Origin: Paraglaciecola marina
Lineage (GTDB): Bacteria; Pseudomonadota; Gammaproteobacteria; Enterobacterales; Alteromonadaceae
Direction of reading: 5' to 3'
NCBI RefSeq assembly: GCF_004360155.1
Contig: NZ_ML178727.1
Span: 594 to 61,561 of the forward strand
DNA length: 60,968 bases
The notes beneath the pieces were generated by a model. The model was not told the DNA's origin. It made no database searches and saw only the letters and a program-made list of their open reading frames with translations. The position numbers were made by a program, and so were the translations under genes. Below are positions 1 through 60,968 of the stretch, one piece after another; positions within the stretch are counted from its first letter, which is position 1, and the number at the start of each line of letters is the position of its first letter.

Positions 1-7
1 GTGCTCT

Positions 8-370
8 ATGGTTAATTTGAGAGTGATAGGGTTAATTTTTATTTTGTTGTGCATTTCTCAGTATATCGAGGCATCTTCGTTGGAAGGGTTTGCCCTTAAG
101 TATGAGAATAAGCTTGATATAGAAGTGAAGGTTGAAGTTTCGTCTTACTTCTCTCCAAACTTTGATAAAAATAAACCTTCTACGTTTATCGATTCCCTTT
201 TGGAAAAAAAGGAAATAGTAACTTTAACGCCAAATGAGTCACGCAAAGTTATGTATTACACAAGTATAGGGTATTGGATTGAATGGAGAGTTATTGAACC
301 TCAGTCTCTATCAAATATAAGTGGGCTCCTTGAACCGTTGATAAATAAAAGGTATTTAGTTGTTGAGTAA
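8..370 (+). CDS. Small exported protein of unknown function, integron cassette gene
   Basis: The 120-residue product starts with a hydrophobic segment (residues 4-22) after one Arg, ending near EASS, which looks like a signal peptide. The rest is a soluble, beta-rich-looking domain with no family I recognise. The stop codon is followed within 2 bases by an attC site, and the seven bases before the start (GTGCTCT) match the end of an attC core (GTTAGGTGC) cut by the window edge. This is the normal layout of a gene cassette: a short gap, one gene, then attC. No Shine-Dalgarno sequence is visible, which is common in cassettes. Being a cassette gene is well supported; the function is unknown. Confidence 0.65.
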   Translation: MVNLRVIGLIFILLCISQYIEASSLEGFALKYENKLDIEVKVEVSSYFSPNFDKNKPSTFIDSLLEKKEIVTLTPNESRKVMYYTSIGYWIEWRVIEPQSLSNISGLLEPLINKRYLVVE

Positions 371-371
371 C

Positions 372-450
372 GCACCTAACAAGCCAAGTCAGCGGGAATT
401 TCACTCGCTGAAAAGCGCTCATAAAATCCCCTGCTTGGGGCGTTAGGTGC
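372..450 (+). other. Integron attC recombination site
   Basis: The outer arms GCACCTAAC (372-380) and GTTAGGTGC (442-450) are perfect 9-base inverted repeats. They contain the consensus boxes RYYYAAC (ACCTAAC) and GTTRRRY (GTTAGGT). Inner arms CCAAG (384-388) and CTTGG (434-438) match the L boxes. The centre is a further imperfect stem. The size (79 bp) and the position directly after a stop codon fit a cassette of the upstream gene on +. Integron integrases recombine the folded single strand of such sites between the G and TT of GTTRRRY. No integrase gene is in the window. Confidence 0.85.
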
Positions 451-455
451 CAAAG

Positions 456-758
456 ATGATGATAGCGGGCTACATTTTGGTGAGTATTGGCTTAGGAATT
501 ATACAAATTCAGTTGGCAAAATTTGTACAACTCAAGTATTTATCTGTATTGCTACTTCTTCTTTTTGTTACCGCTACAGGTGGTGTTCATTACAGGCTGT
601 TTTTTCATGGAAGCGTTGGTATTTATGAGTTATCGTCAACTTTCGAACAAGTTTTTTCGCTAATAATGTTTCTATTTACAGTGTTTGTTCCAATTAGCAA
701 AATCATGAAAAGAAGGAAGCCACACGCTTATAGAGACACCCATTGTAACCAGTTTTAA
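456..758 (+). CDS. Small membrane protein, probable terminal cassette gene
   Basis: About 100 residues with three hydrophobic segments (roughly residues 2-20, 25-43 and 66-84 from the first ATG), ending in a basic, hydrophilic tail rich in Lys, Arg and His. An in-frame GTG at 447 lies inside the attC core, so I place the start at ATG 456; ATG 459 is equally possible. The gene begins directly after an attC site, as a cassette gene would. No attC is visible after its stop, so it may be the last cassette with its own attC lost or decayed. No family is recognised. Confidence 0.5.
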   Translation: MMIAGYILVSIGLGIIQIQLAKFVQLKYLSVLLLLLFVTATGGVHYRLFFHGSVGIYELSSTFEQVFSLIMFLFTVFVPISKIMKRRKPHAYRDTHCNQF

Positions 759-951
759 AAAATAATATAAAATCAATTAGTTATGGAGGTTGTCTCAAAA
801 AAATCTGACTTGGCCTCCACAGCAGTTGTCAGCGCCACCGATGTATCATCGCCCCTGAGAGTCGGAGGAGTTAAAAGTAGTAAACATATATGGAAACCCA
901 AGACAAATTTGGTTGTTTTTGATGGCTTAGATTGTAATGAGAAGTCTAAAT
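759..951. other. Array-to-core junction with no convincing gene
   Basis: Between the last cassette-type gene and the ppaC terminator. A 56-codon frame (+, ATG at 783, stop at 951-953) and an overlapping minus-strand frame exist. Neither has a ribosome binding site or a recognisable product. No GTTRRRY or RYYYAAC box was found here. Confidence 0.4.
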
Positions 952-984
952 AAAAAGCCCACATTTCAAAAATGTGAGCTTTTT
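952..984. terminator. Bidirectional intrinsic terminator of ppaC
   Basis: Arms AAAAAGC plus CACATTT (952-958, 960-966) pair with AAATGTG plus GCTTTTT (970-976, 978-984) around a 3-base loop with one internal mismatch. The A-run and T-run let it work in both directions. It lies about 50 bases past the ppaC stop. Confidence 0.75.
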
Positions 985-1033
985 AAATAAGCTACATGCC
1001 GCCTTTATATTAAAGAAGGCCTTAGTACTTTAT

Positions 1034-1957
1034 TTACGCGAGTGAGTCTTGTAATGGTGGCACAACTTGCTTTTTACGGCTCATAATACCATCAACCCAT
1101 ACTTTTCCATCAACCAGTGATTTACCATAAGCTTTGTCTGTTAAATCTGCGTTATCGCTTACTACTAGGATTTCAGAGCCTTCTTTCATTATGTCTGTTA
1201 GTAATAACATAACGCTATGGCGCTCACCTTCGGTTTTTAATGTGGCCAAGTCAGCTAAAAACGCTTCTTTCATTGAGTCGAAAACACTTAAGTCGATGAC
1301 TTCTAATTGACCAATGCCGACCTTTTTACCATGCATATTAAAGTCTTTGAAATCTCGTAATACTAAATCACGTATAGGGGTACCTTCTACTGCTGATTTA
1401 ACTTTAAACATTTCCATGCCTAAGGCTTTATAATCTTCAATGCCTGCTATTTCAGCAAGTGCTTCAACACATTTAATATCCGCGGTTGTACAAGTTGGTG
1501 ACTTAAAAATAACAGTGTCAGATAAAATCGCACACATCATAGCGCCAGCGATGTTTTTAGGGATTTCAACATTGTGAAAATCATACATCATTTTGATAAT
1601 GGTGTTGGTGCAACCCACTGGACGAACCCATATTTCTAGAGGGGTAGAAGTAGTTATATCACCTAATTTATGATGGTCAATAATACCTAATACAGTTGAG
1701 TCATCAATATCATCAGGGCCTTGAATACGGTCAGAATGGTCAACAACATAGATACCATCTGTGTCTGCAAATGTTAATTTTAATTCTGGCTGTTCTAAGT
1801 CAAACTTTTCTAAAATGAATAAGGTCTCTGGAGATAACTCACCTAACCGTGCCGGTTTTACGTCTTCGCCTGTGACTGTTTTTAGATAGGAAAGCGCAAT
1901 TGCTGAACAAATTGAATCTGAATCTGGAACCTTGTGTCCCACGGCATAAGCTGACAT
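1034..1957 (-). CDS. ppaC: Manganese-dependent inorganic pyrophosphatase (family II)
   Basis: Hydrolyses pyrophosphate to two phosphates in the cytoplasm, pulling biosynthetic reactions forward. The 307-residue length is normal for family II. The N-terminal DHH domain shows metal ligands His8, Asp12 and Asp14 (GHKVPDSDS), Asp73-His74 and the signature Asp94-His95-His96 (GIIDHHKLGD). The C-terminal DHHA2 domain carries the substrate-binding SRKKQ motif at residues 293-297. The start ATG is preceded by GAGAG. The gene is monocistronic and is followed by a strong terminator. Family II enzymes are sporadic in gammaproteobacteria but common in marine Alteromonadales and Vibrio. Confidence 0.95.
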   Translation of the reverse strand: MSAYAVGHKVPDSDSICSAIALSYLKTVTGEDVKPARLGELSPETLFILEKFDLEQPELKLTFADTDGIYVVDHSDRIQGPDDIDDSTVLGIIDHHKLGDITTSTPLEIWVRPVGCTNTIIKMMYDFHNVEIPKNIAGAMMCAILSDTVIFKSPTCTTADIKCVEALAEIAGIEDYKALGMEMFKVKSAVEGTPIRDLVLRDFKDFNMHGKKVGIGQLEVIDLSVFDSMKEAFLADLATLKTEGERHSVMLLLTDIMKEGSEILVVSDNADLTDKAYGKSLVDGKVWVDGIMSRKKQVVPPLQDSLA

Positions 1958-2451
1958 AAAAAACTCTCTATTTGTAATAAGTTAGTAAGTTTAACGAGTA
2001 ACGTTTAATGCTGATTATTCTACCAAAGATTAATGCTACTCGCATAGCAAGCATAATTATAAATTATTGAAATATTTATAATCATATTGTTTAGTGCACC
2101 TAAAGGTTTGAGTTAAGAAGGCATTAAGAGTTTTGAGATGGGTTGCTTGAAAAGGTGTTGTCGATTTATGCTATTTTTCAAAATAGCGAAATATTCTTTA
2201 AATATATTTTATAAACAGAGGCAAGTTATCTCTAATTAAAAGTGGGTGTATAGTAAAGTATGTAAACTTTTGGTGTGATAGTATCACATGAGGCATATTA
2301 GGCTTTTAGAGTAATAATAATTATTTTATAAATGTAATCTAACCCAACAATAATTAATGATCATTCACGAAAAAATTACAGTCTCAGATGCGCTTAGTTC
2401 CAACTTAAAGACTTAAAAAGATTTCAGCCTTAAAGGAGTAATATATACATT
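1958..2451. other. AT-rich divergent intergenic region
   Basis: This 494-base gap separates ppaC (-) and the NTF2-like gene (+). Promoters for both probably lie here, but I cannot fix them. The only clear structured element is the 15-base palindrome at 2274-2288. A strong ribosome binding site, AAAGGAG, lies about 12 bases before the 2452 start. No gene is seen. Confidence 0.5.
2274..2288. promoter_or_regulatory. Perfect 15-base palindrome, candidate operator
   Basis: TGTGATA-G-TATCACA, centred at 2281, about 170 bases upstream of the NTF2-like gene. It resembles a CRP site, but the TGTGA/TCACA half-sites are 5 rather than 6 bases apart. The binding protein is unknown. Confidence 0.35.
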
Positions 2452-2916
2452 ATGTTTACTAAAGAATCAGTCCACACAGCACTGCAAACTTGGTGCGACA
2501 ATGTAGTAAAAGTGGGTAAAGTTCATGCTGAAGGAGGTGATGTACAAGCGTTTTCTCTTCAGGTGTTATCTGAAAGTTATGATTATGACAATGGTAAGGT
2601 GTTATTTAAGCCTACGCTAACTTTTGGGCAGCAGACTTTTCGACCTACTAAAGAAGGCGCTCTATCTTATTTCGTGGGCGGAAACAGCGAATTTCCGAGC
2701 GATAATGGCTTTAAACTAAAACCTTGGGTAAAGGTTTGGTACAGCAAAGAAGATTTTATTCTCCACGGTGATTTAGCCATTGTGCAATGTAATGTACATT
2801 TTATTGGGGAAGACGATAGTCATATTTTTGTGAACAAAAGCTTCGTATTTAAAGAGTGTGATGATGGTAAGGTACGGATTATTTTGCATCAATCTTCACT
2901 GCCATATCAGCCATAG
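2452..2916 (+). CDS. NTF2-like / SnoaL-type domain protein
   Basis: A 154-residue soluble protein without signal peptide or membrane segment. The pattern resembles the NTF2-like superfamily (SnoaL or CaMKII-association type): an N-terminal helix with a conserved Trp (TALQTWCDNVV), a middle beta region, and a C-terminal hairpin ending in the family-like sequence HQSSLPY. The fold binds small hydrophobic ligands or acts as an oligomerisation unit, so no reaction can be assigned. A good ribosome binding site (AAAGGAG) supports the start, and a terminator follows the stop. Confidence is high that it is a gene and moderate for the fold. Confidence 0.7.
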   Translation: MFTKESVHTALQTWCDNVVKVGKVHAEGGDVQAFSLQVLSESYDYDNGKVLFKPTLTFGQQTFRPTKEGALSYFVGGNSEFPSDNGFKLKPWVKVWYSKEDFILHGDLAIVQCNVHFIGEDDSHIFVNKSFVFKECDDGKVRIILHQSSLPYQP

Positions 2917-3003
2917 TTCTACTTGCTGGTTATTACATTTTTTAAATTGGATTTACCCAATCACTAAACACACCTAAATGGTAACCTCTTTACATTCAAA
3001 GAA

Positions 3004-3032
3004 AAGGGGCTATTTAGTAGTAAATAGCCCCT
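3004..3032. terminator. Bidirectional terminator between convergent genes
   Basis: The stem AAGGGGCTATTTA / TAAATAGCCCCTT has a 4-base loop (GTAG), with A residues before it and TCTAATTT after it. It separates the + NTF2-like gene from the - peroxiredoxin-like gene. Confidence 0.75.
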
Positions 3033-3057
3033 TCTAATTTATCCATTAGCATACTGA

Positions 3058-3597
3058 TTAAGCGCTTTTGAAAGTACCACGTATAGGGTAGTCTTTAGAC
3101 TGAATAAACTTAATGCCATCTAGTAACTTTTTAAGGTCTGGTCTAGAAAACGGTGCATTACTTTTATCCACTAAATGTAATTGGTTATCTGGGTTAATGA
3201 CTAATACACAGGGCTCTGCAAAAGGGTGATCTGTTTCTTCAGGGCTTCTAGGCTCTGATATGTACAAATTTAATAGATTCATTTGTGAAATAGATAACTC
3301 ACCCAATACTTCAAAGCTTAGGTCGTTAACTTTTTCTTTTAAGAACGAATTTAGTTGTGATACCGAGTCAGCAGAAACCGCTACAACGTCTATATTAGCG
3401 TTTTTGAAGTCATCATGTAGTTCGTTTAATTCGTTTAGATATGTCGCACATATTGGGCAGTGTTCGCCTCTATAAATTACAACCATTTGCCAATCGCTAG
3501 CAGCGGGGTGCACACGAGTCAGAGGTGTATCAATATTATCTTTAGATTTTGCAAAAAGTTCAGGGAAATTGCTTCCAGGGGTAATAGTTGTTTGCAT
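3058..3597 (-). CDS. AhpC/TSA-family peroxiredoxin-like protein
   Basis: A 179-residue cytoplasmic thioredoxin-fold protein. After the N-terminal beta strand (residues 36-42) comes RGEHCPIC, placing Cys47 and Cys50 in a CxxC at the position of the peroxidatic or redox cysteine. The second half has the peroxiredoxin-type stretch VDVVAVSADS. Members of this branch are annotated as redoxin or AhpC/TSA proteins; their substrate is usually unknown. The CxxC rather than the classical TxxC peroxidatic motif suggests a disulfide reductase or atypical peroxidase. It is monocistronic. Family confidence is good; the exact reaction is open. Confidence 0.8.
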   Translation of the reverse strand: MQTTITPGSNFPELFAKSKDNIDTPLTRVHPAASDWQMVVIYRGEHCPICATYLNELNELHDDFKNANIDVVAVSADSVSQLNSFLKEKVNDLSFEVLGELSISQMNLLNLYISEPRSPEETDHPFAEPCVLVINPDNQLHLVDKSNAPFSRPDLKKLLDGIKFIQSKDYPIRGTFKSA

Positions 3598-3793
3598 TGT
3601 ACTTCCTTATTAGACTAAAAGTACTTTAGAATTGCATAACCCATGCCGCAACAAAAACTCTTTAAAAACAATTTGTTATGGTTTTTTTGGAAGCAAAGGT
3701 AAGTAATAAATACATTGTTTTTGAAGATTGTTCACAAATTTTTATGACACTATTTAAGCTAAAATAGTAATTATGTTAAAAACTCTTAGTATT

Positions 3794-4429
3794 TTAAAAT
3801 TTTACATTTTTAATCACTTTTCCCTCAATTGCACGGTACATTTCTTGGTGATCTTGCCAATATCCACTAATTACTAGCCTTACTGTAATTGCACTCTCTT
3901 CGATATTCATAAAGTAAAATCCATGATAACCAGTAAACGGACTGGTGAAGGAACCATTTTGTGAAGTACCTTCTCCTCTAGCGTAAGCCATTTCGAATTT
4001 GTCTGGATAATTTTTAGCGTCTGCACTTGAGGGGTGCCCATGAAAATCATAGTAAACGCCTTCTCTAGAGTTAAGAACTTCCCAGCTATATACAAAACTG
4101 CTATCTGCGGGCATGACAAATTTGTACTCCACTTCTCCTAAGTCTTCGATTTCAATATCGATAACTTGGGATTGAAACGGGACTTCTTCTAAATGAATTA
4201 ACCCTTGCACTGACTCATTAATACGCTCTGCTTTGGGATCGTAATCACCTATGTTGAACGACAGCTCCAGCTTAGATGATGGGCTACTGGAGGGCTTTGA
4301 CAGTGCAAGCAGCCCCAGCTTGTCTCCTAGGCCGGTGGGATCTATTCCATACTCGGCAGGTAATATAGCCACTATTAAAATCGTAGCACTACAAAATGTA
4401 GCTATACATAGTTTTTTTAAAAGCGTCAC
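3794..4429 (-). CDS. Transmembrane anchor protein linked to HupE/UreJ
   Basis: A 211-residue protein with one N-terminal membrane segment (about residues 8-24, ending ILPAEYG) and a large periplasmic domain. The segment is followed by a Ser/Pro-rich linker (SKPSSSPSSK) and a beta-rich domain with aromatic clusters and His residues (YYDFHGHPSS, GYHGFYF). Proteins of this type are commonly annotated as transmembrane anchor proteins and sit beside HupE/UreJ genes. It is the last gene of the minus-strand operon, 14 bases after the HupE stop. The His-rich patches could bind metal, but that is inference. Confidence 0.7.
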   Translation of the reverse strand: MTLLKKLCIATFCSATILIVAILPAEYGIDPTGLGDKLGLLALSKPSSSPSSKLELSFNIGDYDPKAERINESVQGLIHLEEVPFQSQVIDIEIEDLGEVEYKFVMPADSSFVYSWEVLNSREGVYYDFHGHPSSADAKNYPDKFEMAYARGEGTSQNGSFTSPFTGYHGFYFMNIEESAITVRLVISGYWQDHQEMYRAIEGKVIKNVKF

Positions 4430-4443
4430 AGAGACAGCTCCTT

Positions 4444-5118
4444 TTATAGTAAAAAGTATCCAACGGATTGAAAGCCAAACAGCATTAGCCCAGCACAGAA
4501 CAATAAAATATTGGTGGTTTTAGCAATAGCAGCAAAATTGTTCTGATTCCGTAGCCAAGTAAATAGCCAAAATAGCAAGGCGAGGGCGATTACTTGACCT
4601 ACTTCGACCCCAAGATTAAATGCCAACATATTGGCAATCAACCCATCCCTTGATAAAGAAACATCTTGAAGCTTACTAGAGAGCCCAAAACCATGGGCCA
4701 GCCCGAATGCGAAAACCATAAACTTAGGGTTTAAAAACTGGACTGTTCCTAAGTTCTCTAAGGCTTTATAACAAACCGAAAGCCCAATAATGGCGTCGAT
4801 TAAATAGGGATTAATGTAAATACCCGAAAGTACTCCAGCAAGTAAGGTCAGCGAATGACCAATGGCAAATAAACTCACGTAAACAACTACATCTTTAAGC
4901 TTACCTAGAAAAAAAATAACCCCAGCCAAATAAAGAAGATGGTCGTATCCTGTGACCATATGCTTTGCACCTAAATACAAGTAGGGGATTAAATGTGTGC
5001 CTGCTGCTCCAGCTAAAAAACCTTGGTCTTGCTCTGCTACCCCATGTGCCATGGCGGGTAAGGTGATAATAAAACACAGCGCAGACCAAAAACTTAACCT
5101 AGCGACCTTATTCAACAT
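4444..5118 (-). CDS. HupE/UreJ family membrane protein
   Basis: A 224-residue protein with a signal-like N terminus ending PAMAHG and about six to seven membrane helices. The family His motifs are present: HMVTGYDHLLY, IGHSLTL and GLAHGFG. HupE/UreJ proteins are linked to nickel or other divalent-metal uptake for hydrogenase or urease, but neither enzyme is encoded here. The start overlaps the end of the DUF6644 gene by 11 bases, suggesting translational coupling. In this context the metal and physiological role are unknown. Confidence 0.85.
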   Translation of the reverse strand: MLNKVARLSFWSALCFIITLPAMAHGVAEQDQGFLAGAAGTHLIPYLYLGAKHMVTGYDHLLYLAGVIFFLGKLKDVVVYVSLFAIGHSLTLLAGVLSGIYINPYLIDAIIGLSVCYKALENLGTVQFLNPKFMVFAFGLAHGFGLSSKLQDVSLSRDGLIANMLAFNLGVEVGQVIALALLFWLFTWLRNQNNFAAIAKTTNILLFCAGLMLFGFQSVGYFLL

Positions 5119-5599
5119 AAGGTATGAAACGCCCTAGAATAATCACGGCAGTCCAACATATTAGAGATAGCCAAGCGATAGCATGGGCACTTTTAGTGAG
5201 TTGGTTAGACTCTAAACCTGCATCTAACTGGGGTTTTGTACGCTTCATAAAATATAAAGTATTAAGGCCAGCCAGTATAATTACGCCCATTTTGGCCCAA
5301 AAGGCTATGTTAATTAAGTAGCGGTCTGAGTCTCCTACAACAAATAACAGCCCAGAGATAAGGTTGATACCAAAGCCGATAATTGCCCACCATATAAACT
5401 TTTCAACATGTCGGATTGGCAGAGTTTTAGCAAAGCCAACTACTCGTAAGTCAACGATAAGTAGCGATCCAAATAAAAGGCTGAGCCCTAAAAAATGTGC
5501 TATTTCTAATGCTGGAAACACAACCGCATTGTTCATTACCCAATCACTTAGAGCGGTTGCGTTTAGGGTGTCGATGATCCAAGTCAGTAAATTATTCAT
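5108..5599 (-). CDS. DUF6644-type four-helix membrane protein
   Basis: A 163-residue protein with four predicted membrane helices. The first helix carries a conserved His (LEIAHFLGLSLLFG), followed by DLRVVGFAKTLP. The same pattern (His in helix 1, R-V-x-G-F-A-x-x-x-P, then a Gly-Phe-x-x-N-x-x-S-G helix) recurs in the C-terminal domain of the neighbouring 5612-7309 protein, so the two are paralogous. The operon position is between the fusion gene (12-base gap) and HupE (overlap). The layout recalls small heme or quinone membrane proteins, but no function is established. Confidence 0.75.
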   Translation of the reverse strand: MNNLLTWIIDTLNATALSDWVMNNAVVFPALEIAHFLGLSLLFGSLLIVDLRVVGFAKTLPIRHVEKFIWWAIIGFGINLISGLLFVVGDSDRYLINIAFWAKMGVIILAGLNTLYFMKRTKPQLDAGLESNQLTKSAHAIAWLSLICWTAVIILGRFIPYVE

Positions 5600-5611
5600 A
5601 TTATTTTCCTC

Positions 5612-7309
5612 CTAAGACCAATAGCCGATAAGGCGACCAGCAATGATAGCAGTTAGCCAAGTAGTCACGGCAAGTGCTGCTAATTTTACATGTGCTCGGC
5701 TAATGGTATCTGAGGGCCTGATACATATTTTGACCAGCCACCAGGTTAGAAGCAGCCCAACAATTACAAGTATAATCTTAATTCGGAACGCCCAATTAAA
5801 GTAAAGCTCTACAGCGTTTCCACTAAATAGGGCGGCACCAGACACTATATTCACAACAAACCCAGCTTGGGCAATACGCCAATAAGACGCCATAGCCGTC
5901 ACGGGTATCGCTGAGGCAAAGCCTAAAACTCTGAAAGTTAACATTAAGGCCACACCAACCAAAATCGCCATACCCACAGCATGTAATGAAAGTACAATTG
6001 GGTAGCCCCATTCAGTACTAGAAATAGTCTTACCAACTTTAGAGTCTTCGAGCCAAAGTAAGACTGGCATTGAATCTTGGTTGTTTGTATTTTCTGATGT
6101 GTAGTCAACAGGCTTATTGACCATTTTACTACCTTCTGGTTGACGCTCGGTGGTTAAGTCATCACAGGCATAAGGTTCATAAGCGTCATTGGTGAATGTC
6201 ATTTTATCCGCACCTGTAATGGGCTCTTGAAGGTTAACGGGATCGGTCAAGGTGTAATTACGTGTAAGCTCAGTACCATCTTCACTTAAGGTGAAGTATT
6301 CGGTAATAGTTAATTCTAGGCTATTTTTGGCAGGTGAGGGTGGGCCTCCTCGACCACGTGGTGGACCTGATGGACGTTTGTCATCGGTATTGCCGCCTTC
6401 TTGTGCTTGTCTAGGTCGCTCTTTAGGTGGGCCGCGGCGCTCGCCGCCCATTGGTGCCATAATCCAACCTTCGTCAAACCCCGTTGTGGTAACAACCAAA
6501 TTATTGCCTTGCCATTCACCTGTTGAAAATCCACTTCGGCTAGGAACATAGTCCTCAGGCATCTGGGTTCCATCTAAATAAATGGTGCGCTTTAAGCTCA
6601 TAAAGCCATAGGTTAAATCGATATGGGAATCACTTTGTTCTATGGTGTTGACCATTTGATCAAACCACCAATCCATAATTATGTTCGTTGCTTTGCATTG
6701 ATATCTAGGGTTTTCTGCATCCGTTGCCCCCTCAACTGCTGCTTTTCCGGCGTCGGTTAATAATACCGGTGACCTTCCGCCAGCTCCTGGAGGAGTGCCT
6801 CGTTCACGGACCATAGCCCAATTTCCATCAATATTTGGTGTGCCATCTTCACGCCTAATTAGACGAGGTTTATTTGTTTCTTCTTGTGATGGGTTATCTG
6901 AGTTTGTTGCTAAGGTGCCATCGTTATTGAATACACTGTTACGTGTGGCAGTTATTCCGTTTTCGAAGGTGACCTTATTCATATAACATGTAGTCGGATC
7001 TGTTCTATCTGGTGAACCCAAGATACTAATTTTACTACCTGTTTTGAAAAGTTCGGTTGTCCAGCCTCGACGCTTAAGTAATGAGCCAGATTGCAACTCA
7101 CACCGCATATTAGTTACCTCGCCCTCAGATTCTATTACATCAAAATAAACATAAGAATGGGGGTTCACTAACCTAATCCGCGTGATTTCGCCACTTACGG
7201 TAAAGGTTGTGGTGGTATCGAATTGACCGCTACTGCCATGATGGGCAAGTGCAGTAAAAGGCGATATTAGCAGTAGGGTCATAACGATAACAAATCGTAG
7301 ATTCCACAT
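5612..7309 (-). CDS. DUF6152-DUF6644 fusion protein, exported with a C-terminal membrane domain
   Basis: A 565-residue protein. The signal peptide ends at TALA, directly followed by HHGSSG. Residues about 23-115 match the DUF6152 type (VSGEITRIRLVNPHSY, then a Cys-containing second half). Residues about 150-400 form a long periplasmic region interrupted by a Pro/Gly/Arg-rich stretch (about 295-335). Residues about 410-565 are a four-helix membrane domain like the adjacent DUF6644 protein. It is the first gene of the operon, with AAGGACC ahead of the ATG. DUF6152 and DUF6644 proteins are often separate neighbours; here they are one chain, which implies they work together. Function unknown. Confidence 0.75.
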   Translation of the reverse strand: MWNLRFVIVMTLLLISPFTALAHHGSSGQFDTTTTFTVSGEITRIRLVNPHSYVYFDVIESEGEVTNMRCELQSGSLLKRRGWTTELFKTGSKISILGSPDRTDPTTCYMNKVTFENGITATRNSVFNNDGTLATNSDNPSQEETNKPRLIRREDGTPNIDGNWAMVRERGTPPGAGGRSPVLLTDAGKAAVEGATDAENPRYQCKATNIIMDWWFDQMVNTIEQSDSHIDLTYGFMSLKRTIYLDGTQMPEDYVPSRSGFSTGEWQGNNLVVTTTGFDEGWIMAPMGGERRGPPKERPRQAQEGGNTDDKRPSGPPRGRGGPPSPAKNSLELTITEYFTLSEDGTELTRNYTLTDPVNLQEPITGADKMTFTNDAYEPYACDDLTTERQPEGSKMVNKPVDYTSENTNNQDSMPVLLWLEDSKVGKTISSTEWGYPIVLSLHAVGMAILVGVALMLTFRVLGFASAIPVTAMASYWRIAQAGFVVNIVSGAALFSGNAVELYFNWAFRIKIILVIVGLLLTWWLVKICIRPSDTISRAHVKLAALAVTTWLTAIIAGRLIGYWS

Positions 7310-7511
7310 GTTTTGGTCCTTAATGATAATCAGAAATTTCTAAGCGGGAATATGCTGTTCTACATAAGTGTTTGATTTTAAAGGAATACTTTTAATCTAC
7401 AAGAAAAAGCTTAGTCTAAAATTTTAATCTACATGTATAGTCTGTCTATTAAACTATTTAGTTCATTAGCCTAATTATTCTTTACACAGTCTTTACGTTA
7501 ATTAAAAAAGG

Positions 7512-9092
7512 TTATGCCAATAAAATACCCATAGATGAAGCTACCATTCCATAAATGAGTAAAACAGCCATGCTTCGTTTTAAAATATAACCTTCAACAT
7601 TGTTTAAAGCTAAAATTGACGTTACAGCCACAATATTATGAATACATATCATGTTCCCCATCGCAGAGCCAACAGCTTGTAGCGCCATTATAGTCGACAC
7701 ATTTAAGCCTAAATCTGTAGCAATGGAATATTGAATACCAGCAAAAGTTAAATTTGAAATGGTGGCAGACCCTGAGAAAAACGAACCTAGCGCTCCTAAA
7801 AATGGAGAGAATATAAGCCACTTGTCACCACTTATATTCGCTAGGTTTTGACCTATTAAACTTACAGCTGATTGGGTACCTCCCAACATCATTAAATTAA
7901 CGAAGACTAAAGCCCCCATTAAAGCAATCACAGGTTTTTTTAAACTGGTTCCTGTGTGTAGTAATACAGCCAAAATTTTACCTTTTTTAAACCACCACAA
8001 GCTAAGGAGCCCTATTACTATAAACGGTAATATAGAAGGGACATATAATAAGTTGTGTTGCCACAAAACTTCGGTTTCTAGTATGTTTTCAAGTTTAAAA
8101 ACTAGCGCGGCACTGAGGCTAAAGTCACCTAAAAATCCAAGACTTAATTGCCAAGCTGGGGTGGTGAGTTGTAGTAGGCTTTTAATTCCCAGTTCAGGTA
8201 TTCTGGTAATTACCAATAAAAGTACCGTCCCCCATAAAGGAAAGGTAGCCTTAAATACAGCGCTTAACGATGGAGCTTTACAGCTGTCGGTCAGTAATTT
8301 TTTTGTGTCTAAACCAATATTAAATTTTGCTAGTAACAGGGTAATTATTAAGCCAATTAGTCCGCCAATTAATGACGGAAATTCTACGGTTATAAAACTG
8401 AGTAACAAATATGGCAAAGTACAAGAAAAAGTAGATAACAAAATAAAAACAATATTTTGTTTTAGTTGTTGTTTTTCGCTGACAACAAAAGCTAACGCCC
8501 CTAGCACAACGATAGGAGCAGCGACCGCGTTGATGAGCGCGGCTTTCCAAGCCACTTGATTAAGAATTAATGGAGACAAGTCTGTCATAGATAGACCAAA
8601 CCAAATGGGGGTGCCTACTGCGCCGAAAGTGACAGGAATGGAATTAAGAATTAGGCAAGCTACCACCACGCGAACGGCAGGAAACCCCAACCCAACTAGT
8701 ATTGGAGCCGCTATAGCTGCAGGTGTACCAAAGCCACTTGCCCCTTCAATCAAAAAAGCAAATGCCCAGCCCACTATCATTAGTTGAGCTATATGATTAT
8801 TACTTAATTGATTTAACCAAAGTCGAACGATGTATAAAGCACCACTAACTTCCATGCAACGAAACAAAAAAATTGCGCCAGCTATTATGATAACTGGAGT
8901 TAAAGCCATTAATAAGCCACTCAACACTGAGGCATGTATTAAGTTACTGTCTAGTTTAAATATCCCAAAGACCACAATATAAGCAAAAGAAGCACATAGA
9001 GGTAGGGCTGTACTGGCAGCCATGCTGTGTTTTTTTGTCATCAAATAAATTAACAACATTATGGGGAAGTACGCACTAAACAGTGTCAGCAT
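7512..9092 (-). CDS. lctP: L-lactate permease (LctP) family transporter
   Basis: A 526-residue inner-membrane protein with about 12-14 helices. The LctP signature region is clear: LIEGASGFGTPAAIAAPILV, then FGAVGTPIWFG, and near the C terminus GSFFSGSATISNLTF. Family members carry L-lactate, D-lactate or glycolate with protons. No lactate dehydrogenase gene lies alongside, so the substrate is by family only. The length is slightly below the usual 550 residues, with both ends looking complete. It is monocistronic and separated from the HupE operon by about 200 bases. Confidence 0.88.
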   Translation of the reverse strand: MLTLFSAYFPIMLLIYLMTKKHSMAASTALPLCASFAYIVVFGIFKLDSNLIHASVLSGLLMALTPVIIIAGAIFLFRCMEVSGALYIVRLWLNQLSNNHIAQLMIVGWAFAFLIEGASGFGTPAAIAAPILVGLGFPAVRVVVACLILNSIPVTFGAVGTPIWFGLSMTDLSPLILNQVAWKAALINAVAAPIVVLGALAFVVSEKQQLKQNIVFILLSTFSCTLPYLLLSFITVEFPSLIGGLIGLIITLLLAKFNIGLDTKKLLTDSCKAPSLSAVFKATFPLWGTVLLLVITRIPELGIKSLLQLTTPAWQLSLGFLGDFSLSAALVFKLENILETEVLWQHNLLYVPSILPFIVIGLLSLWWFKKGKILAVLLHTGTSLKKPVIALMGALVFVNLMMLGGTQSAVSLIGQNLANISGDKWLIFSPFLGALGSFFSGSATISNLTFAGIQYSIATDLGLNVSTIMALQAVGSAMGNMICIHNIVAVTSILALNNVEGYILKRSMAVLLIYGMVASSMGILLA

Positions 9093-9141
9093 ATTTGATT
9101 TAACCCTAAGTTATTATTAAACCTGAATACTAAAATGCTAC

Positions 9142-9212
9142 GCCATGTAGGGCTTATAGTTAAATGCTTAACTAATTTTAAATGGCGCCTAAGCTAACTA
9201 TTATTACATGGC
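9142..9212. repeat. Split inverted repeat in the lctP upstream region
   Basis: GCCATGTA (9142-9149) pairs with TACATGGC (9205-9212). Inside, TAGTTA (9157-9162) pairs with TAACTA (9195-9200). It lies in the 273-base gap upstream of lctP (-) and the GNAT gene (+). It could be an RNA structure or paired protein sites. Confidence 0.3.
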
Positions 9213-9365
9213 TTAGACTTTTAACATTGACATAGGGCATCTATTCGCCCGTTTATTTAAAAATATGCTTTCTTCATAACAATGCTTTGCTCAGCTCCTT
9301 GTTTGATATCGCTGGTATAAACCATTAATTAAAATAGGAAATCCTTTAGTAGTCATTTACATTAG

Positions 9366-9917
9366 GTGTCCATTTTTAAACAGAGTTTTACTTGGGATAT
9401 GCAGTTAATGGAACGCTTTGAATATTGTAATGCTAAGACTTGCAGCCAAGAGCTGCTTGCTTTAGGTCAGCATAATATGAAAATGTGGAATTTGTTCACT
9501 TGGCTAGCTGAACATGGTGAATTACAACACGGCACCCAAGCAGAGCTGATCAAGTTGTATGTTTATAATGAACTCGTAGCTTATAGTTTGTTTGAAAATT
9601 ATCAGAGCCGTATGGATAAGTTGACCTTGTACGAAGGGCAAGGGTATCAAGATTTGGGGGTGGTACATTTTGTCACTCTGCCGGAGCACCGCAACAAGGG
9701 CTACGCAAGTTCACTTGCAGACATTATGTATAAAGATGTGATTAAGCCACTACTAAATAAGCCTAGTAGTCATAACGTTTACGTAACAGCTACTGGAAAA
9801 GCAGTACCTTTAATGCAGCAAACAGGTATTGCTACTAAGAATCTGATTACTCAATTTTATTCTGAGCTTAGCTTTAAAAGGAAAGTAGTGGATGTTATTA
9901 ACAATAGTTACTTTTGA
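9366..9917 (+). CDS. GNAT-family N-acetyltransferase-like protein
   Basis: A 183-residue protein. The acetyl-CoA binding motif A region is recognisable as VVHFVTLPEHRNKGYASSL (about residues 97-115), fitting the R/Q-x-x-G-x-G/A pattern. The strand before it (LVAYSLFENY) fits the GNAT fold. The listed start is a GTG with only a weak upstream AGG; an ATG at about 9399 would remove 11 residues. The acceptor substrate is unknown. The weak start signal and divergent N terminus leave some doubt. Confidence 0.65.
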   Translation: MSIFKQSFTWDMQLMERFEYCNAKTCSQELLALGQHNMKMWNLFTWLAEHGELQHGTQAELIKLYVYNELVAYSLFENYQSRMDKLTLYEGQGYQDLGVVHFVTLPEHRNKGYASSLADIMYKDVIKPLLNKPSSHNVYVTATGKAVPLMQQTGIATKNLITQFYSELSFKRKVVDVINNSYF

Positions 9918-9925
9918 TATTTACT

Positions 9926-9987
9926 AAAAAGCACAGCTATTGGAATGTTCTAGTATTCAGATCACTTCCCAAAAGTCAGTGCTTTTT
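9926..9987. terminator. Possible shared terminator between convergent genes
   Basis: AAAAAGCAC (9926-9934) pairs with GTGCTTTTT (9979-9987), a 9-base stem with a long loop of 44 bases. It lies between the convergent GNAT and DoxX-like genes. The long loop makes it a weak case. Confidence 0.45.
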
Positions 9988-9998
9988 AAACGTTATTT

Positions 9999-10409
9999 TT
10001 AAATTGTAAATTTAACGTCTTCGTCTCGCAGTAAATAAAGTGCAAAACAAGCCGCCCACATTGGCCATGCAGTGAAGAACAACAGGTTGTTGAAGCCGTC
10101 AATATATTGATTATAAGAAGACAAAGTTGATAAACCATGCAAAATGAAAATTACCCCGTAGGTAATACGTTTCTGAATACCGGCAACAAAAGCTAAGACT
10201 AATAATAGTTGTAATGCGCCTAAAACATAAGCCACAGTATCCGTTGAACCGCTAATGCCATAAAAGTGTTCGAATATGCGAGCACTGTGTCCTGGATTTA
10301 CAAACTTATCGAGTGTCCACATCAACATTACTATAAAAACCCCTAGACGCAGCGCTAAAAGAGACCATTGCAGGCGGTTTTGAAAGTCAGTAATTGAAGT
10401 GTTTGTCAT
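9999..10409 (-). CDS. DoxX-like four-helix membrane protein
   Basis: A 136-residue protein with four hydrophobic segments: LRLGVFIVMLMWTLDKFVNP, AYVLGALQLLLVLAFVAG, ITYGVIFILHGLSTL and LLFFTAWPMWAACFALYLL. The pattern of helix 1 ending in a Lys/Pro pair and short loops resembles the DoxX/MauE group of small membrane proteins. Some of these assist redox enzymes. There is no partner gene nearby. Family assignment is tentative; that it is a small membrane protein is clear. Confidence 0.6.
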   Translation of the reverse strand: MTNTSITDFQNRLQWSLLALRLGVFIVMLMWTLDKFVNPGHSARIFEHFYGISGSTDTVAYVLGALQLLLVLAFVAGIQKRITYGVIFILHGLSTLSSYNQYIDGFNNLLFFTAWPMWAACFALYLLRDEDVKFTI

Positions 10410-10574
10410 AAAATGTCCTTTTAAAAGGTTAAAATAGTTATTGAGTAAACCAAGACCGAGTAACTTTTTATTTATTTCATATTTTACTAAAAATAATAAC
10501 GAGAAGGTTTTAGGTGGGACAAGCTGGAGGAACTTAAAGTGAGGGTTTAATATTTGTTATCGTCTTAGTTATAA

Positions 10575-11468
<894 letters not shown>

Positions 11469-11776
11469 GGCTATTTAATTGTGTTGCGTGAATTTTCTTA
11501 ATTGTGATTTTTACCCCTTATGTATAAAAATTATGATTAAAGCCTTGTTTATACACTTTTTAACAAATGGGCGTGGATCTAAAACGATTCGGCATGTATA
11601 ATGTTGCGAATTTGCCAAAATTTAGTGAAGTCGTTTGATTTTCACCCTTTTAAAGATAGCAAATTGACAAAATGTTCATATGAATCATATGTTTGCATGA
11701 ATTTATTGGGTGCTGTTAAATTTGTCAAAGCACAGCACCCTAGGTTAACCCGTTAATAATAAACCTGGAGGTTGAT
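11469..11776 (+). promoter_or_regulatory. carAB leader with tandem candidate promoters
   Basis: This 308-base leader contains TATAAT at 11597-11602 as a possible upstream promoter -10. It also has TTGACA (11664-11669) followed after 17 bases by an AT-rich -10-like stretch (11687-11692) as a possible second promoter. TGAAT-containing repeats at about 11680-11706 overlap the second promoter and loosely resemble ArgR half-sites. E. coli carAB is driven by tandem pyrimidine- and arginine-controlled promoters, so a similar design is plausible here, but the sites are inferred by eye. Confidence 0.4.
11708..11740 (+). promoter_or_regulatory. Hairpin in the carA 5-prime leader
   Basis: GGGTGCTGT (11708-11716) and ACAGCACCC (11732-11740) form a perfect 9-base stem with a 15-base loop, ending 27 bases before the carA ribosome binding site. 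There is no T-run after it, so it is not a simple terminator. It could stabilise the leader or take part in regulation. Confidence 0.5.
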
Positions 11777-12922
11777 TTGGCTAACTCTGCCCTTTTAGTA
11801 CTTGAAGATGGCTCTGTCTTTAAAGGTACTGCAATTGGAGCTTCTGGTGTATCCGTGGGTGAGGTTGTATTCAATACCTCAATGACTGGTTATCAAGAAA
11901 TTCTAACCGACCCTTCTTACGCTGAACAAATTGTCACCTTAACTTATCCCCATATCGGTAATACCGGTATCAATGAAGAAGATTGTGAATCTAATAAAAT
12001 ATGGGCCAAGGGCCTGATTATTCGTGATTTACCATTAATTGTTAGTAATTTTCGTAGTCAAAAAAGCCTTTCTGAATATTTAGAAGAAAATAACATTCTT
12101 GGTATTGCTGATATCGATACCCGTAGATTGACCCGCATACTGCGTGATAAAGGGGCTCAAAATGGCTGCATCATCGCTAGTAACACTTTAGATACAGTAG
12201 AACTTGATGAAGCGATGGCTTTAGCAAAAGCAAAAGAATTTGCTGGTCTTAAAGGTATGGATTTAGCAAAAGAGGTAACCTGTGACGAATCATACCAGTG
12301 GACCGAAGGAAGCTGGGTTTTAGGTGAAGGTTATATTACCGACCAAGAGCGTACTGATTTTCACGTGGTGGCATACGATTATGGTGTAAAACGTAACATC
12401 TTAAGAATGTTAGCTGACCGTGGCTGTAAATTAACAGTAGTACCTGCTAAAACCACTGCAGAAGAAGTGCTAGCCTTAAAACCCGATGGTGTATTTTTAT
12501 CAAATGGACCTGGTGACCCAGAACCATGTGATTATGCTATCGATGCAATTTCTACATTGTTAGAAACAAACATTCCTATATTTGGAATTTGTTTAGGCCA
12601 CCAATTATTGGCTTTAGCCAGCGGCGCTAAAACCATAAAAATGAAATTTGGCCATCATGGTGCTAACCATCCAGTAAAAGATATAAAAGGTAATAGAGTG
12701 ATGATCACCAGTCAAAACCATGGTTTTGCAGTAGATGAAGCAGACTTACCTGCTCACCTTGAGGTGACACATGTGTCGTTGTTTGATCAATCTTTACAGG
12801 GTATACATCGCACTGATAAGCCAGCGTTTAGCTTTCAAGGTCATCCTGAAGCAAGCCCTGGTCCTCATGATGCTGCACCTTTGTTTGATCATTTTATTGA
12901 GTTGATGCAACAAGCTAAATAG
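11777..12922 (+). CDS. carA: Carbamoyl-phosphate synthase small (glutaminase) subunit
   Basis: Hydrolyses glutamine and passes ammonia to CarB for carbamoyl phosphate, feeding arginine and pyrimidine synthesis. The 381 residues comprise an N-terminal CarA domain ([13 protein letters not shown]) and a class I glutamine amidotransferase domain with the nucleophile in GICLGHQL and the His/Glu pair in [12 protein letters not shown]. The start codon is TTG, placed by the strong GGAGG five bases upstream and the conserved N terminus; E. coli carA also starts with TTG. carB follows after 44 bases. Confidence 0.97.
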
Positions 12923-12966
12923 CACGCCATATTAACAGCACAAAATTTTATAGAGTAATTAGTGAC

Positions 12967-15900
12967 ATGCCAAAACGTACCGACTTAAAAAGCATCTTAA
13001 TTATAGGCGCTGGGCCAATTGTAATCGGCCAAGCCTGTGAATTTGACTATTCAGGGGCACAAGCCTGTAAAGCGCTTAGGGAAGAAGGATACCGAGTTAT
13101 CTTGGTTAACTCGAATCCTGCAACCATAATGACAGACCCTGAAATGGCTGATGCAACATACATCGAGCCTATTCATTGGGAAGTGGTTAAAAAAATCATT
13201 GAAAAAGAACGTCCAGACGCGGTGTTACCGACTATGGGGGGACAAACCGCTCTTAACTGTGCACTAGATTTAAATAAGCATGGTGTATTAAAAGAGTTTG
13301 GTGTTGAGATGATTGGTGCCACGGCTGATGCCATTGATAAAGCAGAAGACCGTGAACGTTTTGATAAAGCCATGAAGTCTATTGGCCTTGAATGTCCCCG
13401 CGCTGAAATCGCACACACAATAGATGAAGCTTTTGATGTTAGTACACGTATTGGGTTTCCTTGTATTATTCGCCCTTCGTTTACTATGGGTGGCTCAGGC
13501 GGTGGTATAGCTTACAATAAACAAGAATTTAAAGAGATTTGTACCCGTGGTTTAGACCTTTCTCCCACCTCTGAGTTATTAATCGATGAGTCTTTAATCG
13601 GTTGGAAAGAGTACGAAATGGAAGTGGTCAGAGATAAAGCAGACAACTGTATTATCGTTTGTACCATTGAAAACTTCGACCCTATGGGAGTGCACACCGG
13701 CGATTCTATAACGGTTGCTCCAGCACAAACATTAACAGATAAAGAATTTCAAATTATGCGAAATGCGGCGATAGCTGTATTGCGTGAAATAGGTGTGGAG
13801 ACCGGCGGTTCAAACGTACAATTTGGTGTGGACCCAGAAACTGGACGGTTGGTTATTATAGAGATGAACCCCCGTGTATCACGTTCATCTGCATTAGCAT
13901 CAAAAGCAACGGGGTTCCCCATTGCTAAAGTGGCTGCAAAACTTGCAATAGGTTATACCTTAGATGAGTTGGCAAATGATATCACCGGCGGTTTGACACC
14001 TGCGTCATTTGAGCCGACTATCGATTATGTTGTTACCAAAATACCGCGCTTTAACTTCGAAAAATTTGCTGGTGCAAATGACCGTTTAACCACACAGATG
14101 AAATCTGTAGGTGAAGTCATGTCTATTGGTCGTAACCAACAAGAATCACTGCAAAAAGCACTGCGTGGCTTAGAAGTTGGCGTAAATGGTTTAGATTCAA
14201 TCATCGATATAACTTCTCCAGACGCTAAAAATATTATCGTTCGCGAATTGCGTGAACCAGGCGCTGAACGAATTTGGTACATAGCAGATGCCATACGTAT
14301 GGGCATGTCAGTTGATGAGATATTTACCCTTACTAATGTTGATAGATGGTACTTAGTTCAAATTGAAGAACTCATTATTTTAGAGCAAAAGCTAACAGAG
14401 ATTGGGTTGTCAGCTATTGATAGTAAACTTATGACTACTCTTAAACGTAAAGGTTTTGCTGACTCACGTATCGCAGAATTAACTGGTGTTGATGAAGTTG
14501 ACGTGCGCGAAGTGCGTCGTGGCTATGATATCCATCCTGTCTACAAGCGAGTTGATACTTGTGCTGCTGAGTTTTCTTCAGATACTGCTTATATGTACTC
14601 AACTTATGATGAGGAATGTGAAGCAAATCCATCTGATAGAGATAAAATAATGGTCATCGGTGGCGGTCCAAATAGGATTGGTCAAGGTATAGAATTTGAT
14701 TATTGTTGCGTACATGCTGCTCTAGCAATGCGAGAAGATGGTTACGAAACCATTATGGTGAATTGTAACCCTGAAACGGTTTCTACAGATTACGACACAT
14801 CAGACCGATTGTATTTTGAGTCAGTTACTTTAGAAGATGTGCTAGAGATAGTACGTATTGAAAAGCCTAAAGGTGTAATAGTGCAATATGGTGGGCAAAC
14901 TCCACTCAAACTCGCTAGAGACTTAGAAGCTGCAGGTGTGCCTATTATTGGTACGTCACCTGATGCTATTGATAAAGCTGAAGACCGTGAACGTTTCCAA
15001 AAAATGGTCAATAAACTTAATCTTAAGCAGCCAGCCAACGCCACTGTTAGCAATATGGAGCAGGCATTAGTTGCAGCTGAGAAAATAGGCTTTCCATTAG
15101 TGGTACGCCCTTCCTATGTGTTGGGGGGCCGTGCTATGGAAATTGTTTACGACTTAAACGACCTTAAGCGCTACTTAAATAACGCTGTTAAAGTATCAAA
15201 TGATTCGCCAGTATTGTTAGATAGATTCTTAGACGATGCCATTGAAGTAGATGTGGATGCCATAAGTGACGGCAAAGATGTCATTATAGGTGGCATAATG
15301 GAGCATATTGAACAAGCGGGTGTCCACTCTGGTGATTCGGCCTGTTCATTACCTTCTTATTCTCTGAGTAGTGATATTCAAGATGTGATGCGCCAGCAAG
15401 TTAAAGCCATGGCTTTGGAGTTAGGTGTTGTTGGCCTTATGAATACCCAGTTTGCTGTTAAAGACGGTCAAGTGTATTTGATTGAGGTAAACCCAAGAGC
15501 GGCACGCACGGTTCCATTTGTATCAAAAGCGACGGGTATTCCTTTAGCCAAAATTGGTGCTCGCGCCATGGCAGGGCAATCTCTTGAGTCTCAGGGGATT
15601 ACTAAAGAAATTATTCCCCCATTTTACTCTGTGAAAGAAGTAGTGTTACCTTTCGCTAAATTCCAAGGCGTTGATCCTCTACTAGGACCTGAAATGCGCT
15701 CTACTGGTGAAGTTATGGGGGTAGGTGAGAGCTTTGAAGAGGCTTATGCTAAAGCTAACTTAGGCGCTAGCCAACCTATACCTACTGGTGGTAAAGCCCT
15801 TCTTTCGGTACGCTTAAATGACCGTAATCGTGTTATTGAATTAGCGCAAATAATGATTGCCAAAGGGTTTGAGCTTGAAGCTACTTCGGGTACTGCTAAG

Positions 15901-16185
15901 GTGTTAACTAATGTGGGTATAGCTTGCAGTGTGGTTAATAAGCTTAGTGAAGGTCGTCCGAATATAGTTGATGCTATTAAAAATGGTGAGTATTGTTATA
16001 TAGTGAATACCACAGAAGGTCGTCAAGCTATTGATGATTCTGTTTATATTCGTAAAGAAGCGCTGTTAAATAAAGTGTCTTACACCACGACTATGAATGC
16101 TGCTTTTGCAACAGTAAATGCTAACAAGGCAGATGACAAAGCACGGGTTACCTCTGTGCAAGAGTTACATAAACGTATTCATTAA
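12967..16185 (+). CDS. carB: Carbamoyl-phosphate synthase large subunit
   Basis: Makes carbamoyl phosphate from bicarbonate, ammonia and two ATP. The 1072 residues match E. coli CarB. Two homologous ATP-grasp halves are visible: the first with [19 protein letters not shown] and a [10 protein letters not shown] loop, the second with [17 protein letters not shown] and [10 protein letters not shown]. The C-terminal MGS-like allosteric domain (from about residue 935; [14 protein letters not shown]) binds UMP and ornithine in the family. It is cotranscribed with carA. Confidence 0.98.
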
Positions 16186-16294
16186 TCCTCCCAAGTAAGT
16201 AGGCTGAATGTTTAGTGTTGAAATTAGACATTTAGCCCTTATTGTGTAGATATAGTTTTATCTATTAAATAACAAAAATAAGAGAGTTGTTGAT

Positions 16295-16771
16295 ATGACC
16301 CAGTATCCAATGACAGCGAAAGGCGCAGAATTACTGCGTGAAGAGTTGAAACATTTAAAATCTGTAAAAAGACCCGAAATTGTTAAATCTATCGCGGAAG
16401 CTCGCGAACACGGTGATTTAAAAGAAAATGCTGAATATCACGCAGCTCGAGAACAACAAAGTTTCTGTGAGGGGCGTATTCAGGATATTGAAGGCAAGCT
16501 TTCGAATATTCAGATTATTGATGTCACCAAAATGCCAAATAATGGCAAAGTTATTTTTGGTACTACAGTTACCATTATTAACTTAGATACCGATGAAGAA
16601 ATTACTTACCGCATTGTAGGTGAAGATGAAGCGGATATTAAAAATAACTTAATTTCTGTGGGCTCTCCTATTGCTCGAGGTTTGATTGGCAAATCTCTTG
16701 ATGATGTTGTTAATATTCAAACTCCTAAAGGAACCATAGAGTTCGAAATTTCAGAAGTTGAATATATTTAG
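16295..16771 (+). CDS. greA: Transcription elongation factor GreA
   Basis: A 158-residue cleavage factor that rescues backtracked RNA polymerase. The N-terminal coiled coil (residues 1-75) shows the family sequence [20 protein letters not shown], whose acidic tip (Asp and Glu of GDLKENAEY) reaches the polymerase active site. The C-terminal FKBP-like domain ends in [18 protein letters not shown] lies ahead of the ATG, and a strong terminator follows. The gene sits downstream of carB, a common order. Confidence 0.97.
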
Positions 16772-16798
16772 TTTTTAGTGCTGACTTCTAAAGTTAAT

Positions 16799-16825
16799 AA
16801 AACGAAGCCTTGTGCTTCGTTTTTT
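16799..16825 (+). terminator. greA intrinsic terminator
   Basis: The stem AAAACGAAGC / GCTTCGTTTT has a 5-base loop (CTTGT) and continues into TT. It is also able to serve the convergent Nudix gene on the minus strand. Confidence 0.88.
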
Positions 16826-16870
16826 AGTTTAAGAATGTGGGTACTTCGCACCTAAATCAATGGCCACAGG

Positions 16871-17683
16871 TTATGGAGCATCAGGGCCAGCTAAAAACAT
16901 TTCGTGTTTTAAATTAGAGAATTGGCTCAGATCTAATGTTGATTTAACTAGGCCTTTACCGTTGAGTAACGATTTAACTAAGTATTTATTAAATAGGTTG
17001 TTGTTGTCATCGCTCAAATACCCTTTAGGTGTGATCCACTTGGCGTCATCTATTTCTTGGGTATCTAGAATATTAATGTCTTCTGATAATGGGGTTAATT
17101 TACATATTATGTAAATATTGGATTTACCAAAGCGGTAAGGGTGAGTGCTAGCCATACCTAAAATTGTATCAAATGTTGTGTTAATTCCAGTTTCTTCAAG
17201 TACTTCTCTAATCACTGCATCTTCTATTTTTTCACCTAACTCAATGTGGCCTCCAGGGAGTTTATAATTTCTAGCGCCGTGCTCTTTAATTACCAGTATC
17301 TCACCATATTTGTTTTGTACTAACCCTCCTGCTCCCAGCGAGTGAGTGGGGATAAAGGGTACAAAGTCTTCTGGATTAGTTTTAAACACTAATGTTACTT
17401 CTTCAGGTAAACAGTTGTGAAATGTAAAGCCTTGGTCTATTGAAATTGAGATTAAGTGCGATAAGTTGTTAGGTAAGGTTAACCAAACAACAGCTTTATT
17501 CTGTTGTTCGGTATGTCTTAAAAGCGCACTTAATTGGTTTGAGAATATCTCGCTGTTTTCAGGTATTTGGTCACTATTTATAATGACACCGTTAAATTGA
17601 TTGTATTCAAAAGCTAACAAAAATGTCTCTCTTATTTTAGGGTGAAAATAAACTGCCCCTTGGCATTGAGCTCGCGACTGCAT
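16871..17683 (-). CDS. Nudix hydrolase with an N-terminal pre-Nudix domain
   Basis: Cleaves nucleoside-diphosphate-linked or related substrates. The complete Nudix box is at residues 145-167 (GHIELGEKIEDAV then IREVLEETGI), with the REVLEE metal ligands intact. Residues about 25-110 (FEYNQFNGVIINS onwards) look like the GNAT-like N-terminal domain found in NUDT6-type Nudix proteins. The ATG used here lies 52 bases inside the upstream MBL gene and has no properly spaced RBS. A TTG at 17620 with AGAGAG ahead would start close to the conserved FEYNQFNGV and may be the true start. Substrate unknown. Confidence 0.85.
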   Translation of the reverse strand: MQSRAQCQGAVYFHPKIRETFLLAFEYNQFNGVIINSDQIPENSEIFSNQLSALLRHTEQQNKAVVWLTLPNNLSHLISISIDQGFTFHNCLPEEVTLVFKTNPEDFVPFIPTHSLGAGGLVQNKYGEILVIKEHGARNYKLPGGHIELGEKIEDAVIREVLEETGINTTFDTILGMASTHPYRFGKSNIYIICKLTPLSEDINILDTQEIDDAKWITPKGYLSDDNNNLFNKYLVKSLLNGKGLVKSTLDLSQFSNLKHEMFLAGPDAP

Positions 17684-18666
17684 TCACCTGCAAAGTACAA
17701 ATAATTGAGGTGGGCAAATGACTCGGCGATTGCGAAGAATATATTACGTGAGTTTAGCTTACGCTTAAATAACACAGGCAAACATTGTTCGATGGTTTTT
17801 CCTTTTTTACAGAAGTCTCTTAAATTATCTAAATGATCATGATGGTGATTAATCAGTTCATTGACTCTAGTGTGCAACCCATAAAAAGGTTGTTTATGTG
17901 AGGGTAAAACCAAGCAATTTTCTGGTAACTGCATAAATTGAGGTAAGGTTTCAAGGTACTGTTGTAAGGAATTCGCATCTGGCTCAGTATTGTATACTCC
18001 AATATTAGGAGAAATTCCCAGAAGTATATGATCGCCGGAAATTAAAATATTAGTTTTAGCATTATACAAGCAAACATGTTCGGGTGAGTGACCTCTGCCA
18101 ATGTAAACCAGCCAGTTATTGTCACCTATAGCTAATGTATCTCCCTCTTTTAATCGCTTATATTGAAGGGGAATAGGCTTAATTACTCGTCCAACACCGG
18201 TACTATCTTTTTTATTTTTTTTAGCCGTTGCAATATCATCGGTTGATATACCGCATCTAACTAAGTACTGCTCATCTTGCCAGTCTGATGCTCCTCTTGA
18301 GCCTGCAGCGATAGCGCGTCCGACAAAATACTCATCATGGCTCATGTAAAAAGGTATCCGAAATTTTTCAACTAAATATCCAGCCATACCAATATGATCA
18401 GGATGCATATGAGTCACGATCACTTTTGTAATAGGCTTATTTATAGTTTGCAGTAACTTTTCCCAGATATCAGTGGTTTGCTGGGTGCCTATACCCGTAT
18501 CAATTAAAGCAAACCCCTCCTGTTCAGCTTGATTATCTTCAATTAGGTAAAGGTTAATATGATCTAAATCGAAAGGAAGGGGCATTCGTAACCAAAATAT
18601 ACCTGTGGCAACCTCTTGAAGTATCCCTGCTGCCGGTATTTTTTTATCAATAAAACTTAGTTCCAT
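17632..18666 (-). CDS. Metallo-beta-lactamase-fold hydrolase
   Basis: A 344-residue cytoplasmic protein. The zinc motif is THMHPDHIG (His86, His88, Asp90, His91), with further ligands in GHSPEH, SGDH and the late SHKQPF. The arrangement and the extra C-terminal helical region (after about residue 250) resemble glyoxalase II or LACTB2-like hydrolases with a winged-helix tail. The substrate could be a thioester, lactone or RNA; the sequence does not decide. It is the first gene of a two-gene unit with the Nudix hydrolase, whose start may overlap its end. Confidence 0.85.
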   Translation of the reverse strand: MELSFIDKKIPAAGILQEVATGIFWLRMPLPFDLDHINLYLIEDNQAEQEGFALIDTGIGTQQTTDIWEKLLQTINKPITKVIVTHMHPDHIGMAGYLVEKFRIPFYMSHDEYFVGRAIAAGSRGASDWQDEQYLVRCGISTDDIATAKKNKKDSTGVGRVIKPIPLQYKRLKEGDTLAIGDNNWLVYIGRGHSPEHVCLYNAKTNILISGDHILLGISPNIGVYNTEPDANSLQQYLETLPQFMQLPENCLVLPSHKQPFYGLHTRVNELINHHHDHLDNLRDFCKKGKTIEQCLPVLFKRKLNSRNIFFAIAESFAHLNYLYFAGECSRELNAKGQFIFTLK

Positions 18667-19456
18667 TGTATTCTTCTCCGTTTCGACATCTTTAGGCTAT
18701 GTATAATCGTTAATTAAGTAGCCATTAGAGCTAAAAAATCTCAACACTTCCAAGCACAATTATGTATTGATAAACATCATACTTTTTGATTAAGGGCTAG
18801 ATATTGTAAAAATTAACTTTAAAAAGCCTTTAGAGTTGATTGGATAATTAATTAAGTTCAATTGAGTGAGTAGGTTGCCCCATCTTTTTAAACTTTGGGC
18901 ACTGATAATTATTTGAATCTGTTTCATTTCTTAAATTTTTAATCTAAACCATAGTTTTTTCGGTATGTTTTCATATACCAAAAATGGTGTTTTGGGTCCA
19001 CAAATTACCCATAAAGATAAATATAAGCCACCGCAAAAATTTTCTGAAAGTCTCTATCAGACATAGGTATTTGAAATGATACGCTAATATTTTGGATTGT
19101 AAATTATGTGTTTTGCTTAAGTTTCATAATGGTTGATAAATTGTAATTGCTTGTAAGTTGTTGTTTTTATTGTGTTTATAATTAATATGATATTTTGTAT
19201 GTTTTATGTGTATGGAGTTCTTTATTACTCTAATACTTTAGTCTTGTTTTTCTATTTAACTGATTTATATGGATATTTTTCTATTTCAAAAGCTTTGTTT
19301 ATGCATACCTATACTTTTTTGAGATAAATTTCTATGTTCAAATAGTTTCCGTTGATTAGGAACATACATAAGCCACAACGGCATAATAAAAATAACTTAA
19401 CTTTTCTAGTATCGGATGACTGAGTAGTTAATATCTAAAAATATTAGGGTATAAAA
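18667..19456. promoter_or_regulatory. Long AT-rich leader upstream of the pilus-type operon
   Basis: There are 790 bases without a gene, very rich in A and T. A stem TTTTcGGTAT / ATACCaAAAA occurs at 18957-18984 with an 8-base loop. TATGTTC (19333-19339) and GAACATA (19360-19366) form an inverted pair about 95 bases before the subunit start and could be an operator. The Shine-Dalgarno TTAGGG precedes the 19457 ATG. No ORF with coding features was found. Confidence 0.45.
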
Positions 19457-19966
19457 ATGAATAAGAAAATCTTGGCTGCAGCACTACTAACAATTACTTC
19501 AAGTTCTGCTTTTGCAGCAAGTGAAACATTCCAAGCAACTGTAAATGCACTCTCAGATTCGAGTATTGCTAATACGACTGGATTACATTTTGGTGCGATG
19601 CAGCCTACTGCTGGTTCTGTTTGTACTATGGATGATGCTGGTGCGATATCAGGAGATTGTGATGCATCAAATGGTAATATTGCTATTGGTTTGGTTACTG
19701 TTTCTGGCCTTACCGCAAACACGCCTTTAAATGTAACTGTGTCTGGTAGTGCAGGGTCTAACGTAACATTTGCTTCAGTGATTGATATTGATAACGCCAC
19801 TGGAACTCATGACGCTATTGTTGATGCAACAACAACTGCTGTTGTAACTAATAGTACTGCAGATGATTTGGCTATCAATATTTATGGCTCTATGACTGTC
19901 GATACTGTGTTAACCCCTGGTGATACTTATACAGCTGACTACATTGTTGATGTTTCTTTTCAATAA
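19457..19966 (+). CDS. DUF4402-like exported subunit, putative pilus or fibre protein
   Basis: A 169-residue protein with a clear signal peptide cleaved at AFA-ASE (about residue 21). The mature part is rich in Thr, Ala, Val, Asp and Asn, is almost free of Lys and Arg, and has the pattern LHFGAMQPTAGSV followed by repeated beta strands and a final YIVDVSFQ. This matches DUF4402-type or pilin-like proteins. Two Cys residues (VCTMDD and GDCDAS) could form a disulfide. It is followed by a hairpin and then chaperone and usher genes, which supports a role as the structural subunit. Confidence 0.7.
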   Translation: MNKKILAAALLTITSSSAFAASETFQATVNALSDSSIANTTGLHFGAMQPTAGSVCTMDDAGAISGDCDASNGNIAIGLVTVSGLTANTPLNVTVSGSAGSNVTFASVIDIDNATGTHDAIVDATTTAVVTNSTADDLAINIYGSMTVDTVLTPGDTYTADYIVDVSFQ

Positions 19967-19985
19967 AAGTTAATCTATGAAAAAA

Positions 19986-20003
19986 GGCGGCATCTATGCC
20001 GCC
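19986..20003 (+). promoter_or_regulatory. Hairpin between subunit and chaperone genes
   Basis: GGCGGCA / TGCCGCC with a 4-base loop, 20 bases after the subunit stop. No T-run follows on +, while an A-run precedes it. A GC-rich stem here could stabilise the subunit mRNA or attenuate transcription into the chaperone gene, keeping subunit levels high. Confidence 0.5.
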
Positions 20004-20089
20004 TACCGCTTATCTACAAATTCGTTTTTGAGTATATAGCAGGCTCTCGCCCATTATATATTTATGTTTTATTTTGGATTATCCGAGCA

Positions 20090-20842
20090 ATGGTAAATTT
20101 GATTAAGATACTCACCCCTTTAGTTTTATTCATACTTTCACTAAATGTTAATGCGAATGTCGCACTATCTAAACATCGTTTGTTTTTTGACAATAATACT
20201 CGTACTGAAGCATTACAGCTTAGAAATACAGGCTCGGTTACCATGGAGTATAGTGCCGAGTTATCATTAGTTGAAATGACTGAGGAGGGGACACTACGTA
20301 AGATTGAAGCAGACCCATTCTCTGCAATAAAGCTGTTACGATTTTCACCCAAGCGAGGCACGATAGCACCCGGTGGTAGGCAGGCATTACGTTTTGCAGT
20401 TAGAAAACCTGCTAATTTACCAGTCGGAGAATACCGAGCTGTATTAAATCTAACTAGCACCTATACAGGCGGAAGCCTAGGTAATGTCAACCTGAATACA
20501 AAGCTCGCATATAACGTTCCAGTCATCATTCGTCATGGTAGAACAGAGGCGACAAGTGAGCTTCTTGAGCCAAAACTTGTGATGCTTGAAGACGTACCAC
20601 ATATCGAGGTTTGGCAGAGTCTTGATGGGAATCGATCATTATTTGGTAATTTTATTGCTACTGATAAAAATGGAAATGAAGTTGGGTTAGTTAATCACAT
20701 AGCAGCTTATATGCCATTGAGTCGTCGTAAAGTTTTAATCCCGTTAACCAAAGAAGTATCTGGTTTGGTTACGATCAAATATAATGAAATAGCGGAATTT
20801 GGTGGCAGTATAGAGTCAACTACCACGCTTGATATCGAATAG
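20090..20842 (+). CDS. PapD-like periplasmic pilus chaperone
   Basis: A 250-residue exported protein with its signal peptide ending at NVNA. The first Ig-like domain (VALSKHRLFFDNNTRTEALQ, then RFSPKRGTIAPGGRQALRF) shows the chaperone pattern, including the edge strand before an Arg-rich turn and KPANLPVGEYRAVL. The second domain begins near residue 140 (AYNVPVIIRHG). Such chaperones hold pilus subunits in the periplasm by donating a beta strand. It lies between the subunit and usher genes, 44 bases from the usher start. The assignment is supported by both sequence and context. Confidence 0.85.
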   Translation: MVNLIKILTPLVLFILSLNVNANVALSKHRLFFDNNTRTEALQLRNTGSVTMEYSAELSLVEMTEEGTLRKIEADPFSAIKLLRFSPKRGTIAPGGRQALRFAVRKPANLPVGEYRAVLNLTSTYTGGSLGNVNLNTKLAYNVPVIIRHGRTEATSELLEPKLVMLEDVPHIEVWQSLDGNRSLFGNFIATDKNGNEVGLVNHIAAYMPLSRRKVLIPLTKEVSGLVTIKYNEIAEFGGSIESTTTLDIE

Positions 20843-20886
20843 CTTGGAGTGGTGCATTTCCCCAAAGTGTCTATTTTCGTTTATTG

Positions 20887-23800
20887 ATGTTCGATAAAAT
20901 TAAGCTGTTTTATCATCAAAATGTAAGTTTATTGGTGAGTTCGGATAAGTATGTTTGTTACTTATTTTTACTCATGATTTTTCTATGCCTGTTATCTCCT
21001 AAAGCAATGGCGATAGAGTGTAAAAAACTAGCAAACTGGCAACGAGTAGATATTAATGAAGATGCATTACTATTACCCGTACTTAGATTAAATGGTAGAC
21101 CCATTTCAGCTAGTATTGATGTGTTTCCCCACAATGATCGATTCATGGTGCCCGTTTCGTCTCTAGAGTCGGTTTTTAAGTTAGGTTGGAGTATCGATAT
21201 TGCTGCAGCCACCTTCAATTTTAACAATTCAAGTCAGCTTATTGATTTTTGTGATTTTGACATTGACCTAACAGAGCAAGACGATCCCCATGGGTATTTT
21301 TGGGCGAGAGATGATTTTGATATCTATATAGATCTTAGAGCCTTGGATACGATTTTAGGGGGGAGTTATGCTTTTAATTATGAATTACTCCACTTAAATA
21401 TATTTAACGATAAGCCTTTTCCTGGCTTAAAAAATGAAGTTACCGTCACTGTGCCAACGTTCGAAGGACCAGCGGAAATGCAACCTTCTAGAAGGGTTGC
21501 CGATCAATATCATGTTATTTCTCCCCCTTTAATTCACTATAGGGTCAATGGTTCTCATGATTCAAGCTTAGGTACATCAAAGTTAAGTGGCAATTTAAAC
21601 AGCTTTTTTGATTTATTTAAGCACGAAACTGAGCTGCGTATAAACGCTAATCAAGATACCAGTAATCAATACCTGCGGCTAAGTAAAAATTTAGACATCA
21701 GTGGCGCTGACCAATCCGTGAGCCTATTAAGATACGAATTAGGGGATATACAGTTACACAGTGATGAGCTTATCTATAGCTCCAAACAAGGTGCTGGCGT
21801 ATCTATATTTAATTTCGATCCAAACTACTCCCGCTCATTTACAACTTCAACACTAGAGGAGGTTGTACTACCTGGTTGGAGAGTACAATTGTTTCGAAAC
21901 GGTCAATTTATAGCAGAGGTGTTTAGCGACGATGAAAATAGAGCCGTGTTTGAAAATGTTGATACATTTTATGGCAATAATTTGTTCGAGTTTAAATTGT
22001 ATGGACCTGAAGGTCAGCAAGAAACCCGAACTCAAACCATCAATGTTGGCAATGAACAGCTATCTCCTGGCCGGTTTAACTATTTAGTAAATGTATCAGA
22101 TGCAAGTAAGCGTTTTATTGATGAAGATAATGAAGAGAGCACATTTGACAAAAATGTTTCTGGATTAATTTCCTATGGATTAACTGGTAATACAACAATA
22201 GAAGCATCCGTTCATTCGTTGCAGGGAGCAGGACAAAAACAAAAATACCTATCTTCAGCTTTATATATGAATTTCTCAGCTGCAGCGTTCAAGAGTCAAG
22301 TTGTAAAGGATCTGAATGCCGGCGGTGCGATTTTTACTGGTATTAATACAAGCCTTTTTGATAATAGATTACGTGCGAACCTAAGTTATCGGATTTTTAA
22401 TAACTTTGAAAGTGATGCTTATGCCGCTTCTCGTGACTTAAAATCAGAAACTCGTACGCGCTTTAATGGAAGGCTTGATTGGTTAAGAGGCGCTAGCTGG
22501 GGATTAAATTACTTGCATCGTAGCTATAATAACCAATCAGATGACAACGTATATTCAGTCAATTTTAATAAAAACCTACTAGGTGGGACATTTTCAACAA
22601 CACTGAGTCGAAATGAAGGTATTGAAGATGAAACCTTAGGACAGACCCTTTATTGGTCGAAAAATTTTTCTGGATGGCAAATATCTAATTCAATGTCTTG
22701 GTTGCCCTTTGATAATCAAAAGGTTTTAAATTACTACTCTAATATTCGATGGCCTCAGCAATATATTACTTATAATGAAAGTAGAATTGATTACAGGCCC
22801 TCAAGGGAACACAAATTTGAATTAAGACACCAACTGAATTGGAGAAGAAAACAGTTTAATTTACAGTTTGGTACAACTGTAAATAATGGTGGTGAGTGGA
22901 CAGTGAACATTGGTATCGCTGGGGATATCGAATACAACCCTTATGAAAAGGCCCTTGATTTTTACCAACCTAGGGGATCGAATACAGCTAATATAAGGGC
23001 TTTTGCTTTTTTAGATAATAATCGTAATTCAATTTTTGATAGTGATGATTCAGCATTAAATGCTGTGACTGTTTCTGGAAATCATGCATGGCGAGAGTTA
23101 AAAACCAATCAAATGGGGAACATTCAATTAGCAACGACAAAGCGTGAGCAAAGAATTTCAATAGATGACGCTAGTTTACCTGACCCATATATGTCTGCGA
23201 TCGACGAAATGGTTTTGGTAAATACGCACAAGGGAGGCGTTAATACCGTTTCCTTACCCGTAGTGACCTTTAACGATATTGAAGGGGCTGTTTATCGAGT
23301 GAAAAATAATAATAGCCGAGGTGCATCCGATCTTAAAATACGCTTAATTAATCAAGATTTTGAGCTTATAGCTGAAACTATTTCAGAAGTAGATGGCTTT
23401 TTCTTTTTTACACAAATACCCCCTGGGCATTACCAGATTCAAGTCGACCCTGATTTCCTTACCCTAAATGAATTAACCATTTTAAATCTACCAAAAATTA
23501 TTGAAGCTCCAAGTGAGGGAGATTCAGTGAGGATCAACGATCTCTTATTAGTTAATCTGGTTACAAGTGAGTTTGCTGAAATTGTTACATCAGAACAAAA
23601 AGAGTTGTACTTTGTTCAGCTTGGCGCCTTTAAGAAGTTTCGGTCAATTTATGAAGTGATTAAATATCTACCAACCGATGAGTTTAATTTAAAGATATTC
23701 CGTAATCATGAAACAGCCATGAGCCATGTTGCAATAGGTGGATTTAAAACAATCGATGAAGCAAAAAGAGCAATAAAGCGGATAACCCATATACAGCCAC

Positions 23801-24168
23801 TTAAACATATTTTTATTACTAGAGGTGAGAGATATTATTCTTCAGGGTGGGATTTAGAGTTTCAACTGAATGATTTTAGTGATTATATAAATGCTTCTCA
23901 TAAAAAAATAAAGTTAGCGGACCCTAAAATGCGTCTATGTCAGCTAGCATCCTATCGTTCAATGACCTCAATAAGGCAAGTTTTGTTTGATAATCAACCC
24001 AATGTACATATTGTCAGGCGTTTAGTTTCAGGTAAGCGTTTTTATACACTATTGGGAGATTTGAAAAAGACATCTAAAAGTTGTGCATCTGAATTTCAGG
24101 GCCTAACTCCGGAATTGCCGATTGAAATTAGTATCAAGAAAATAGTGGCAAGCTTAGATGAGTCTTAA
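20887..24168 (+). CDS. Usher-type outer-membrane protein with C-terminal SPOR-like repeats
   Basis: About 1093 residues. After a hydrophobic export segment (residues about 20-40) there is an N-terminal domain, then a barrel region. The barrel contains a plug-like stretch near residues 325-380 (LPGWRVQLFRNGQFIAEV, then YGNNLFEFKLYGPEG) typical of pilus ushers. Residues about 700-740 (RAFAFLDNNRNSIFDSDD) and 800-870 are beta-sandwich domains. The last 190 residues are unusual: YFVQLGAFKKF (about 905) and RLCQLASYRSM (about 1015) start two SPOR-like repeats. SPOR domains bind denuded peptidoglycan, so the usher may be tethered to the cell wall. The start is ATG 20887, just after an in-frame TTG. 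Confidence 0.8.
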   Translation: MFDKIKLFYHQNVSLLVSSDKYVCYLFLLMIFLCLLSPKAMAIECKKLANWQRVDINEDALLLPVLRLNGRPISASIDVFPHNDRFMVPVSSLESVFKLGWSIDIAAATFNFNNSSQLIDFCDFDIDLTEQDDPHGYFWARDDFDIYIDLRALDTILGGSYAFNYELLHLNIFNDKPFPGLKNEVTVTVPTFEGPAEMQPSRRVADQYHVISPPLIHYRVNGSHDSSLGTSKLSGNLNSFFDLFKHETELRINANQDTSNQYLRLSKNLDISGADQSVSLLRYELGDIQLHSDELIYSSKQGAGVSIFNFDPNYSRSFTTSTLEEVVLPGWRVQLFRNGQFIAEVFSDDENRAVFENVDTFYGNNLFEFKLYGPEGQQETRTQTINVGNEQLSPGRFNYLVNVSDASKRFIDEDNEESTFDKNVSGLISYGLTGNTTIEASVHSLQGAGQKQKYLSSALYMNFSAAAFKSQVVKDLNAGGAIFTGINTSLFDNRLRANLSYRIFNNFESDAYAASRDLKSETRTRFNGRLDWLRGASWGLNYLHRSYNNQSDDNVYSVNFNKNLLGGTFSTTLSRNEGIEDETLGQTLYWSKNFSGWQISNSMSWLPFDNQKVLNYYSNIRWPQQYITYNESRIDYRPSREHKFELRHQLNWRRKQFNLQFGTTVNNGGEWTVNIGIAGDIEYNPYEKALDFYQPRGSNTANIRAFAFLDNNRNSIFDSDDSALNAVTVSGNHAWRELKTNQMGNIQLATTKREQRISIDDASLPDPYMSAIDEMVLVNTHKGGVNTVSLPVVTFNDIEGAVYRVKNNNSRGASDLKIRLINQDFELIAETISEVDGFFFFTQIPPGHYQIQVDPDFLTLNELTILNLPKIIEAPSEGDSVRINDLLLVNLVTSEFAEIVTSEQKELYFVQLGAFKKFRSIYEVIKYLPTDEFNLKIFRNHETAMSHVAIGGFKTIDEAKRAIKRITHIQPLKHIFITRGERYYSSGWDLEFQLNDFSDYINASHKKIKLADPKMRLCQLASYRSMTSIRQVLFDNQPNVHIVRRLVSGKRFYTLLGDLKKTSKSCASEFQGLTPELPIEISIKKIVASLDES

Positions 24169-24240
24169 AGGCTATAAAAGTGTGTGGCGATTATTAAGCT
24201 ATTAGAAGATGAGGGGCAACCCAAAAAGCACGGCTTGGTA

Positions 24241-25803
24241 CTAGCGATACTTTTTAAACCACAAAGCGACTAAAAATAATATTAAAGATAAGCTCCAAAT
24301 AGTGATATTTCCAAATGAGCGGTACAAGGTGTAACCGGATACTTGCTTAATTTGGTCGCTAAGCACGGCCGCTTCAAATTGTGGTAATCGACTTTGGACT
24401 TCTCCGGTGTGATCGATAAAAGCAGTAATGCCATTATTGGTTGCACGTAATACTGGAAGACCAAATTCTTTTGCTCTGACTTGGGCAATTTCTAAGTGTT
24501 GGTCTGGTCCATGTGATGCACCAAACCAAGCGTCGTTACTAACGGTAACGATAAAATCTGTGTTGTGGTATAGGTTGGCAGATATCTGTGTTGGAAAAGC
24601 AATTTCAAAACAAATAGCGGGAGCAAAGTGATAGCCTTTTGCGAGTAAATTTTCTTGTTTATGAGCGCCTCGACTAAAAGAAGACATGGGCAAGTCAAAG
24701 ATGGGGGCTAAGCCTCTTATCCAGTTTTCAAATGGAATGAACTCACCTATGGGGAGTAAATGATGCTTCGAAAATCTATTATTATGGAAATAGTGATAGT
24801 GCCCTTTATTGAGGTTTTCATGTTCAGTTGAAGGTGCATTTTTTAGGCCGAGTCCAATTAAATTGTTGTAAGCTTCTCGGGTTTCGAAGTTGTAATTGAC
24901 TATGCCTGTTATAAAACCAGCTTGATTTTTAGCCGCCACTTGGTCAAGCTCTACAAGGTACTCTTGTGCAATGGGCTCTAGCTTTGGAATGGCAGCCTCC
25001 GGCCAAATTATGACATCACTTTCCCAATATGCTTCTGTCATATTGCGATATTTTTCCATAGTGGGTTGGTCTTGTTCAGGAGTCCAGCGCAGCTCTTGTT
25101 GGATATTACCTTGGACCATCGCAATATTAACGAGTTCGCCCGTAGGTTTAGCCCATTGGTAGGTATTTAACACCGCACCTGAAACAAGCATCACAGAGGT
25201 TAACAAGGCTAGTTGCAACCATTTTTTGCTAGGTATCCAAACGGCTATGCTGGCACAAAGCAGCGCAACTATAGTGCTCACACCTATTTCGCCTATTACT
25301 GGCATCCATCCCGATAGAGGCCCTGTTAGCTGAGCATATCCTAGAGATAACCAAGGGAAACCAGTAAACAACCAGCCTCGTAGTGTTTCGAAAAACAGCC
25401 AAATAAAAGGTAGCGCTAAAGGCCAGTGTTTAATATCAAAATATCTTTTTATTAATAAACTCGCTAAGGCAGGGTAAATAGCTAAATAACTACATAAAAG
25501 CAGCATTAAGGCAATGGAGGCGATTAAAGGAATGCCTCCAAAATCCGCAATGCTTACGTGGACCCAACTAATACCTGCACCAAACCAGCCTAGCCCAAAG
25601 GCAAAGCCTAATTTAAAAGCTTGGTTTTTTGGTACACTTGATAATAGGTAGATAAAGCTAGAATAGCCCAGTAACATTAGCCACCAAAGAGAAAAGGGGG
25701 CGTAACAAAAAGTTAAGCTAACACCAGATAGTAAAGCGAGAAATAACTTCCCTTTTAATGGCATTTGCTTAACTTTTGACAAGGTGTTGTTGTTAGCCTT
25801 CAT
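24241..25803 (-). CDS. lnt: Apolipoprotein N-acyltransferase
   Basis: Adds the third acyl chain to the N terminus of lipoproteins in the inner membrane. The 520 residues comprise N-terminal membrane helices (roughly residues 15-210) and then a nitrilase-like periplasmic domain with the catalytic triad: Glu in IWPEAAIPKLEP, a Lys in the middle and Cys in APAICFEIAFP. A final C-terminal helix anchors it. The start overlaps the corC stop by 11 bases. Last gene of the miaB-ybeZ-ybeY-corC-lnt operon, as in E. coli. Confidence 0.96.
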   Translation of the reverse strand: MKANNNTLSKVKQMPLKGKLFLALLSGVSLTFCYAPFSLWWLMLLGYSSFIYLLSSVPKNQAFKLGFAFGLGWFGAGISWVHVSIADFGGIPLIASIALMLLLCSYLAIYPALASLLIKRYFDIKHWPLALPFIWLFFETLRGWLFTGFPWLSLGYAQLTGPLSGWMPVIGEIGVSTIVALLCASIAVWIPSKKWLQLALLTSVMLVSGAVLNTYQWAKPTGELVNIAMVQGNIQQELRWTPEQDQPTMEKYRNMTEAYWESDVIIWPEAAIPKLEPIAQEYLVELDQVAAKNQAGFITGIVNYNFETREAYNNLIGLGLKNAPSTEHENLNKGHYHYFHNNRFSKHHLLPIGEFIPFENWIRGLAPIFDLPMSSFSRGAHKQENLLAKGYHFAPAICFEIAFPTQISANLYHNTDFIVTVSNDAWFGASHGPDQHLEIAQVRAKEFGLPVLRATNNGITAFIDHTGEVQSRLPQFEAAVLSDQIKQVSGYTLYRSFGNITIWSLSLILFLVALWFKKYR

Positions 25804-26653
25804 CTTCTGGCAAAGTAACCTTTAACTGCAGTAGCCTGCGTTTATCGGAGTTAGTTACTTTAAATTCTATGCCATTTATGGTGACTTTTTCGTCTCTTTG
25901 TGGAAGGTGGCCGAATGCTTTTAGAACAATACCGCCAATAGTGTCGGCATCTTCTTCATTAAAGTTAGTTTCAAAAAACTTATTGAAATCCTCTAAAGTA
26001 GTTAATGCTTTTACTGAGTAAGTGTATTTATTAAGAGGGCGAATACCGTCGTAATCGTCTTCTTCTACGTCATGCTCATCTTCTATTTCACCAACAATGA
26101 GTTCTAGTATGTCTTCAATGGTAACTAATCCAGAGACACCACCATATTCATCAACAACTATGGCCATGTGGTAGCGTTTTTGTCTAAACTCTTTTAATAA
26201 TACATCCACACGTTTACTTTCTGGGACAATCACCGCAGGACGTAATATATTTTTTAATTCAAACTCTTTGCCTGGGATAAATGCATACTCTAGTAAGTCT
26301 TTAGCGAGCAATATGCCTTCAATGTGATCTTTATCTTCATTAATAACGGGAAAACGTGAGTGTGCCGACTCCAGTAATATGGGGAGAAACTCTTCCACAT
26401 TTTGATCGATTTCTATGGTTCTCATTTGTGCGCGAGGGATCATGATGTCCCTTACTCGCATCTCACTGACTTCCATGACACCTTCGATCATTTCCTTGGT
26501 TTCAGGATTGATGACCTCGCGTTGCTCGGCTTCTGCAATGACACCAAACAACTCTTCCTTATTTTGCGGCTCTCCCGTAAAGGTCTGGACTATCTTATCT
26601 ATCCAGCCTTTGTTGGCAGAACCGTTTGTAGACGGGGGATTATCTTCGCTCAT
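25793..26653 (-). CDS. corC: CBS-domain CorC-family protein
   Basis: A 286-residue cytoplasmic protein. Two CBS domains lie at about residues 65-190 ([11 protein letters not shown] and the second repeat [20 protein letters not shown]), and a C-terminal CorC/HlyC transporter-associated domain at about 200-282. In enterobacteria CorC is linked to magnesium and cobalt efflux. It sits between ybeY and lnt in the conserved operon and overlaps lnt. Confidence 0.94.
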
Positions 26654-26730
26654 GATCTCGTTATTTTGTGGTTTAGTAATTATATTAACAAACTGTTGAA
26701 GCTTAGCTTGCTGTATCTAGATCTGCATCA

Positions 26731-27219
26731 TTAATGATCTTGGTAGGGGTCGTCAATGGATAATTGTTTTAAAATGGCAATTTCTATTGCTTCCATTTCA
26801 TTTGCTTCTGCTTCTTCAATATGGTCAAAGCCTAATAAATGCAAGCAACCATGGATAATCATATGTGCCCAATGATCGAGGTTTTGTTTGTTTTGTTGTT
26901 TGGCTTCAGTCTCTACTACTTGACTACAAATGACTAAATCGCCTAAAAATGCTGGCATTTCATCTAGTTCACTAACATCTGATTGAAAGACAATATCTGG
27001 CATTTCAAATGGAAAAGACAATACATTTGTAGGGCTGTCTTTTCCTCTAAACTCGCAGTTAAGTGCCTGACTTTCTTTAATATCAACTATGCGCACTGTG
27101 ATTTCTTGCTGAGTTAAGTTTTGATGGAGTAGGACGGTATCAAGCCACAACTGCACATTGTCTAGAGTAGGAATAACCTTAGAGGTTGTGGCGATTTGTA
27201 AATCAATAATTGCGCTCAC
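26731..27219 (-). CDS. ybeY: Endoribonuclease YbeY, rRNA maturation factor
   Basis: A 162-residue metal-dependent endoribonuclease for 16S rRNA 3-prime maturation and ribosome quality control. The zinc motif HGCLHLLGFDH (H-x3-H-x5-H) is intact near residue 124. The upstream conserved segment SPTNVLSFPFE matches the family. It is 11 bases downstream of ybeZ. Confidence 0.96.
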   Translation of the reverse strand: MSAIIDLQIATTSKVIPTLDNVQLWLDTVLLHQNLTQQEITVRIVDIKESQALNCEFRGKDSPTNVLSFPFEMPDIVFQSDVSELDEMPAFLGDLVICSQVVETEAKQQNKQNLDHWAHMIIHGCLHLLGFDHIEEAEANEMEAIEIAILKQLSIDDPYQDH

Positions 27220-27230
27220 AGAGTCATCAC

Positions 27231-28274
27231 TTAAGTATTGTCCTGCTGCTTGGCTAAGGCTTCCTGTTGTGCTTTCTTTTCAAGGCGCTCTTTTTCTTTT
27301 TGGCCCTCGTATTCTTCATACGCTGTTACAATTCTGGCAACAACTGGGTGACGAACCACATCTCCGGCGCTGAAAAAGTTAAATGAAATATCATTTACAT
27401 CTTTAAGTACTTCAATAGAATGTCTTAGCCCTGAGCGTACCCCACGTGGTAAATCTACTTGAGTAATATCGCCGGTAATTACCGCTTGAGAGTTAAAACC
27501 AATTCGAGTTAAGAACATTTTCATTTGTTCAACCGTGGTATTTTGGCTTTCATCTAGAATTATAAAAGCGTCATTTAAAGTACGGCCACGCATATAGGCG
27601 AGGGGAGCAACTTCAATGACATTACGCTCAATGAGTTTTTCTACTTTTTCAAACCCCAACATTTCGAACAAGGCATCGTATAAAGGTCGTAGGTAAGGAT
27701 CGACTTTTTGCGAGAGGTCTCCCGGCAAAAAGCCTAATTTTTCACCCGCTTCTACCGCTGGGCGAGTTAACAAAATACGACGAATTTCTTGTCTTTCTAA
27801 TGCTTCAACTGCACAAGCTACTGCTAGATATGTTTTACCCGTCCCTGCAGGTCCAATACCAAAACTAATATCGTGATTCATTATATTAGCTACATACTGT
27901 GACTGATTAGGATTGCGAGGTTTAATCACGCCGCGCTTAGTTTTTATATGGATTTCTTTACCGTAATGACCCGCTTCAGCGCGCTCTAGGCATTTTGATT
28001 CTTGGATTGCTAAATGCACTTTATCTGGTTGAATATCGGGTATTTCGCCTCTAATGGGCTGAGTTTCTAAATATAGCAATTTTAGTAATTCGACAGCCCC
28101 ACTAGACTGCTGAGGTAGACCAGTCACTTTGAATTCATTATTTCGGTAGGTAATTTCTACCCCAAGCCTACGCTCTATTTGTTTGATGTTGTCATCAAAT
28201 GGGCCACATAAACTTGATAAACGTTTGTGGTCTGAAGGCTCTAATAAAAATTCACTGCTTGTAAGTTCGCTCAA
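27231..28274 (-). CDS. ybeZ: PhoH-like ATPase YbeZ
   Basis: A 347-residue PhoH-type ATPase thought to partner YbeY in RNA maturation. Walker A is GPAGTGKTYLA and Walker B is FIILDESQN, followed by TRIGFNSQAVITGD. The N-terminal KH-like stretch (about residues 20-75) precedes the ATPase domain. The C-terminal tail is charged (EEYEGQKEKERLEKKAQQ), likely a helix. Confidence 0.94.
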   Translation of the reverse strand: MSELTSSEFLLEPSDHKRLSSLCGPFDDNIKQIERRLGVEITYRNNEFKVTGLPQQSSGAVELLKLLYLETQPIRGEIPDIQPDKVHLAIQESKCLERAEAGHYGKEIHIKTKRGVIKPRNPNQSQYVANIMNHDISFGIGPAGTGKTYLAVACAVEALERQEIRRILLTRPAVEAGEKLGFLPGDLSQKVDPYLRPLYDALFEMLGFEKVEKLIERNVIEVAPLAYMRGRTLNDAFIILDESQNTTVEQMKMFLTRIGFNSQAVITGDITQVDLPRGVRSGLRHSIEVLKDVNDISFNFFSAGDVVRHPVVARIVTAYEEYEGQKEKERLEKKAQQEALAKQQDNT

Positions 28275-28322
28275 GTATTTACTCTCTACTTTTTTATGTG
28301 TTTATTTATTTATTTTTTCAAA

Positions 28323-29750
28323 TTAGGGGGCGAAGGTCGCTACGCCTAATTCATCAATGTTTGCTGCGTTTTTAGCTAATAAGGTCTGCGGTGATAGGTC
28401 ATTACGTAAATCCATTTCGGCTTCAGTTCTAACAAGGTCGCCACGTAAAGAGTTAGCAAATACATCCGTGATTTTGATATCAACAAATTTTCCTATCATA
28501 TCTGGGGTACCTTCGAAGTTCACCACACGATTGTTTTCGGTTCTTCCACTAAGCTCCATTGGGTTTTTCTTAGATGGACCTTCCACTAAAATACGTTGTT
28601 CGGTATCAAGCATATTTCGAGCAATACGCAAAGCTTGTTGGTTAATACGTTGTTGTAATAAACTCAAACGTTGCTTTTTCGTATCTTCGGTTACGTCATC
28701 AGGCAAATCTGCAGCTGGTGTACCCGGTCGAGCACTATAGATAAAGCTGAAGCTTAAATCGAAATCCATGGCTTGAATCAAATTCATTGTAGCTTCAAAG
28801 TCAGCGTCGCTTTCCCCAGGAAAACCTATTATAAAATCCGAAGACATACTTAAGTTAGGTCTGATTTTTCGTAATTTACGGATTTTGGACTTGTACTCAA
28901 TAGCAGTATGGCCACGCTTCATTAGGTTGAGAATACGGTCAGCACCAGACTGTACAGGCAAATGTAAGTGGTCTACTAATTCAGGAATATGGGCGTAGGC
29001 TTCAATTATGTCATCTGTAAATTCGACTGGATGAGAGGTGGTATAGCGAATACGATCGATGCCATTGATCGAAGCTACTAGCTCTAACAATTCGGCAAAA
29101 GTACAAATGCTACCGTCATAGTTAGGACCCCTGAAAGCATTGACATTTTGGCCAAGTAGGTTGACTTCACGGACACCTTGCTCAGCTAATTGGGCGATTT
29201 CTAGTAATACATCATCAACTGGGCGGCTGACTTCTTCACCGCGAGTGTAAGGCACAACGCAGAAAGTACAATATTTAGAACAGCCTTCCATAATCGATAC
29301 AAAGGCAGAAGGGCCATCGGCTTTTGGCTCGGGTAAACGATCAAACTTTTCTATTTCTGGAAAACTTACGTCTACTACGGATTTATCACCGCCTTTAATT
29401 TGATTAATCATTTCAGGCAAGCGATGCAAGGTTTGAGGCCCAAAAATTACATCTACAAATGGAGCACGCTTACGGATAGTTTCGCCTTCTTGAGACGCAA
29501 CACAACCACCTACACCTATAATCAGGTTTGGCTTATCTTTTTTAAGATTTTTCCAACGGCCTAACTGATGAAAGACTTTCTCTTGGGCTTTTTCGCGAAT
29601 AGAGCAGGTATTTAGCAAAATCACATCAGCGTCTTCGGCTTCTGTTGTGGCCTCATATCCATGGGTAGAGTCTAATAAATCTGCCATTTTTTCCGAGTCA
29701 TACTCGTTCATTTGGCAACCCCAAGTTTTAATAAATAGCTTTTTTGTCAT
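28323..29750 (-). CDS. miaB: tRNA-2-methylthio-N6-dimethylallyladenosine synthase
   Basis: Methylthiolates i6A37 in tRNAs with a radical SAM mechanism. The 475 residues hold an N-terminal UPF0004 domain with Cys in [21 protein letters not shown] and GVGGCVASQ, a radical SAM cluster motif in [19 protein letters not shown], and a C-terminal TRAM domain ([20 protein letters not shown]). First gene of the operon; the promoter would lie in 29751-30001, shared divergently with kdsA. Confidence 0.97.
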
Positions 29751-29995
29751 AACAGATTTTTAATTTACCCTACCATTTGCAGACGCCCACTCATATTGAA
29801 TGAAGGCCTAATTCTACGCACTAAAAACGAACCGCGCATTTTACTTGGTATTTGTATAAATCGCTACTTTTAGCGCAATCTAAAGCGGTTTTGAATTAGA
29901 TGTTGAAGGATAAGCTGTTTTGTAGTGATTTTGGGATATCTTGAAGGCTTTTGAGTTGTTATGCTAAACACAATTAATAACAAAGAGTTAAATAA

Positions 29996-30853
<858 letters not shown>

Positions 30854-30877
30854 TGAGTGTTATAAAAGTTTGAGTTA

Positions 30878-30945
30878 AGTAAGTTTGCTGTGTCGGCGCC
30901 AGAATGCATCTGATATGCAATGGTTCGACACAGCGCTAACTTACT
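30878..30945. terminator. Nested inverted repeat downstream of kdsA
   Basis: Outer arms AGTAAGTT / AACTTACT and inner arms GCTGTGTCG / CGACACAGC form a stem of 17 paired bases. Inside the loop TGCAT / ATGCA pairs again. There is no clear T-run, so it may be a rho-assisted or processing hairpin between convergent kdsA and the small exported-protein gene. Confidence 0.5.
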
Positions 30946-30982
30946 AAATCAATGTTAACGAGCAGACAACCTTAAATATGTA

Positions 30983-31273
30983 TTAGTCAGCAATGACTAC
31001 TTTAAATTTAATTTTCTGTAATTGTTCGTTGTTGCTACGAACTAATTCATTCGTTTGTAATTCTAGTGCTGCAGAATTCATTTCTTTAGCAATATCTGCT
31101 TGTGAGACAGGTGCCTCAGTAAAGCCAAGCATAGTATTAATATTTTGCTTGATTTGAGCTTCAAGGCTAGATTCTTGAAAGCTTTCATTGATTTTTGCAT
31201 TGGCAACAGAAGTCGATAAAACCGTGACAAGTAATAAAGAGCTAAGTAGAGCTTGTGTAAATATATTTTTCAT
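30983..31273 (-). CDS. Small exported protein of unknown function
   Basis: A 96-residue protein with a good signal peptide (basic start, hydrophobic residues 8-23, cleavage near VANA). The mature part (about 70 residues) is predicted mostly helical, with Gln, Glu and Asn, and no cysteine. The RBS is unclear and the gene is monocistronic. No family is recognised. The signal peptide and codon pattern favour a real gene. Confidence 0.6.
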   Translation of the reverse strand: MKNIFTQALLSSLLLVTVLSTSVANAKINESFQESSLEAQIKQNINTMLGFTEAPVSQADIAKEMNSAALELQTNELVRSNNEQLQKIKFKVVIAD

Positions 31274-31493
31274 TTTGTTAACCTTAAGTTTGTTAATGTA
31301 AGTTATATAGAATTTTTCTAGTTTAGTTAATCTGCTTTGGAAGTTTGTTAATTGTTTTAAAACAACTAATTTCTTTCACGGGTTAAATTCTATACAAATT
31401 CTAGGTTTTTATAAAATGACTATTTGTATTGTTGCGCATTAGAAAAACTAATGCTTAAATAGGCATTAATAATTATTCACGGTTTCTTCATAA

Positions 31494-32402
31494 ATGCCCA
31501 GGCGATTACCCCCTTTAAATTCACTAAAAGCCTTTGAGGCTGCGGCTAGGCACTTGAGCTTTACCAAGGCTGCAGATGAGTTATTTGTGACTCAAGCGGC
31601 GGTGAGTCATCAAATAAAAGCTTTAGAAGACTTCTTATCAATGAAATTATTTGTACGTAAAAATCGTGCTTTATTTTTGACTGAAGAGGGACAGAGTTAT
31701 TACCTTGACCTAAAAGACATATTTCATGCATTACATGAGGCTACTGATAAATTGGTAGCAAAAGGGGAGAAAGGTGCGATTACAGTAGCGCTGCAAACAA
31801 GTTTTGCTATTCAGTGGTTAGTGCCCAGAATCAATCAATTTACGCAAATTAATCCAGATATAGATATCAGAATAAAAGCGGTTGATGGTGACGAAGGCTT
31901 CTTAACGGACGATGTTGATGTGGCTATCTATTTTGGGAGAGGCAAGTGGCCAGGTTTAGTGGCAGACAAATTACATACTGAATATTTAACTCCTGTTTGC
32001 TCCCCCTTGCTATTTCAAGGAGACAAACCATTAAATAAGCTAGATGACCTTTCTAAGCATGTATTATTGCATGACTTATCCAGGGAGCCTTGGGAGGGCT
32101 GGATTAAACACTTTAATGTTTTAGGGGTAAATGTAAATCAAGGGCCAATCTTCAGCCACTCTATGATGGTTCAACAAGCAGCGGCTTTAGGGCAAGGTAT
32201 AGCCTTAGGGCATAGTGTTCTCGCGAGGCAAGAAATCGAAGCTGGCCGCTTAGTGTGCCCATTTGAAGAGAAATTAATTGTAAAAAATGCCTATTACTTA
32301 GTGTGCCACCAGTCTCAGGCAGATTTAGGTAAAATTACCGCATTTCGCGAGTGGCTATTAGAAGAAGTAACGGCAGACCAAATTGATCAAGACTTTTATT
32401 AA
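31494..32402 (+). CDS. gcvA: LysR-family regulator GcvA
   Basis: A 302-residue regulator. The N-terminal helix-turn-helix reads LSFTKAADELFVTQAAVSHQ (about residues 22-41), and the LysR substrate domain follows. The N terminus PRRLPPLNSLKAFEAAARH is typical of GcvA, which controls the glycine cleavage operon. Synteny with ygdD and rlmM downstream, as in E. coli, supports the name. The end overlaps the hydrolase gene start by 20 bases. Confidence 0.88.
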   Translation: MPRRLPPLNSLKAFEAAARHLSFTKAADELFVTQAAVSHQIKALEDFLSMKLFVRKNRALFLTEEGQSYYLDLKDIFHALHEATDKLVAKGEKGAITVALQTSFAIQWLVPRINQFTQINPDIDIRIKAVDGDEGFLTDDVDVAIYFGRGKWPGLVADKLHTEYLTPVCSPLLFQGDKPLNKLDDLSKHVLLHDLSREPWEGWIKHFNVLGVNVNQGPIFSHSMMVQQAAALGQGIALGHSVLARQEIEAGRLVCPFEEKLIVKNAYYLVCHQSQADLGKITAFREWLLEEVTADQIDQDFY

Positions 32403-33003
32403 TCAGGCAGATAATGCCATTGCAACTTTAGTGTTTGCTCATGGCGCAGGTGCTGGGCAACATAGTGAATTTATGGAACGTGTGGCAGATGGAATTAGCA
32501 AGTACCACATAAATGTAGTGCGTTTTAATTTTGCATATATGGCTTTAGCTGAAGAGTTACGCAAAAGGCGGCCGCCAGATAGAGCCGATAAGTTAGTAGC
32601 CTACTACCAGACCGTCTTAAAAGAACTCGATAGCAGTTTGCCGGTTTTTATCGGTGGTAAGTCAATGGGGGGCAGAATAGCGAGTTTGGTGTTAGAGAGT
32701 TCTATTGCTAAAGGCTGTATTTGTATGGGATATCCGTTTCATCCACCTGCTAAACCTGAAAAATTGCGTACAGAGCATTTAAAGCAAATAGGTAAACCTG
32801 TCTTAGTATTACAAGGTGAGCGAGATACCTTTGGAACAAAGCAAGAGATACAAGGTTATGCAATGTCTCAAAGAGTTCAGCTTAGGTACCTGACGGATGG
32901 TGATCATAGTTTTAAACCGAGAGTTAAGTCTGGGATGACATTGGCACAAAATCTAGAAATAGCAATTCGAGAGTCGGTGTCGTTTGTAAATAGGAATGTA
33001 TGA
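32383..33003 (+). CDS. Alpha/beta hydrolase of the TEX30/KAN-like group
   Basis: A 206-residue cytoplasmic hydrolase. The oxyanion region is FAHGAGAGQHSEF, the nucleophile elbow GGKSMGGRIAS (Ser of GKSMGG), the acid in GERDTFG and the His in DGDHSFKPR. The start is TTG, set by the overlap with gcvA and the conserved N-terminal strand; no later start keeps the first strand. The substrate is unknown. It is inserted between gcvA and ygdD compared with E. coli. Confidence 0.82.
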   Translation: MIKTFINQADNAIATLVFAHGAGAGQHSEFMERVADGISKYHINVVRFNFAYMALAEELRKRRPPDRADKLVAYYQTVLKELDSSLPVFIGGKSMGGRIASLVLESSIAKGCICMGYPFHPPAKPEKLRTEHLKQIGKPVLVLQGERDTFGTKQEIQGYAMSQRVQLRYLTDGDHSFKPRVKSGMTLAQNLEIAIRESVSFVNRNV

Positions 33004-33140
33004 GACTAAGCCATATTTTAACGCCACATTACCGTTACTAGATATTAGATTAGATAGTTAGTTAAGGTTTTTGTTACCATGCCCTCAAGTTTTTAAATCT
33101 AGCTTCACTTTTTGAATACTCTGTTACTAGCGAGTTCTGA

Positions 33141-33512
33141 ATGAAAATTATCTTGTTTTTTGCAGCCTTTAGCGGAATGTTATCGGTTATTCTGGGGGCT
33201 TTTGCGGCCCACGGCCTCAAAAATAAACTATCTACAAACATGCTGGATACCTTTCAAGTAGGTGTGCAATATCAGATGTACCATAGTCTAGCGTTAATTC
33301 TATTGGTTATTTTATATCGTCAAATGCCCCAAGCTTTGTTGTTATATAGTGCTGGTTTTATGATCGCAGGTATTATCTTTTTCAGTGGTAGTTTATACCT
33401 GCTGGCTATGACACAGATTAAATGGTTTGGTCCAGTTACACCACTTGGAGGCTTATTTTTTATTGTGGGCTGGGCGTTATTGTTGGCTTCTGCTTTAAAG
33501 GGAGTGAATTAA
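33141..33512 (+). CDS. ygdD: DUF423 membrane protein (YgdD)
   Basis: A 123-residue inner-membrane protein with four helices. The N-terminal family pattern SVILGAFAAHGLK and the middle GVQYQMYHSLALIL are typical of DUF423. It stands directly before rlmM, 3 bases from its start, as ygdD does in E. coli. Molecular function unknown. Confidence 0.9.
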   Translation: MKIILFFAAFSGMLSVILGAFAAHGLKNKLSTNMLDTFQVGVQYQMYHSLALILLVILYRQMPQALLLYSAGFMIAGIIFFSGSLYLLAMTQIKWFGPVTPLGGLFFIVGWALLLASALKGVN

Positions 33513-33515
33513 ATT

Positions 33516-34589
33516 ATGGCAGGTTTAGTTTTATATTGCCGTAGTGGTTTTGAAAATGATGTTGCCAATGAAGTTCAAGATAAAGCAAGTCTATTAAATG
33601 TGTATGGCTACGTTGAAGCAAAAAGTAATAGCGGCTTTGTTTTGTTCCATTGTTATCAACAAGAGCACGCAGAGCTCTTAAGTAAAAAGTTAGATTTTAG
33701 GCGATTGATATTCGCTAGGCAGCACTTTGCTTGCCAGCAAGTTATTGAAAGTATGGATATAACAGACAGAATTAGCCCTTTAATAGAGGCGACTGCTGAT
33801 TTTCCATTATGTGGTGAATTAAGAGTTGAGTATGCAGATACAACAGATGGTCGAGAGTTATCTAAATTTTGCAGAAAGATTAGCGTACCTTTAAGGCAAG
33901 CTCTGCGTAAAAAGAATAAGTTAACCAATAAAGACAATCCTAAAAAGCCAGTTTTGCATGTGTTTTTTACCAGAAATGACAAAGCTTATATTGGTTATTC
34001 ATTTACACATAATAATTCTCCTTTGCCCTTAGGCATTATGCGATTGAAATTTCCCTTTGATGCTCCTAGCCGTTCCACATTAAAGCTAGATGAGGCCTTT
34101 CAAACATTTATTCCAAAGGATGAACATGGAACCCGTTTACAAGGAGGCCTTCAAGCTGTTGATTTAGGTGCATGTCCCGGTGGTTGGACATATCAATTGG
34201 TGAAGCGAGGCATGTTTGTACAGGCTGTCGATAATGGTGCTATGGATGAAGGCTTAATGGAAACTGGGCAGGTGACATACTGCCCAGAAGATGGATTTAA
34301 ATTTCAGCCTAAAAAGAAAAATATTTATTGGTTGGTATGCGACATGATTGAACAACCACAACGCGTGGCTAAACTAATGGCTACTTGGGTGGCCGAACAA
34401 AGTTGTAAAGAAGCTATGTTTAACTTGAAGCTACCTATGAAAAGACGTTATGAGTCGGTACAGGGAGCATTAGACATAATTGAAGAAGTAATGAAAAGTG
34501 CAAATGTTGGCGGTTACCAAATGCAAACCAAACACTTGTATCACAACAGAGAAGAGGTAACTGTGCATTTAAGGTTATTAAATGGCTAA
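33516..34589 (+). CDS. rlmM: 23S rRNA C2498 2-prime-O-methyltransferase
   Basis: A 357-residue SAM-dependent enzyme that methylates the ribose of C2498. It has an N-terminal THUMP-like region and then a Rossmann methyltransferase domain with motif I DLGACPGGWTYQL (about residue 220). Catalytic-type residues appear in VQAVDNGAMD and FNLKLPMKRR. It is coupled to ygdD. A perfect 14-base hairpin follows. Confidence 0.95.
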   Translation: MAGLVLYCRSGFENDVANEVQDKASLLNVYGYVEAKSNSGFVLFHCYQQEHAELLSKKLDFRRLIFARQHFACQQVIESMDITDRISPLIEATADFPLCGELRVEYADTTDGRELSKFCRKISVPLRQALRKKNKLTNKDNPKKPVLHVFFTRNDKAYIGYSFTHNNSPLPLGIMRLKFPFDAPSRSTLKLDEAFQTFIPKDEHGTRLQGGLQAVDLGACPGGWTYQLVKRGMFVQAVDNGAMDEGLMETGQVTYCPEDGFKFQPKKKNIYWLVCDMIEQPQRVAKLMATWVAEQSCKEAMFNLKLPMKRRYESVQGALDIIEEVMKSANVGGYQMQTKHLYHNREEVTVHLRLLNG

Positions 34590-34702
34590 TAAAAAGTGAT
34601 GGGGATATTTAGGACTTACGAAGGGTAAATCAATAAAAGTCCCTTGGGTAAAGTAACCTAGAGCCTTTCATAAATATTAACTCATTTGACTTTAGTCTAA
34701 GC

Positions 34703-34733
34703 TTATCCGATTAACTTTGAGTTAATCGGATAA
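34703..34733. terminator. Long hairpin between rlmM and bamE
   Basis: TTATCCGATTAACT / AGTTAATCGGATAA is a perfect 14-base stem with a 3-base loop (TTG) between convergent genes. There is no strong T-run on either side, so it is a probable rather than certain terminator. Confidence 0.6.
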
Positions 34734-34746
34734 CTAACAAATAAAT

Positions 34747-35103
34747 TTATTGATCTAAGGGAATATCAAACTCTTCGGATAATTCAAAATCACCGCTTAC
34801 CTTAGCAATTTTGTTATCCACAAATTCTATGGTGAGCTCCTTACGAAAATCTTCACCACGTTTTTTCATACCCCGCTTCATTTTGTAAATGTAGTACCAA
34901 GTGTCATGATCAAAGGCATCTTCTAGCACGGGTTTGCCTAATACATATTCAACCTGTTCTTTGGTCATATCAATTCTAAGTTTTTTAACTTCTTTTTCGT
35001 CTAAAAAGTTCCCTTGGGGTATATCAATACGAAAAATCCAATCGGCACAGGCTGATAAGGTCATGGTGGTTATTAAAACAACTAATAAATTCTTAAACTT
35101 CAT
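34747..35103 (-). CDS. bamE: Outer-membrane assembly lipoprotein BamE
   Basis: A 118-residue lipoprotein of the BAM complex, which inserts barrel proteins in the outer membrane. The lipobox is LSAC (Cys19). The SmpA/OmlA domain includes LRIDMTKEQVEYVLGKPVLED and WYYIYKMKRG. It follows nadK and recN on the same strand, the same order as in E. coli. Confidence 0.95.
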   Translation of the reverse strand: MKFKNLLVVLITTMTLSACADWIFRIDIPQGNFLDEKEVKKLRIDMTKEQVEYVLGKPVLEDAFDHDTWYYIYKMKRGMKKRGEDFRKELTIEFVDNKIAKVSGDFELSEEFDIPLDQ

Positions 35104-35220
35104 TTTTACTCAATATCTTGGCGTTTGAAAAAGCAATAAATCGCGATTGATGGGATAAACCCTTCAACATTTGGCGAAGCATCCTAACCCAGCCACAACA
35201 GCTCAATCAATGCTTAATTT

Positions 35221-36894
35221 CTAGGAATTACTGATTTCTAGTAATTCTCTGGCATTAGCCATCGCAGACTCGGTTAGTGTGTCTCCTGCTAGTAGACGTG
35301 CCAACTCTTCAATTCGTTCACTTTCTTGTAAAGAAATCATATGAGTTTCTGTGGTATTTTTATCGCTGAACTTAGTAACAAACATCTGATTGTGAGCTCT
35401 GGCAGCCACTTGAGGTAAATGGGTAACACAAATAACTTGGGTCGATTCTCCTAGTTTTCGGAGTAATTGGCCCACTACAGAGGCAGTTGAACCACTTATT
35501 CCACTGTCTACTTCATCAAATATCATAGTAGCAATATCACAACTACTTGAACTAATTACTTGAATGGCTAAACCTATACGAGATAATTCACCACCAGAGA
35601 CAACTTTTTCAAGATTATCTTTCGCCTGGCCTTTATTGGTAGATACCATAAAGTGCACACTGTCTAATCCTAAATTATGAGGGGTACCTTGCTCATCATA
35701 ATTTATTGCTATCTCAAATTCAGTGTCAGCCATATTCATTTGATGAACATGTTGCTCTACTTCTTTAGCAAAGGCTTTTGCTGATTTTTTCCGAGATGCA
35801 CTTAATCGTAAGGCTGCTTTTCGATAATCACTTTCAACAACCAATAATTGTGCTTTTAACTCCTCTAATAATGAATCATCTTGAACTAGGTTTTTGTATT
35901 CAGCACTTAATTCTTGATGAAAGTCATATAAAGATTCAGGTTGCACGTTATGTTTACGAGATAAGTTAAGAGCCTGAGAATATCTCGCTTCAACATTTTG
36001 CATTCTCATTGGGTCTATTTCTAACTGCTCGGTATAGGCCCTTAACTCATTTGCGGCTTCGTCAATTTGAATACTTGCTTCGGTTAGCATAGTAACAATG
36101 GGCGTTAGGCTAGGGTCGTGCTCTTGTAACTCGCTTAACCTGTCTACACTGCTTTGTACGGCTGATAATGCATTAAAGTCATCGGCTTCGTAAAGCTGAT
36201 GAAAACTGATTTGGCTTTGCTCTAATAAGGTTTGGCTGTGACTTAATTTTTTATGTTCACTTTCTAACTCATGAAACTCACCTTCCGTTAATGCAAACTC
36301 GTCCAGTTCTTGTATTTGATAAGACAGTAGTTGGCTGCGATCAGTCCTTTGTTGTTGTCCTTCAAGCAAACTTTGATACTGTCGTTTTTGAGTTTTTAGG
36401 GTTTGATAGCTGGCCGACGCTTTCTCTATCAGGTGTTGATGTTCAGCATATTGATCCAGTAAGTTTCTTTGGTTGTCATTTTTTAGTATATGTTGATGAG
36501 CATGCTGCCCATGAATACTTAATAAAAATTGCCCGAGACTCTTCAATTGTTGTAGTGGTACTGGCGTACCGTTAATAAAGGCTTTTGAGCGTCCCTCAGA
36601 AGATACCACTCGTCTAATAATTACCTCATCTGCATCTGTTAGCTCATGCTCTTCTAGCCAGTTTAGTGCGCCCGCTAGGTTCTTTACGTAAAAAGTGGCA
36701 CTGACTTCTGCTTTGGTCGCACCAGTTCTCACCATACCGCTATCTGCACGCTCGCCTAGGCATAAACCTAAAGCATCAACAGATATAGACTTACCTGCAC
36801 CAGTTTCACCGGTAATGGCAGTCATGCCTTGGGTAAAATCGACATTTAAGGTTTTTACAACGGCAAAATTGCGAATAGATAAATGAGTAAGCAT
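35221..36894 (-). CDS. recN: DNA repair protein RecN
   Basis: An SMC-like ATPase for double-strand break repair, usually SOS-induced. It has 557 residues from ATG 36894, with GGAG nine bases ahead; the frame extends five codons further to a TTG. Walker A is TGETGAGKSIS, the signature VSGGELSRIGLAI, and Walker B TMIFDEVDSGISG. Long coiled coils fill about residues 160-360. I saw no clear LexA box (CTGT-N8-ACAG) in the 95 bases upstream. Confidence 0.95.
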   Translation of the reverse strand: MLTHLSIRNFAVVKTLNVDFTQGMTAITGETGAGKSISVDALGLCLGERADSGMVRTGATKAEVSATFYVKNLAGALNWLEEHELTDADEVIIRRVVSSEGRSKAFINGTPVPLQQLKSLGQFLLSIHGQHAHQHILKNDNQRNLLDQYAEHQHLIEKASASYQTLKTQKRQYQSLLEGQQQRTDRSQLLSYQIQELDEFALTEGEFHELESEHKKLSHSQTLLEQSQISFHQLYEADDFNALSAVQSSVDRLSELQEHDPSLTPIVTMLTEASIQIDEAANELRAYTEQLEIDPMRMQNVEARYSQALNLSRKHNVQPESLYDFHQELSAEYKNLVQDDSLLEELKAQLLVVESDYRKAALRLSASRKKSAKAFAKEVEQHVHQMNMADTEFEIAINYDEQGTPHNLGLDSVHFMVSTNKGQAKDNLEKVVSGGELSRIGLAIQVISSSSCDIATMIFDEVDSGISGSTASVVGQLLRKLGESTQVICVTHLPQVAARAHNQMFVTKFSDKNTTETHMISLQESERIEELARLLAGDTLTESAMANARELLEISNS

Positions 36895-36989
36895 GAGACA
36901 TAGCTCCAAGTCATGTTTAAATATACAGTATATGTAAATATAAACAGGTGTTAGGCCTGTGTCTAGTAATTAGTTGCTTTTATGGACGA

Positions 36990-37865
36990 TTAGTAAAGTT
37001 TGCTACCCCAGCTTAATTTTGTACGTAACACATTGAAATAGTTATAACCTTTAGGATGTATCAAGGTTAACTTTGCTGGGTTTTTACAGATTTTAATTTC
37101 ATCGCCGGGTAATACTGTTAGCACTATATGACTATCACAGCTTACCTGTAGGTTATCGGTGTTTTCAGGGGAAACTTTTAAAGTCACTATACTATTAGCA
37201 TCAACTACTATGGGTCGACTACTCAATGTATGAGGGAACATAGGCACTAAGCTTAATGCGTCTAGTTTAGGAGTTAATATTGCACCGCCTCCAGATAGAG
37301 AATATGCTGTTGAGCCTGTTGGTGTTGCAACTATTAACCCGTCAGAGCGTTGACTAAATACAAAATGTTCATCTAAGTAAACTTCGAATTCCATCATATG
37401 GGCAACTTTTCCATGGTGCAATACCACTTCATTTACGGCAGAGTCTTTACTTTGAATTTCTCCATTTCTATAAACAGCAACTTCTAGTAAAAAGCGTTGT
37501 TCTACCTTACATTCACCTTCAAAAATGCTGTCTAACTGTGGTTCGATATCGTCAGGGTTGATGTCTGTTAAAAAGCCAAGGTTGCCTCTATTAATGCCCA
37601 CAACACCAACATTATATTCAGCCAGTACACGAGCGACACCCAACATATTGCCATCTCCGCCTACAACTATCGCTAAGTCAGCTTGGCGCCCAATGTCTTC
37701 AATGCTGCAAACTTCTACATCTTGACCATCTAAATTGCTGGCGGTATTGGTTTCTACCAAAATATTGCAGCCTCGTTCGTTCAAATAAACGATCAATGCA
37801 CTGAGACTGATTTTAGCACCTTGGTGTGCTTGCTTTCCTATTAACCCTACGGTTTTAAACTTCAT
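36990..37865 (-). CDS. nadK: NAD kinase
   Basis: Phosphorylates NAD to NADP. The 291 residues carry [15 protein letters not shown] (catalytic GGDG), [10 protein letters not shown] and [15 protein letters not shown]. The last motif includes the NAD-binding signature. Upstream of recN on the same strand, as in most gammaproteobacteria. Confidence 0.96.
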
Positions 37866-38059
37866 TTAATATGTCATTAACTATATTTTTCCAGAGTATA
37901 ACCAGTTGGGAGTTTGAAAGTCATATCTTTTAGTCTTATTGCTAACAATTAAGTTACATATATAAAGTAAAAAATTTGGGTAATTGATTGACTGTTAGAT
38001 TTAACGGTCTTTATAGTAGCGCCAAATTTTATTAGCAAATATAAGAAGCATCACCTTTT

Positions 38060-39085
38060 ATGGGGCCATTAGTGATAGATGTGTCAGGTTATGAACTGAC
38101 ACCAGAAGAAATAGATATTCTTGACCATCCGTTAGTTGGGGGACTGATATTATTTACCCGTAACTACCATGACCAAAAACAGTTAAAGGATTTGGTTAAA
38201 CATATTAGAGAAGTGACGCGTAACGATATTTTGCTTGCTACCGACCATGAAGGGGGCAGGGTACAGAGGTTTAGAGAGGGCTTTAGTAAAATACCTGCTA
38301 TGGGTGACATTTCCCAGCTTTCAAAGAGGTATCAGCTTGATACAGACGCCTTTACTAGAGAATTAGGCTGGCTAATGGCAGCTGAGCTGCAAGCCTTTAA
38401 TATCGATATAAGCTTTGCACCAGTACTTGATATTAATGGTATTTCAGAAGTTATAGGTGATAGAAGCTTTCATCAATCACCAGATCAAATTGTAAAATTA
38501 GCTAGCCAATTTATTCGTGGCATGAAAGACGCGGGTATGAGTGCCACAGGTAAACATTTTCCTGGGCACGGTAATGTTTTAGAAGACTCCCATGTGGCTA
38601 TTCCCATTGATAGCCGCAGTAAATCAGAGATATTTGCGTTGGATATGGCGATATTCTCAGAAATTAATAAACAGGAGTTATTAGATGCTGTGATGCCAGC
38701 CCATGTTATTTATCCTGAAGTAGACGAGTTACCTGCGGGCTTTTCTTCTAAATGGATCAAGCAGATACTTCGTACCGATTTAGGATTTGATGGTGTGGTG
38801 TTTTCAGACGATTTATCCATGGAAGGGGCTGTGCAAATGGGTGATATTGTTGAAAGAGCAGAGCTTGCCATAACTGCCGGCTGTGACATGGTTTTAGTGT
38901 GTAACGACCCAAGCGGCACGGTAAAGGTTATTGATGGATTACCTTCTGATATAGTTATGGGGGAATTAAGTATTAAAAGAGTACTAGGCTTAAAATCTTC
39001 GAGTCAGTTTGATTTTCAAACCTTACAAAGATCGCAGCAGTATAAAGACATCACTTATACACTTAACAGTATAAACGAGCTATAG
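38060..39085 (+). CDS. nagZ: Beta-N-acetylhexosaminidase NagZ
   Basis: Removes GlcNAc from peptidoglycan anhydromuropeptides in the cytoplasm, part of cell-wall recycling. The 341 residues match family GH3 NagZ. The motif TGKHFPGHGNVLEDSH carries the catalytic His/Asp loop, and GVVFSDDLSMEGA contains the nucleophile Asp. Divergent from nadK. Confidence 0.95.
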   Translation: MGPLVIDVSGYELTPEEIDILDHPLVGGLILFTRNYHDQKQLKDLVKHIREVTRNDILLATDHEGGRVQRFREGFSKIPAMGDISQLSKRYQLDTDAFTRELGWLMAAELQAFNIDISFAPVLDINGISEVIGDRSFHQSPDQIVKLASQFIRGMKDAGMSATGKHFPGHGNVLEDSHVAIPIDSRSKSEIFALDMAIFSEINKQELLDAVMPAHVIYPEVDELPAGFSSKWIKQILRTDLGFDGVVFSDDLSMEGAVQMGDIVERAELAITAGCDMVLVCNDPSGTVKVIDGLPSDIVMGELSIKRVLGLKSSSQFDFQTLQRSQQYKDITYTLNSINEL

Positions 39086-39290
39086 AAGCGGTATGCAACC
39101 CTAGATGCCATTTATGCTCTTTTACAGGGCATAAATTGTGGACGGGAAATTCGTATTAGCCAGCTAACTGTTATTTATCTGTAATTTTATTAGCTTTGGC
39201 TTATGAAATTAACTTTAAGTATTCATTGGCATTATTGCTGCTTCGTCTACCTACAGCCGCTGTTCGGCCAATTAACTTGAGAAAATTTAC

Positions 39291-39641
39291 ATGTTGAAAA
39301 ATAAAACTATAAAAAGATCTTCCTACCTAGCTATTAGTTTGTTTACGTTATTGTCTATTAACTTACAAGCTGCACCATTTGATTGGGATGGCCTTGAGAA
39401 ACAAAAAATAGATTTAAAATTGCCTTTATTGACAGTCCAAGGTGAAAAGGGCTTGCTAGCTTGTGCTTACGTTGACGTTGCCACTTGTGAAAAAACCGGG
39501 GAAGCCTGTGCAATAGTGTCAGGGGTTAAAACCCATGATGATATGTTATCTAGACCTGTCGTTGCATTGTCTAGTGCAGCTGAAGCGTTAGGAGTAACCA
39601 AAGGAATGTCAGGGGCAGAAGCTTTAGCCTTGTTGCGTTAG
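39291..39641 (+). CDS. Exported DUF1805 (YunC-like) protein
   Basis: A 116-residue protein. Residues 1-28 form a signal peptide (basic start, hydrophobic core, cleavage near LQAAP). The mature part matches DUF1805: PLLTVQGEKGLLACAYVDV, then EACAIVSGVKTHDDMLS and VTKGMSGAEALALLR. DUF1805 proteins are usually short cytoplasmic proteins of unknown function, so export is notable. Terminator downstream at 39671. Confidence 0.8.
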   Translation: MLKNKTIKRSSYLAISLFTLLSINLQAAPFDWDGLEKQKIDLKLPLLTVQGEKGLLACAYVDVATCEKTGEACAIVSGVKTHDDMLSRPVVALSSAAEALGVTKGMSGAEALALLR

Positions 39642-39670
39642 CTTGGTGTTCTTTCGCTGATAAATATATC

Positions 39671-39699
39671 AAAGGCGTATTTATGTAAATATGCCTTTT
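39671..39699 (+). terminator. Terminator of the DUF1805 gene
   Basis: AAAGGC-g-TATTT pairs with AAATA-t-GCCTTTT across a 4-base loop (one G-T wobble), with A-run and T-run on either side. Confidence 0.7.
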
Positions 39700-39725
39700 A
39701 GTATTATTATGACTCTTATTACTTT

Positions 39726-40745
39726 TTAAATACTGTAGTTTTCAGTTTGTTGATCTAACAGATCTGCAACATTGTTAGGTTCATTGCGCCGGTATTTCTC
39801 ATCTAGTAATTTACCACGCCAATGTTGTTTAGCATGGGTATCCGCTGAAACTTCTCGAACCAATTCAAATATAGCTTTTACAATATTATTGTTTTGTTTT
39901 TGTTCTGCCATTTGCAGATATACCATACGGCTTAAGTTAGGCTCTATCATCCTTATTGGACGAACTTGACCACTTTGTTCTAAATGAAAAGTGGCTGAAG
40001 ACGGACATATTAAAAGTCCTACACCTTGTGTAACGTAATGAAGGGTTGTCATTAATTGCCCAAATCCTCTTTTAGATTTGAGTTTTATACCGCGCTTCTG
40101 GGCTTCTAACTGAAGCAGCTGGGTTAGTGCATCTTTCTGTTCTGGAACAAAAATTTCATAGTGTTGCAGGTCAGTAAAAGGTAGGTTCGAATATAACGCT
40201 AATTCACTATAAGACGGATTTTGTGGTTGTTTTGAAATATATAAAAATAAATCTTCATCAATTATAGGGAGTGCTTTAGAACTCGTATTGATATTCATAG
40301 GGGTAAAACATAATGCTAGGTCGATACTACCTTCAGCTAGCCATTTTTCTACTTCAAAACTAGGCCCTATTTTATAAACCAGTTCAATATTTGCGAACCT
40401 ATGTTCAAGTTCTTTCAACAAGGGTATAGACAGCACATTACAATTAGATTGGCTAAGCCCTAATATCACTTTGCCTTTGTATTCAGACTGGTCACCAGCC
40501 AAGTCTGATTTTGCGGCCTGCATCTGCCCCATTATGAGCTGGGCATGTTTTTCGAATTTTTTTCCTGCTTCAGTTAACTCCACGCCTCTAAAATCCCGAG
40601 CAAACAATTTAGCCTTGAGTTCGTGTTCCAAATTGGCTAACTGCAAGCTTATAGCTGGTTGGGCTACATCCAAATGGCGGGCAGCGGCTGTAATGCTACC
40701 TTGTTCAGCAGTGACTAAAAAATATTGTAATTGCTTAGAGTTCAT
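39726..40745 (-). CDS. LysR-family transcriptional regulator of the amine oxidase locus
   Basis: A 339-residue regulator. The N-terminal helix-turn-helix reads GSITAAARHLDVAQPAISLQ (about residues 16-35). The effector-binding domain follows to about residue 300, and the C-terminal tail is longer than usual. It diverges from the FAD oxidase gene across a 352-base gap, the usual place for a LysR regulator of the neighbouring operon. The inducer is probably a substrate or product of the pathway (inference). The N terminus recalls the NAC/Cbl-type subgroup. Confidence 0.85.
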   Translation of the reverse strand: MNSKQLQYFLVTAEQGSITAAARHLDVAQPAISLQLANLEHELKAKLFARDFRGVELTEAGKKFEKHAQLIMGQMQAAKSDLAGDQSEYKGKVILGLSQSNCNVLSIPLLKELEHRFANIELVYKIGPSFEVEKWLAEGSIDLALCFTPMNINTSSKALPIIDEDLFLYISKQPQNPSYSELALYSNLPFTDLQHYEIFVPEQKDALTQLLQLEAQKRGIKLKSKRGFGQLMTTLHYVTQGVGLLICPSSATFHLEQSGQVRPIRMIEPNLSRMVYLQMAEQKQNNNIVKAIFELVREVSADTHAKQHWRGKLLDEKYRRNEPNNVADLLDQQTENYSI

Positions 40746-41097
40746 AGGCGTTTCATCTTATTTTTAACCGCTTTAATCATTATTAGAATTACGCCTCTAT
40801 ATTCATTTTATGCATATTTATTAGAACTCATTGCGCCCGTTATAATTTCATAAATATATTTGTTGGCCAATTATAAAGAATTAATCGTAATAATTCTTCG
40901 CTTTAATAACAGTTATTTAGATCATAGCAACATTTGTCATCTGATACTTGGCGGGAGCTACAAGCTAGATATATATTTATTATGTACCTGAACAATATTT
41001 ATGTGCCTTCTGTCACATTCGTTCAATTTGTATTATCGCTTTAAGATTTAGTTGTTGTATTGGTTTAAAAATAACAAGGTATTTATCAAATCGCTTT
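40746..41097. promoter_or_regulatory. Divergent control region of the LysR gene and oxidase operon
   Basis: 352 AT-rich bases without a gene. It should hold both promoters and the LysR binding sites. A-T palindromes such as AAATATATTT near 40850 are visible, but no T-N11-A site can be singled out with confidence. Confidence 0.4.
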
Positions 41098-42687
41098 ATG
41101 TTGAATATTACTAGAAGACAATTTCTTACTATGGTCGGAGCCGCAGGCGGCTCTTCGGCGTTACTCAAAACATCTCTAGCTTTAGGCCTAATGCCCGATG
41201 AGCCATACACAGGTCCAGTCAAGGTTAAACCTGCAGCCAAAGGTCAAAATCCAACAGCACTTATACTAGGTGCAGGGCTTGCAGGTTTGTCGACGGCACT
41301 AGAATTAGAAAGAGCCGGTTACGATTGCACTATTTTAGAAGCTTCATTTAGACCTGGTGGCCGTAATCTAACCGTTCGTAATGGTGACAAGATTGACGAA
41401 ATGGGCAACCCCCAGATTTGCCAATTTGACAAACAAGAAAACATGTACTTCAACTGTGGCCCCGCCCGCATACCTGGCCATCATAGACGTTTATTACATT
41501 ATTGCAAAACTCTGCATGTACCGCTACAAATTAAAGCCAACAGCAGCAAGATGGCCTATTTTCAGGATGATAAGTCCCTCGGCGGTAAGCCTAAACGCAT
41601 AGTGGAATATCATACCGATGCCCGTGGTTTGATGTCAGAACTATTATGGAAGTCAGCAGACTCGAATCAGTTCGATCAACTTCTAAGTAAGGAAGATGTC
41701 GCTAAGCTGAAGAAGTTCTCAAAAACCTACGGTGACTTAACTGAAAATGGTAAGTATATAGGGAGTGATAGAGGCGGTTCTACAACAGACCGCATGCTTG
41801 ACTATCCATCACCACGAGCCCCTATTGAGTTGAAAGCAATGTTAGATAGCAGCTTCTGGTACGGTGGCTTATTGGGTTCAGAAACATACGATTGGGCCGA
41901 GCCTCTAATGGAACCTACAGGTGGAATGGACAATGTCATCAAAGCATTTCTAAGAAACCTAAAAAGACAGCCAGTGTTAAATGCTCAGGTTAAGAAAATA
42001 TTTAACCGTGGTTCAGGAGTTGAGGTTACTTATGAGCACAGTGGAAAGTTCCACACTGTAAAAGCTGATTATTGTTTTAACAATATTCCTGCTCATTTTA
42101 TGGCTGGTATAGAAAATAACTTTTCTGATAATTACCAATCTGGTTTAAATGCCATTAAACGGGGTCATTTATTCAAGATTGCTTTTCAAATGAAAGAGCG
42201 GTTTTGGGAGAAAGACGGAATTTATGGTGGGATCAGTTACTCTAAAGATGCCATAGGGCAGATTTGGTATCCGTCGCACGATATTCACGCTCAAAAAGGC
42301 ATTTTGTTAGGTGCATATACTTGGAATGAAAAAGCCACCAAGATGTTCGAAGCTCTGTCGCAAGAGGAACGACTTAAAGCTGGTGCACTTTCAGGTGAGA
42401 AAATCCATCCGGGTTACAGTAAATACATAGAAAATGGCATTACTATTCCATGGTCTCGAATGAATCATCAAATGGGTTGTGGTCTACGAATGAGCCATGA
42501 CAATTTTGAAAAGTACTATCATGTGCTTCAAAAACCTGAAGGTCGCCATTTTATGATTGGCGATCAGATAAGCCATCATACGGGCTGGCAAGAAGGGGCA
42601 TTAGCTTCAAGTGAACAGGCCTTGCAGCAACTAAATAAAATGTTAGCAGCCAACTTTAATATTGGAGAACCCAATTATGTTAGCTAA
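41098..42687 (+). CDS. Tat-exported FAD-dependent amine oxidase
   Basis: A 529-residue flavoprotein. The N terminus has a twin-arginine signal (TRRQFLTMVGAAG, residues 5-17), so it is folded with FAD in the cytoplasm and exported. The FAD-binding motif is ILGAGLAGLSTALELERAG (residues 56-74), followed by GGRN. The C-terminal half carries the amino-oxidase pattern, including HHTGWQEGALASSEQAL. Flavin monoamine or L-amino-acid oxidases of this type oxidise amines to imines. The cytochrome c gene overlaps the stop, suggesting electrons go to cytochrome rather than oxygen. The substrate is not defined by sequence. Confidence 0.85.
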   Translation: MLNITRRQFLTMVGAAGGSSALLKTSLALGLMPDEPYTGPVKVKPAAKGQNPTALILGAGLAGLSTALELERAGYDCTILEASFRPGGRNLTVRNGDKIDEMGNPQICQFDKQENMYFNCGPARIPGHHRRLLHYCKTLHVPLQIKANSSKMAYFQDDKSLGGKPKRIVEYHTDARGLMSELLWKSADSNQFDQLLSKEDVAKLKKFSKTYGDLTENGKYIGSDRGGSTTDRMLDYPSPRAPIELKAMLDSSFWYGGLLGSETYDWAEPLMEPTGGMDNVIKAFLRNLKRQPVLNAQVKKIFNRGSGVEVTYEHSGKFHTVKADYCFNNIPAHFMAGIENNFSDNYQSGLNAIKRGHLFKIAFQMKERFWEKDGIYGGISYSKDAIGQIWYPSHDIHAQKGILLGAYTWNEKATKMFEALSQEERLKAGALSGEKIHPGYSKYIENGITIPWSRMNHQMGCGLRMSHDNFEKYYHVLQKPEGRHFMIGDQISHHTGWQEGALASSEQALQQLNKMLAANFNIGEPNYVS

Positions 42688-43291
42688 ACGTTATCTGTCA
42701 TTTATCATATTTGGTTTGCTTGCGTTTCATCTCAATGCAGAAGAGGTAGTGACACCGGTTGGTTTAGAGTATTGCACTGTATGCCATGGTGCTCAATTAA
42801 AGGGTAATGAAAACATTCAAGCCCCAAGATTATCAGGTTTATCTGATTGGTATTTGGAACGTCAATTACTCAATTTTAAAACTAGAGTTAGAGGCGATCA
42901 CCCGGATAATTTGACCGGGGGAGAAATGATGTTAATGGCTAAAAATTTAACTGCTCAGGAAATCAAAGACATAGTTAAATGGGTAACCTCTACCGATTCT
43001 CCTAAACCTTTGGCAACCATTGAGGGCGATATAAAGGCTGGAGAAGCCCTATATCAAACCTGTTCTGCATGCCACGGTCCTAATGCTACAGGTAATAAAA
43101 TGCTTGGAGCACCTAATTTGAGCGGATTAAATGATTGGTATATATTTAATCAGCTTAATCATTTTAGATTAGGCATGCGCGGTACCCATAAAGCTGACAC
43201 TTATGGTCAACAGATGCGAGCGGTAAGTGGTGTAATTACTTCAGAAAAAGATGCTGCGAACGTAGCTGCATACATTCATCAATTAAAATAG
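42677..43291 (+). CDS. Di-heme c-type cytochrome
   Basis: A 204-residue periplasmic cytochrome with signal peptide (residues 1-21). Heme sites are CTVCHG (Cys33, Cys36, His37) and CSACHG (Cys129, Cys132, His133). The two halves are similar (each with LSGLSDWYL or LSGLNDWYI), a fused tandem cytochrome c like cytochrome c4. The ATG at 42677 overlaps the oxidase stop and has GGAG ahead, so the two proteins are likely coupled: the oxidase passes electrons here and then on to the respiratory chain. Confidence 0.88.
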   Translation: MLAKRYLSFIIFGLLAFHLNAEEVVTPVGLEYCTVCHGAQLKGNENIQAPRLSGLSDWYLERQLLNFKTRVRGDHPDNLTGGEMMLMAKNLTAQEIKDIVKWVTSTDSPKPLATIEGDIKAGEALYQTCSACHGPNATGNKMLGAPNLSGLNDWYIFNQLNHFRLGMRGTHKADTYGQQMRAVSGVITSEKDAANVAAYIHQLK

Positions 43292-43305
43292 CAGGAACAA
43301 AGTTT

Positions 43306-43800
43306 ATGAAAAAATCTTTATTATTGGCGGCAACAAGTTTGTTAGCGACAAGTGCGTTAGCCGATGTTACCCGTCATGCCTTACCTAATAACAGTACTTT
43401 CCCTATTTCTCGTGCTGTTGAAGTATCTCCTGAAACAACTCTAATATTCCATAGTGGTACAGTACCTGGACCTGTAAATCCAGATGCTAAACGTGGTAGC
43501 CGTGAATACTACGGTGATACTGAGACTCAAGCCTTAAACGTATTTAAACGAATGGAAGCTTCTTTTAAAGAACTAGGTGTTGATTTTGGTGACATTATTA
43601 AAATGCAAGTGTTCTTAGTTGGTGACCCAACAATGGACGGTAAAATGGATTTTGCAGGTTTTATGAAAGCCTACACCAAATATTTTGGTACCAAAGAACA
43701 ACCTAATAAACCAGCTCGTTCAGCATTTCAAATTGCTGGATTAGCCGGTGGTCCGAATATGCTAATTGAAATTGAAGCAGTGATTGCTCGACCTAATTAG
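43306..43800 (+). CDS. Exported RidA/YjgF-family protein
   Basis: A 164-residue protein. Residues 1-19 form a signal peptide ending SALA. The mature domain is RidA-like, with the conserved ending AGGPNMLIEIEAVIA and a central QALNVFKRMEA. RidA proteins hydrolyse reactive enamine and imine intermediates. Most are cytoplasmic; export fits its place behind an exported amine oxidase, where it could convert imine products to keto compounds. It lies 15 bases after the cytochrome stop, and a terminator follows. Confidence 0.82.
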   Translation: MKKSLLLAATSLLATSALADVTRHALPNNSTFPISRAVEVSPETTLIFHSGTVPGPVNPDAKRGSREYYGDTETQALNVFKRMEASFKELGVDFGDIIKMQVFLVGDPTMDGKMDFAGFMKAYTKYFGTKEQPNKPARSAFQIAGLAGGPNMLIEIEAVIARPN

Positions 43801-43807
43801 TATTGTT

Positions 43808-43841
43808 AGCCACTAATTTCTCCGAGTTAGTGGCTTTTTTT
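43808..43841 (+). terminator. Terminator of the oxidase-cytochrome-RidA unit
   Basis: AGCCACTAA / TTAGTGGCT with a 10-base loop followed by seven T. It separates this unit from the DASS transporter gene, which therefore probably has its own promoter. Confidence 0.85.
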
Positions 43842-43935
43842 CTATTCTAAATATCTAATATTGCAGTCTTTTTTATTCCACACAGCTTGAAAATATGAGA
43901 GATTATTCACACACCAATTGGGTTCAGTGAGTAAT

Positions 43936-45369
43936 ATGCAAAGCAATAATAAATATATTTTAATATCAATCGTATCTTCCTTAACCTTGTATTTTTTGTT
44001 GATTTTCTGGGGACATAATTCTGCGATTTCAGCAACCGCTGCCATAACCTTATGTACTGCAATGTTATGGGTGACAGAAGCCATTCCAATTCCTGCTACG
44101 TCATTAATTCCATTTTTCGGTTTTCCCATGGCTGGGGTAATTGACTATAAAGAGGCGGCCTCTGCACTAGGAAGTCACGTCATTCTATTATTGATGGGTG
44201 CTTTTATGCTTTCAAAAGCATTGGAGAAGTCAAATGTTCATAGCCGTTTAGCCTATTATTTAGTGAATATCACTGGTGGAAAAAGTGCTAAGCGTTTGGT
44301 TTTAGGCTTTATGCTTACTGCTGCAATATTAAGCATGTGGATTTCAAATTCAGCAACAACCCTGATGTTATTACCCATCACTTTAGCGGTTTTAAAACAT
44401 GTAAAAGATCCACGTTTAACCATAGCCATGTTATTAGGTATTGCATACGCAGCAAGTTTAGGTGGGGTAGGTACTCCTGTTGGGACTCCACCTAATATCA
44501 TTTTTATGAGTGTATTTTTAGAATCTCAGGGTAAAGAGATTAACTTCTTAGAGTGGATGAAAACAGGAGTGCCAATCGTAGTTATTGGGATACCTGTTAT
44601 TGCGTGGTGGTTAACTCGAAAACTAGACGACAAGCAAGAATTTATATTACCTAAATCTGGTAAGTGGTTACCTGCTGAAAAGCGAGTATTGATTATCTTT
44701 TTAGGTATTGCATTAGCTTGGATGTTTAGACCCTATTGGACAGTTTGGTTAAATATGCCCTCAATTGGTGATAGTACCGTTGCTTTGGTGGGGGTTCTAG
44801 TGATGTTTTTAGTACCTAATGGCAATAGAACTGAACTGCCAAATACAAAAGTTGATGCAACCAAAAAAGAAAAATTTGGTGAGGTAGTCGAAAAACCAAA
44901 GTCTGACAAACTCCTCGATTGGGAAACCGCAGTGGATATTCCTTGGGGGATGTTGTTATTGTTTGCCGGTGGTATTTGTATCGCTAAAGCCTTTTCGGCA
45001 TCCGGTTTAAGTGAGTTATTAGGGCAATTATTGACTGGATTGTCAGCTTTACCTGTTCCTTTACTTATCTTATCAATTTGTTTATTTGTAACATTTTTAA
45101 CTGAAATTACCTCTAATACAGCAACCGCCACTTTGTTAATGCCCATTTTAGCGGCTACGGGAATGGCCGCAGGTATTGACCCTGCGCTAATGATGATGCC
45201 AGCAGCCATTAGTGCAAGTTGTGCATTTATGTTACCGGTTGCCACTGCTCCAAATGCAATTGTTTACGGTATGAACAAATTTAGTATTCAAACTATGGCA
45301 CGGGAAGGCTTTATGCTAAATGTATTTTTGGCATTTATTATTACTGGTGTAAGTTACTTCACTATTTAA
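43936..45369 (+). CDS. DASS/SLC13-family sodium-coupled carboxylate transporter
   Basis: A 478-residue membrane protein with about 11-13 helices. Family motifs: SNSATTLMLLPITLAVL, then GGVGTPVGTPPNIIF, and in the second half TEITSNTATATLLMPILAA. Members carry di- or tricarboxylates, sulfate or taurine-like compounds with sodium. The start is ATG 43936 (in-frame TTG at 43918 and GTG at 43927 are less likely). In this locus it could take up keto or carboxylic acid products made in the periplasm (inference). Confidence 0.87.
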   Translation: MQSNNKYILISIVSSLTLYFLLIFWGHNSAISATAAITLCTAMLWVTEAIPIPATSLIPFFGFPMAGVIDYKEAASALGSHVILLLMGAFMLSKALEKSNVHSRLAYYLVNITGGKSAKRLVLGFMLTAAILSMWISNSATTLMLLPITLAVLKHVKDPRLTIAMLLGIAYAASLGGVGTPVGTPPNIIFMSVFLESQGKEINFLEWMKTGVPIVVIGIPVIAWWLTRKLDDKQEFILPKSGKWLPAEKRVLIIFLGIALAWMFRPYWTVWLNMPSIGDSTVALVGVLVMFLVPNGNRTELPNTKVDATKKEKFGEVVEKPKSDKLLDWETAVDIPWGMLLLFAGGICIAKAFSASGLSELLGQLLTGLSALPVPLLILSICLFVTFLTEITSNTATATLLMPILAATGMAAGIDPALMMMPAAISASCAFMLPVATAPNAIVYGMNKFSIQTMAREGFMLNVFLAFIITGVSYFTI

Positions 45370-45757
45370 AAAATGCACTTAGAAAGTATGATTAACAAAG
45401 AAGTTTGAGAAAGAAATCTCTGTACTTTCAGCTTTATTTTGAAATGTTTCTTCACATTTATAAACGACGACTGGCTCTATTTTTGAGTTAACAAACTTGT
45501 TTTTTTTTAGTTTTTGTTATGTTGTTATTTTGTAATTATTTGTAAAATAAATGCAACTTTTGATGCTTTGCACCATTGTGGGGTTTTAAGTTCTGGAGTG
45601 GTGCTTTAGTTTGCTGGGTGTTCTTCTAGGCCCCTATATAACTGGTTGTATCGGTCTTGGCATCATTTCTGCAGTTTCACCTTTGTACAGCATTTTACTC
45701 TGTATGTTCATAAGAGCTTAGCTCAATTTAATTAAAATTTTTTAGAATAGTGGTGTT
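45370..45757. promoter_or_regulatory. Gap before the TauE/SafE gene
   Basis: 388 AT-rich bases with no gene. A weak promoter candidate is TTGCTG (45611-45616) with TATATA 18 bases later (45635-45640). Confidence 0.35.
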
Positions 45758-46576
45758 ATGGAACTGGAGTTGTTGTTGTTTGTTGCTACCTTGTGTGTAG
45801 CTGGTGCAGTTGCCGGTATAACCTCGGGGTTATTTGGCAATGGAGGTGGGTTTGTAGTGGTTCCAGCCTTATTGGCTGTTTTTCCATTTTTCACTGAGTC
45901 TTCAGCTGAATTAATGCAAGTTGCGGTGGGTACGTCTTTGGCGTCTATCATAATATCGAGTACTCGATCGGTACAGGCTCATCACCGTAAAGGAGCCGTA
46001 GACTTTAAGGTCTTAAAAGACTGGGCTATTTGGCTCGTTTTAGGTGTGTTGATCGGTATTTATATAGCGTCTAAAACTAGCTCAAATGCACTGATATTGG
46101 TTTTTGCTACTGGTGTATTCTTTTATTCTATTTATTTTCTATTTCCAAAATTGTTTGCAGGTAAAACAGACTCTTTAGACATGCCAAAAGGAATAGGGCG
46201 AGCTGCTTTGGCTACTTTTTTAGGTGGCTTTTCAGCATTGTTAGGTATAGGTGGTGGAACTATAACTGTTATGACTATGGTGATATGTAATAGGCCTGTT
46301 CATCAAGCGGTTGCAACGGCTGCAGGTGTTGGCTTTATTATTGGTTTACCGGGAGCTATAGGGTTTATGGCAATGGGACATAATGTACCTAATTTACCCT
46401 ATGGAACATTCGGTTACGTAAATATACCCGCGCTAATAGCGATTAGTGTTGGCTCAATCATTACTGCACCAATTGGTGCTAAGTGGGCCCATAGTTTAGA
46501 TGAAGTACTACTTAAGAAACTATTCGGTGTGTACCTTATCGTAGTGTCAATTTGTATGTTCTATAAAGCGTATTAA
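45758..46576 (+). CDS. TauE/SafE-family permease
   Basis: A 272-residue membrane protein with about eight helices. The first repeat has AGAVAGITSGLFGNGGGFVV and the second FLGGFSALLGIGGGTITVM, the duplicated Gly-rich motif of the TauE/SafE family. Members export or import sulfur compounds and organic acids. It lies 32 bases before the aminotransferase gene, so the two are probably cotranscribed. The substrate is inferred only. Confidence 0.87.
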   Translation: MELELLLFVATLCVAGAVAGITSGLFGNGGGFVVVPALLAVFPFFTESSAELMQVAVGTSLASIIISSTRSVQAHHRKGAVDFKVLKDWAIWLVLGVLIGIYIASKTSSNALILVFATGVFFYSIYFLFPKLFAGKTDSLDMPKGIGRAALATFLGGFSALLGIGGGTITVMTMVICNRPVHQAVATAAGVGFIIGLPGAIGFMAMGHNVPNLPYGTFGYVNIPALIAISVGSIITAPIGAKWAHSLDEVLLKKLFGVYLIVVSICMFYKAY

Positions 46577-46608
46577 AACTTAAAGATAAAAATTAAAGGT
46601 AAAAAATT

Positions 46609-47766
46609 ATGACTGATAAATTAAGTAGACGTTTATTTTTACAAGGTTCAGTGGCTGCTTCAGCACTTGCTGCAAGTGGTATTATTACGGGTTCTGCTGT
46701 TGCTGCCCATCATCAGACTCCTGCTGTTGCTTATGGACCCAAGCCGGGCGTTGCTAAGTTAAATGCCAATGAAAACCCTTATGGACCTAGTCCAGCGGCC
46801 ATGAAAGCTATTATGGAAGCTAGTGCAAAAGGGGCATATTATGCTGCTGATCCTTATCGCGTTTTAGTGGACATGATTGCAGAAAAAAACTCAGTTAGTA
46901 AATCTCAGGTTTCTTTAAGTGCTGGTTCCAGTGGTGTGCTTTCATACACGGCAGTACTTGCCTCTACTAAAGGCAAGATTTTAGGGCCGGATTTATTTTG
47001 GGATACCACGGCTAAAACGCCACAAAAAATTGGTGCTGAAAAAATCAAACGAACAGCAAAGACCAAAGATTTAGGTATTGATTTAGACGCTATGTATGCA
47101 GCAATTACGCCTGACGTCGCCATGGTGCAAATTACAAATCCAAATAACCCTACAGGTCGATTATTAGATCCCGTTAAGTTGCGTGAGTTTTGTATAAAAG
47201 CTTCTAAGAAAGTCTTGGTACTAGTTGATGAAGCGTATAACGAAGTGACTGATATGCCTGAGAAAAACTCCATGATGGGCTTAATAAATGAAGGTCATAA
47301 TGTTGTAGTTGCACGAACATTCTCAAAGCTATTCGGATTAGCTGGAATGCGTGTTGGTTATATGATCGCTTCGGAAGAAAATACAGCTGAAATAAATCGT
47401 TATAGCCTAGGCGGTTACTCTATGAATCAAGCTGGTTTAGCTGCAGCAATTGCTAGTTATAATGATGAAGCTTTCTTAAAAATGTCTAAATCTAAAATTG
47501 TCGAAGGCAGAGAAATGATTTTATCTGCGGTTAAGGCTAACGGATTAATTGCTTTACCATCTGAAACAAATTTTGTATTTGTTGATTTGGGTAAAGGTAA
47601 TGCTGAAATATTCAGACAAGAAATGGCTAAGCAGAATGTATTAATTCGTGGTATTTACCGTGATTATAATAACTGGTCTCGAGTGAGTACTGGTTTGATC
47701 CCTGACGTACAAAAATATGTTGATGCTATGCCTTTGGCGTTAGAGAAAACTCTAGCTAAAGCTTAA
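46609..47766 (+). CDS. Tat-exported PLP aminotransferase, HisC-like
   Basis: A 385-residue fold-type I aminotransferase related to histidinol-phosphate transaminases. Residues 5-30 form a twin-arginine signal (LSRRLFLQGSVAASAL). PLP sites: NPNNPTG (177-183), DEAYNE (207-212) and the Schiff-base Lys240 in TFSKLFGLAGMRVGY. An exported PLP transaminase is unusual; PLP would be loaded before Tat export. Its biosynthetic HisC role is unlikely given the signal and the catabolic neighbours. Amino donor and acceptor are unknown. Confidence 0.85.
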   Translation: MTDKLSRRLFLQGSVAASALAASGIITGSAVAAHHQTPAVAYGPKPGVAKLNANENPYGPSPAAMKAIMEASAKGAYYAADPYRVLVDMIAEKNSVSKSQVSLSAGSSGVLSYTAVLASTKGKILGPDLFWDTTAKTPQKIGAEKIKRTAKTKDLGIDLDAMYAAITPDVAMVQITNPNNPTGRLLDPVKLREFCIKASKKVLVLVDEAYNEVTDMPEKNSMMGLINEGHNVVVARTFSKLFGLAGMRVGYMIASEENTAEINRYSLGGYSMNQAGLAAAIASYNDEAFLKMSKSKIVEGREMILSAVKANGLIALPSETNFVFVDLGKGNAEIFRQEMAKQNVLIRGIYRDYNNWSRVSTGLIPDVQKYVDAMPLALEKTLAKA

Positions 47767-47782
47767 TTACTTAACATTATTG

Positions 47783-47817
47783 GTTACTAGTAGCTTAAGT
47801 ATTAAGTTACTAGTAAC
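47783..47817 (+). terminator. Hairpin after the aminotransferase gene
   Basis: TTACTAGTAGCTTAA (47784-47798) pairs with TTAAGTTACTAGTAA (47802-47816) around GTA, 15 pairs with one G-T wobble and an extra outer G-C. The following sequence lacks a clean T-run. Confidence 0.6.
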
Positions 47818-48441
47818 TGGTTTAACTGCAATAAACTCTAGCGTCATTCTGCTTTTTTCATTCTTTATTTATTCCCAAGTTAGCTGAATTTTATACACTT
47901 TAGATGAACGTAGGAGTTTCAATTAGCCTGCTTCGAAGATTTTCTCACGTGCTTAAAGCACTTGAGAGTTAGACGTATCGGTTTCTATCAATTGTTATCA
48001 AATCAATTTAGGTCTCTTCTTAACTGACGATAAGTCCACTCAATCGTTATGATAATTTTAAGTTGCAACATATAGGTGCAATTAGTCTTTTTTGGCCCGT
48101 TTAAATGAGCTTTTGCTCACCCTAGTTGTTTTTGTTTAACCTCCTTTTAGATTAATTTAGGTTGTCGTAAATGCTTGAGCATCGCTGCAGCTATTAATTT
48201 TAAAGGGGTTGGCGAGATATAAGAAAAATATTGTCCCCATAAATAGTAAAACCGGTTCCGGTTGGCATCTGAGTTGCTTTTTACATGTAGAGGAATGGTA
48301 ATTAATAACCAATATTTATTTATTAAGTGCATTGCACAGAATTAATACACAAGAATAATTAACAGAGTACTGATTTTAGTTGATAAGTAATTCCCAACGT
48401 TTTCAAGCACATAATAAAAATGTCAAAATAAGAGGTAATAC
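47818..48441. promoter_or_regulatory. Long leader of the TonB-dependent receptor gene
   Basis: About 620 bases with no supported gene. It holds two striking palindromes: CTCA-c-GTGCTT-a-AAGCAC-t-TGAG at 47944-47966, and AACCGG-TT-CCGGTT at 48250-48263. Both look like operators. A minus-strand frame at 48147-48332 has no RBS or recognisable product and is left out. The RBS AAGAGG precedes the 48442 ATG. Confidence 0.45.
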
Positions 48442-51111
48442 ATGCTTAAGCTACACACACTAAGTCGTTCTATTCGACGTAATTTACCGGTAATTGCAGC
48501 CAGTACTGGTTTGCTTTTAACGTCACCCACTATTCTAGCTCAAGAAGAGCAGGCTGATGATGCAAACACAGAACAAATTGTTATTACAGGTTCTCGTGGG
48601 GCACCTAGGTCGGTAGCAGATTCAGCAGTGCCAGTAGATGTTTTCAGTGAAGAAGACTTAGTATCTGTACCGTTTACTGATACTAACGATATTTTAAAAA
48701 CCTTAGTTCCTTCGTATTCTTTATCACGTCAACCCATTTCTGATGGTGCATCATTTATACGTCCTGCTACATTACGCGGTATGCCTACCGATAAAACACT
48801 AGTACTGGTTAACTCAAAGCGTCGCCATCGTTCTGCTCTAGTGCAAATTGGTGGTTCAGGTACTCAAGGTCCAGATATCGCAACTATTCCTTCTTCTGCA
48901 CTTAAAGGTGTTGAAGTGTTGCGTGACGGTGCGGCCGCTCAATATGGTTCAGATGCAATTGCTGGTGTGATTAACTTTCAGTTAAAAGATAATGATGAAG
49001 GAGGTTCTCTTTCAATAGATATGGGTCAATATTATGAAGGTGACGGTGAGCAATTTACTGTAACTGGTAATATTGGTTTTGCGTTAGGTGACAAAGGTTT
49101 CGTTAGTGTGTCTGGTGAAATATCGGATCAAAGTGCTACCTCTCGTTCAGAACAATATTGTGAGTCTTGGGCTTGTGTAGATTCAGACTCTGAAGACTTT
49201 TTAAATTTTGATACTTCAGTTTACGGATATGATGAAGCTGCGTACATTGAAGGCCTAGCTGATGCAAATATTGGTTTTGGTGATGTAGTGCAGCCATGGG
49301 GACAACCAAACTCTGCAGCAACGCGTTTGTTTATTAACTCAGGCTACGAAATTAACGATACCACTAGACTTTATGCCTTTGGTAACTATTCATCAAGCGA
49401 GCATGATGGTGGATTTTTCTATCGTTACCCAGGTAATGGCACAATCGAGACACTTCGTTTAGAAGATGGATCTTTATACTCACCATTAGAAAAATTCCCA
49501 GGTGGATTTACCCCTCGATTCTTTGGTGATATCACAGATTTCTCATTTGTGGCGGGGATTGAAGGTGAGTTTGCTAACGAAATGACCTACGACTTTAGTG
49601 GTCGCTTCGGTTCAAACGAAATTTCTTATACACTTAAAAATACCATAAACCCATCGTTAGCCGATGAATCACCCACGGAGTTTCACCCAGGTGACTTGAT
49701 TAACGAAGAGTTACAATTAACAGCTGACTTTACTCAATATGTAGACTTCGGTATGGCTAACGAAGTGTTGTTCGCATTTGGTGCAAGTTACATGGAAGAA
49801 ACCTATGAGCTTGTGGAAGGCGATGAAGATTCATATAAAGTAGGCGATTTTTCATATTCGGATACATTTGACTTCTGTAATGATGACGGTTCAACGACTG
49901 CAGATGGTCAAAATGTAATTGATAATTTTGGTTCGTCTCTAGACTGTTCAAATCCTGACGATCCTGTTTATACGTCAGTTAGCCCAGGTTCAAATGGCTT
50001 CCCTGGATACTCCCCAGAATATTCACAAAAATATACACGTGATTCTTTAGGTGTCTATTTAGACGTAAGTACTGATGTAACAGACGCTTTCTTTATACAA
50101 GGTGCATTACGTTACGAAGACTACTCTGATTTCGATGCTGAATTAGTTGGTAAAATTGCATTTAAATATTCACTAACTGACGAAATTAATGTACGTGGTT
50201 CAGTAGGTACAGGCTTTAGAGCACCTACACCGGGTCAACAAGGTACCATTAACGTATCTACTCGATTACCTGATGGCTTCCCTGTTGCGACAGGTCTGTT
50301 TCCGGCACTTAGCGCTGAAGGTCAAGCTTTGGGTGCAGAACCACTTAGGCCAGAAACTTCTGAGAATTTATCTTTAGGTATGTCTGGTAGTTTTGATGAC
50401 CTGACTTTAACCATTGATTTTTATAGAATTGCTGTAGATGATCGTTTTTATGCTGTATCTACACGAGATGTTTCATCATTTGAACCTACGGATCCTAATG
50501 ACGATGATTATGAATCCGATTTAGCTGCCTATGAAAACTATCAAGCGTTACTTCTTGCAGCTGGAGAAGAAACCGCAGGTTCTATTGGTGGAGTTAACTT
50601 CTTCCAGAATGCATTTGATACTGTTACTTCAGGTGTTGATATTGTTGCTACTTATACATTAGGCGACACTGTTTTAACTGGTTCTGTAAACTACAACTCT
50701 TCAACTATTAATAATTTTGGTTCGGAAGAGTTAGAAGAGTTCTTGAACGATGAAGGCCAATATGATTTTGAAAACAGTGCTCCAAAGTGGAAGGGTGTTT
50801 TCTCTGCTAAGCATAGTTTTGATGCGTTAAGCGTTTTAGTTCGTGCTAACCTTTATGGGTCTTATTCAAATGCGATCGACTCTGCTGCAACTAATGTTCA
50901 AGAATATGACCCTAGTGTATTGTTTGATTTAGAAATGAACTATGCATTAAGTGATTCTTTAACCTTAGCAGCTGGTGCTCGTAACTTGTTTGATACTTAC
51001 CCTGATGAAGGTGATAGTGGTGATGCATGTTGTGGTCGAGTATACTGGTCTGGTGACACAGTAGATTGGCAAGGTGGTTACTACTACGCTCGTTTAAACT
51101 ACACTTGGTAA
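48442..51111 (+). CDS. TonB-dependent outer-membrane receptor
   Basis: An 889-residue receptor. Signal peptide residues 1-33 (ending ILAQ). TonB-box-like EQIVITG follows. The plug domain (about 50-190) has the motif LVLVNSKRRHRSALV and VEVLRDGAAAQYGSDAIAG. The rest is a 22-strand barrel ending in Trp (ARLNYTW), as needed for barrel assembly. It imports a scarce compound with TonB energy. The substrate is unknown; its place after the amine oxidase, transporter and aminotransferase genes suggests it feeds that pathway (inference). Confidence 0.9.
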   Translation: MLKLHTLSRSIRRNLPVIAASTGLLLTSPTILAQEEQADDANTEQIVITGSRGAPRSVADSAVPVDVFSEEDLVSVPFTDTNDILKTLVPSYSLSRQPISDGASFIRPATLRGMPTDKTLVLVNSKRRHRSALVQIGGSGTQGPDIATIPSSALKGVEVLRDGAAAQYGSDAIAGVINFQLKDNDEGGSLSIDMGQYYEGDGEQFTVTGNIGFALGDKGFVSVSGEISDQSATSRSEQYCESWACVDSDSEDFLNFDTSVYGYDEAAYIEGLADANIGFGDVVQPWGQPNSAATRLFINSGYEINDTTRLYAFGNYSSSEHDGGFFYRYPGNGTIETLRLEDGSLYSPLEKFPGGFTPRFFGDITDFSFVAGIEGEFANEMTYDFSGRFGSNEISYTLKNTINPSLADESPTEFHPGDLINEELQLTADFTQYVDFGMANEVLFAFGASYMEETYELVEGDEDSYKVGDFSYSDTFDFCNDDGSTTADGQNVIDNFGSSLDCSNPDDPVYTSVSPGSNGFPGYSPEYSQKYTRDSLGVYLDVSTDVTDAFFIQGALRYEDYSDFDAELVGKIAFKYSLTDEINVRGSVGTGFRAPTPGQQGTINVSTRLPDGFPVATGLFPALSAEGQALGAEPLRPETSENLSLGMSGSFDDLTLTIDFYRIAVDDRFYAVSTRDVSSFEPTDPNDDDYESDLAAYENYQALLLAAGEETAGSIGGVNFFQNAFDTVTSGVDIVATYTLGDTVLTGSVNYNSSTINNFGSEELEEFLNDEGQYDFENSAPKWKGVFSAKHSFDALSVLVRANLYGSYSNAIDSAATNVQEYDPSVLFDLEMNYALSDSLTLAAGARNLFDTYPDEGDSGDACCGRVYWSGDTVDWQGGYYYARLNYTW

Positions 51112-51137
51112 TATGAAGTTTTTTTAAGTTACTTTTG

Positions 51138-51165
51138 AAAAGCCGTCATTCGTGACGGCTTTTTT
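51138..51165 (+). terminator. Terminator of the receptor gene
   Basis: AAAAGCCGTCA / TGACGGCTTTT with a TTCG tetraloop and T-run. Confidence 0.92.
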
Positions 51166-51535
51166 ATTGGCTGTAACTTTACTTCAATGAAATGGTTATT
51201 TCGTTAAGGATAATCATATCAATGTTTTAATGTTGAAAATTGTAGTGAAAAAGCACATTCTGAAGGCTTTGTCTACGGCCACGCATAGCATTTATCTAAA
51301 GTGAGTATAGGACTCGATTGCACAGAGACAGGTGTGGAAAGGTGATTGCAGATGCCTAGTGACCCGCTAAAGAGAATTATGAGGCAGCTAATAACATAAA
51401 ATACCTGCAAACTTTGCTTTGGCTAGAGCTGAGATGCATAGCGTACTAAACTTAGAAAAAACAGAGGTCACCTATCAAATGGAAGTGGAAATTGATTGCT
51501 TGCACCGTCGAGTTTTTGATATTTAAAACTAATAT
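51166..51535. other. Gene-poor gap, possibly a decayed gene
   Basis: 370 bases between the receptor terminator and the csiV stop. No frame is long enough or carries signals. The base composition is less AT-rich than the other gaps, which would fit a decayed coding segment, but no product is recognisable. Confidence 0.35.
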
Positions 51536-53035
51536 TTATTCTTTTTTAGGTTCTTCTATTTCTGGCCAATTATAACGATTAATTGTGACTACCATCCCAA
51601 ATAAGGGATGATCAAAATAGTGTACCTGTTTACTTATTACTCTGCGTAATTGATCAAAGTTAACACTTTCTAAAAAGTTAGCTTGCTCATAATTTCCAGA
51701 GATTAAAGTGGTTTCTGAGTTTTCCATAGACTCCTGCGACTTAAATACTGGGTGGCGATAATCTAAGTCACTGTCTATATGTAAATAAGGTACACGACCA
51801 ATATTTCGTAAATAAACTGCTACTTCACCGTCTAATTGCCAGATGTCACTAGCTTGGACTGTTGAGTCTTCTTCATCTTCAGTTAAATCTGGTTTGTCAC
51901 TTAGAAGCTCAGTTAAATTAACAGGGGTGCTATCATTTAATGCATTATCAATTGTCCTAAAGAAATCCTCTGTAGACTCGATATCTAGGCTGGTTATCTC
52001 AGGCTCAACCGGTTCTATGTCTAATGACTTTTCTGCTTCAGGAATATAAACGTCTTTTTCTTTTAGCGAGAGCGCATCAAAAAGTGTATCTGTATCTTGT
52101 GGTATTAATTCACCGCTATTTGTATAAGCATTACCATAATTTTTACCTGCAAATAAGCGAGTAGCCTGAGTGTTCTCTCGTCCAAAGGTAACTTCTTGAC
52201 GCCATGCTAAATGTAATAATGGAGTTATACCTTTTTGGTACTTAATACTTTGATATAGCTCTTCCATTCTGAAGGTGTCCACAGGTAGTAAAAATGCTGG
52301 CATTTTTGTTTGCCATTCTATGCCGTTTATTTTTACTGGTACTTTAGTGATTAAATCAGTCGGGTTGCTAGTATCCTTTTTAGGAGTTGAAACTAACATC
52401 GGGTCAATTTGTTCAGAATAGGCACAGGGTAGGTGTTCTGGTATTTGCCATTCTATGTAAGACATATCAGTGAGTTGGCTTACATTAGGTTCTGATTCAT
52501 TATCTTCATAAGTAGATAAACCTGTGACGTTTACGTTTTGGCTATCTATAAATGAGCTTGGGTTTGTAGATACTGATTGTACTTCTAAACCTAGTGCAGG
52601 TAAGTCTGATTCTAGTTCTGGCTCAGGCGATAAAAGCTCATCTATAGCTGTACTTAGGTTTTCAACCCATTGCATGTTTGGAATAACAAACCTTTGTCGT
52701 TCTGCGGTACTAACCTCTTCCCGCTTCGATGCTCGGCAGTAGTTGAGTCCTGCTAATAAATAAGAAGTGTCGGGTGTTAAATATGGGCTGAGTATATCTA
52801 AGGTGTTGTCTATTTTTTGGGTTAGACTTGATTGCTTAAATTTTTCAGAAACAGCATTAGGCTCTAATGTTCGTTCAAATAAAATCACTTCTACATCAAA
52901 CCACCATTCTTGTTCTGCGGCTTGTAAGTGTTGTGTAGCAGTTAATACACCTAAACTTACTAATGATAGTTTTAGCGCTTTTGGCGACAACAAGCTCGTA
53001 GTTGAAGATAATAAAGTGGTTAATTTGTAGGTCAT
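51536..53035 (-). CDS. csiV: CsiV-family exported protein
   Basis: A 499-residue protein with a signal peptide ending near LQA. The CsiV pattern appears at the start of the mature chain (EWWFDVEVILFER) and again in the C terminus (YEQANFLESVNFDQLRR, ISKQVHYFDHPLFGMVV). CsiV binds peptidoglycan and supports D-Ser or cell-wall-related growth in Vibrio. The middle (about residues 135-210 and 340-410) is acidic and probably disordered. The mfd stop and csiV ATG overlap (TAATG), a conserved pairing. Confidence 0.8.
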   Translation of the reverse strand: MTYKLTTLLSSTTSLLSPKALKLSLVSLGVLTATQHLQAAEQEWWFDVEVILFERTLEPNAVSEKFKQSSLTQKIDNTLDILSPYLTPDTSYLLAGLNYCRASKREEVSTAERQRFVIPNMQWVENLSTAIDELLSPEPELESDLPALGLEVQSVSTNPSSFIDSQNVNVTGLSTYEDNESEPNVSQLTDMSYIEWQIPEHLPCAYSEQIDPMLVSTPKKDTSNPTDLITKVPVKINGIEWQTKMPAFLLPVDTFRMEELYQSIKYQKGITPLLHLAWRQEVTFGRENTQATRLFAGKNYGNAYTNSGELIPQDTDTLFDALSLKEKDVYIPEAEKSLDIEPVEPEITSLDIESTEDFFRTIDNALNDSTPVNLTELLSDKPDLTEDEEDSTVQASDIWQLDGEVAVYLRNIGRVPYLHIDSDLDYRHPVFKSQESMENSETTLISGNYEQANFLESVNFDQLRRVISKQVHYFDHPLFGMVVTINRYNWPEIEEPKKE

Positions 53036-56000
53036 TAAGCAGCTCTTAATTGTTGGCTAAATTCATTTAACATATCAGTGAATAGTTTAAGTCTATCTTT
53101 GGCTGATTCAGTAGGCACGTTAAATTTTAATTTTTGTGGACCATCTAATTTATATATTCTGGGTTGCGATTGAATCAGTTTGATAATAAAGCCAGGGTCA
53201 ATCTGGGTGTGTTGCGAAAACTCAACAAAGCCACCTTTATTGGTACCTTCCATTTTAGATACGCCAATTTTCTTGGCTGTTATCTTTAACATGGCGACAT
53301 CGAGCAGATTTTTAGCACTTTGAGGCAATAAACCAAACCTATCTATTAACTCAATTTGAAATTCGTTAATAGCTCTTTCATCTTGGCAACCTGCCAGTTT
53401 TTTGTACAAAGACAAGCGCATATTAACGTCAGGTACATAATCATCTGGAAACAAGGCAGGTAACCGTAAGTCTATATCGGTTTGCTCTGACAATGCAGAA
53501 TCAAGAGAAGGTTCCTTACCTTGTTTTAAGGCTTCTACGGCTTGTTCTAACATATCCATGTATAAGGTAAAGCCGATACTGGATATTTGCCCAGACTGAC
53601 CATCACCTAATAGCTCACCAGCTCCACGTATTTCTAAATCGTGAGTGGCAAGAGCAAAACCGGCACCTAACTCTTCTAAAGATGAAATGGCCTCAAGACG
53701 TTTTTTGGCGTCTTTGGTTAGTCGTCTTGGGTGGGGGGTCATCAAATATGCGTATGCCTGATGGTGGGAACGACCCACACGGCCTCTAAGTTGATGCAGT
53801 TGCGCTAAACCTAAATGGTCAGCTCTATCCATCACAATTGTGTTGGCAGATGGCACATCAATTCCGGTTTCGATAATTGTGGTACACAACAAAACATTAA
53901 ATCGTTGATGATTAAAGTCAGACATCACTTTTTCGAGCTCTCGCTCACGCATTTGCCCATGGCCAATGACCACTCGAGCCTCCGGGACAATTTCTGCAAT
54001 TTCTTCTGCTGTGCGCTCTATTGTGTCTACTTCATTATGCAAGAAGTAAACTTGGCCGCCACGGAGAATTTCTCGCATGATAGCTTCGCGAATTAAGTCT
54101 TTACTACGTTGTTGTACAAAGGTTTTAATCGGTAAACGTTTTGCAGGCGGCGTCGCAATAATCGATAAATCACGCATACCACTTAAGGCCATATTTAAGG
54201 TGCGCGGAATAGGTGTTGCAGTTAACGTTAGAATGTCTACATCTGAACGTAATGCTTTAAATTTCTCTTTTTGGCGCACACCAAAGCGGTGTTCTTCGTC
54301 GATGATCACTAAACCTAGATCATTAAACTTTAAGCGCTCTTGTAACAAGGTGTGGGTACCTACAATGATATCTACATTGCCTTCGCCAATGGCTGATACC
54401 ACACGTTTAGAATCTTTAGCACTGACAAATCTAGATAATACTTCAATGTTAAAGGGGAAGTTTACAAAACGTTCCTTAAAGTTTTCAAAATGCTGATGGG
54501 CTAACAGGGTAGTGGGTACCAAAATAGCCACCTGTTTACCCTGATTGGCAGCGATAAACGCTGCGCGCATGGCGACTTCTGTTTTACCAAAGCCAACATC
54601 ACCACATACTAGTCTGTCCATGGCATTGGCTGAGCCCATGTCTTGAATGACAGCGTTGATGGCTTTTTGTTGATCTAGTGTTTCTTCAAAGGGGAAACTA
54701 TCAGAGAAAGCTTGGTATTCATCCCATGCTATTTTAAATGCATAGCCGGGTTTTGCAGCACGTTGGGCGTAAACATCTAATAGCTGAGCGGCGACATCTC
54801 GTACTTTTTCAGCGGCTTTTGTTTTAGCCTTTGACCATGTATCTGTGCCTAGGTGATGCAGTGGCGCGTGTTCTATGTCACCGCCACTGTAGCGACTGAT
54901 CAACTGCAAAGAAGCCACAGGGACATATAACTTAGACTTTTTGGCGTATTCAATAGTTAAATATTCTGTAGTAATGCCACCAGCATCTAGGGTTTGTAAA
55001 CCTAAATAACGGCCTACGCCGTGGTCAAGATGCACCACAGGCTGGCCTAATTGCAGTTCAGCCAAATTGCGTATAATCGCACCTTCGTCTGTGCCTTGAC
55101 GGGTATCCCGTTTACGGCGGTGACTGATTTTATGACCCAGCAATTCGGTTTCAGTTATAAATGCAACAGGTAAGTCTTTATCATCAATTAAGAAGCTAAA
55201 TTCTGCTGCGCCTACTGTTATTCCTATTGGCTCATCGCTATACAAAAATTCATCTAGCTGGGTAAAGTACTTAGGTTTTATCTCTGCTTTTGTGAGAATT
55301 TCTAGCAGGCCTTCACGGCGACCTGCTGATTCAGTGCTAAATAACACTTTAACCTTTTGTTTTTGCCACTCAGCGACATGTTGCTTTAATGAAGTCCACG
55401 GAATTTTGTTTTGTGGTTTCAGGGCAATATCAGCAATGGGGTGGGTATTAAAATTATAATGTCCTGCTTTCTTACTGATTGAATCCTTGCTTATTTGAAC
55501 TCTTGGCCAGTCTTTTAAGGCGGCAAACAACTCTTCAGCACGCATAAAAATATCTGCTGGCTCTAGCAGTGGGCGTACTAAGTTATAACGTAGTTGCTCG
55601 TATCTGTTGTTTACGTCTTTCCAATAGGTGTCGTGGGCGATTTGTAAATCACCATGCATTAAAATGGTGGTATCTGCGTTTAAGTAATCAAATAAGCAGG
55701 AGGTCTTTTCAAAAAACAGCGGTAAGTAATATTCAATTCCCCCTGGCATCAAGCCTTTGCCCACTTGGTAATAGATAGACTCTTTGCTGTTGTTGGCATC
55801 AAACTTTGTTAAGTATTGTTGTCTAAACAATAAGGTGGCGTCTTTATCTGTGGGGAATTCTCTCGCGGGCAATAACTTAATTTCGTCTACTTTATCTCCT
55901 GAACGTTGTGTCTCAGGATCAAAGTGTCTAATACTATCGACTTCGTCATCAAACAAATCGATACGAAAAGGGTGTGAACTCCCCATTGGGAACAGATCAA

Positions 56001-56529
56001 TAATACTGCCACGTATAGAAAACTCACTATGGCTCATTACTTGGTTAACATGTAAATAACCCGCACGCTCTAAGCCTGAACGAAATTCACTAATATCCAA
56101 GGTTTGGTTGATTTTTAATATCAGTAGATATTTTCCAATGTAATCAACTGGAGCCATACGCATAATCAAGGTATTTAGCGGTACAATAAAAATGCTCCGC
56201 TCATTTTGGGTGAGCTGATATAAGGCTTCTAAACGCTGAGATACAATATCTTGATGAGGAGAAAAGTTATCATAGGGTAGGGTTTCCCAATCAGGGAATA
56301 ACTGCACATTAACTGTTTGATTTTGTAAAAAGTAATCCAGCTCTTTCTCAAGTTTGATTGCACTGGGTGTATCAGCCGTTATTAATAACAATGGCCCGCT
56401 GGCATTTTCAGCAGCCGAAGCAATGGCTAGAGCTGTACTGCTGCCTTGCAGGTTCCCCCAGTGGCGAATGTCATTATTAGATTTTTGGTTGTTGTTAGGT
56501 AACGGCGGTGAAAAAATACTGTCAGTCAT
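53035..56529 (-). CDS. mfd: Transcription-repair coupling factor
   Basis: A 1164-residue ATP-driven translocase that removes stalled RNA polymerase and recruits UvrA. The UvrB-like N terminus, RNA polymerase interaction domain (about residues 480-560; LDHGVGRYLGLQ) and helicase core are complete: Walker A GDVGFGKTEVAMRAAF, DEEHRFGVRQKEK and QLRGRVGRS. The C-terminal TRCF domain closes the protein. Coupled to the PilZ gene upstream (TAATG) and csiV downstream. Confidence 0.97.
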   Translation of the reverse strand: MTDSIFSPPLPNNNQKSNNDIRHWGNLQGSSTALAIASAAENASGPLLLITADTPSAIKLEKELDYFLQNQTVNVQLFPDWETLPYDNFSPHQDIVSQRLEALYQLTQNERSIFIVPLNTLIMRMAPVDYIGKYLLILKINQTLDISEFRSGLERAGYLHVNQVMSHSEFSIRGSIIDLFPMGSSHPFRIDLFDDEVDSIRHFDPETQRSGDKVDEIKLLPAREFPTDKDATLLFRQQYLTKFDANNSKESIYYQVGKGLMPGGIEYYLPLFFEKTSCLFDYLNADTTILMHGDLQIAHDTYWKDVNNRYEQLRYNLVRPLLEPADIFMRAEELFAALKDWPRVQISKDSISKKAGHYNFNTHPIADIALKPQNKIPWTSLKQHVAEWQKQKVKVLFSTESAGRREGLLEILTKAEIKPKYFTQLDEFLYSDEPIGITVGAAEFSFLIDDKDLPVAFITETELLGHKISHRRKRDTRQGTDEGAIIRNLAELQLGQPVVHLDHGVGRYLGLQTLDAGGITTEYLTIEYAKKSKLYVPVASLQLISRYSGGDIEHAPLHHLGTDTWSKAKTKAAEKVRDVAAQLLDVYAQRAAKPGYAFKIAWDEYQAFSDSFPFEETLDQQKAINAVIQDMGSANAMDRLVCGDVGFGKTEVAMRAAFIAANQGKQVAILVPTTLLAHQHFENFKERFVNFPFNIEVLSRFVSAKDSKRVVSAIGEGNVDIIVGTHTLLQERLKFNDLGLVIIDEEHRFGVRQKEKFKALRSDVDILTLTATPIPRTLNMALSGMRDLSIIATPPAKRLPIKTFVQQRSKDLIREAIMREILRGGQVYFLHNEVDTIERTAEEIAEIVPEARVVIGHGQMRERELEKVMSDFNHQRFNVLLCTTIIETGIDVPSANTIVMDRADHLGLAQLHQLRGRVGRSHHQAYAYLMTPHPRRLTKDAKKRLEAISSLEELGAGFALATHDLEIRGAGELLGDGQSGQISSIGFTLYMDMLEQAVEALKQGKEPSLDSALSEQTDIDLRLPALFPDDYVPDVNMRLSLYKKLAGCQDERAINEFQIELIDRFGLLPQSAKNLLDVAMLKITAKKIGVSKMEGTNKGGFVEFSQHTQIDPGFIIKLIQSQPRIYKLDGPQKLKFNVPTESAKDRLKLFTDMLNEFSQQLRAA

Positions 56530-57137
56530 TAATTGTTTTCGTTTTGGTTCATTTTCATAGTTTTACGTTTACGGAGATTAGCTGCTTGTAAATGTAAGCT
56601 GGCTCTTACCAATAAGTCTTGGTCTTCATCTCGTATACGGGAAAAAATTAGCGATATATGGTACGTATCATCTTCTTGCTTACAAGTAATAACTTCAGCA
56701 AAACAAAAAATAGCGGCGGCTTCTTCCCGTAAAAATAATTTCACTTCTACGGCTGAGCCTATTTCCCAAGGGTTTTCGCTTGCAACCACTAAACCGCCAC
56801 CGCCAAATTGTATAGATTGATGACTGTTAGCTTGGTCTGAGTGCTGCTGTAAAATAAGTGACATCATCAAGTCGATTTTTTTTGATTGGTGATTTAAAAA
56901 TTCGGCGAGTTGTGAAGCATGTTCACCCAAGCTCAGTAATGGTCTAAGAGCTTTACTGTCTATTTCTGACAACTCATTAGCAATCTGAAATTCAAAGGGC
57001 ATATGTTCATGCAATTCCTCCACTTCAGGGAGGGTAAAGGTCTTATCTAACAACCGCATATTCACCGGAACAATATGCTTTATCATGAAAAACTCTTCAA
57101 ATTGTTCATATTTTTGCTCAAGCGTAAGGTGCTGCAT
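56529..57137 (-). CDS. PilZ-domain protein
   Basis: 202 residues from ATG 57137, which has GGAG five bases ahead; the frame extends 15 codons upstream. The C-terminal part (about residues 105-190) resembles PilZ domains (SIQFGGGGLVVASENPWEIG, then VEVKLFL). Canonical c-di-GMP motif RxxxR is not obvious, so ligand binding is uncertain. The N-terminal half is helical. It is translationally coupled to mfd. Confidence 0.65.
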   Translation of the reverse strand: MQHLTLEQKYEQFEEFFMIKHIVPVNMRLLDKTFTLPEVEELHEHMPFEFQIANELSEIDSKALRPLLSLGEHASQLAEFLNHQSKKIDLMMSLILQQHSDQANSHQSIQFGGGGLVVASENPWEIGSAVEVKLFLREEAAAIFCFAEVITCKQEDDTYHISLIFSRIRDEDQDLLVRASLHLQAANLRKRKTMKMNQNENN

Positions 57138-57267
57138 AGGATCTCCGGCGATTGCTTTGCTTGTTAGATTTCTTCCAAGCACGTATTATTCAACATCACT
57201 TTAGAGTATACCAATACTTAACAGGTTATTTTTCAACTGTTTATAATTAAATAAGAATCACATTCAC

Positions 57268-58479
57268 ATGTTCTATCCTGTTTCAGCCTTTATTGGCTTA
57301 CGTTATGCCAAAGCTTCTAAGGGCAGTCATTTCATTGCTTTTATTAATTTTTTCTCAGTAGTAGGGATTGCCTTAGGATTAATGGCGCTGATTACCGTGT
57401 TATCAGTGATGAATGGCTTTGAAGGTGAGCTTAAGTCACGTAACTTAGGCATTACACCTCATATATTGGTCGACCAACATACAGACCCCGAAGCCGAAAA
57501 CATAGATTTTGAAAGTATTCCTAGTGTGTTGGTTGCCAGTGAATTTATTGAGTCAGAAGGATTAATACAGTCATCTCAAGGGCTACAGGGGGTAATCTTT
57601 CAAGGCGTGCAGCCTAGTGTAATGGAGCAATCATCTATCGTTGCAGAAAACATGCTAGTGGGGCAATTCAGTAATTTAAAGCAAGGTGAGTATGGCGTTA
57701 TAATTGGTCGCGCATTATCTTTAAAGCTAAATTTACGTGTTGGTGAAAAGGCACGTTTATTAGCGTCTGAAAACAGCTACTTTGGGCCTTTTGGCAGAAT
57801 GTACAGTCAGCGAGTGTTTAAGGTTGTGGGTATATTTAGCATGAGCTCAGCCTTAGACGACAAAGTGGTGATGTTACATATTAATGATGCGGCTAGGTTG
57901 CTCAGAGGTAGCCCCCAAAATTTAGCAAAAACCCGCTTGTTTTTAGATGATGCCTTTAATTACAAAGAGGTTGTACAAGTTTTAGCGTCACATGGTTACC
58001 AATCTACAAATTGGCGAGACAGACAAGGCGTATTATTTGATGCCGTAAAGATGGAAAAAAATATGATGTCGCTAATGTTGTTGCTCATTATTGCTGTTGC
58101 AGCCTTTAATATTGTATCTGCATTGGTGATGGTGGTGTCTGAAAAACAAGGCGACATTGCCATACTACTCACCCAAGGAATGACTCGCACTCAAGTGATG
58201 TGGATATTTCTGTTTAATGGGGCCTACAACGGTATTAAAGGCACATTAATTGGCGTGTTACTTGGGGTACTCACAGTGAGTCAAATAAATAACATCATAG
58301 TATTGTTAAACATCCCTATCTACTTTGGTGCTAACGGGCAGGGCTTACCCATTGATCTACAATGGCCCCAAGTTGTATTTTTGATTGGTACTTCACTAGT
58401 GTTATGTTTTTTAGCGAGTGTGTACCCAGCAATCCGAGCAGTTAAAGTAGAACCTGCACAAGCATTGAAGTATGAATAA
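57268..58479 (+). CDS. lolC: LolC/LolE-family lipoprotein-releasing permease
   Basis: A 403-residue inner-membrane ABC permease. The N terminus SAFIGLRYAKASKGSHFIAFI, a large periplasmic domain (about residues 50-265) and three C-terminal helices match LolC. In most gammaproteobacteria lolC is followed by the ATPase gene lolD and lolE; here the next gene is a phosphoribosyltransferase. The partner genes may lie elsewhere. LolC and LolE cannot be separated with certainty from sequence alone. Confidence 0.85.
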   Translation: MFYPVSAFIGLRYAKASKGSHFIAFINFFSVVGIALGLMALITVLSVMNGFEGELKSRNLGITPHILVDQHTDPEAENIDFESIPSVLVASEFIESEGLIQSSQGLQGVIFQGVQPSVMEQSSIVAENMLVGQFSNLKQGEYGVIIGRALSLKLNLRVGEKARLLASENSYFGPFGRMYSQRVFKVVGIFSMSSALDDKVVMLHINDAARLLRGSPQNLAKTRLFLDDAFNYKEVVQVLASHGYQSTNWRDRQGVLFDAVKMEKNMMSLMLLLIIAVAAFNIVSALVMVVSEKQGDIAILLTQGMTRTQVMWIFLFNGAYNGIKGTLIGVLLGVLTVSQINNIIVLLNIPIYFGANGQGLPIDLQWPQVVFLIGTSLVLCFLASVYPAIRAVKVEPAQALKYE

Positions 58480-58592
58480 AAACCTTAAATGTTGTGATGA
58501 ATTGATGCCTGCTTCGATATACAATACTGCGCTAAATAACGTTTAGGTTAAATTAACCAGGCGTTCCCTAAAGTTTTAAGGTTACCAACTCA

Positions 58593-59156
58593 ATGCAAAA
58601 AACATTTATTACTGCACAAATGTTACTAGAAGATTCGTTCCGAGTAGCGGCTCAGGTTTATGACAGCGGCTTTCGCCCCACTTTTATAATTGGTATCTGG
58701 CGTGGTGGTGCTCCAATCGGTATCGCGGTTCAGGAATATTTTGATTTTAAAAAAGTTGAAACCGATCATATAGCGGTTCGTACTTCGTCTTATTATGGTA
58801 TTGACCAACAATCTAAAACCATAAAAGTACATGGTTTACATTATCTGATTGAAAACGCTAATGCTGACGACACCCTTTTAATTGTTGATGATGTTTTTGA
58901 TTCAGGGCGCAGTGTTGATGCCTTGATAAAACAAATTAAAAAATTATCTCGAGCCAATATGCCAAGTGATGTGCGTGTTGCTTGCCCTTATTACAAGCCC
59001 AGCAACAATAAGACCGAAATGGTTCCGGATTACTTTGTGCACGAAAGTGACGAATGGTTGGTTTTCCCCCATGAAGTGGCAGGGTTAACACCAGATGAAA
59101 TTATAGAAGGTAAAACTGACCTTAAAAACGTATTACATTTGCTCAAGCAAGACTAA
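58593..59156 (+). CDS. Phosphoribosyltransferase, hypoxanthine type
   Basis: A 187-residue type I PRTase. The PRPP-binding motif LLIVDDVFDSGRS is at about residues 92-104. Upstream features GIWRGGAPIGIAVQEYF (the PPi loop) and a C-terminal hood YFVHESDEWLVFPHE are consistent with hypoxanthine or xanthine phosphoribosyltransferases of purine salvage. The base specificity cannot be fixed. Terminator follows. Confidence 0.82.
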   Translation: MQKTFITAQMLLEDSFRVAAQVYDSGFRPTFIIGIWRGGAPIGIAVQEYFDFKKVETDHIAVRTSSYYGIDQQSKTIKVHGLHYLIENANADDTLLIVDDVFDSGRSVDALIKQIKKLSRANMPSDVRVACPYYKPSNNKTEMVPDYFVHESDEWLVFPHEVAGLTPDEIIEGKTDLKNVLHLLKQD

Positions 59157-59182
59157 TCGAAAGATAGAAAAACATTATGATT

Positions 59183-59206
59183 AAAGGCAGTTTACTGCCT
59201 TTTTTA
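59183..59206 (+). terminator. Terminator of the phosphoribosyltransferase gene
   Basis: AAAGGCAG / CTGCCTTT with a 4-base loop (TTTA) and continued T-run. Confidence 0.88.
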
Positions 59207-59266
59207 TTGTCTGAAATTATGAGTTATTATTCAAAAGGCGTTACATTGACTGCAAGGGTGTAAATT

Positions 59267-59659
59267 ATGAACCAACTTGTCGCTAAGCAATATCTATTAC
59301 AAAAGCCGTTCAGCACTGAAAACTACCCATTTGGTGAAGGTGTTGCAGTGTTTAAAGTCAAAACAAAGATGTTTGCTACTTTATCTTTGGGGAAAATGGC
59401 CAAAGCTAAAAAAACTGAAGGTGTAGATGGACCTTATTGGATGAATCTTAAGTGTGACCCAAGTCATGCTCTTGAACTACGAGATATTTTTCCATCGGTA
59501 ATACCCGGTTATCACATGAATAAAGTACATTGGAATACTGTGATACTCGATGGCTCAATTCCTCAGGGAGAGATTGCGCGTATGATAGACCATTCATTTG
59601 AGCTAGTAGTGTCAAAGATGACGAAGAAAGACCAGCAGTCAATATTATTGCATCTTTAA
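59267..59659 (+). CDS. MmcQ/YjbR-family protein
   Basis: A 130-residue protein. The N terminus (AKQYLLQKPFSTENYPFGEG) and core (VFKVKTKMFATLSL, MNLKCDPSHALELRDIF, then GYHMNKVHWNTVILDG) match the YjbR/CyaY-fold family. Members are small and often annotated as DNA-binding, without firm function. It is the last core gene before the right-hand cassette region. Confidence 0.88.
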   Translation: MNQLVAKQYLLQKPFSTENYPFGEGVAVFKVKTKMFATLSLGKMAKAKKTEGVDGPYWMNLKCDPSHALELRDIFPSVIPGYHMNKVHWNTVILDGSIPQGEIARMIDHSFELVVSKMTKKDQQSILLHL

Positions 59660-59686
59660 GATAGATTAGACTTCATTAGTTACTGA

Positions 59687-59724
59687 GGTATAACGTCCAA
59701 TTTAGTGGACAGAAATAGTTGGTT
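59687..59724. other. Possible degenerate attC-like palindrome
   Basis: GTCCA (59695-59699) and TGGAC (59706-59710) flank a 6-base loop, with AAC just before and GTT after it. This has the AAC...GTT skeleton of an attC site but fails the full consensus boxes. It lies where the attC of the 59772-60152 cassette would be expected. Confidence 0.3.
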
Positions 59725-59771
59725 GAAAATAGCGTAAAAGCAAAGTGTTTATATTCCTATAAAAGTTTTTA

Positions 59772-60152
59772 TCAGGTATTTTTGCAACGGAGCCATATTT
59801 TAAAATACATGAAAGCAAGAGTAGCTTCCGTAATAACAGCCAGTAAAATACCTATGCCAGCGAACCCACGCAAGTATTCTGCACTACCAAGAAAAGCCAA
59901 TGCAAACATAGATATAGAAAGGCTAAAACATATAGCCTGCCTAGATTCTGAATGCTTAGCGTTTCGGCCGAACCAACTAAACACAGATATTCCAAGAAAC
60001 AACATTGCAGCCCTTCTACCCATAAAGAAAGCAGAACTATTTTCATCAATATGAAACAACATAAACAATACTTCGGGAATAAGTATAAGAACCAAACACA
60101 AAGTAAATGCTATAACCGCTGTAATTGTACTTGTTACTTTAAATTTAATCAT
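59772..60152 (-). CDS. Four-helix membrane protein, integron cassette gene
   Basis: 127 residues from ATG 60152, which has AAAGGTGAG ahead; a GTG at 60158 is also in frame. Four hydrophobic segments (residues about 8-30, 44-62, 74-92 and 98-116) with charged ends. The start lies directly after the attC site in the cassette orientation. No family recognised. Confidence 0.6.
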   Translation of the reverse strand: MIKFKVTSTITAVIAFTLCLVLILIPEVLFMLFHIDENSSAFFMGRRAAMLFLGISVFSWFGRNAKHSESRQAICFSLSISMFALAFLGSAEYLRGFAGIGILLAVITEATLAFMYFKIWLRCKNT

Positions 60153-60163
60153 GCTCACCTTTA

Positions 60164-60274
60164 ATGCCTAACGCTTTACATAAACAGCGGGGTAAGTTGG
60201 ACGCGTTTTTGCGCCGTTCGTTTTGCAAAAACCGACCTGTTTGCGGAGTCAGGTTGGATGCGTTTGTTAGGTGC
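60164..60274 (-). other. Integron attC recombination site
   Basis: Read on the minus strand, ACCTAAC (RYYYAAC) with AAACGC follows the stop of the 60282 gene, and GCGTTAGGC (GTTRRRY) closes the site. The boxes on + are GCCTAAC (60166-60172) and GTTAGGT (60266-60272). The 111-base length is in the range of larger attC sites. Orientation and order (gene, then attC) match a minus-strand cassette. Confidence 0.85.
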
Positions 60275-60281
60275 GCGCCTA

Positions 60282-60851
60282 CTAGTAGATATAGTTTTCA
60301 TCTATTTTTAGTTTGGAATTATCGAGCAAGAATAAACACATGGATACATAGTCTTCTGCGCGTTTTCTTCCTGATGGACTCCAAATATTCCAAAATTGAT
60401 AAGAAAGTGATGATGAATACTCGAATATCCATTGGGAGCCATCCATACCAATAATTTCTTCATCAGGTTTAAAATTCCAGCCATCTATTCTTTCAAACAA
60501 TGACCTCAATTGATTAGATTGATTTTCTGTTAATTCAAAGCGTTTATTGCTCTCTAGTTTTCCTGGTTCATAACCACCAGCCCCTGACAGTTTCTTACTT
60601 TCTAGAGTACATTTTTTGTCACAATCAATTCTTATAACTACTGGAGCATGAAAAGTACGTAGCCATGTAAATCTATACGACTCTGCGTACTTGGTCTCAT
60701 TGAGAGGTGATTCTTTAGCCGCATATAAATGTTTTGAGAACCAAGCTATTTCAAACTCATTTAGTTCAGACGTCTCAGAGAAGTATTCCGCATTAATAGA
60801 TTTACAACCAGAAATACATAAGCAAAAAAAGAGACTAACTACTAGTTTCAT
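60282..60851 (-). CDS. Lipoprotein of unknown function, integron cassette gene
   Basis: A 189-residue protein with a lipoprotein signal: hydrophobic residues 3-14 and lipobox CISGC, Cys16. The mature domain has no recognised family; it includes IDCDKKCTLESKKL (possible disulfide) and several aromatic residues. It is flanked upstream by a GTTAGGT core (60858-60864 on the opposite strand) and downstream by a full attC, the layout of a complete cassette. Confidence 0.65.
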   Translation of the reverse strand: MKLVVSLFFCLCISGCKSINAEYFSETSELNEFEIAWFSKHLYAAKESPLNETKYAESYRFTWLRTFHAPVVIRIDCDKKCTLESKKLSGAGGYEPGKLESNKRFELTENQSNQLRSLFERIDGWNFKPDEEIIGMDGSQWIFEYSSSLSYQFWNIWSPSGRKRAEDYVSMCLFLLDNSKLKIDENYIY

Positions 60852-60968
60852 CCACTGAGTACCTAACGAGGGTGTAGAAAAACCCTCACCTTAAAATTTA
60901 TTTTAAAAATTGAGCTAATTTGACTATAAAAACGCGTCGCTACGTGAAATCTGTATAGGTTTAACCAT
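60852..60968 (-). other. Edge of a further integron site (attC or attI)
   Basis: On the minus strand GTTAGGT (GTTRRRY) lies directly before the 60282-60851 gene, preceded by the hairpin GAGGGT / ACCCTC (60866-60885). No matching RYYYAAC box is found before the window ends, so this is either a long or broken attC of a preceding cassette, or an attI site with the integrase gene beyond the window. Confidence 0.5.

Follow-up and report, generated by a model that had tools for sequence, protein, structure and literature searches.

A candidate periplasmic amino acid oxidation locus of Paraglaciecola marina whose regulator and receptor subfamilies also accompany an aminotransferase module

Exported flavoenzymes encoded beside a cytochrome c and a Rid protein are already known, as are flavin amine oxidoreductases (FAOs) that use cytochrome c. 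In Gluconacetobacter diazotrophicus, the lao-cccA-ridA operon clusters a Tat-signal, L-amino-acid-oxidase-like FAO, related to the Rhodococcus enzyme, with cytochrome c and RidA, and lao transposon mutants make no indole-3-acetic acid from tryptophan (PMC5053998). A survey that started from NicA2 describes NicA2, Pnao and more than 100 predicted FAO dehydrogenases in which electrons pass to cytochrome c and not to oxygen, and takes a Tat signal plus an adjacent cytochrome as predictors of such dehydrogenases; the term RidA is absent from its main text (PMC12224317). The LAO1 of the alga Chlamydomonas, reported with LAO2/RidA, makes hydrogen peroxide, and that account names no cytochrome c for it (PMC10805672). 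In addition, Pseudomonas possesses a Tat-exported PLP aminotransferase of the periplasm, periplasmic transaminase A or PtaA (PMC6206403), and the Rid3 proteins PFL_1385 and PSPTO_3006 lower the level of the imines that an L-amino acid oxidase generates when given Leu, Gln, Phe, Met, or His, in an account that does not take up their export (PMC5619798).

Here, we analyze a stretch of 60,968 nucleotides, called the window, from Paraglaciecola marina (GCF_004360155.1, NZ_ML178727.1, positions 594-61,561, forward strand). A first-pass annotation had read positions 39726..51111 as eight genes serving one periplasmic pathway of amine or amino acid oxidation. All eight open reading frames are present, and each of the eight families scored above its Pfam cut-off. 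The proposed export signals are likewise found, as judged by sequence motifs: twin-arginine motifs in the FAO and the aminotransferase, and Sec-like hydrophobic N termini in the cytochrome, the Rid protein, and the TonB-dependent receptor (TBDR). A ninth gene, encoding a DUF1805 protein beside LysR, had been overlooked. The features are as follows.

39291..39641, plus strand: exported DUF1805 protein of 116 amino acids (PF08827, 70.5 bits), convergent with LysR
39726..40745, minus strand: LysR-family regulator (Pfam), divergent from FAO
40983..41013, plus strand: operator-like box ATANT-N8-TTC upstream of FAO, found in 16/16 LysR-FAO intergenic regions
41098..42687, plus strand: Tat-exported FAO of the L-amino-acid-oxidase type (PF01593)
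42662..43291, plus strand: exported di-heme cytochrome c with two CxxCH motifs and a hydrophobic N terminus, overlapping the end of FAO; ATG at 42677 is a likelier start than 42662
43306..43800, plus strand: exported Rid-family imine deaminase, nearest Rid3 (PF01042)
43808..43835, plus strand: intrinsic terminator after Rid, with a stem of 12 bp and a T run
43918..45369, plus strand: DASS-family anion symporter (TIGR00785, 249.6 bits versus a cut-off of 198.6); ATG at 43936 is a likelier start than 43918
45758..46576, plus strand: TauE/SafE (TSUP) permease (PF01925), in a module with the aminotransferase
46609..47766, plus strand: Tat-exported class I/II PLP aminotransferase, HisC/PtaA-like (PF00155; motif SRRLFL)
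48442..51111, plus strand: TBDR of a specific subfamily (Pfam)

As far as the published description goes, the window shares the lao-cccA-ridA arrangement: FAO, cytochrome c, and Rid lie tightly on one strand, the first two overlapping and the third following after a 14-bp gap. The account of the Gluconacetobacter operon in PMC5053998 mentions no LysR/TBDR chassis, DASS, TauE, or aminotransferase. Both genomic predictors given in PMC12224317 are present, a Tat signal and an adjacent cytochrome c with a Sec-like N terminus; the closest relationship of the window FAO is with L-amino acid oxidases, and a Rid gene stands beside it.

The best solved relative of the FAO is 2jae, named "L-amino acid oxidase" (E 8.4e-69). 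A twin-arginine motif, TRRQFL, starts at residue 5, and 39/43 FAO relatives show a Tat-like motif, the others being L039-L041, with TRRQC/SRREC, and the truncated L028. Residues R124, Y407, and W497 are conserved; across an alignment of 164 rows, R124 is arginine in 162 (two gaps) and Y407 is tyrosine in 164/164. The first two align with Arg84 and Tyr371 of the Rhodococcus enzyme, which we take to be its carboxylate-binding pair, and this would place the window FAO in the L-amino acid oxidase branch of the superfamily. Since the carboxylate clamp is kept, the substrates are more likely to be amino acids than simple amines. The adjoining cytochrome c gene in turn predicts a dehydrogenase that reduces cytochrome c and feeds respiration. 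This adjacency spans Gammaproteobacteria, Alphaproteobacteria, and Deinococcus, and among 36 records of plasmid relatives of the FAO it was seen in 8/8 examined.

Two CxxCH motifs also occur in 38/38 relatives of the cytochrome. The Rid protein fell short of the RidA model (TIGR00004, 48.2 bits against a cut-off of 106.25) and is nearer to Rid3 proteins: its nearest solved relatives are PSPTO3006 and PFL1385 (117 and 104 bits; next, 31). The window protein has a Sec-type signal, as read from its N terminus. Its PARS motif at residues 136-139 aligns with PARTA of PSPTO3006, and P-A/S-R is found in 34/34 relatives. From the Salmonella motif, we take the PARS arginine to be the equivalent of RidA Arg105; the window protein, carrying this arginine, is predicted to be an active Rid deaminase.

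LysR, FAO, cytochrome c, Rid, and TBDR form a conserved core. All five are present in 12/13 loci whose FAO is at least 70% identical, and in the thirteenth the TBDR reading frame is broken in two. FAO, cytochrome c, and Rid are adjacent in 29/43 FAO loci, namely 13/13 at ≥70% identity, 6/7 at 50-70%, 10/19 at 40-50%, and 0/4 below 40%; in eight of the nine 40-50% loci without adjacency, the cytochrome is encoded on the opposite strand at a distance of 3-6 kb. The LysR and TBDR subfamilies accompany FAO in 13/13 loci at ≥70%, in 2/7 and 3/7, respectively, at 50-70%, and in 0/19 at 40-50%. DUF1805 adjoins LysR in nine of the 13 closest loci, two of which (L003 and L010) lack nagZ. The complete eight-gene set, by which the first-pass annotation was to be checked in relatives, occurs in none of the other loci examined.

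The receptor is distinct within its genome, where paralogues are at most 33% identical. Its subfamily is present in at least 15/118 genomes of the family, beside FAO in 12, beside TauE-aminotransferase in two, and with that pair on another contig in one; an overlapping sample of the order gave at least 10/295, adding three with TauE-aminotransferase and one with neither. These tallies are possibly low, being drawn from the best seven candidates per genome in the family sample and the best three in the order sample. The TBDR of G355, close to the end of its contig, is accompanied by neither orthologous module, and sequence matches place the subfamily in Hyphomonas, Henriciella, and others as well. 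The match lists of FAO and TBDR have 15 contigs in common by exact-size pairing (shifted control, mean 0.24, maximum 2), and those of the aminotransferase and TBDR have four (mean 0.1, maximum 1). The nearest solved receptors, for siderophores, colicin I, and B12, are generic matches, mostly over the plug region, and too generic to name a ligand.

TauE and the aminotransferase are a module separate from the FAO core. Neither is present in the set of 28 FAO loci, and neither lies within 12 kb of FAO in any of 43 loci, within the stretches available; in the window, as in the eight other genomes found with the pair, TauE immediately precedes the aminotransferase. Five other genomes have the pair, without FAO, behind a LysR and a TBDR of these same subfamilies, together with a similar box, which lends support to the proposed link between aminotransferase and receptor. 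G088 and G002 carry stand-alone pairs without LysR or the window TBDR subfamily. In trees, the window pair is nearest to these copies and not to those of the LysR-TBDR loci, so its joining with the TBDR in the window looks like a separate event. The aminotransferase holds TFSKLFGLAG, presumably a PLP-lysine-type motif, and had no plasmid relatives at E≤1e-60. Although Tat-exported like PtaA, it scores below the cut-off of the PtaA model (NF051461, 175.8 versus 500 bits) and sits with TauE and a TBDR. An aromatic substrate was also sought in gene context: the aminotransferase of L030 has a gene for 4-hydroxyphenylpyruvate dioxygenase nearby, which is given little weight because it is on the other strand and in the sole such locus among those scanned for neighbors.

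In six genomes with LysR beside TauE-aminotransferase, that LysR is the best match to the window LysR (209-236 bits), with remaining matches at ≤90 bits except for a second copy in G100 at 205. This second copy adjoins, at locus L055, an aromatic-amine-dehydrogenase-like cluster with a TBDR, which we take to be of the aau/mau type. The cluster resembles our locus in this LysR copy and neighboring receptor; it is by family a quinoprotein system, not a flavoprotein one, is absent from the window, and its TBDR has no match to the window TBDR. L055 is a better aromatic hint than L030, but it is a single locus, and the matrix described below did not find the box there.

The operator-like box has an ACATT variant in L012. 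A matrix built from 15 LysR-FAO intergenic regions had its top match in the LysR-divergent intergenic region of 6/6 test loci, compared with at most 2/6 for 500 column-shuffled matrices. The test loci have box scores of 5.5-21.4, a range that overlaps that of the best background matches in control loci (1.7-10.8); rank, not score, carries the evidence. We infer that the window LysR regulates the locus. Within the window, no box was found ahead of DASS, TauE, or TBDR, and a pattern of the TauE-aminotransferase type gave one window match, at 40794 with two mismatches, which is at chance level (39/100 shuffles). A search for a wider regulon with a strict operator pattern over 10 genomes was uninformative beyond the locus: it recovered the known FAO promoter in four (G054, G089, G117, and G046), missed the window's own site, and matched two 3-mismatch sites elsewhere in G004, against two matches for the reversed-pattern control.

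A single operon is made less likely by the terminator that follows Rid and by the absence of additional boxes, and the two modules of the window are probably in separate transcription units. Terminator-like sites across the region are at chance (9 found versus 9.4 expected), and the weight is placed on the one hairpin with a T run after Rid and on 11 folded relatives, in which no T run follows early in the Rid-TBDR spacer; L011 also lacks a stable hairpin there. Consensus promoters (27 versus 37.5 expected) were not used as evidence. The nearest solved relatives of DASS are SLC13 carriers, VcINDY also being matched, and six close loci have a DASS gene nearby, placed differently than in the window. 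Any roles of DASS and TauE in the locus are presumed. Insertion of DASS-TauE-aminotransferase by a mobile element found no support among the repeats between 43700 and 48500: these are few, short (17-20 nt), and inexact (82-89% alike or complementary), and the three genes are not flanked by any of them.

Beyond the observed gene content, export motifs, conservation, common LysR and receptor subfamilies, and similar box, we think it rather probable that LysR and the TonB receptor are a chassis for exchangeable periplasmic deaminating modules, of which the window carries two. The TBDR would let a substrate that bears nitrogen, resembles an amino acid, and is perhaps aromatic pass the outer membrane. 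Its alpha-amino group would be oxidized by the Tat-exported FAO, electrons would pass via the di-heme cytochrome c to the respiratory chain and not to oxygen, and hydrolysis of the imino acid by the exported Rid would yield ammonia and a 2-oxo acid; substrate and electron acceptor are presumed. Elsewhere, in genomes whose LysR and TBDR belong to the same subfamilies, the Tat-exported aminotransferase and TSUP permease would deaminate by transamination. The chassis is favored by core conservation, the TBDR tallies, the LysR counterparts, the matrix result in 6/6 loci, and the common contigs, and its oxidative part by the R124/Y407 clamp, the cytochrome adjacency on plasmids, and the predictors of PMC12224317. 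It is weakened by the restriction of LysR and the TBDR subfamily to close relatives as FAO companions, the stand-alone affinity of the window pair, the missing boxes before DASS, TauE, and TBDR, the overlap of box scores with background, the G355 receptor with neither module, the displaced cytochromes in eight of the nine 40-50% exceptions, and the receptors of Hyphomonas, Henriciella, and others. In a wider reading, which we raise only tentatively, the modules would be flavin dehydrogenase/cytochrome c/Rid, PLP transaminase/TSUP, and once a quinoprotein aromatic-amine-dehydrogenase-like cluster, and where two modules meet, as in the window, they could perform periplasmic transdeamination: the aminotransferase would move amino groups from substrates that FAO cannot use onto 2-oxo acids from FAO and Rid, and FAO would oxidize the newly formed amino acid to ammonia and respiratory electrons, giving the transaminase a source of amino acceptor.

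The functional unit might instead be the FAO-cytochrome-Rid triad alone, an ordinary lao-cccA-ridA operon with LysR and TBDR as lineage companions and DASS, TauE, and aminotransferase as passengers. We hold this to be doubtful, even though the eight-gene set was not found elsewhere, a terminator follows Rid, G088 and G002 have the pair on its own, and LysR and TBDR drop out toward more distant FAO loci. Against it stand the five genomes with TauE-aminotransferase behind the same TBDR subfamily, a counterpart LysR, and a similar box; by the trees, the window pairing looks like a separate event.

It is improbable that the FAO uses oxygen and makes hydrogen peroxide as a periplasmic L-amino acid oxidase, antibacterial or nitrogen-scavenging like Chlamydomonas LAO1, with the cytochrome serving something else. 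Its closest solved relatives are named oxidases, and in PMC12224317 fast reaction with oxygen was seen for Tat-FAOs that lack a cytochrome, yet cytochrome c adjoins FAO in three bacterial groups, and the same source calls this adjacency the stronger predictor of dehydrogenase function. We give very little credence to periplasmic tailoring or degradation of a siderophore, or of another ligand taken up through TonB, in place of the use of amino acids for energy or nitrogen: PtaA, which like PvdN tailors pyoverdine, offers a precedent and the solved receptors include siderophore receptors, but those matches are the generic, plug-region ones.

Of the joint pathway first proposed, periplasmic oxidation by a Tat-exported FAO beside cytochrome c and imine hydrolysis by an exported Rid, under LysR and with a TonB receptor, retain genomic support; a single eight-gene pathway does not, as TauE and aminotransferase are missing from FAO loci and found elsewhere without FAO. 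The claim that no such extracytoplasmic pathway has been described holds for the full set within the literature searched and is too strong for the core, since PMC5053998, PMC10805672, and PMC12224317 are in print. The triad and cytochrome-c-using FAOs are known already; here a receptor and regulator seem to serve interchangeable nitrogen-stripping modules, two of which this genome has together. If true, cytochrome-c-linked flavin amine dehydrogenases would widen from alkaloid catabolism to amino acids in marine bacteria, tied to a specific TonB receptor and regulator, which would give a testable handle on receptor import. If regulator and receptor are common to chemically different deaminases, the conserved thing would be the substrate and not the chemistry. 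Having a dehydrogenase that makes oxo acids next to a periplasmic transaminase would, in addition, be relevant to transaminase cofactor regeneration, which the pyoverdine review leaves as an assumption (PMC6206403).

All eight ORFs and family assignments of the first-pass annotation were recovered by ORF and family searches, and its Tat export of the flavin amine oxidoreductase (FAO) and the aminotransferase is supported by twin-arginine motifs in both. Motif reading also predicts Sec-like N-termini for the cytochrome (two CxxCH motifs), the Rid protein, and the TonB-dependent receptor (TBDR). There is also a ninth gene:

39291-39641, exported DUF1805 protein, beside the LysR gene

This gene adjoins LysR in nine of the 13 closest FAO loci, of which two, L003 and L010, lack nagZ synteny (L denotes loci read in relatives or plasmids; G, genomes of the family and order samples). 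The nearest FAO, 98% identical, is from Paraglaciecola, and the genes that flank the locus recur in several Paraglaciecola loci, so the genome probably belongs to this genus. Elsewhere in the window (5612-9092, minus strand), a DUF6152 protein adjoins an L-lactate permease.

We compared 43 FAO loci: 28 were found by scanning a single genome for each species, and 15 came from further genomes of the family and order. Where the FAO is at least 70% identical (L002 to L013 and L046), FAO, cytochrome c, and Rid (the triad) are adjacent in 13/13 loci, all of which also have LysR in divergent orientation and a TBDR of the window's subfamily; in L012 (approximately 12800-15600) the TBDR reads as two ORFs of 543 and 449 aa, which may reflect a pseudogene or a MAG error. 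At 50 to 70% identity the triad is adjacent in six of seven loci, with LysR in two and the TBDR subfamily in three; at 40 to 50% it is adjacent in 10 of 19, with LysR and the TBDR subfamily in none; below 40%, in none of four. The cytochrome lies 3 to 6 kb off on the opposite strand in eight of the nine nonadjacent loci at 40 to 50%, as does Rid in four of those eight, and the ninth (L028) is a 3.2-kb contig. That triad adjacency reaches distant FAO loci, and LysR and TBDR only closer ones, points to an old triad and a younger LysR/TBDR chassis, the latter limited to close relatives.

The eight genes had been read as a single new pathway. The core does recur in close relatives; the TauE/SafE permease (TauE) and the aminotransferase are found within 12 kb of FAO, as far as the loci extend, in 0/43 cases and occur elsewhere without a close FAO relative (E ≤ 1e-120), which leaves that reading unsupported. 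Six FAO loci (L002, L004, L006, L007, L013, and L046) have an anion symporter (DASS) gene on the upstream side, where it sits between nagZ and DUF1805. Other arrangements were also observed. In the Pseudohongiella-type locus L022 (3160-11563), FAO and the gene for a 719-aa regulator-like protein (Trans_reg_C) are divergently oriented; Rid, the cytochrome, and a TBDR of a different kind lie 3 to 7 kb away on the opposite strand. In a gammaproteobacterial MAG (L015:3791-11235), the triad is downstream of molybdopterin-dehydrogenase-like subunits and cytochrome b561, an arrangement that clustering also assigns to a second such MAG (L016).

The core belongs to a known kind of system. The best solved relative of FAO is 2jae (236 bits), the Rhodococcus enzyme, named L-amino acid oxidase; the next solved relatives bear the same name, and monoamine oxidases rank lower. 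In our reading of the alignment, R124 and Y407 match the carboxylate-binding Arg and Tyr of 2jae; R124 is kept in 162 of 164 aligned rows (two gaps) and Y407 in all 164. These residues, together with the best relative, make an alpha-amino acid a likelier substrate than a simple amine. PMC12224317 predicts dehydrogenases from two features, a Tat signal on the enzyme and a Sec-exported cytochrome c encoded next to it, with the second as the stronger predictor, and reports kinetics in agreement; the window carries both features. Among 36 records of plasmid FAO relatives (those listed 34 to 38% identical), a cytochrome c gene adjoins FAO in all eight surroundings examined, downstream in seven, and an annotated RidA comes next in three (Microvirga, Sulfitobacter, and Ketogulonicigenium; the gene table is incomplete). 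Genomics over this wide range supports respiratory coupling of FAOs, short of proof for the window enzyme.

In a Deinococcus radiodurans plasmid record (L063:4197-6581), cytochrome c is directly upstream of the FAO relative, and in Dinoroseobacter shibae pDSHI02 (L060:303-7036) and a Roseinatronobacter plasmid (L064:448-7029), cytochrome c oxidase genes directly precede the FAO-cytochrome c pair.

The protein first labeled RidA is indeed a Rid protein, and the label is loose, because its nearest solved structures, PSPTO3006 (117 bits) and PFL1385 (104 bits; next, 31 bits), are classed as Rid3 in PMC5619798 and it scores under the cutoff of the RidA-type model. The same paper reports that both lower the amounts of the imines that an L-amino acid oxidase forms when it acts on Leu, Gln, Phe, Met, and His.

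Across overlapping samples of 118 family and 295 order genomes, we find orthologues of the aminotransferase (at least 62%) in nine, one of them the window genome; TauE directly precedes the gene in all nine. G009, G068, G308, G318, and G328 have the order LysR (divergent), TBDR, TauE, aminotransferase; G100 has LysR (divergent), TauE, aminotransferase; and G088 and G002 have neither LysR nor a window-type TBDR within the stretch examined around the pair. The five TBDRs are 58 to 63% identical to that of the window, whose genome holds paralogues at most 33% identical. In the eight other genomes no FAO match reaches E ≤ 1e-120; on a different contig, G100 carries a distant FAO (34%) that has Rid but no cytochrome next to it.

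Scoring the best seven (family) or best three (order) TBDR candidates per genome at E ≤ 1e-150, we find the subfamily in at least 15/118 family genomes: FAO neighbors it in 12 (in the window, one of these, three extra genes intervene), TauE-aminotransferase in two, and neither in G100. The order sample yields at least 10/295, the new ones being G308, G318, and G328 (TauE-aminotransferase) and G355. Together these are at least 19 genomes, 12 with FAO, six with TauE-aminotransferase (the window in both), and two with neither adjacent (G100 and G355); the G355 TBDR ends about 600 bases from the contig end, so that its neighbors are readable on one side only. Some 5 kb from it on the readable side (L050:1991-11171) lie a LysR gene and a 31% aminotransferase relative with a weak Tat-signal match. 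In public protein lists (best 120 matches each, paired by exactly equal contig size, with shifted sizes as control), FAO and TBDR share 15 contig sizes (control mean, 0.24; maximum, 2), at least four of them from contigs already in the locus counts (L003, L010, L011, and L035); aminotransferase and TBDR share four (mean, 0.1; maximum, 1), and FAO and aminotransferase share none.

The LysR subfamily is shared as well. In searches of eight genomes (G088 and G002 outside the set) with the LysR of the window, the best match (209 to 236 bits) is that of the locus in 6/6 genomes with LysR beside (TBDR-)TauE-aminotransferase; apart from a second G100 copy (205 bits), no other match exceeds 90 bits. 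An operator-like box, ATANT-N8-TTC, first spotted by eye in an alignment, is present in 16/16 LysR-FAO intergenic regions (ACATT variant in L012) and in four of five LysR-TBDR intergenic regions of the TauE-aminotransferase type, the fifth having TTG instead of TTC. The window has a single box:

40983..41013, plus strand, operator-like box upstream of FAO (score, 31.4; runner-up, 6.8)

A matrix built from 15 FAO-type sites only and run across whole 18- to 19-kb loci on both strands has its top match in the LysR-divergent intergenic region, on average 2.7% of the locus, in 6/6 test loci. Of 500 column-shuffled matrices, 400 placed no locus's top match there, 90 placed one, and 10 placed two. 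Scores in test loci (5.5 to 21.4) overlap the best background of seven control loci (1.7 to 10.8), and the evidence is therefore one of rank, not score.

In trees, TBDRs of the FAO type, the TauE-aminotransferase type, and two lone ones form one clade, with the window TBDR among the FAO type; the window TauE and aminotransferase group with those of G088 and G002. This discordance suggests that TauE-aminotransferase became paired with this TBDR subfamily more than once, and the four shared contig sizes indicate that the pairing probably exists in no fewer than four further genomes or contigs, one from Paraglaciecola (aminotransferase, 92%; TBDR, 82%). We take the repeated pairing as a sign of a shared substrate, the alternative being chance insertion. 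A terminator with a T run lies directly 3' of Rid in the window (a T run at this position is found in 0/11 relatives folded), from which FAO-cytochrome-Rid would be expected to form one transcription unit, with DASS, TauE-aminotransferase, and TBDR as separate ones.

The second LysR copy of G100 is located directly behind an amine dehydrogenase cluster, on the same strand (L055:9154-16022). This cluster comprises a TBDR, an amine dehydrogenase heavy chain, MauE, a MauD-like protein, a light chain, and a cytochrome-c-like gene slightly under its family cutoff; the heavy chain scores 147 bits to aromatic amine dehydrogenase and 49 to methylamine dehydrogenase. Its TBDR has no match to that of the window and is thus of another kind, and the matrix scan found no box at L055. 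The cluster, a candidate third module, is once more an amine-oxidizing system of periplasmic type and, from this one locus, hints at aromatic substrates. According to PMC5053998, lao of G. diazotrophicus is required for tryptophan conversion.

No paper on a shared LysR and receptor with different deaminating modules was found in the literature searched, which leaves out most subscription journals. What seems new is that chemically different deaminating modules share a LysR and receptor, and that two such modules are stacked in one genome.
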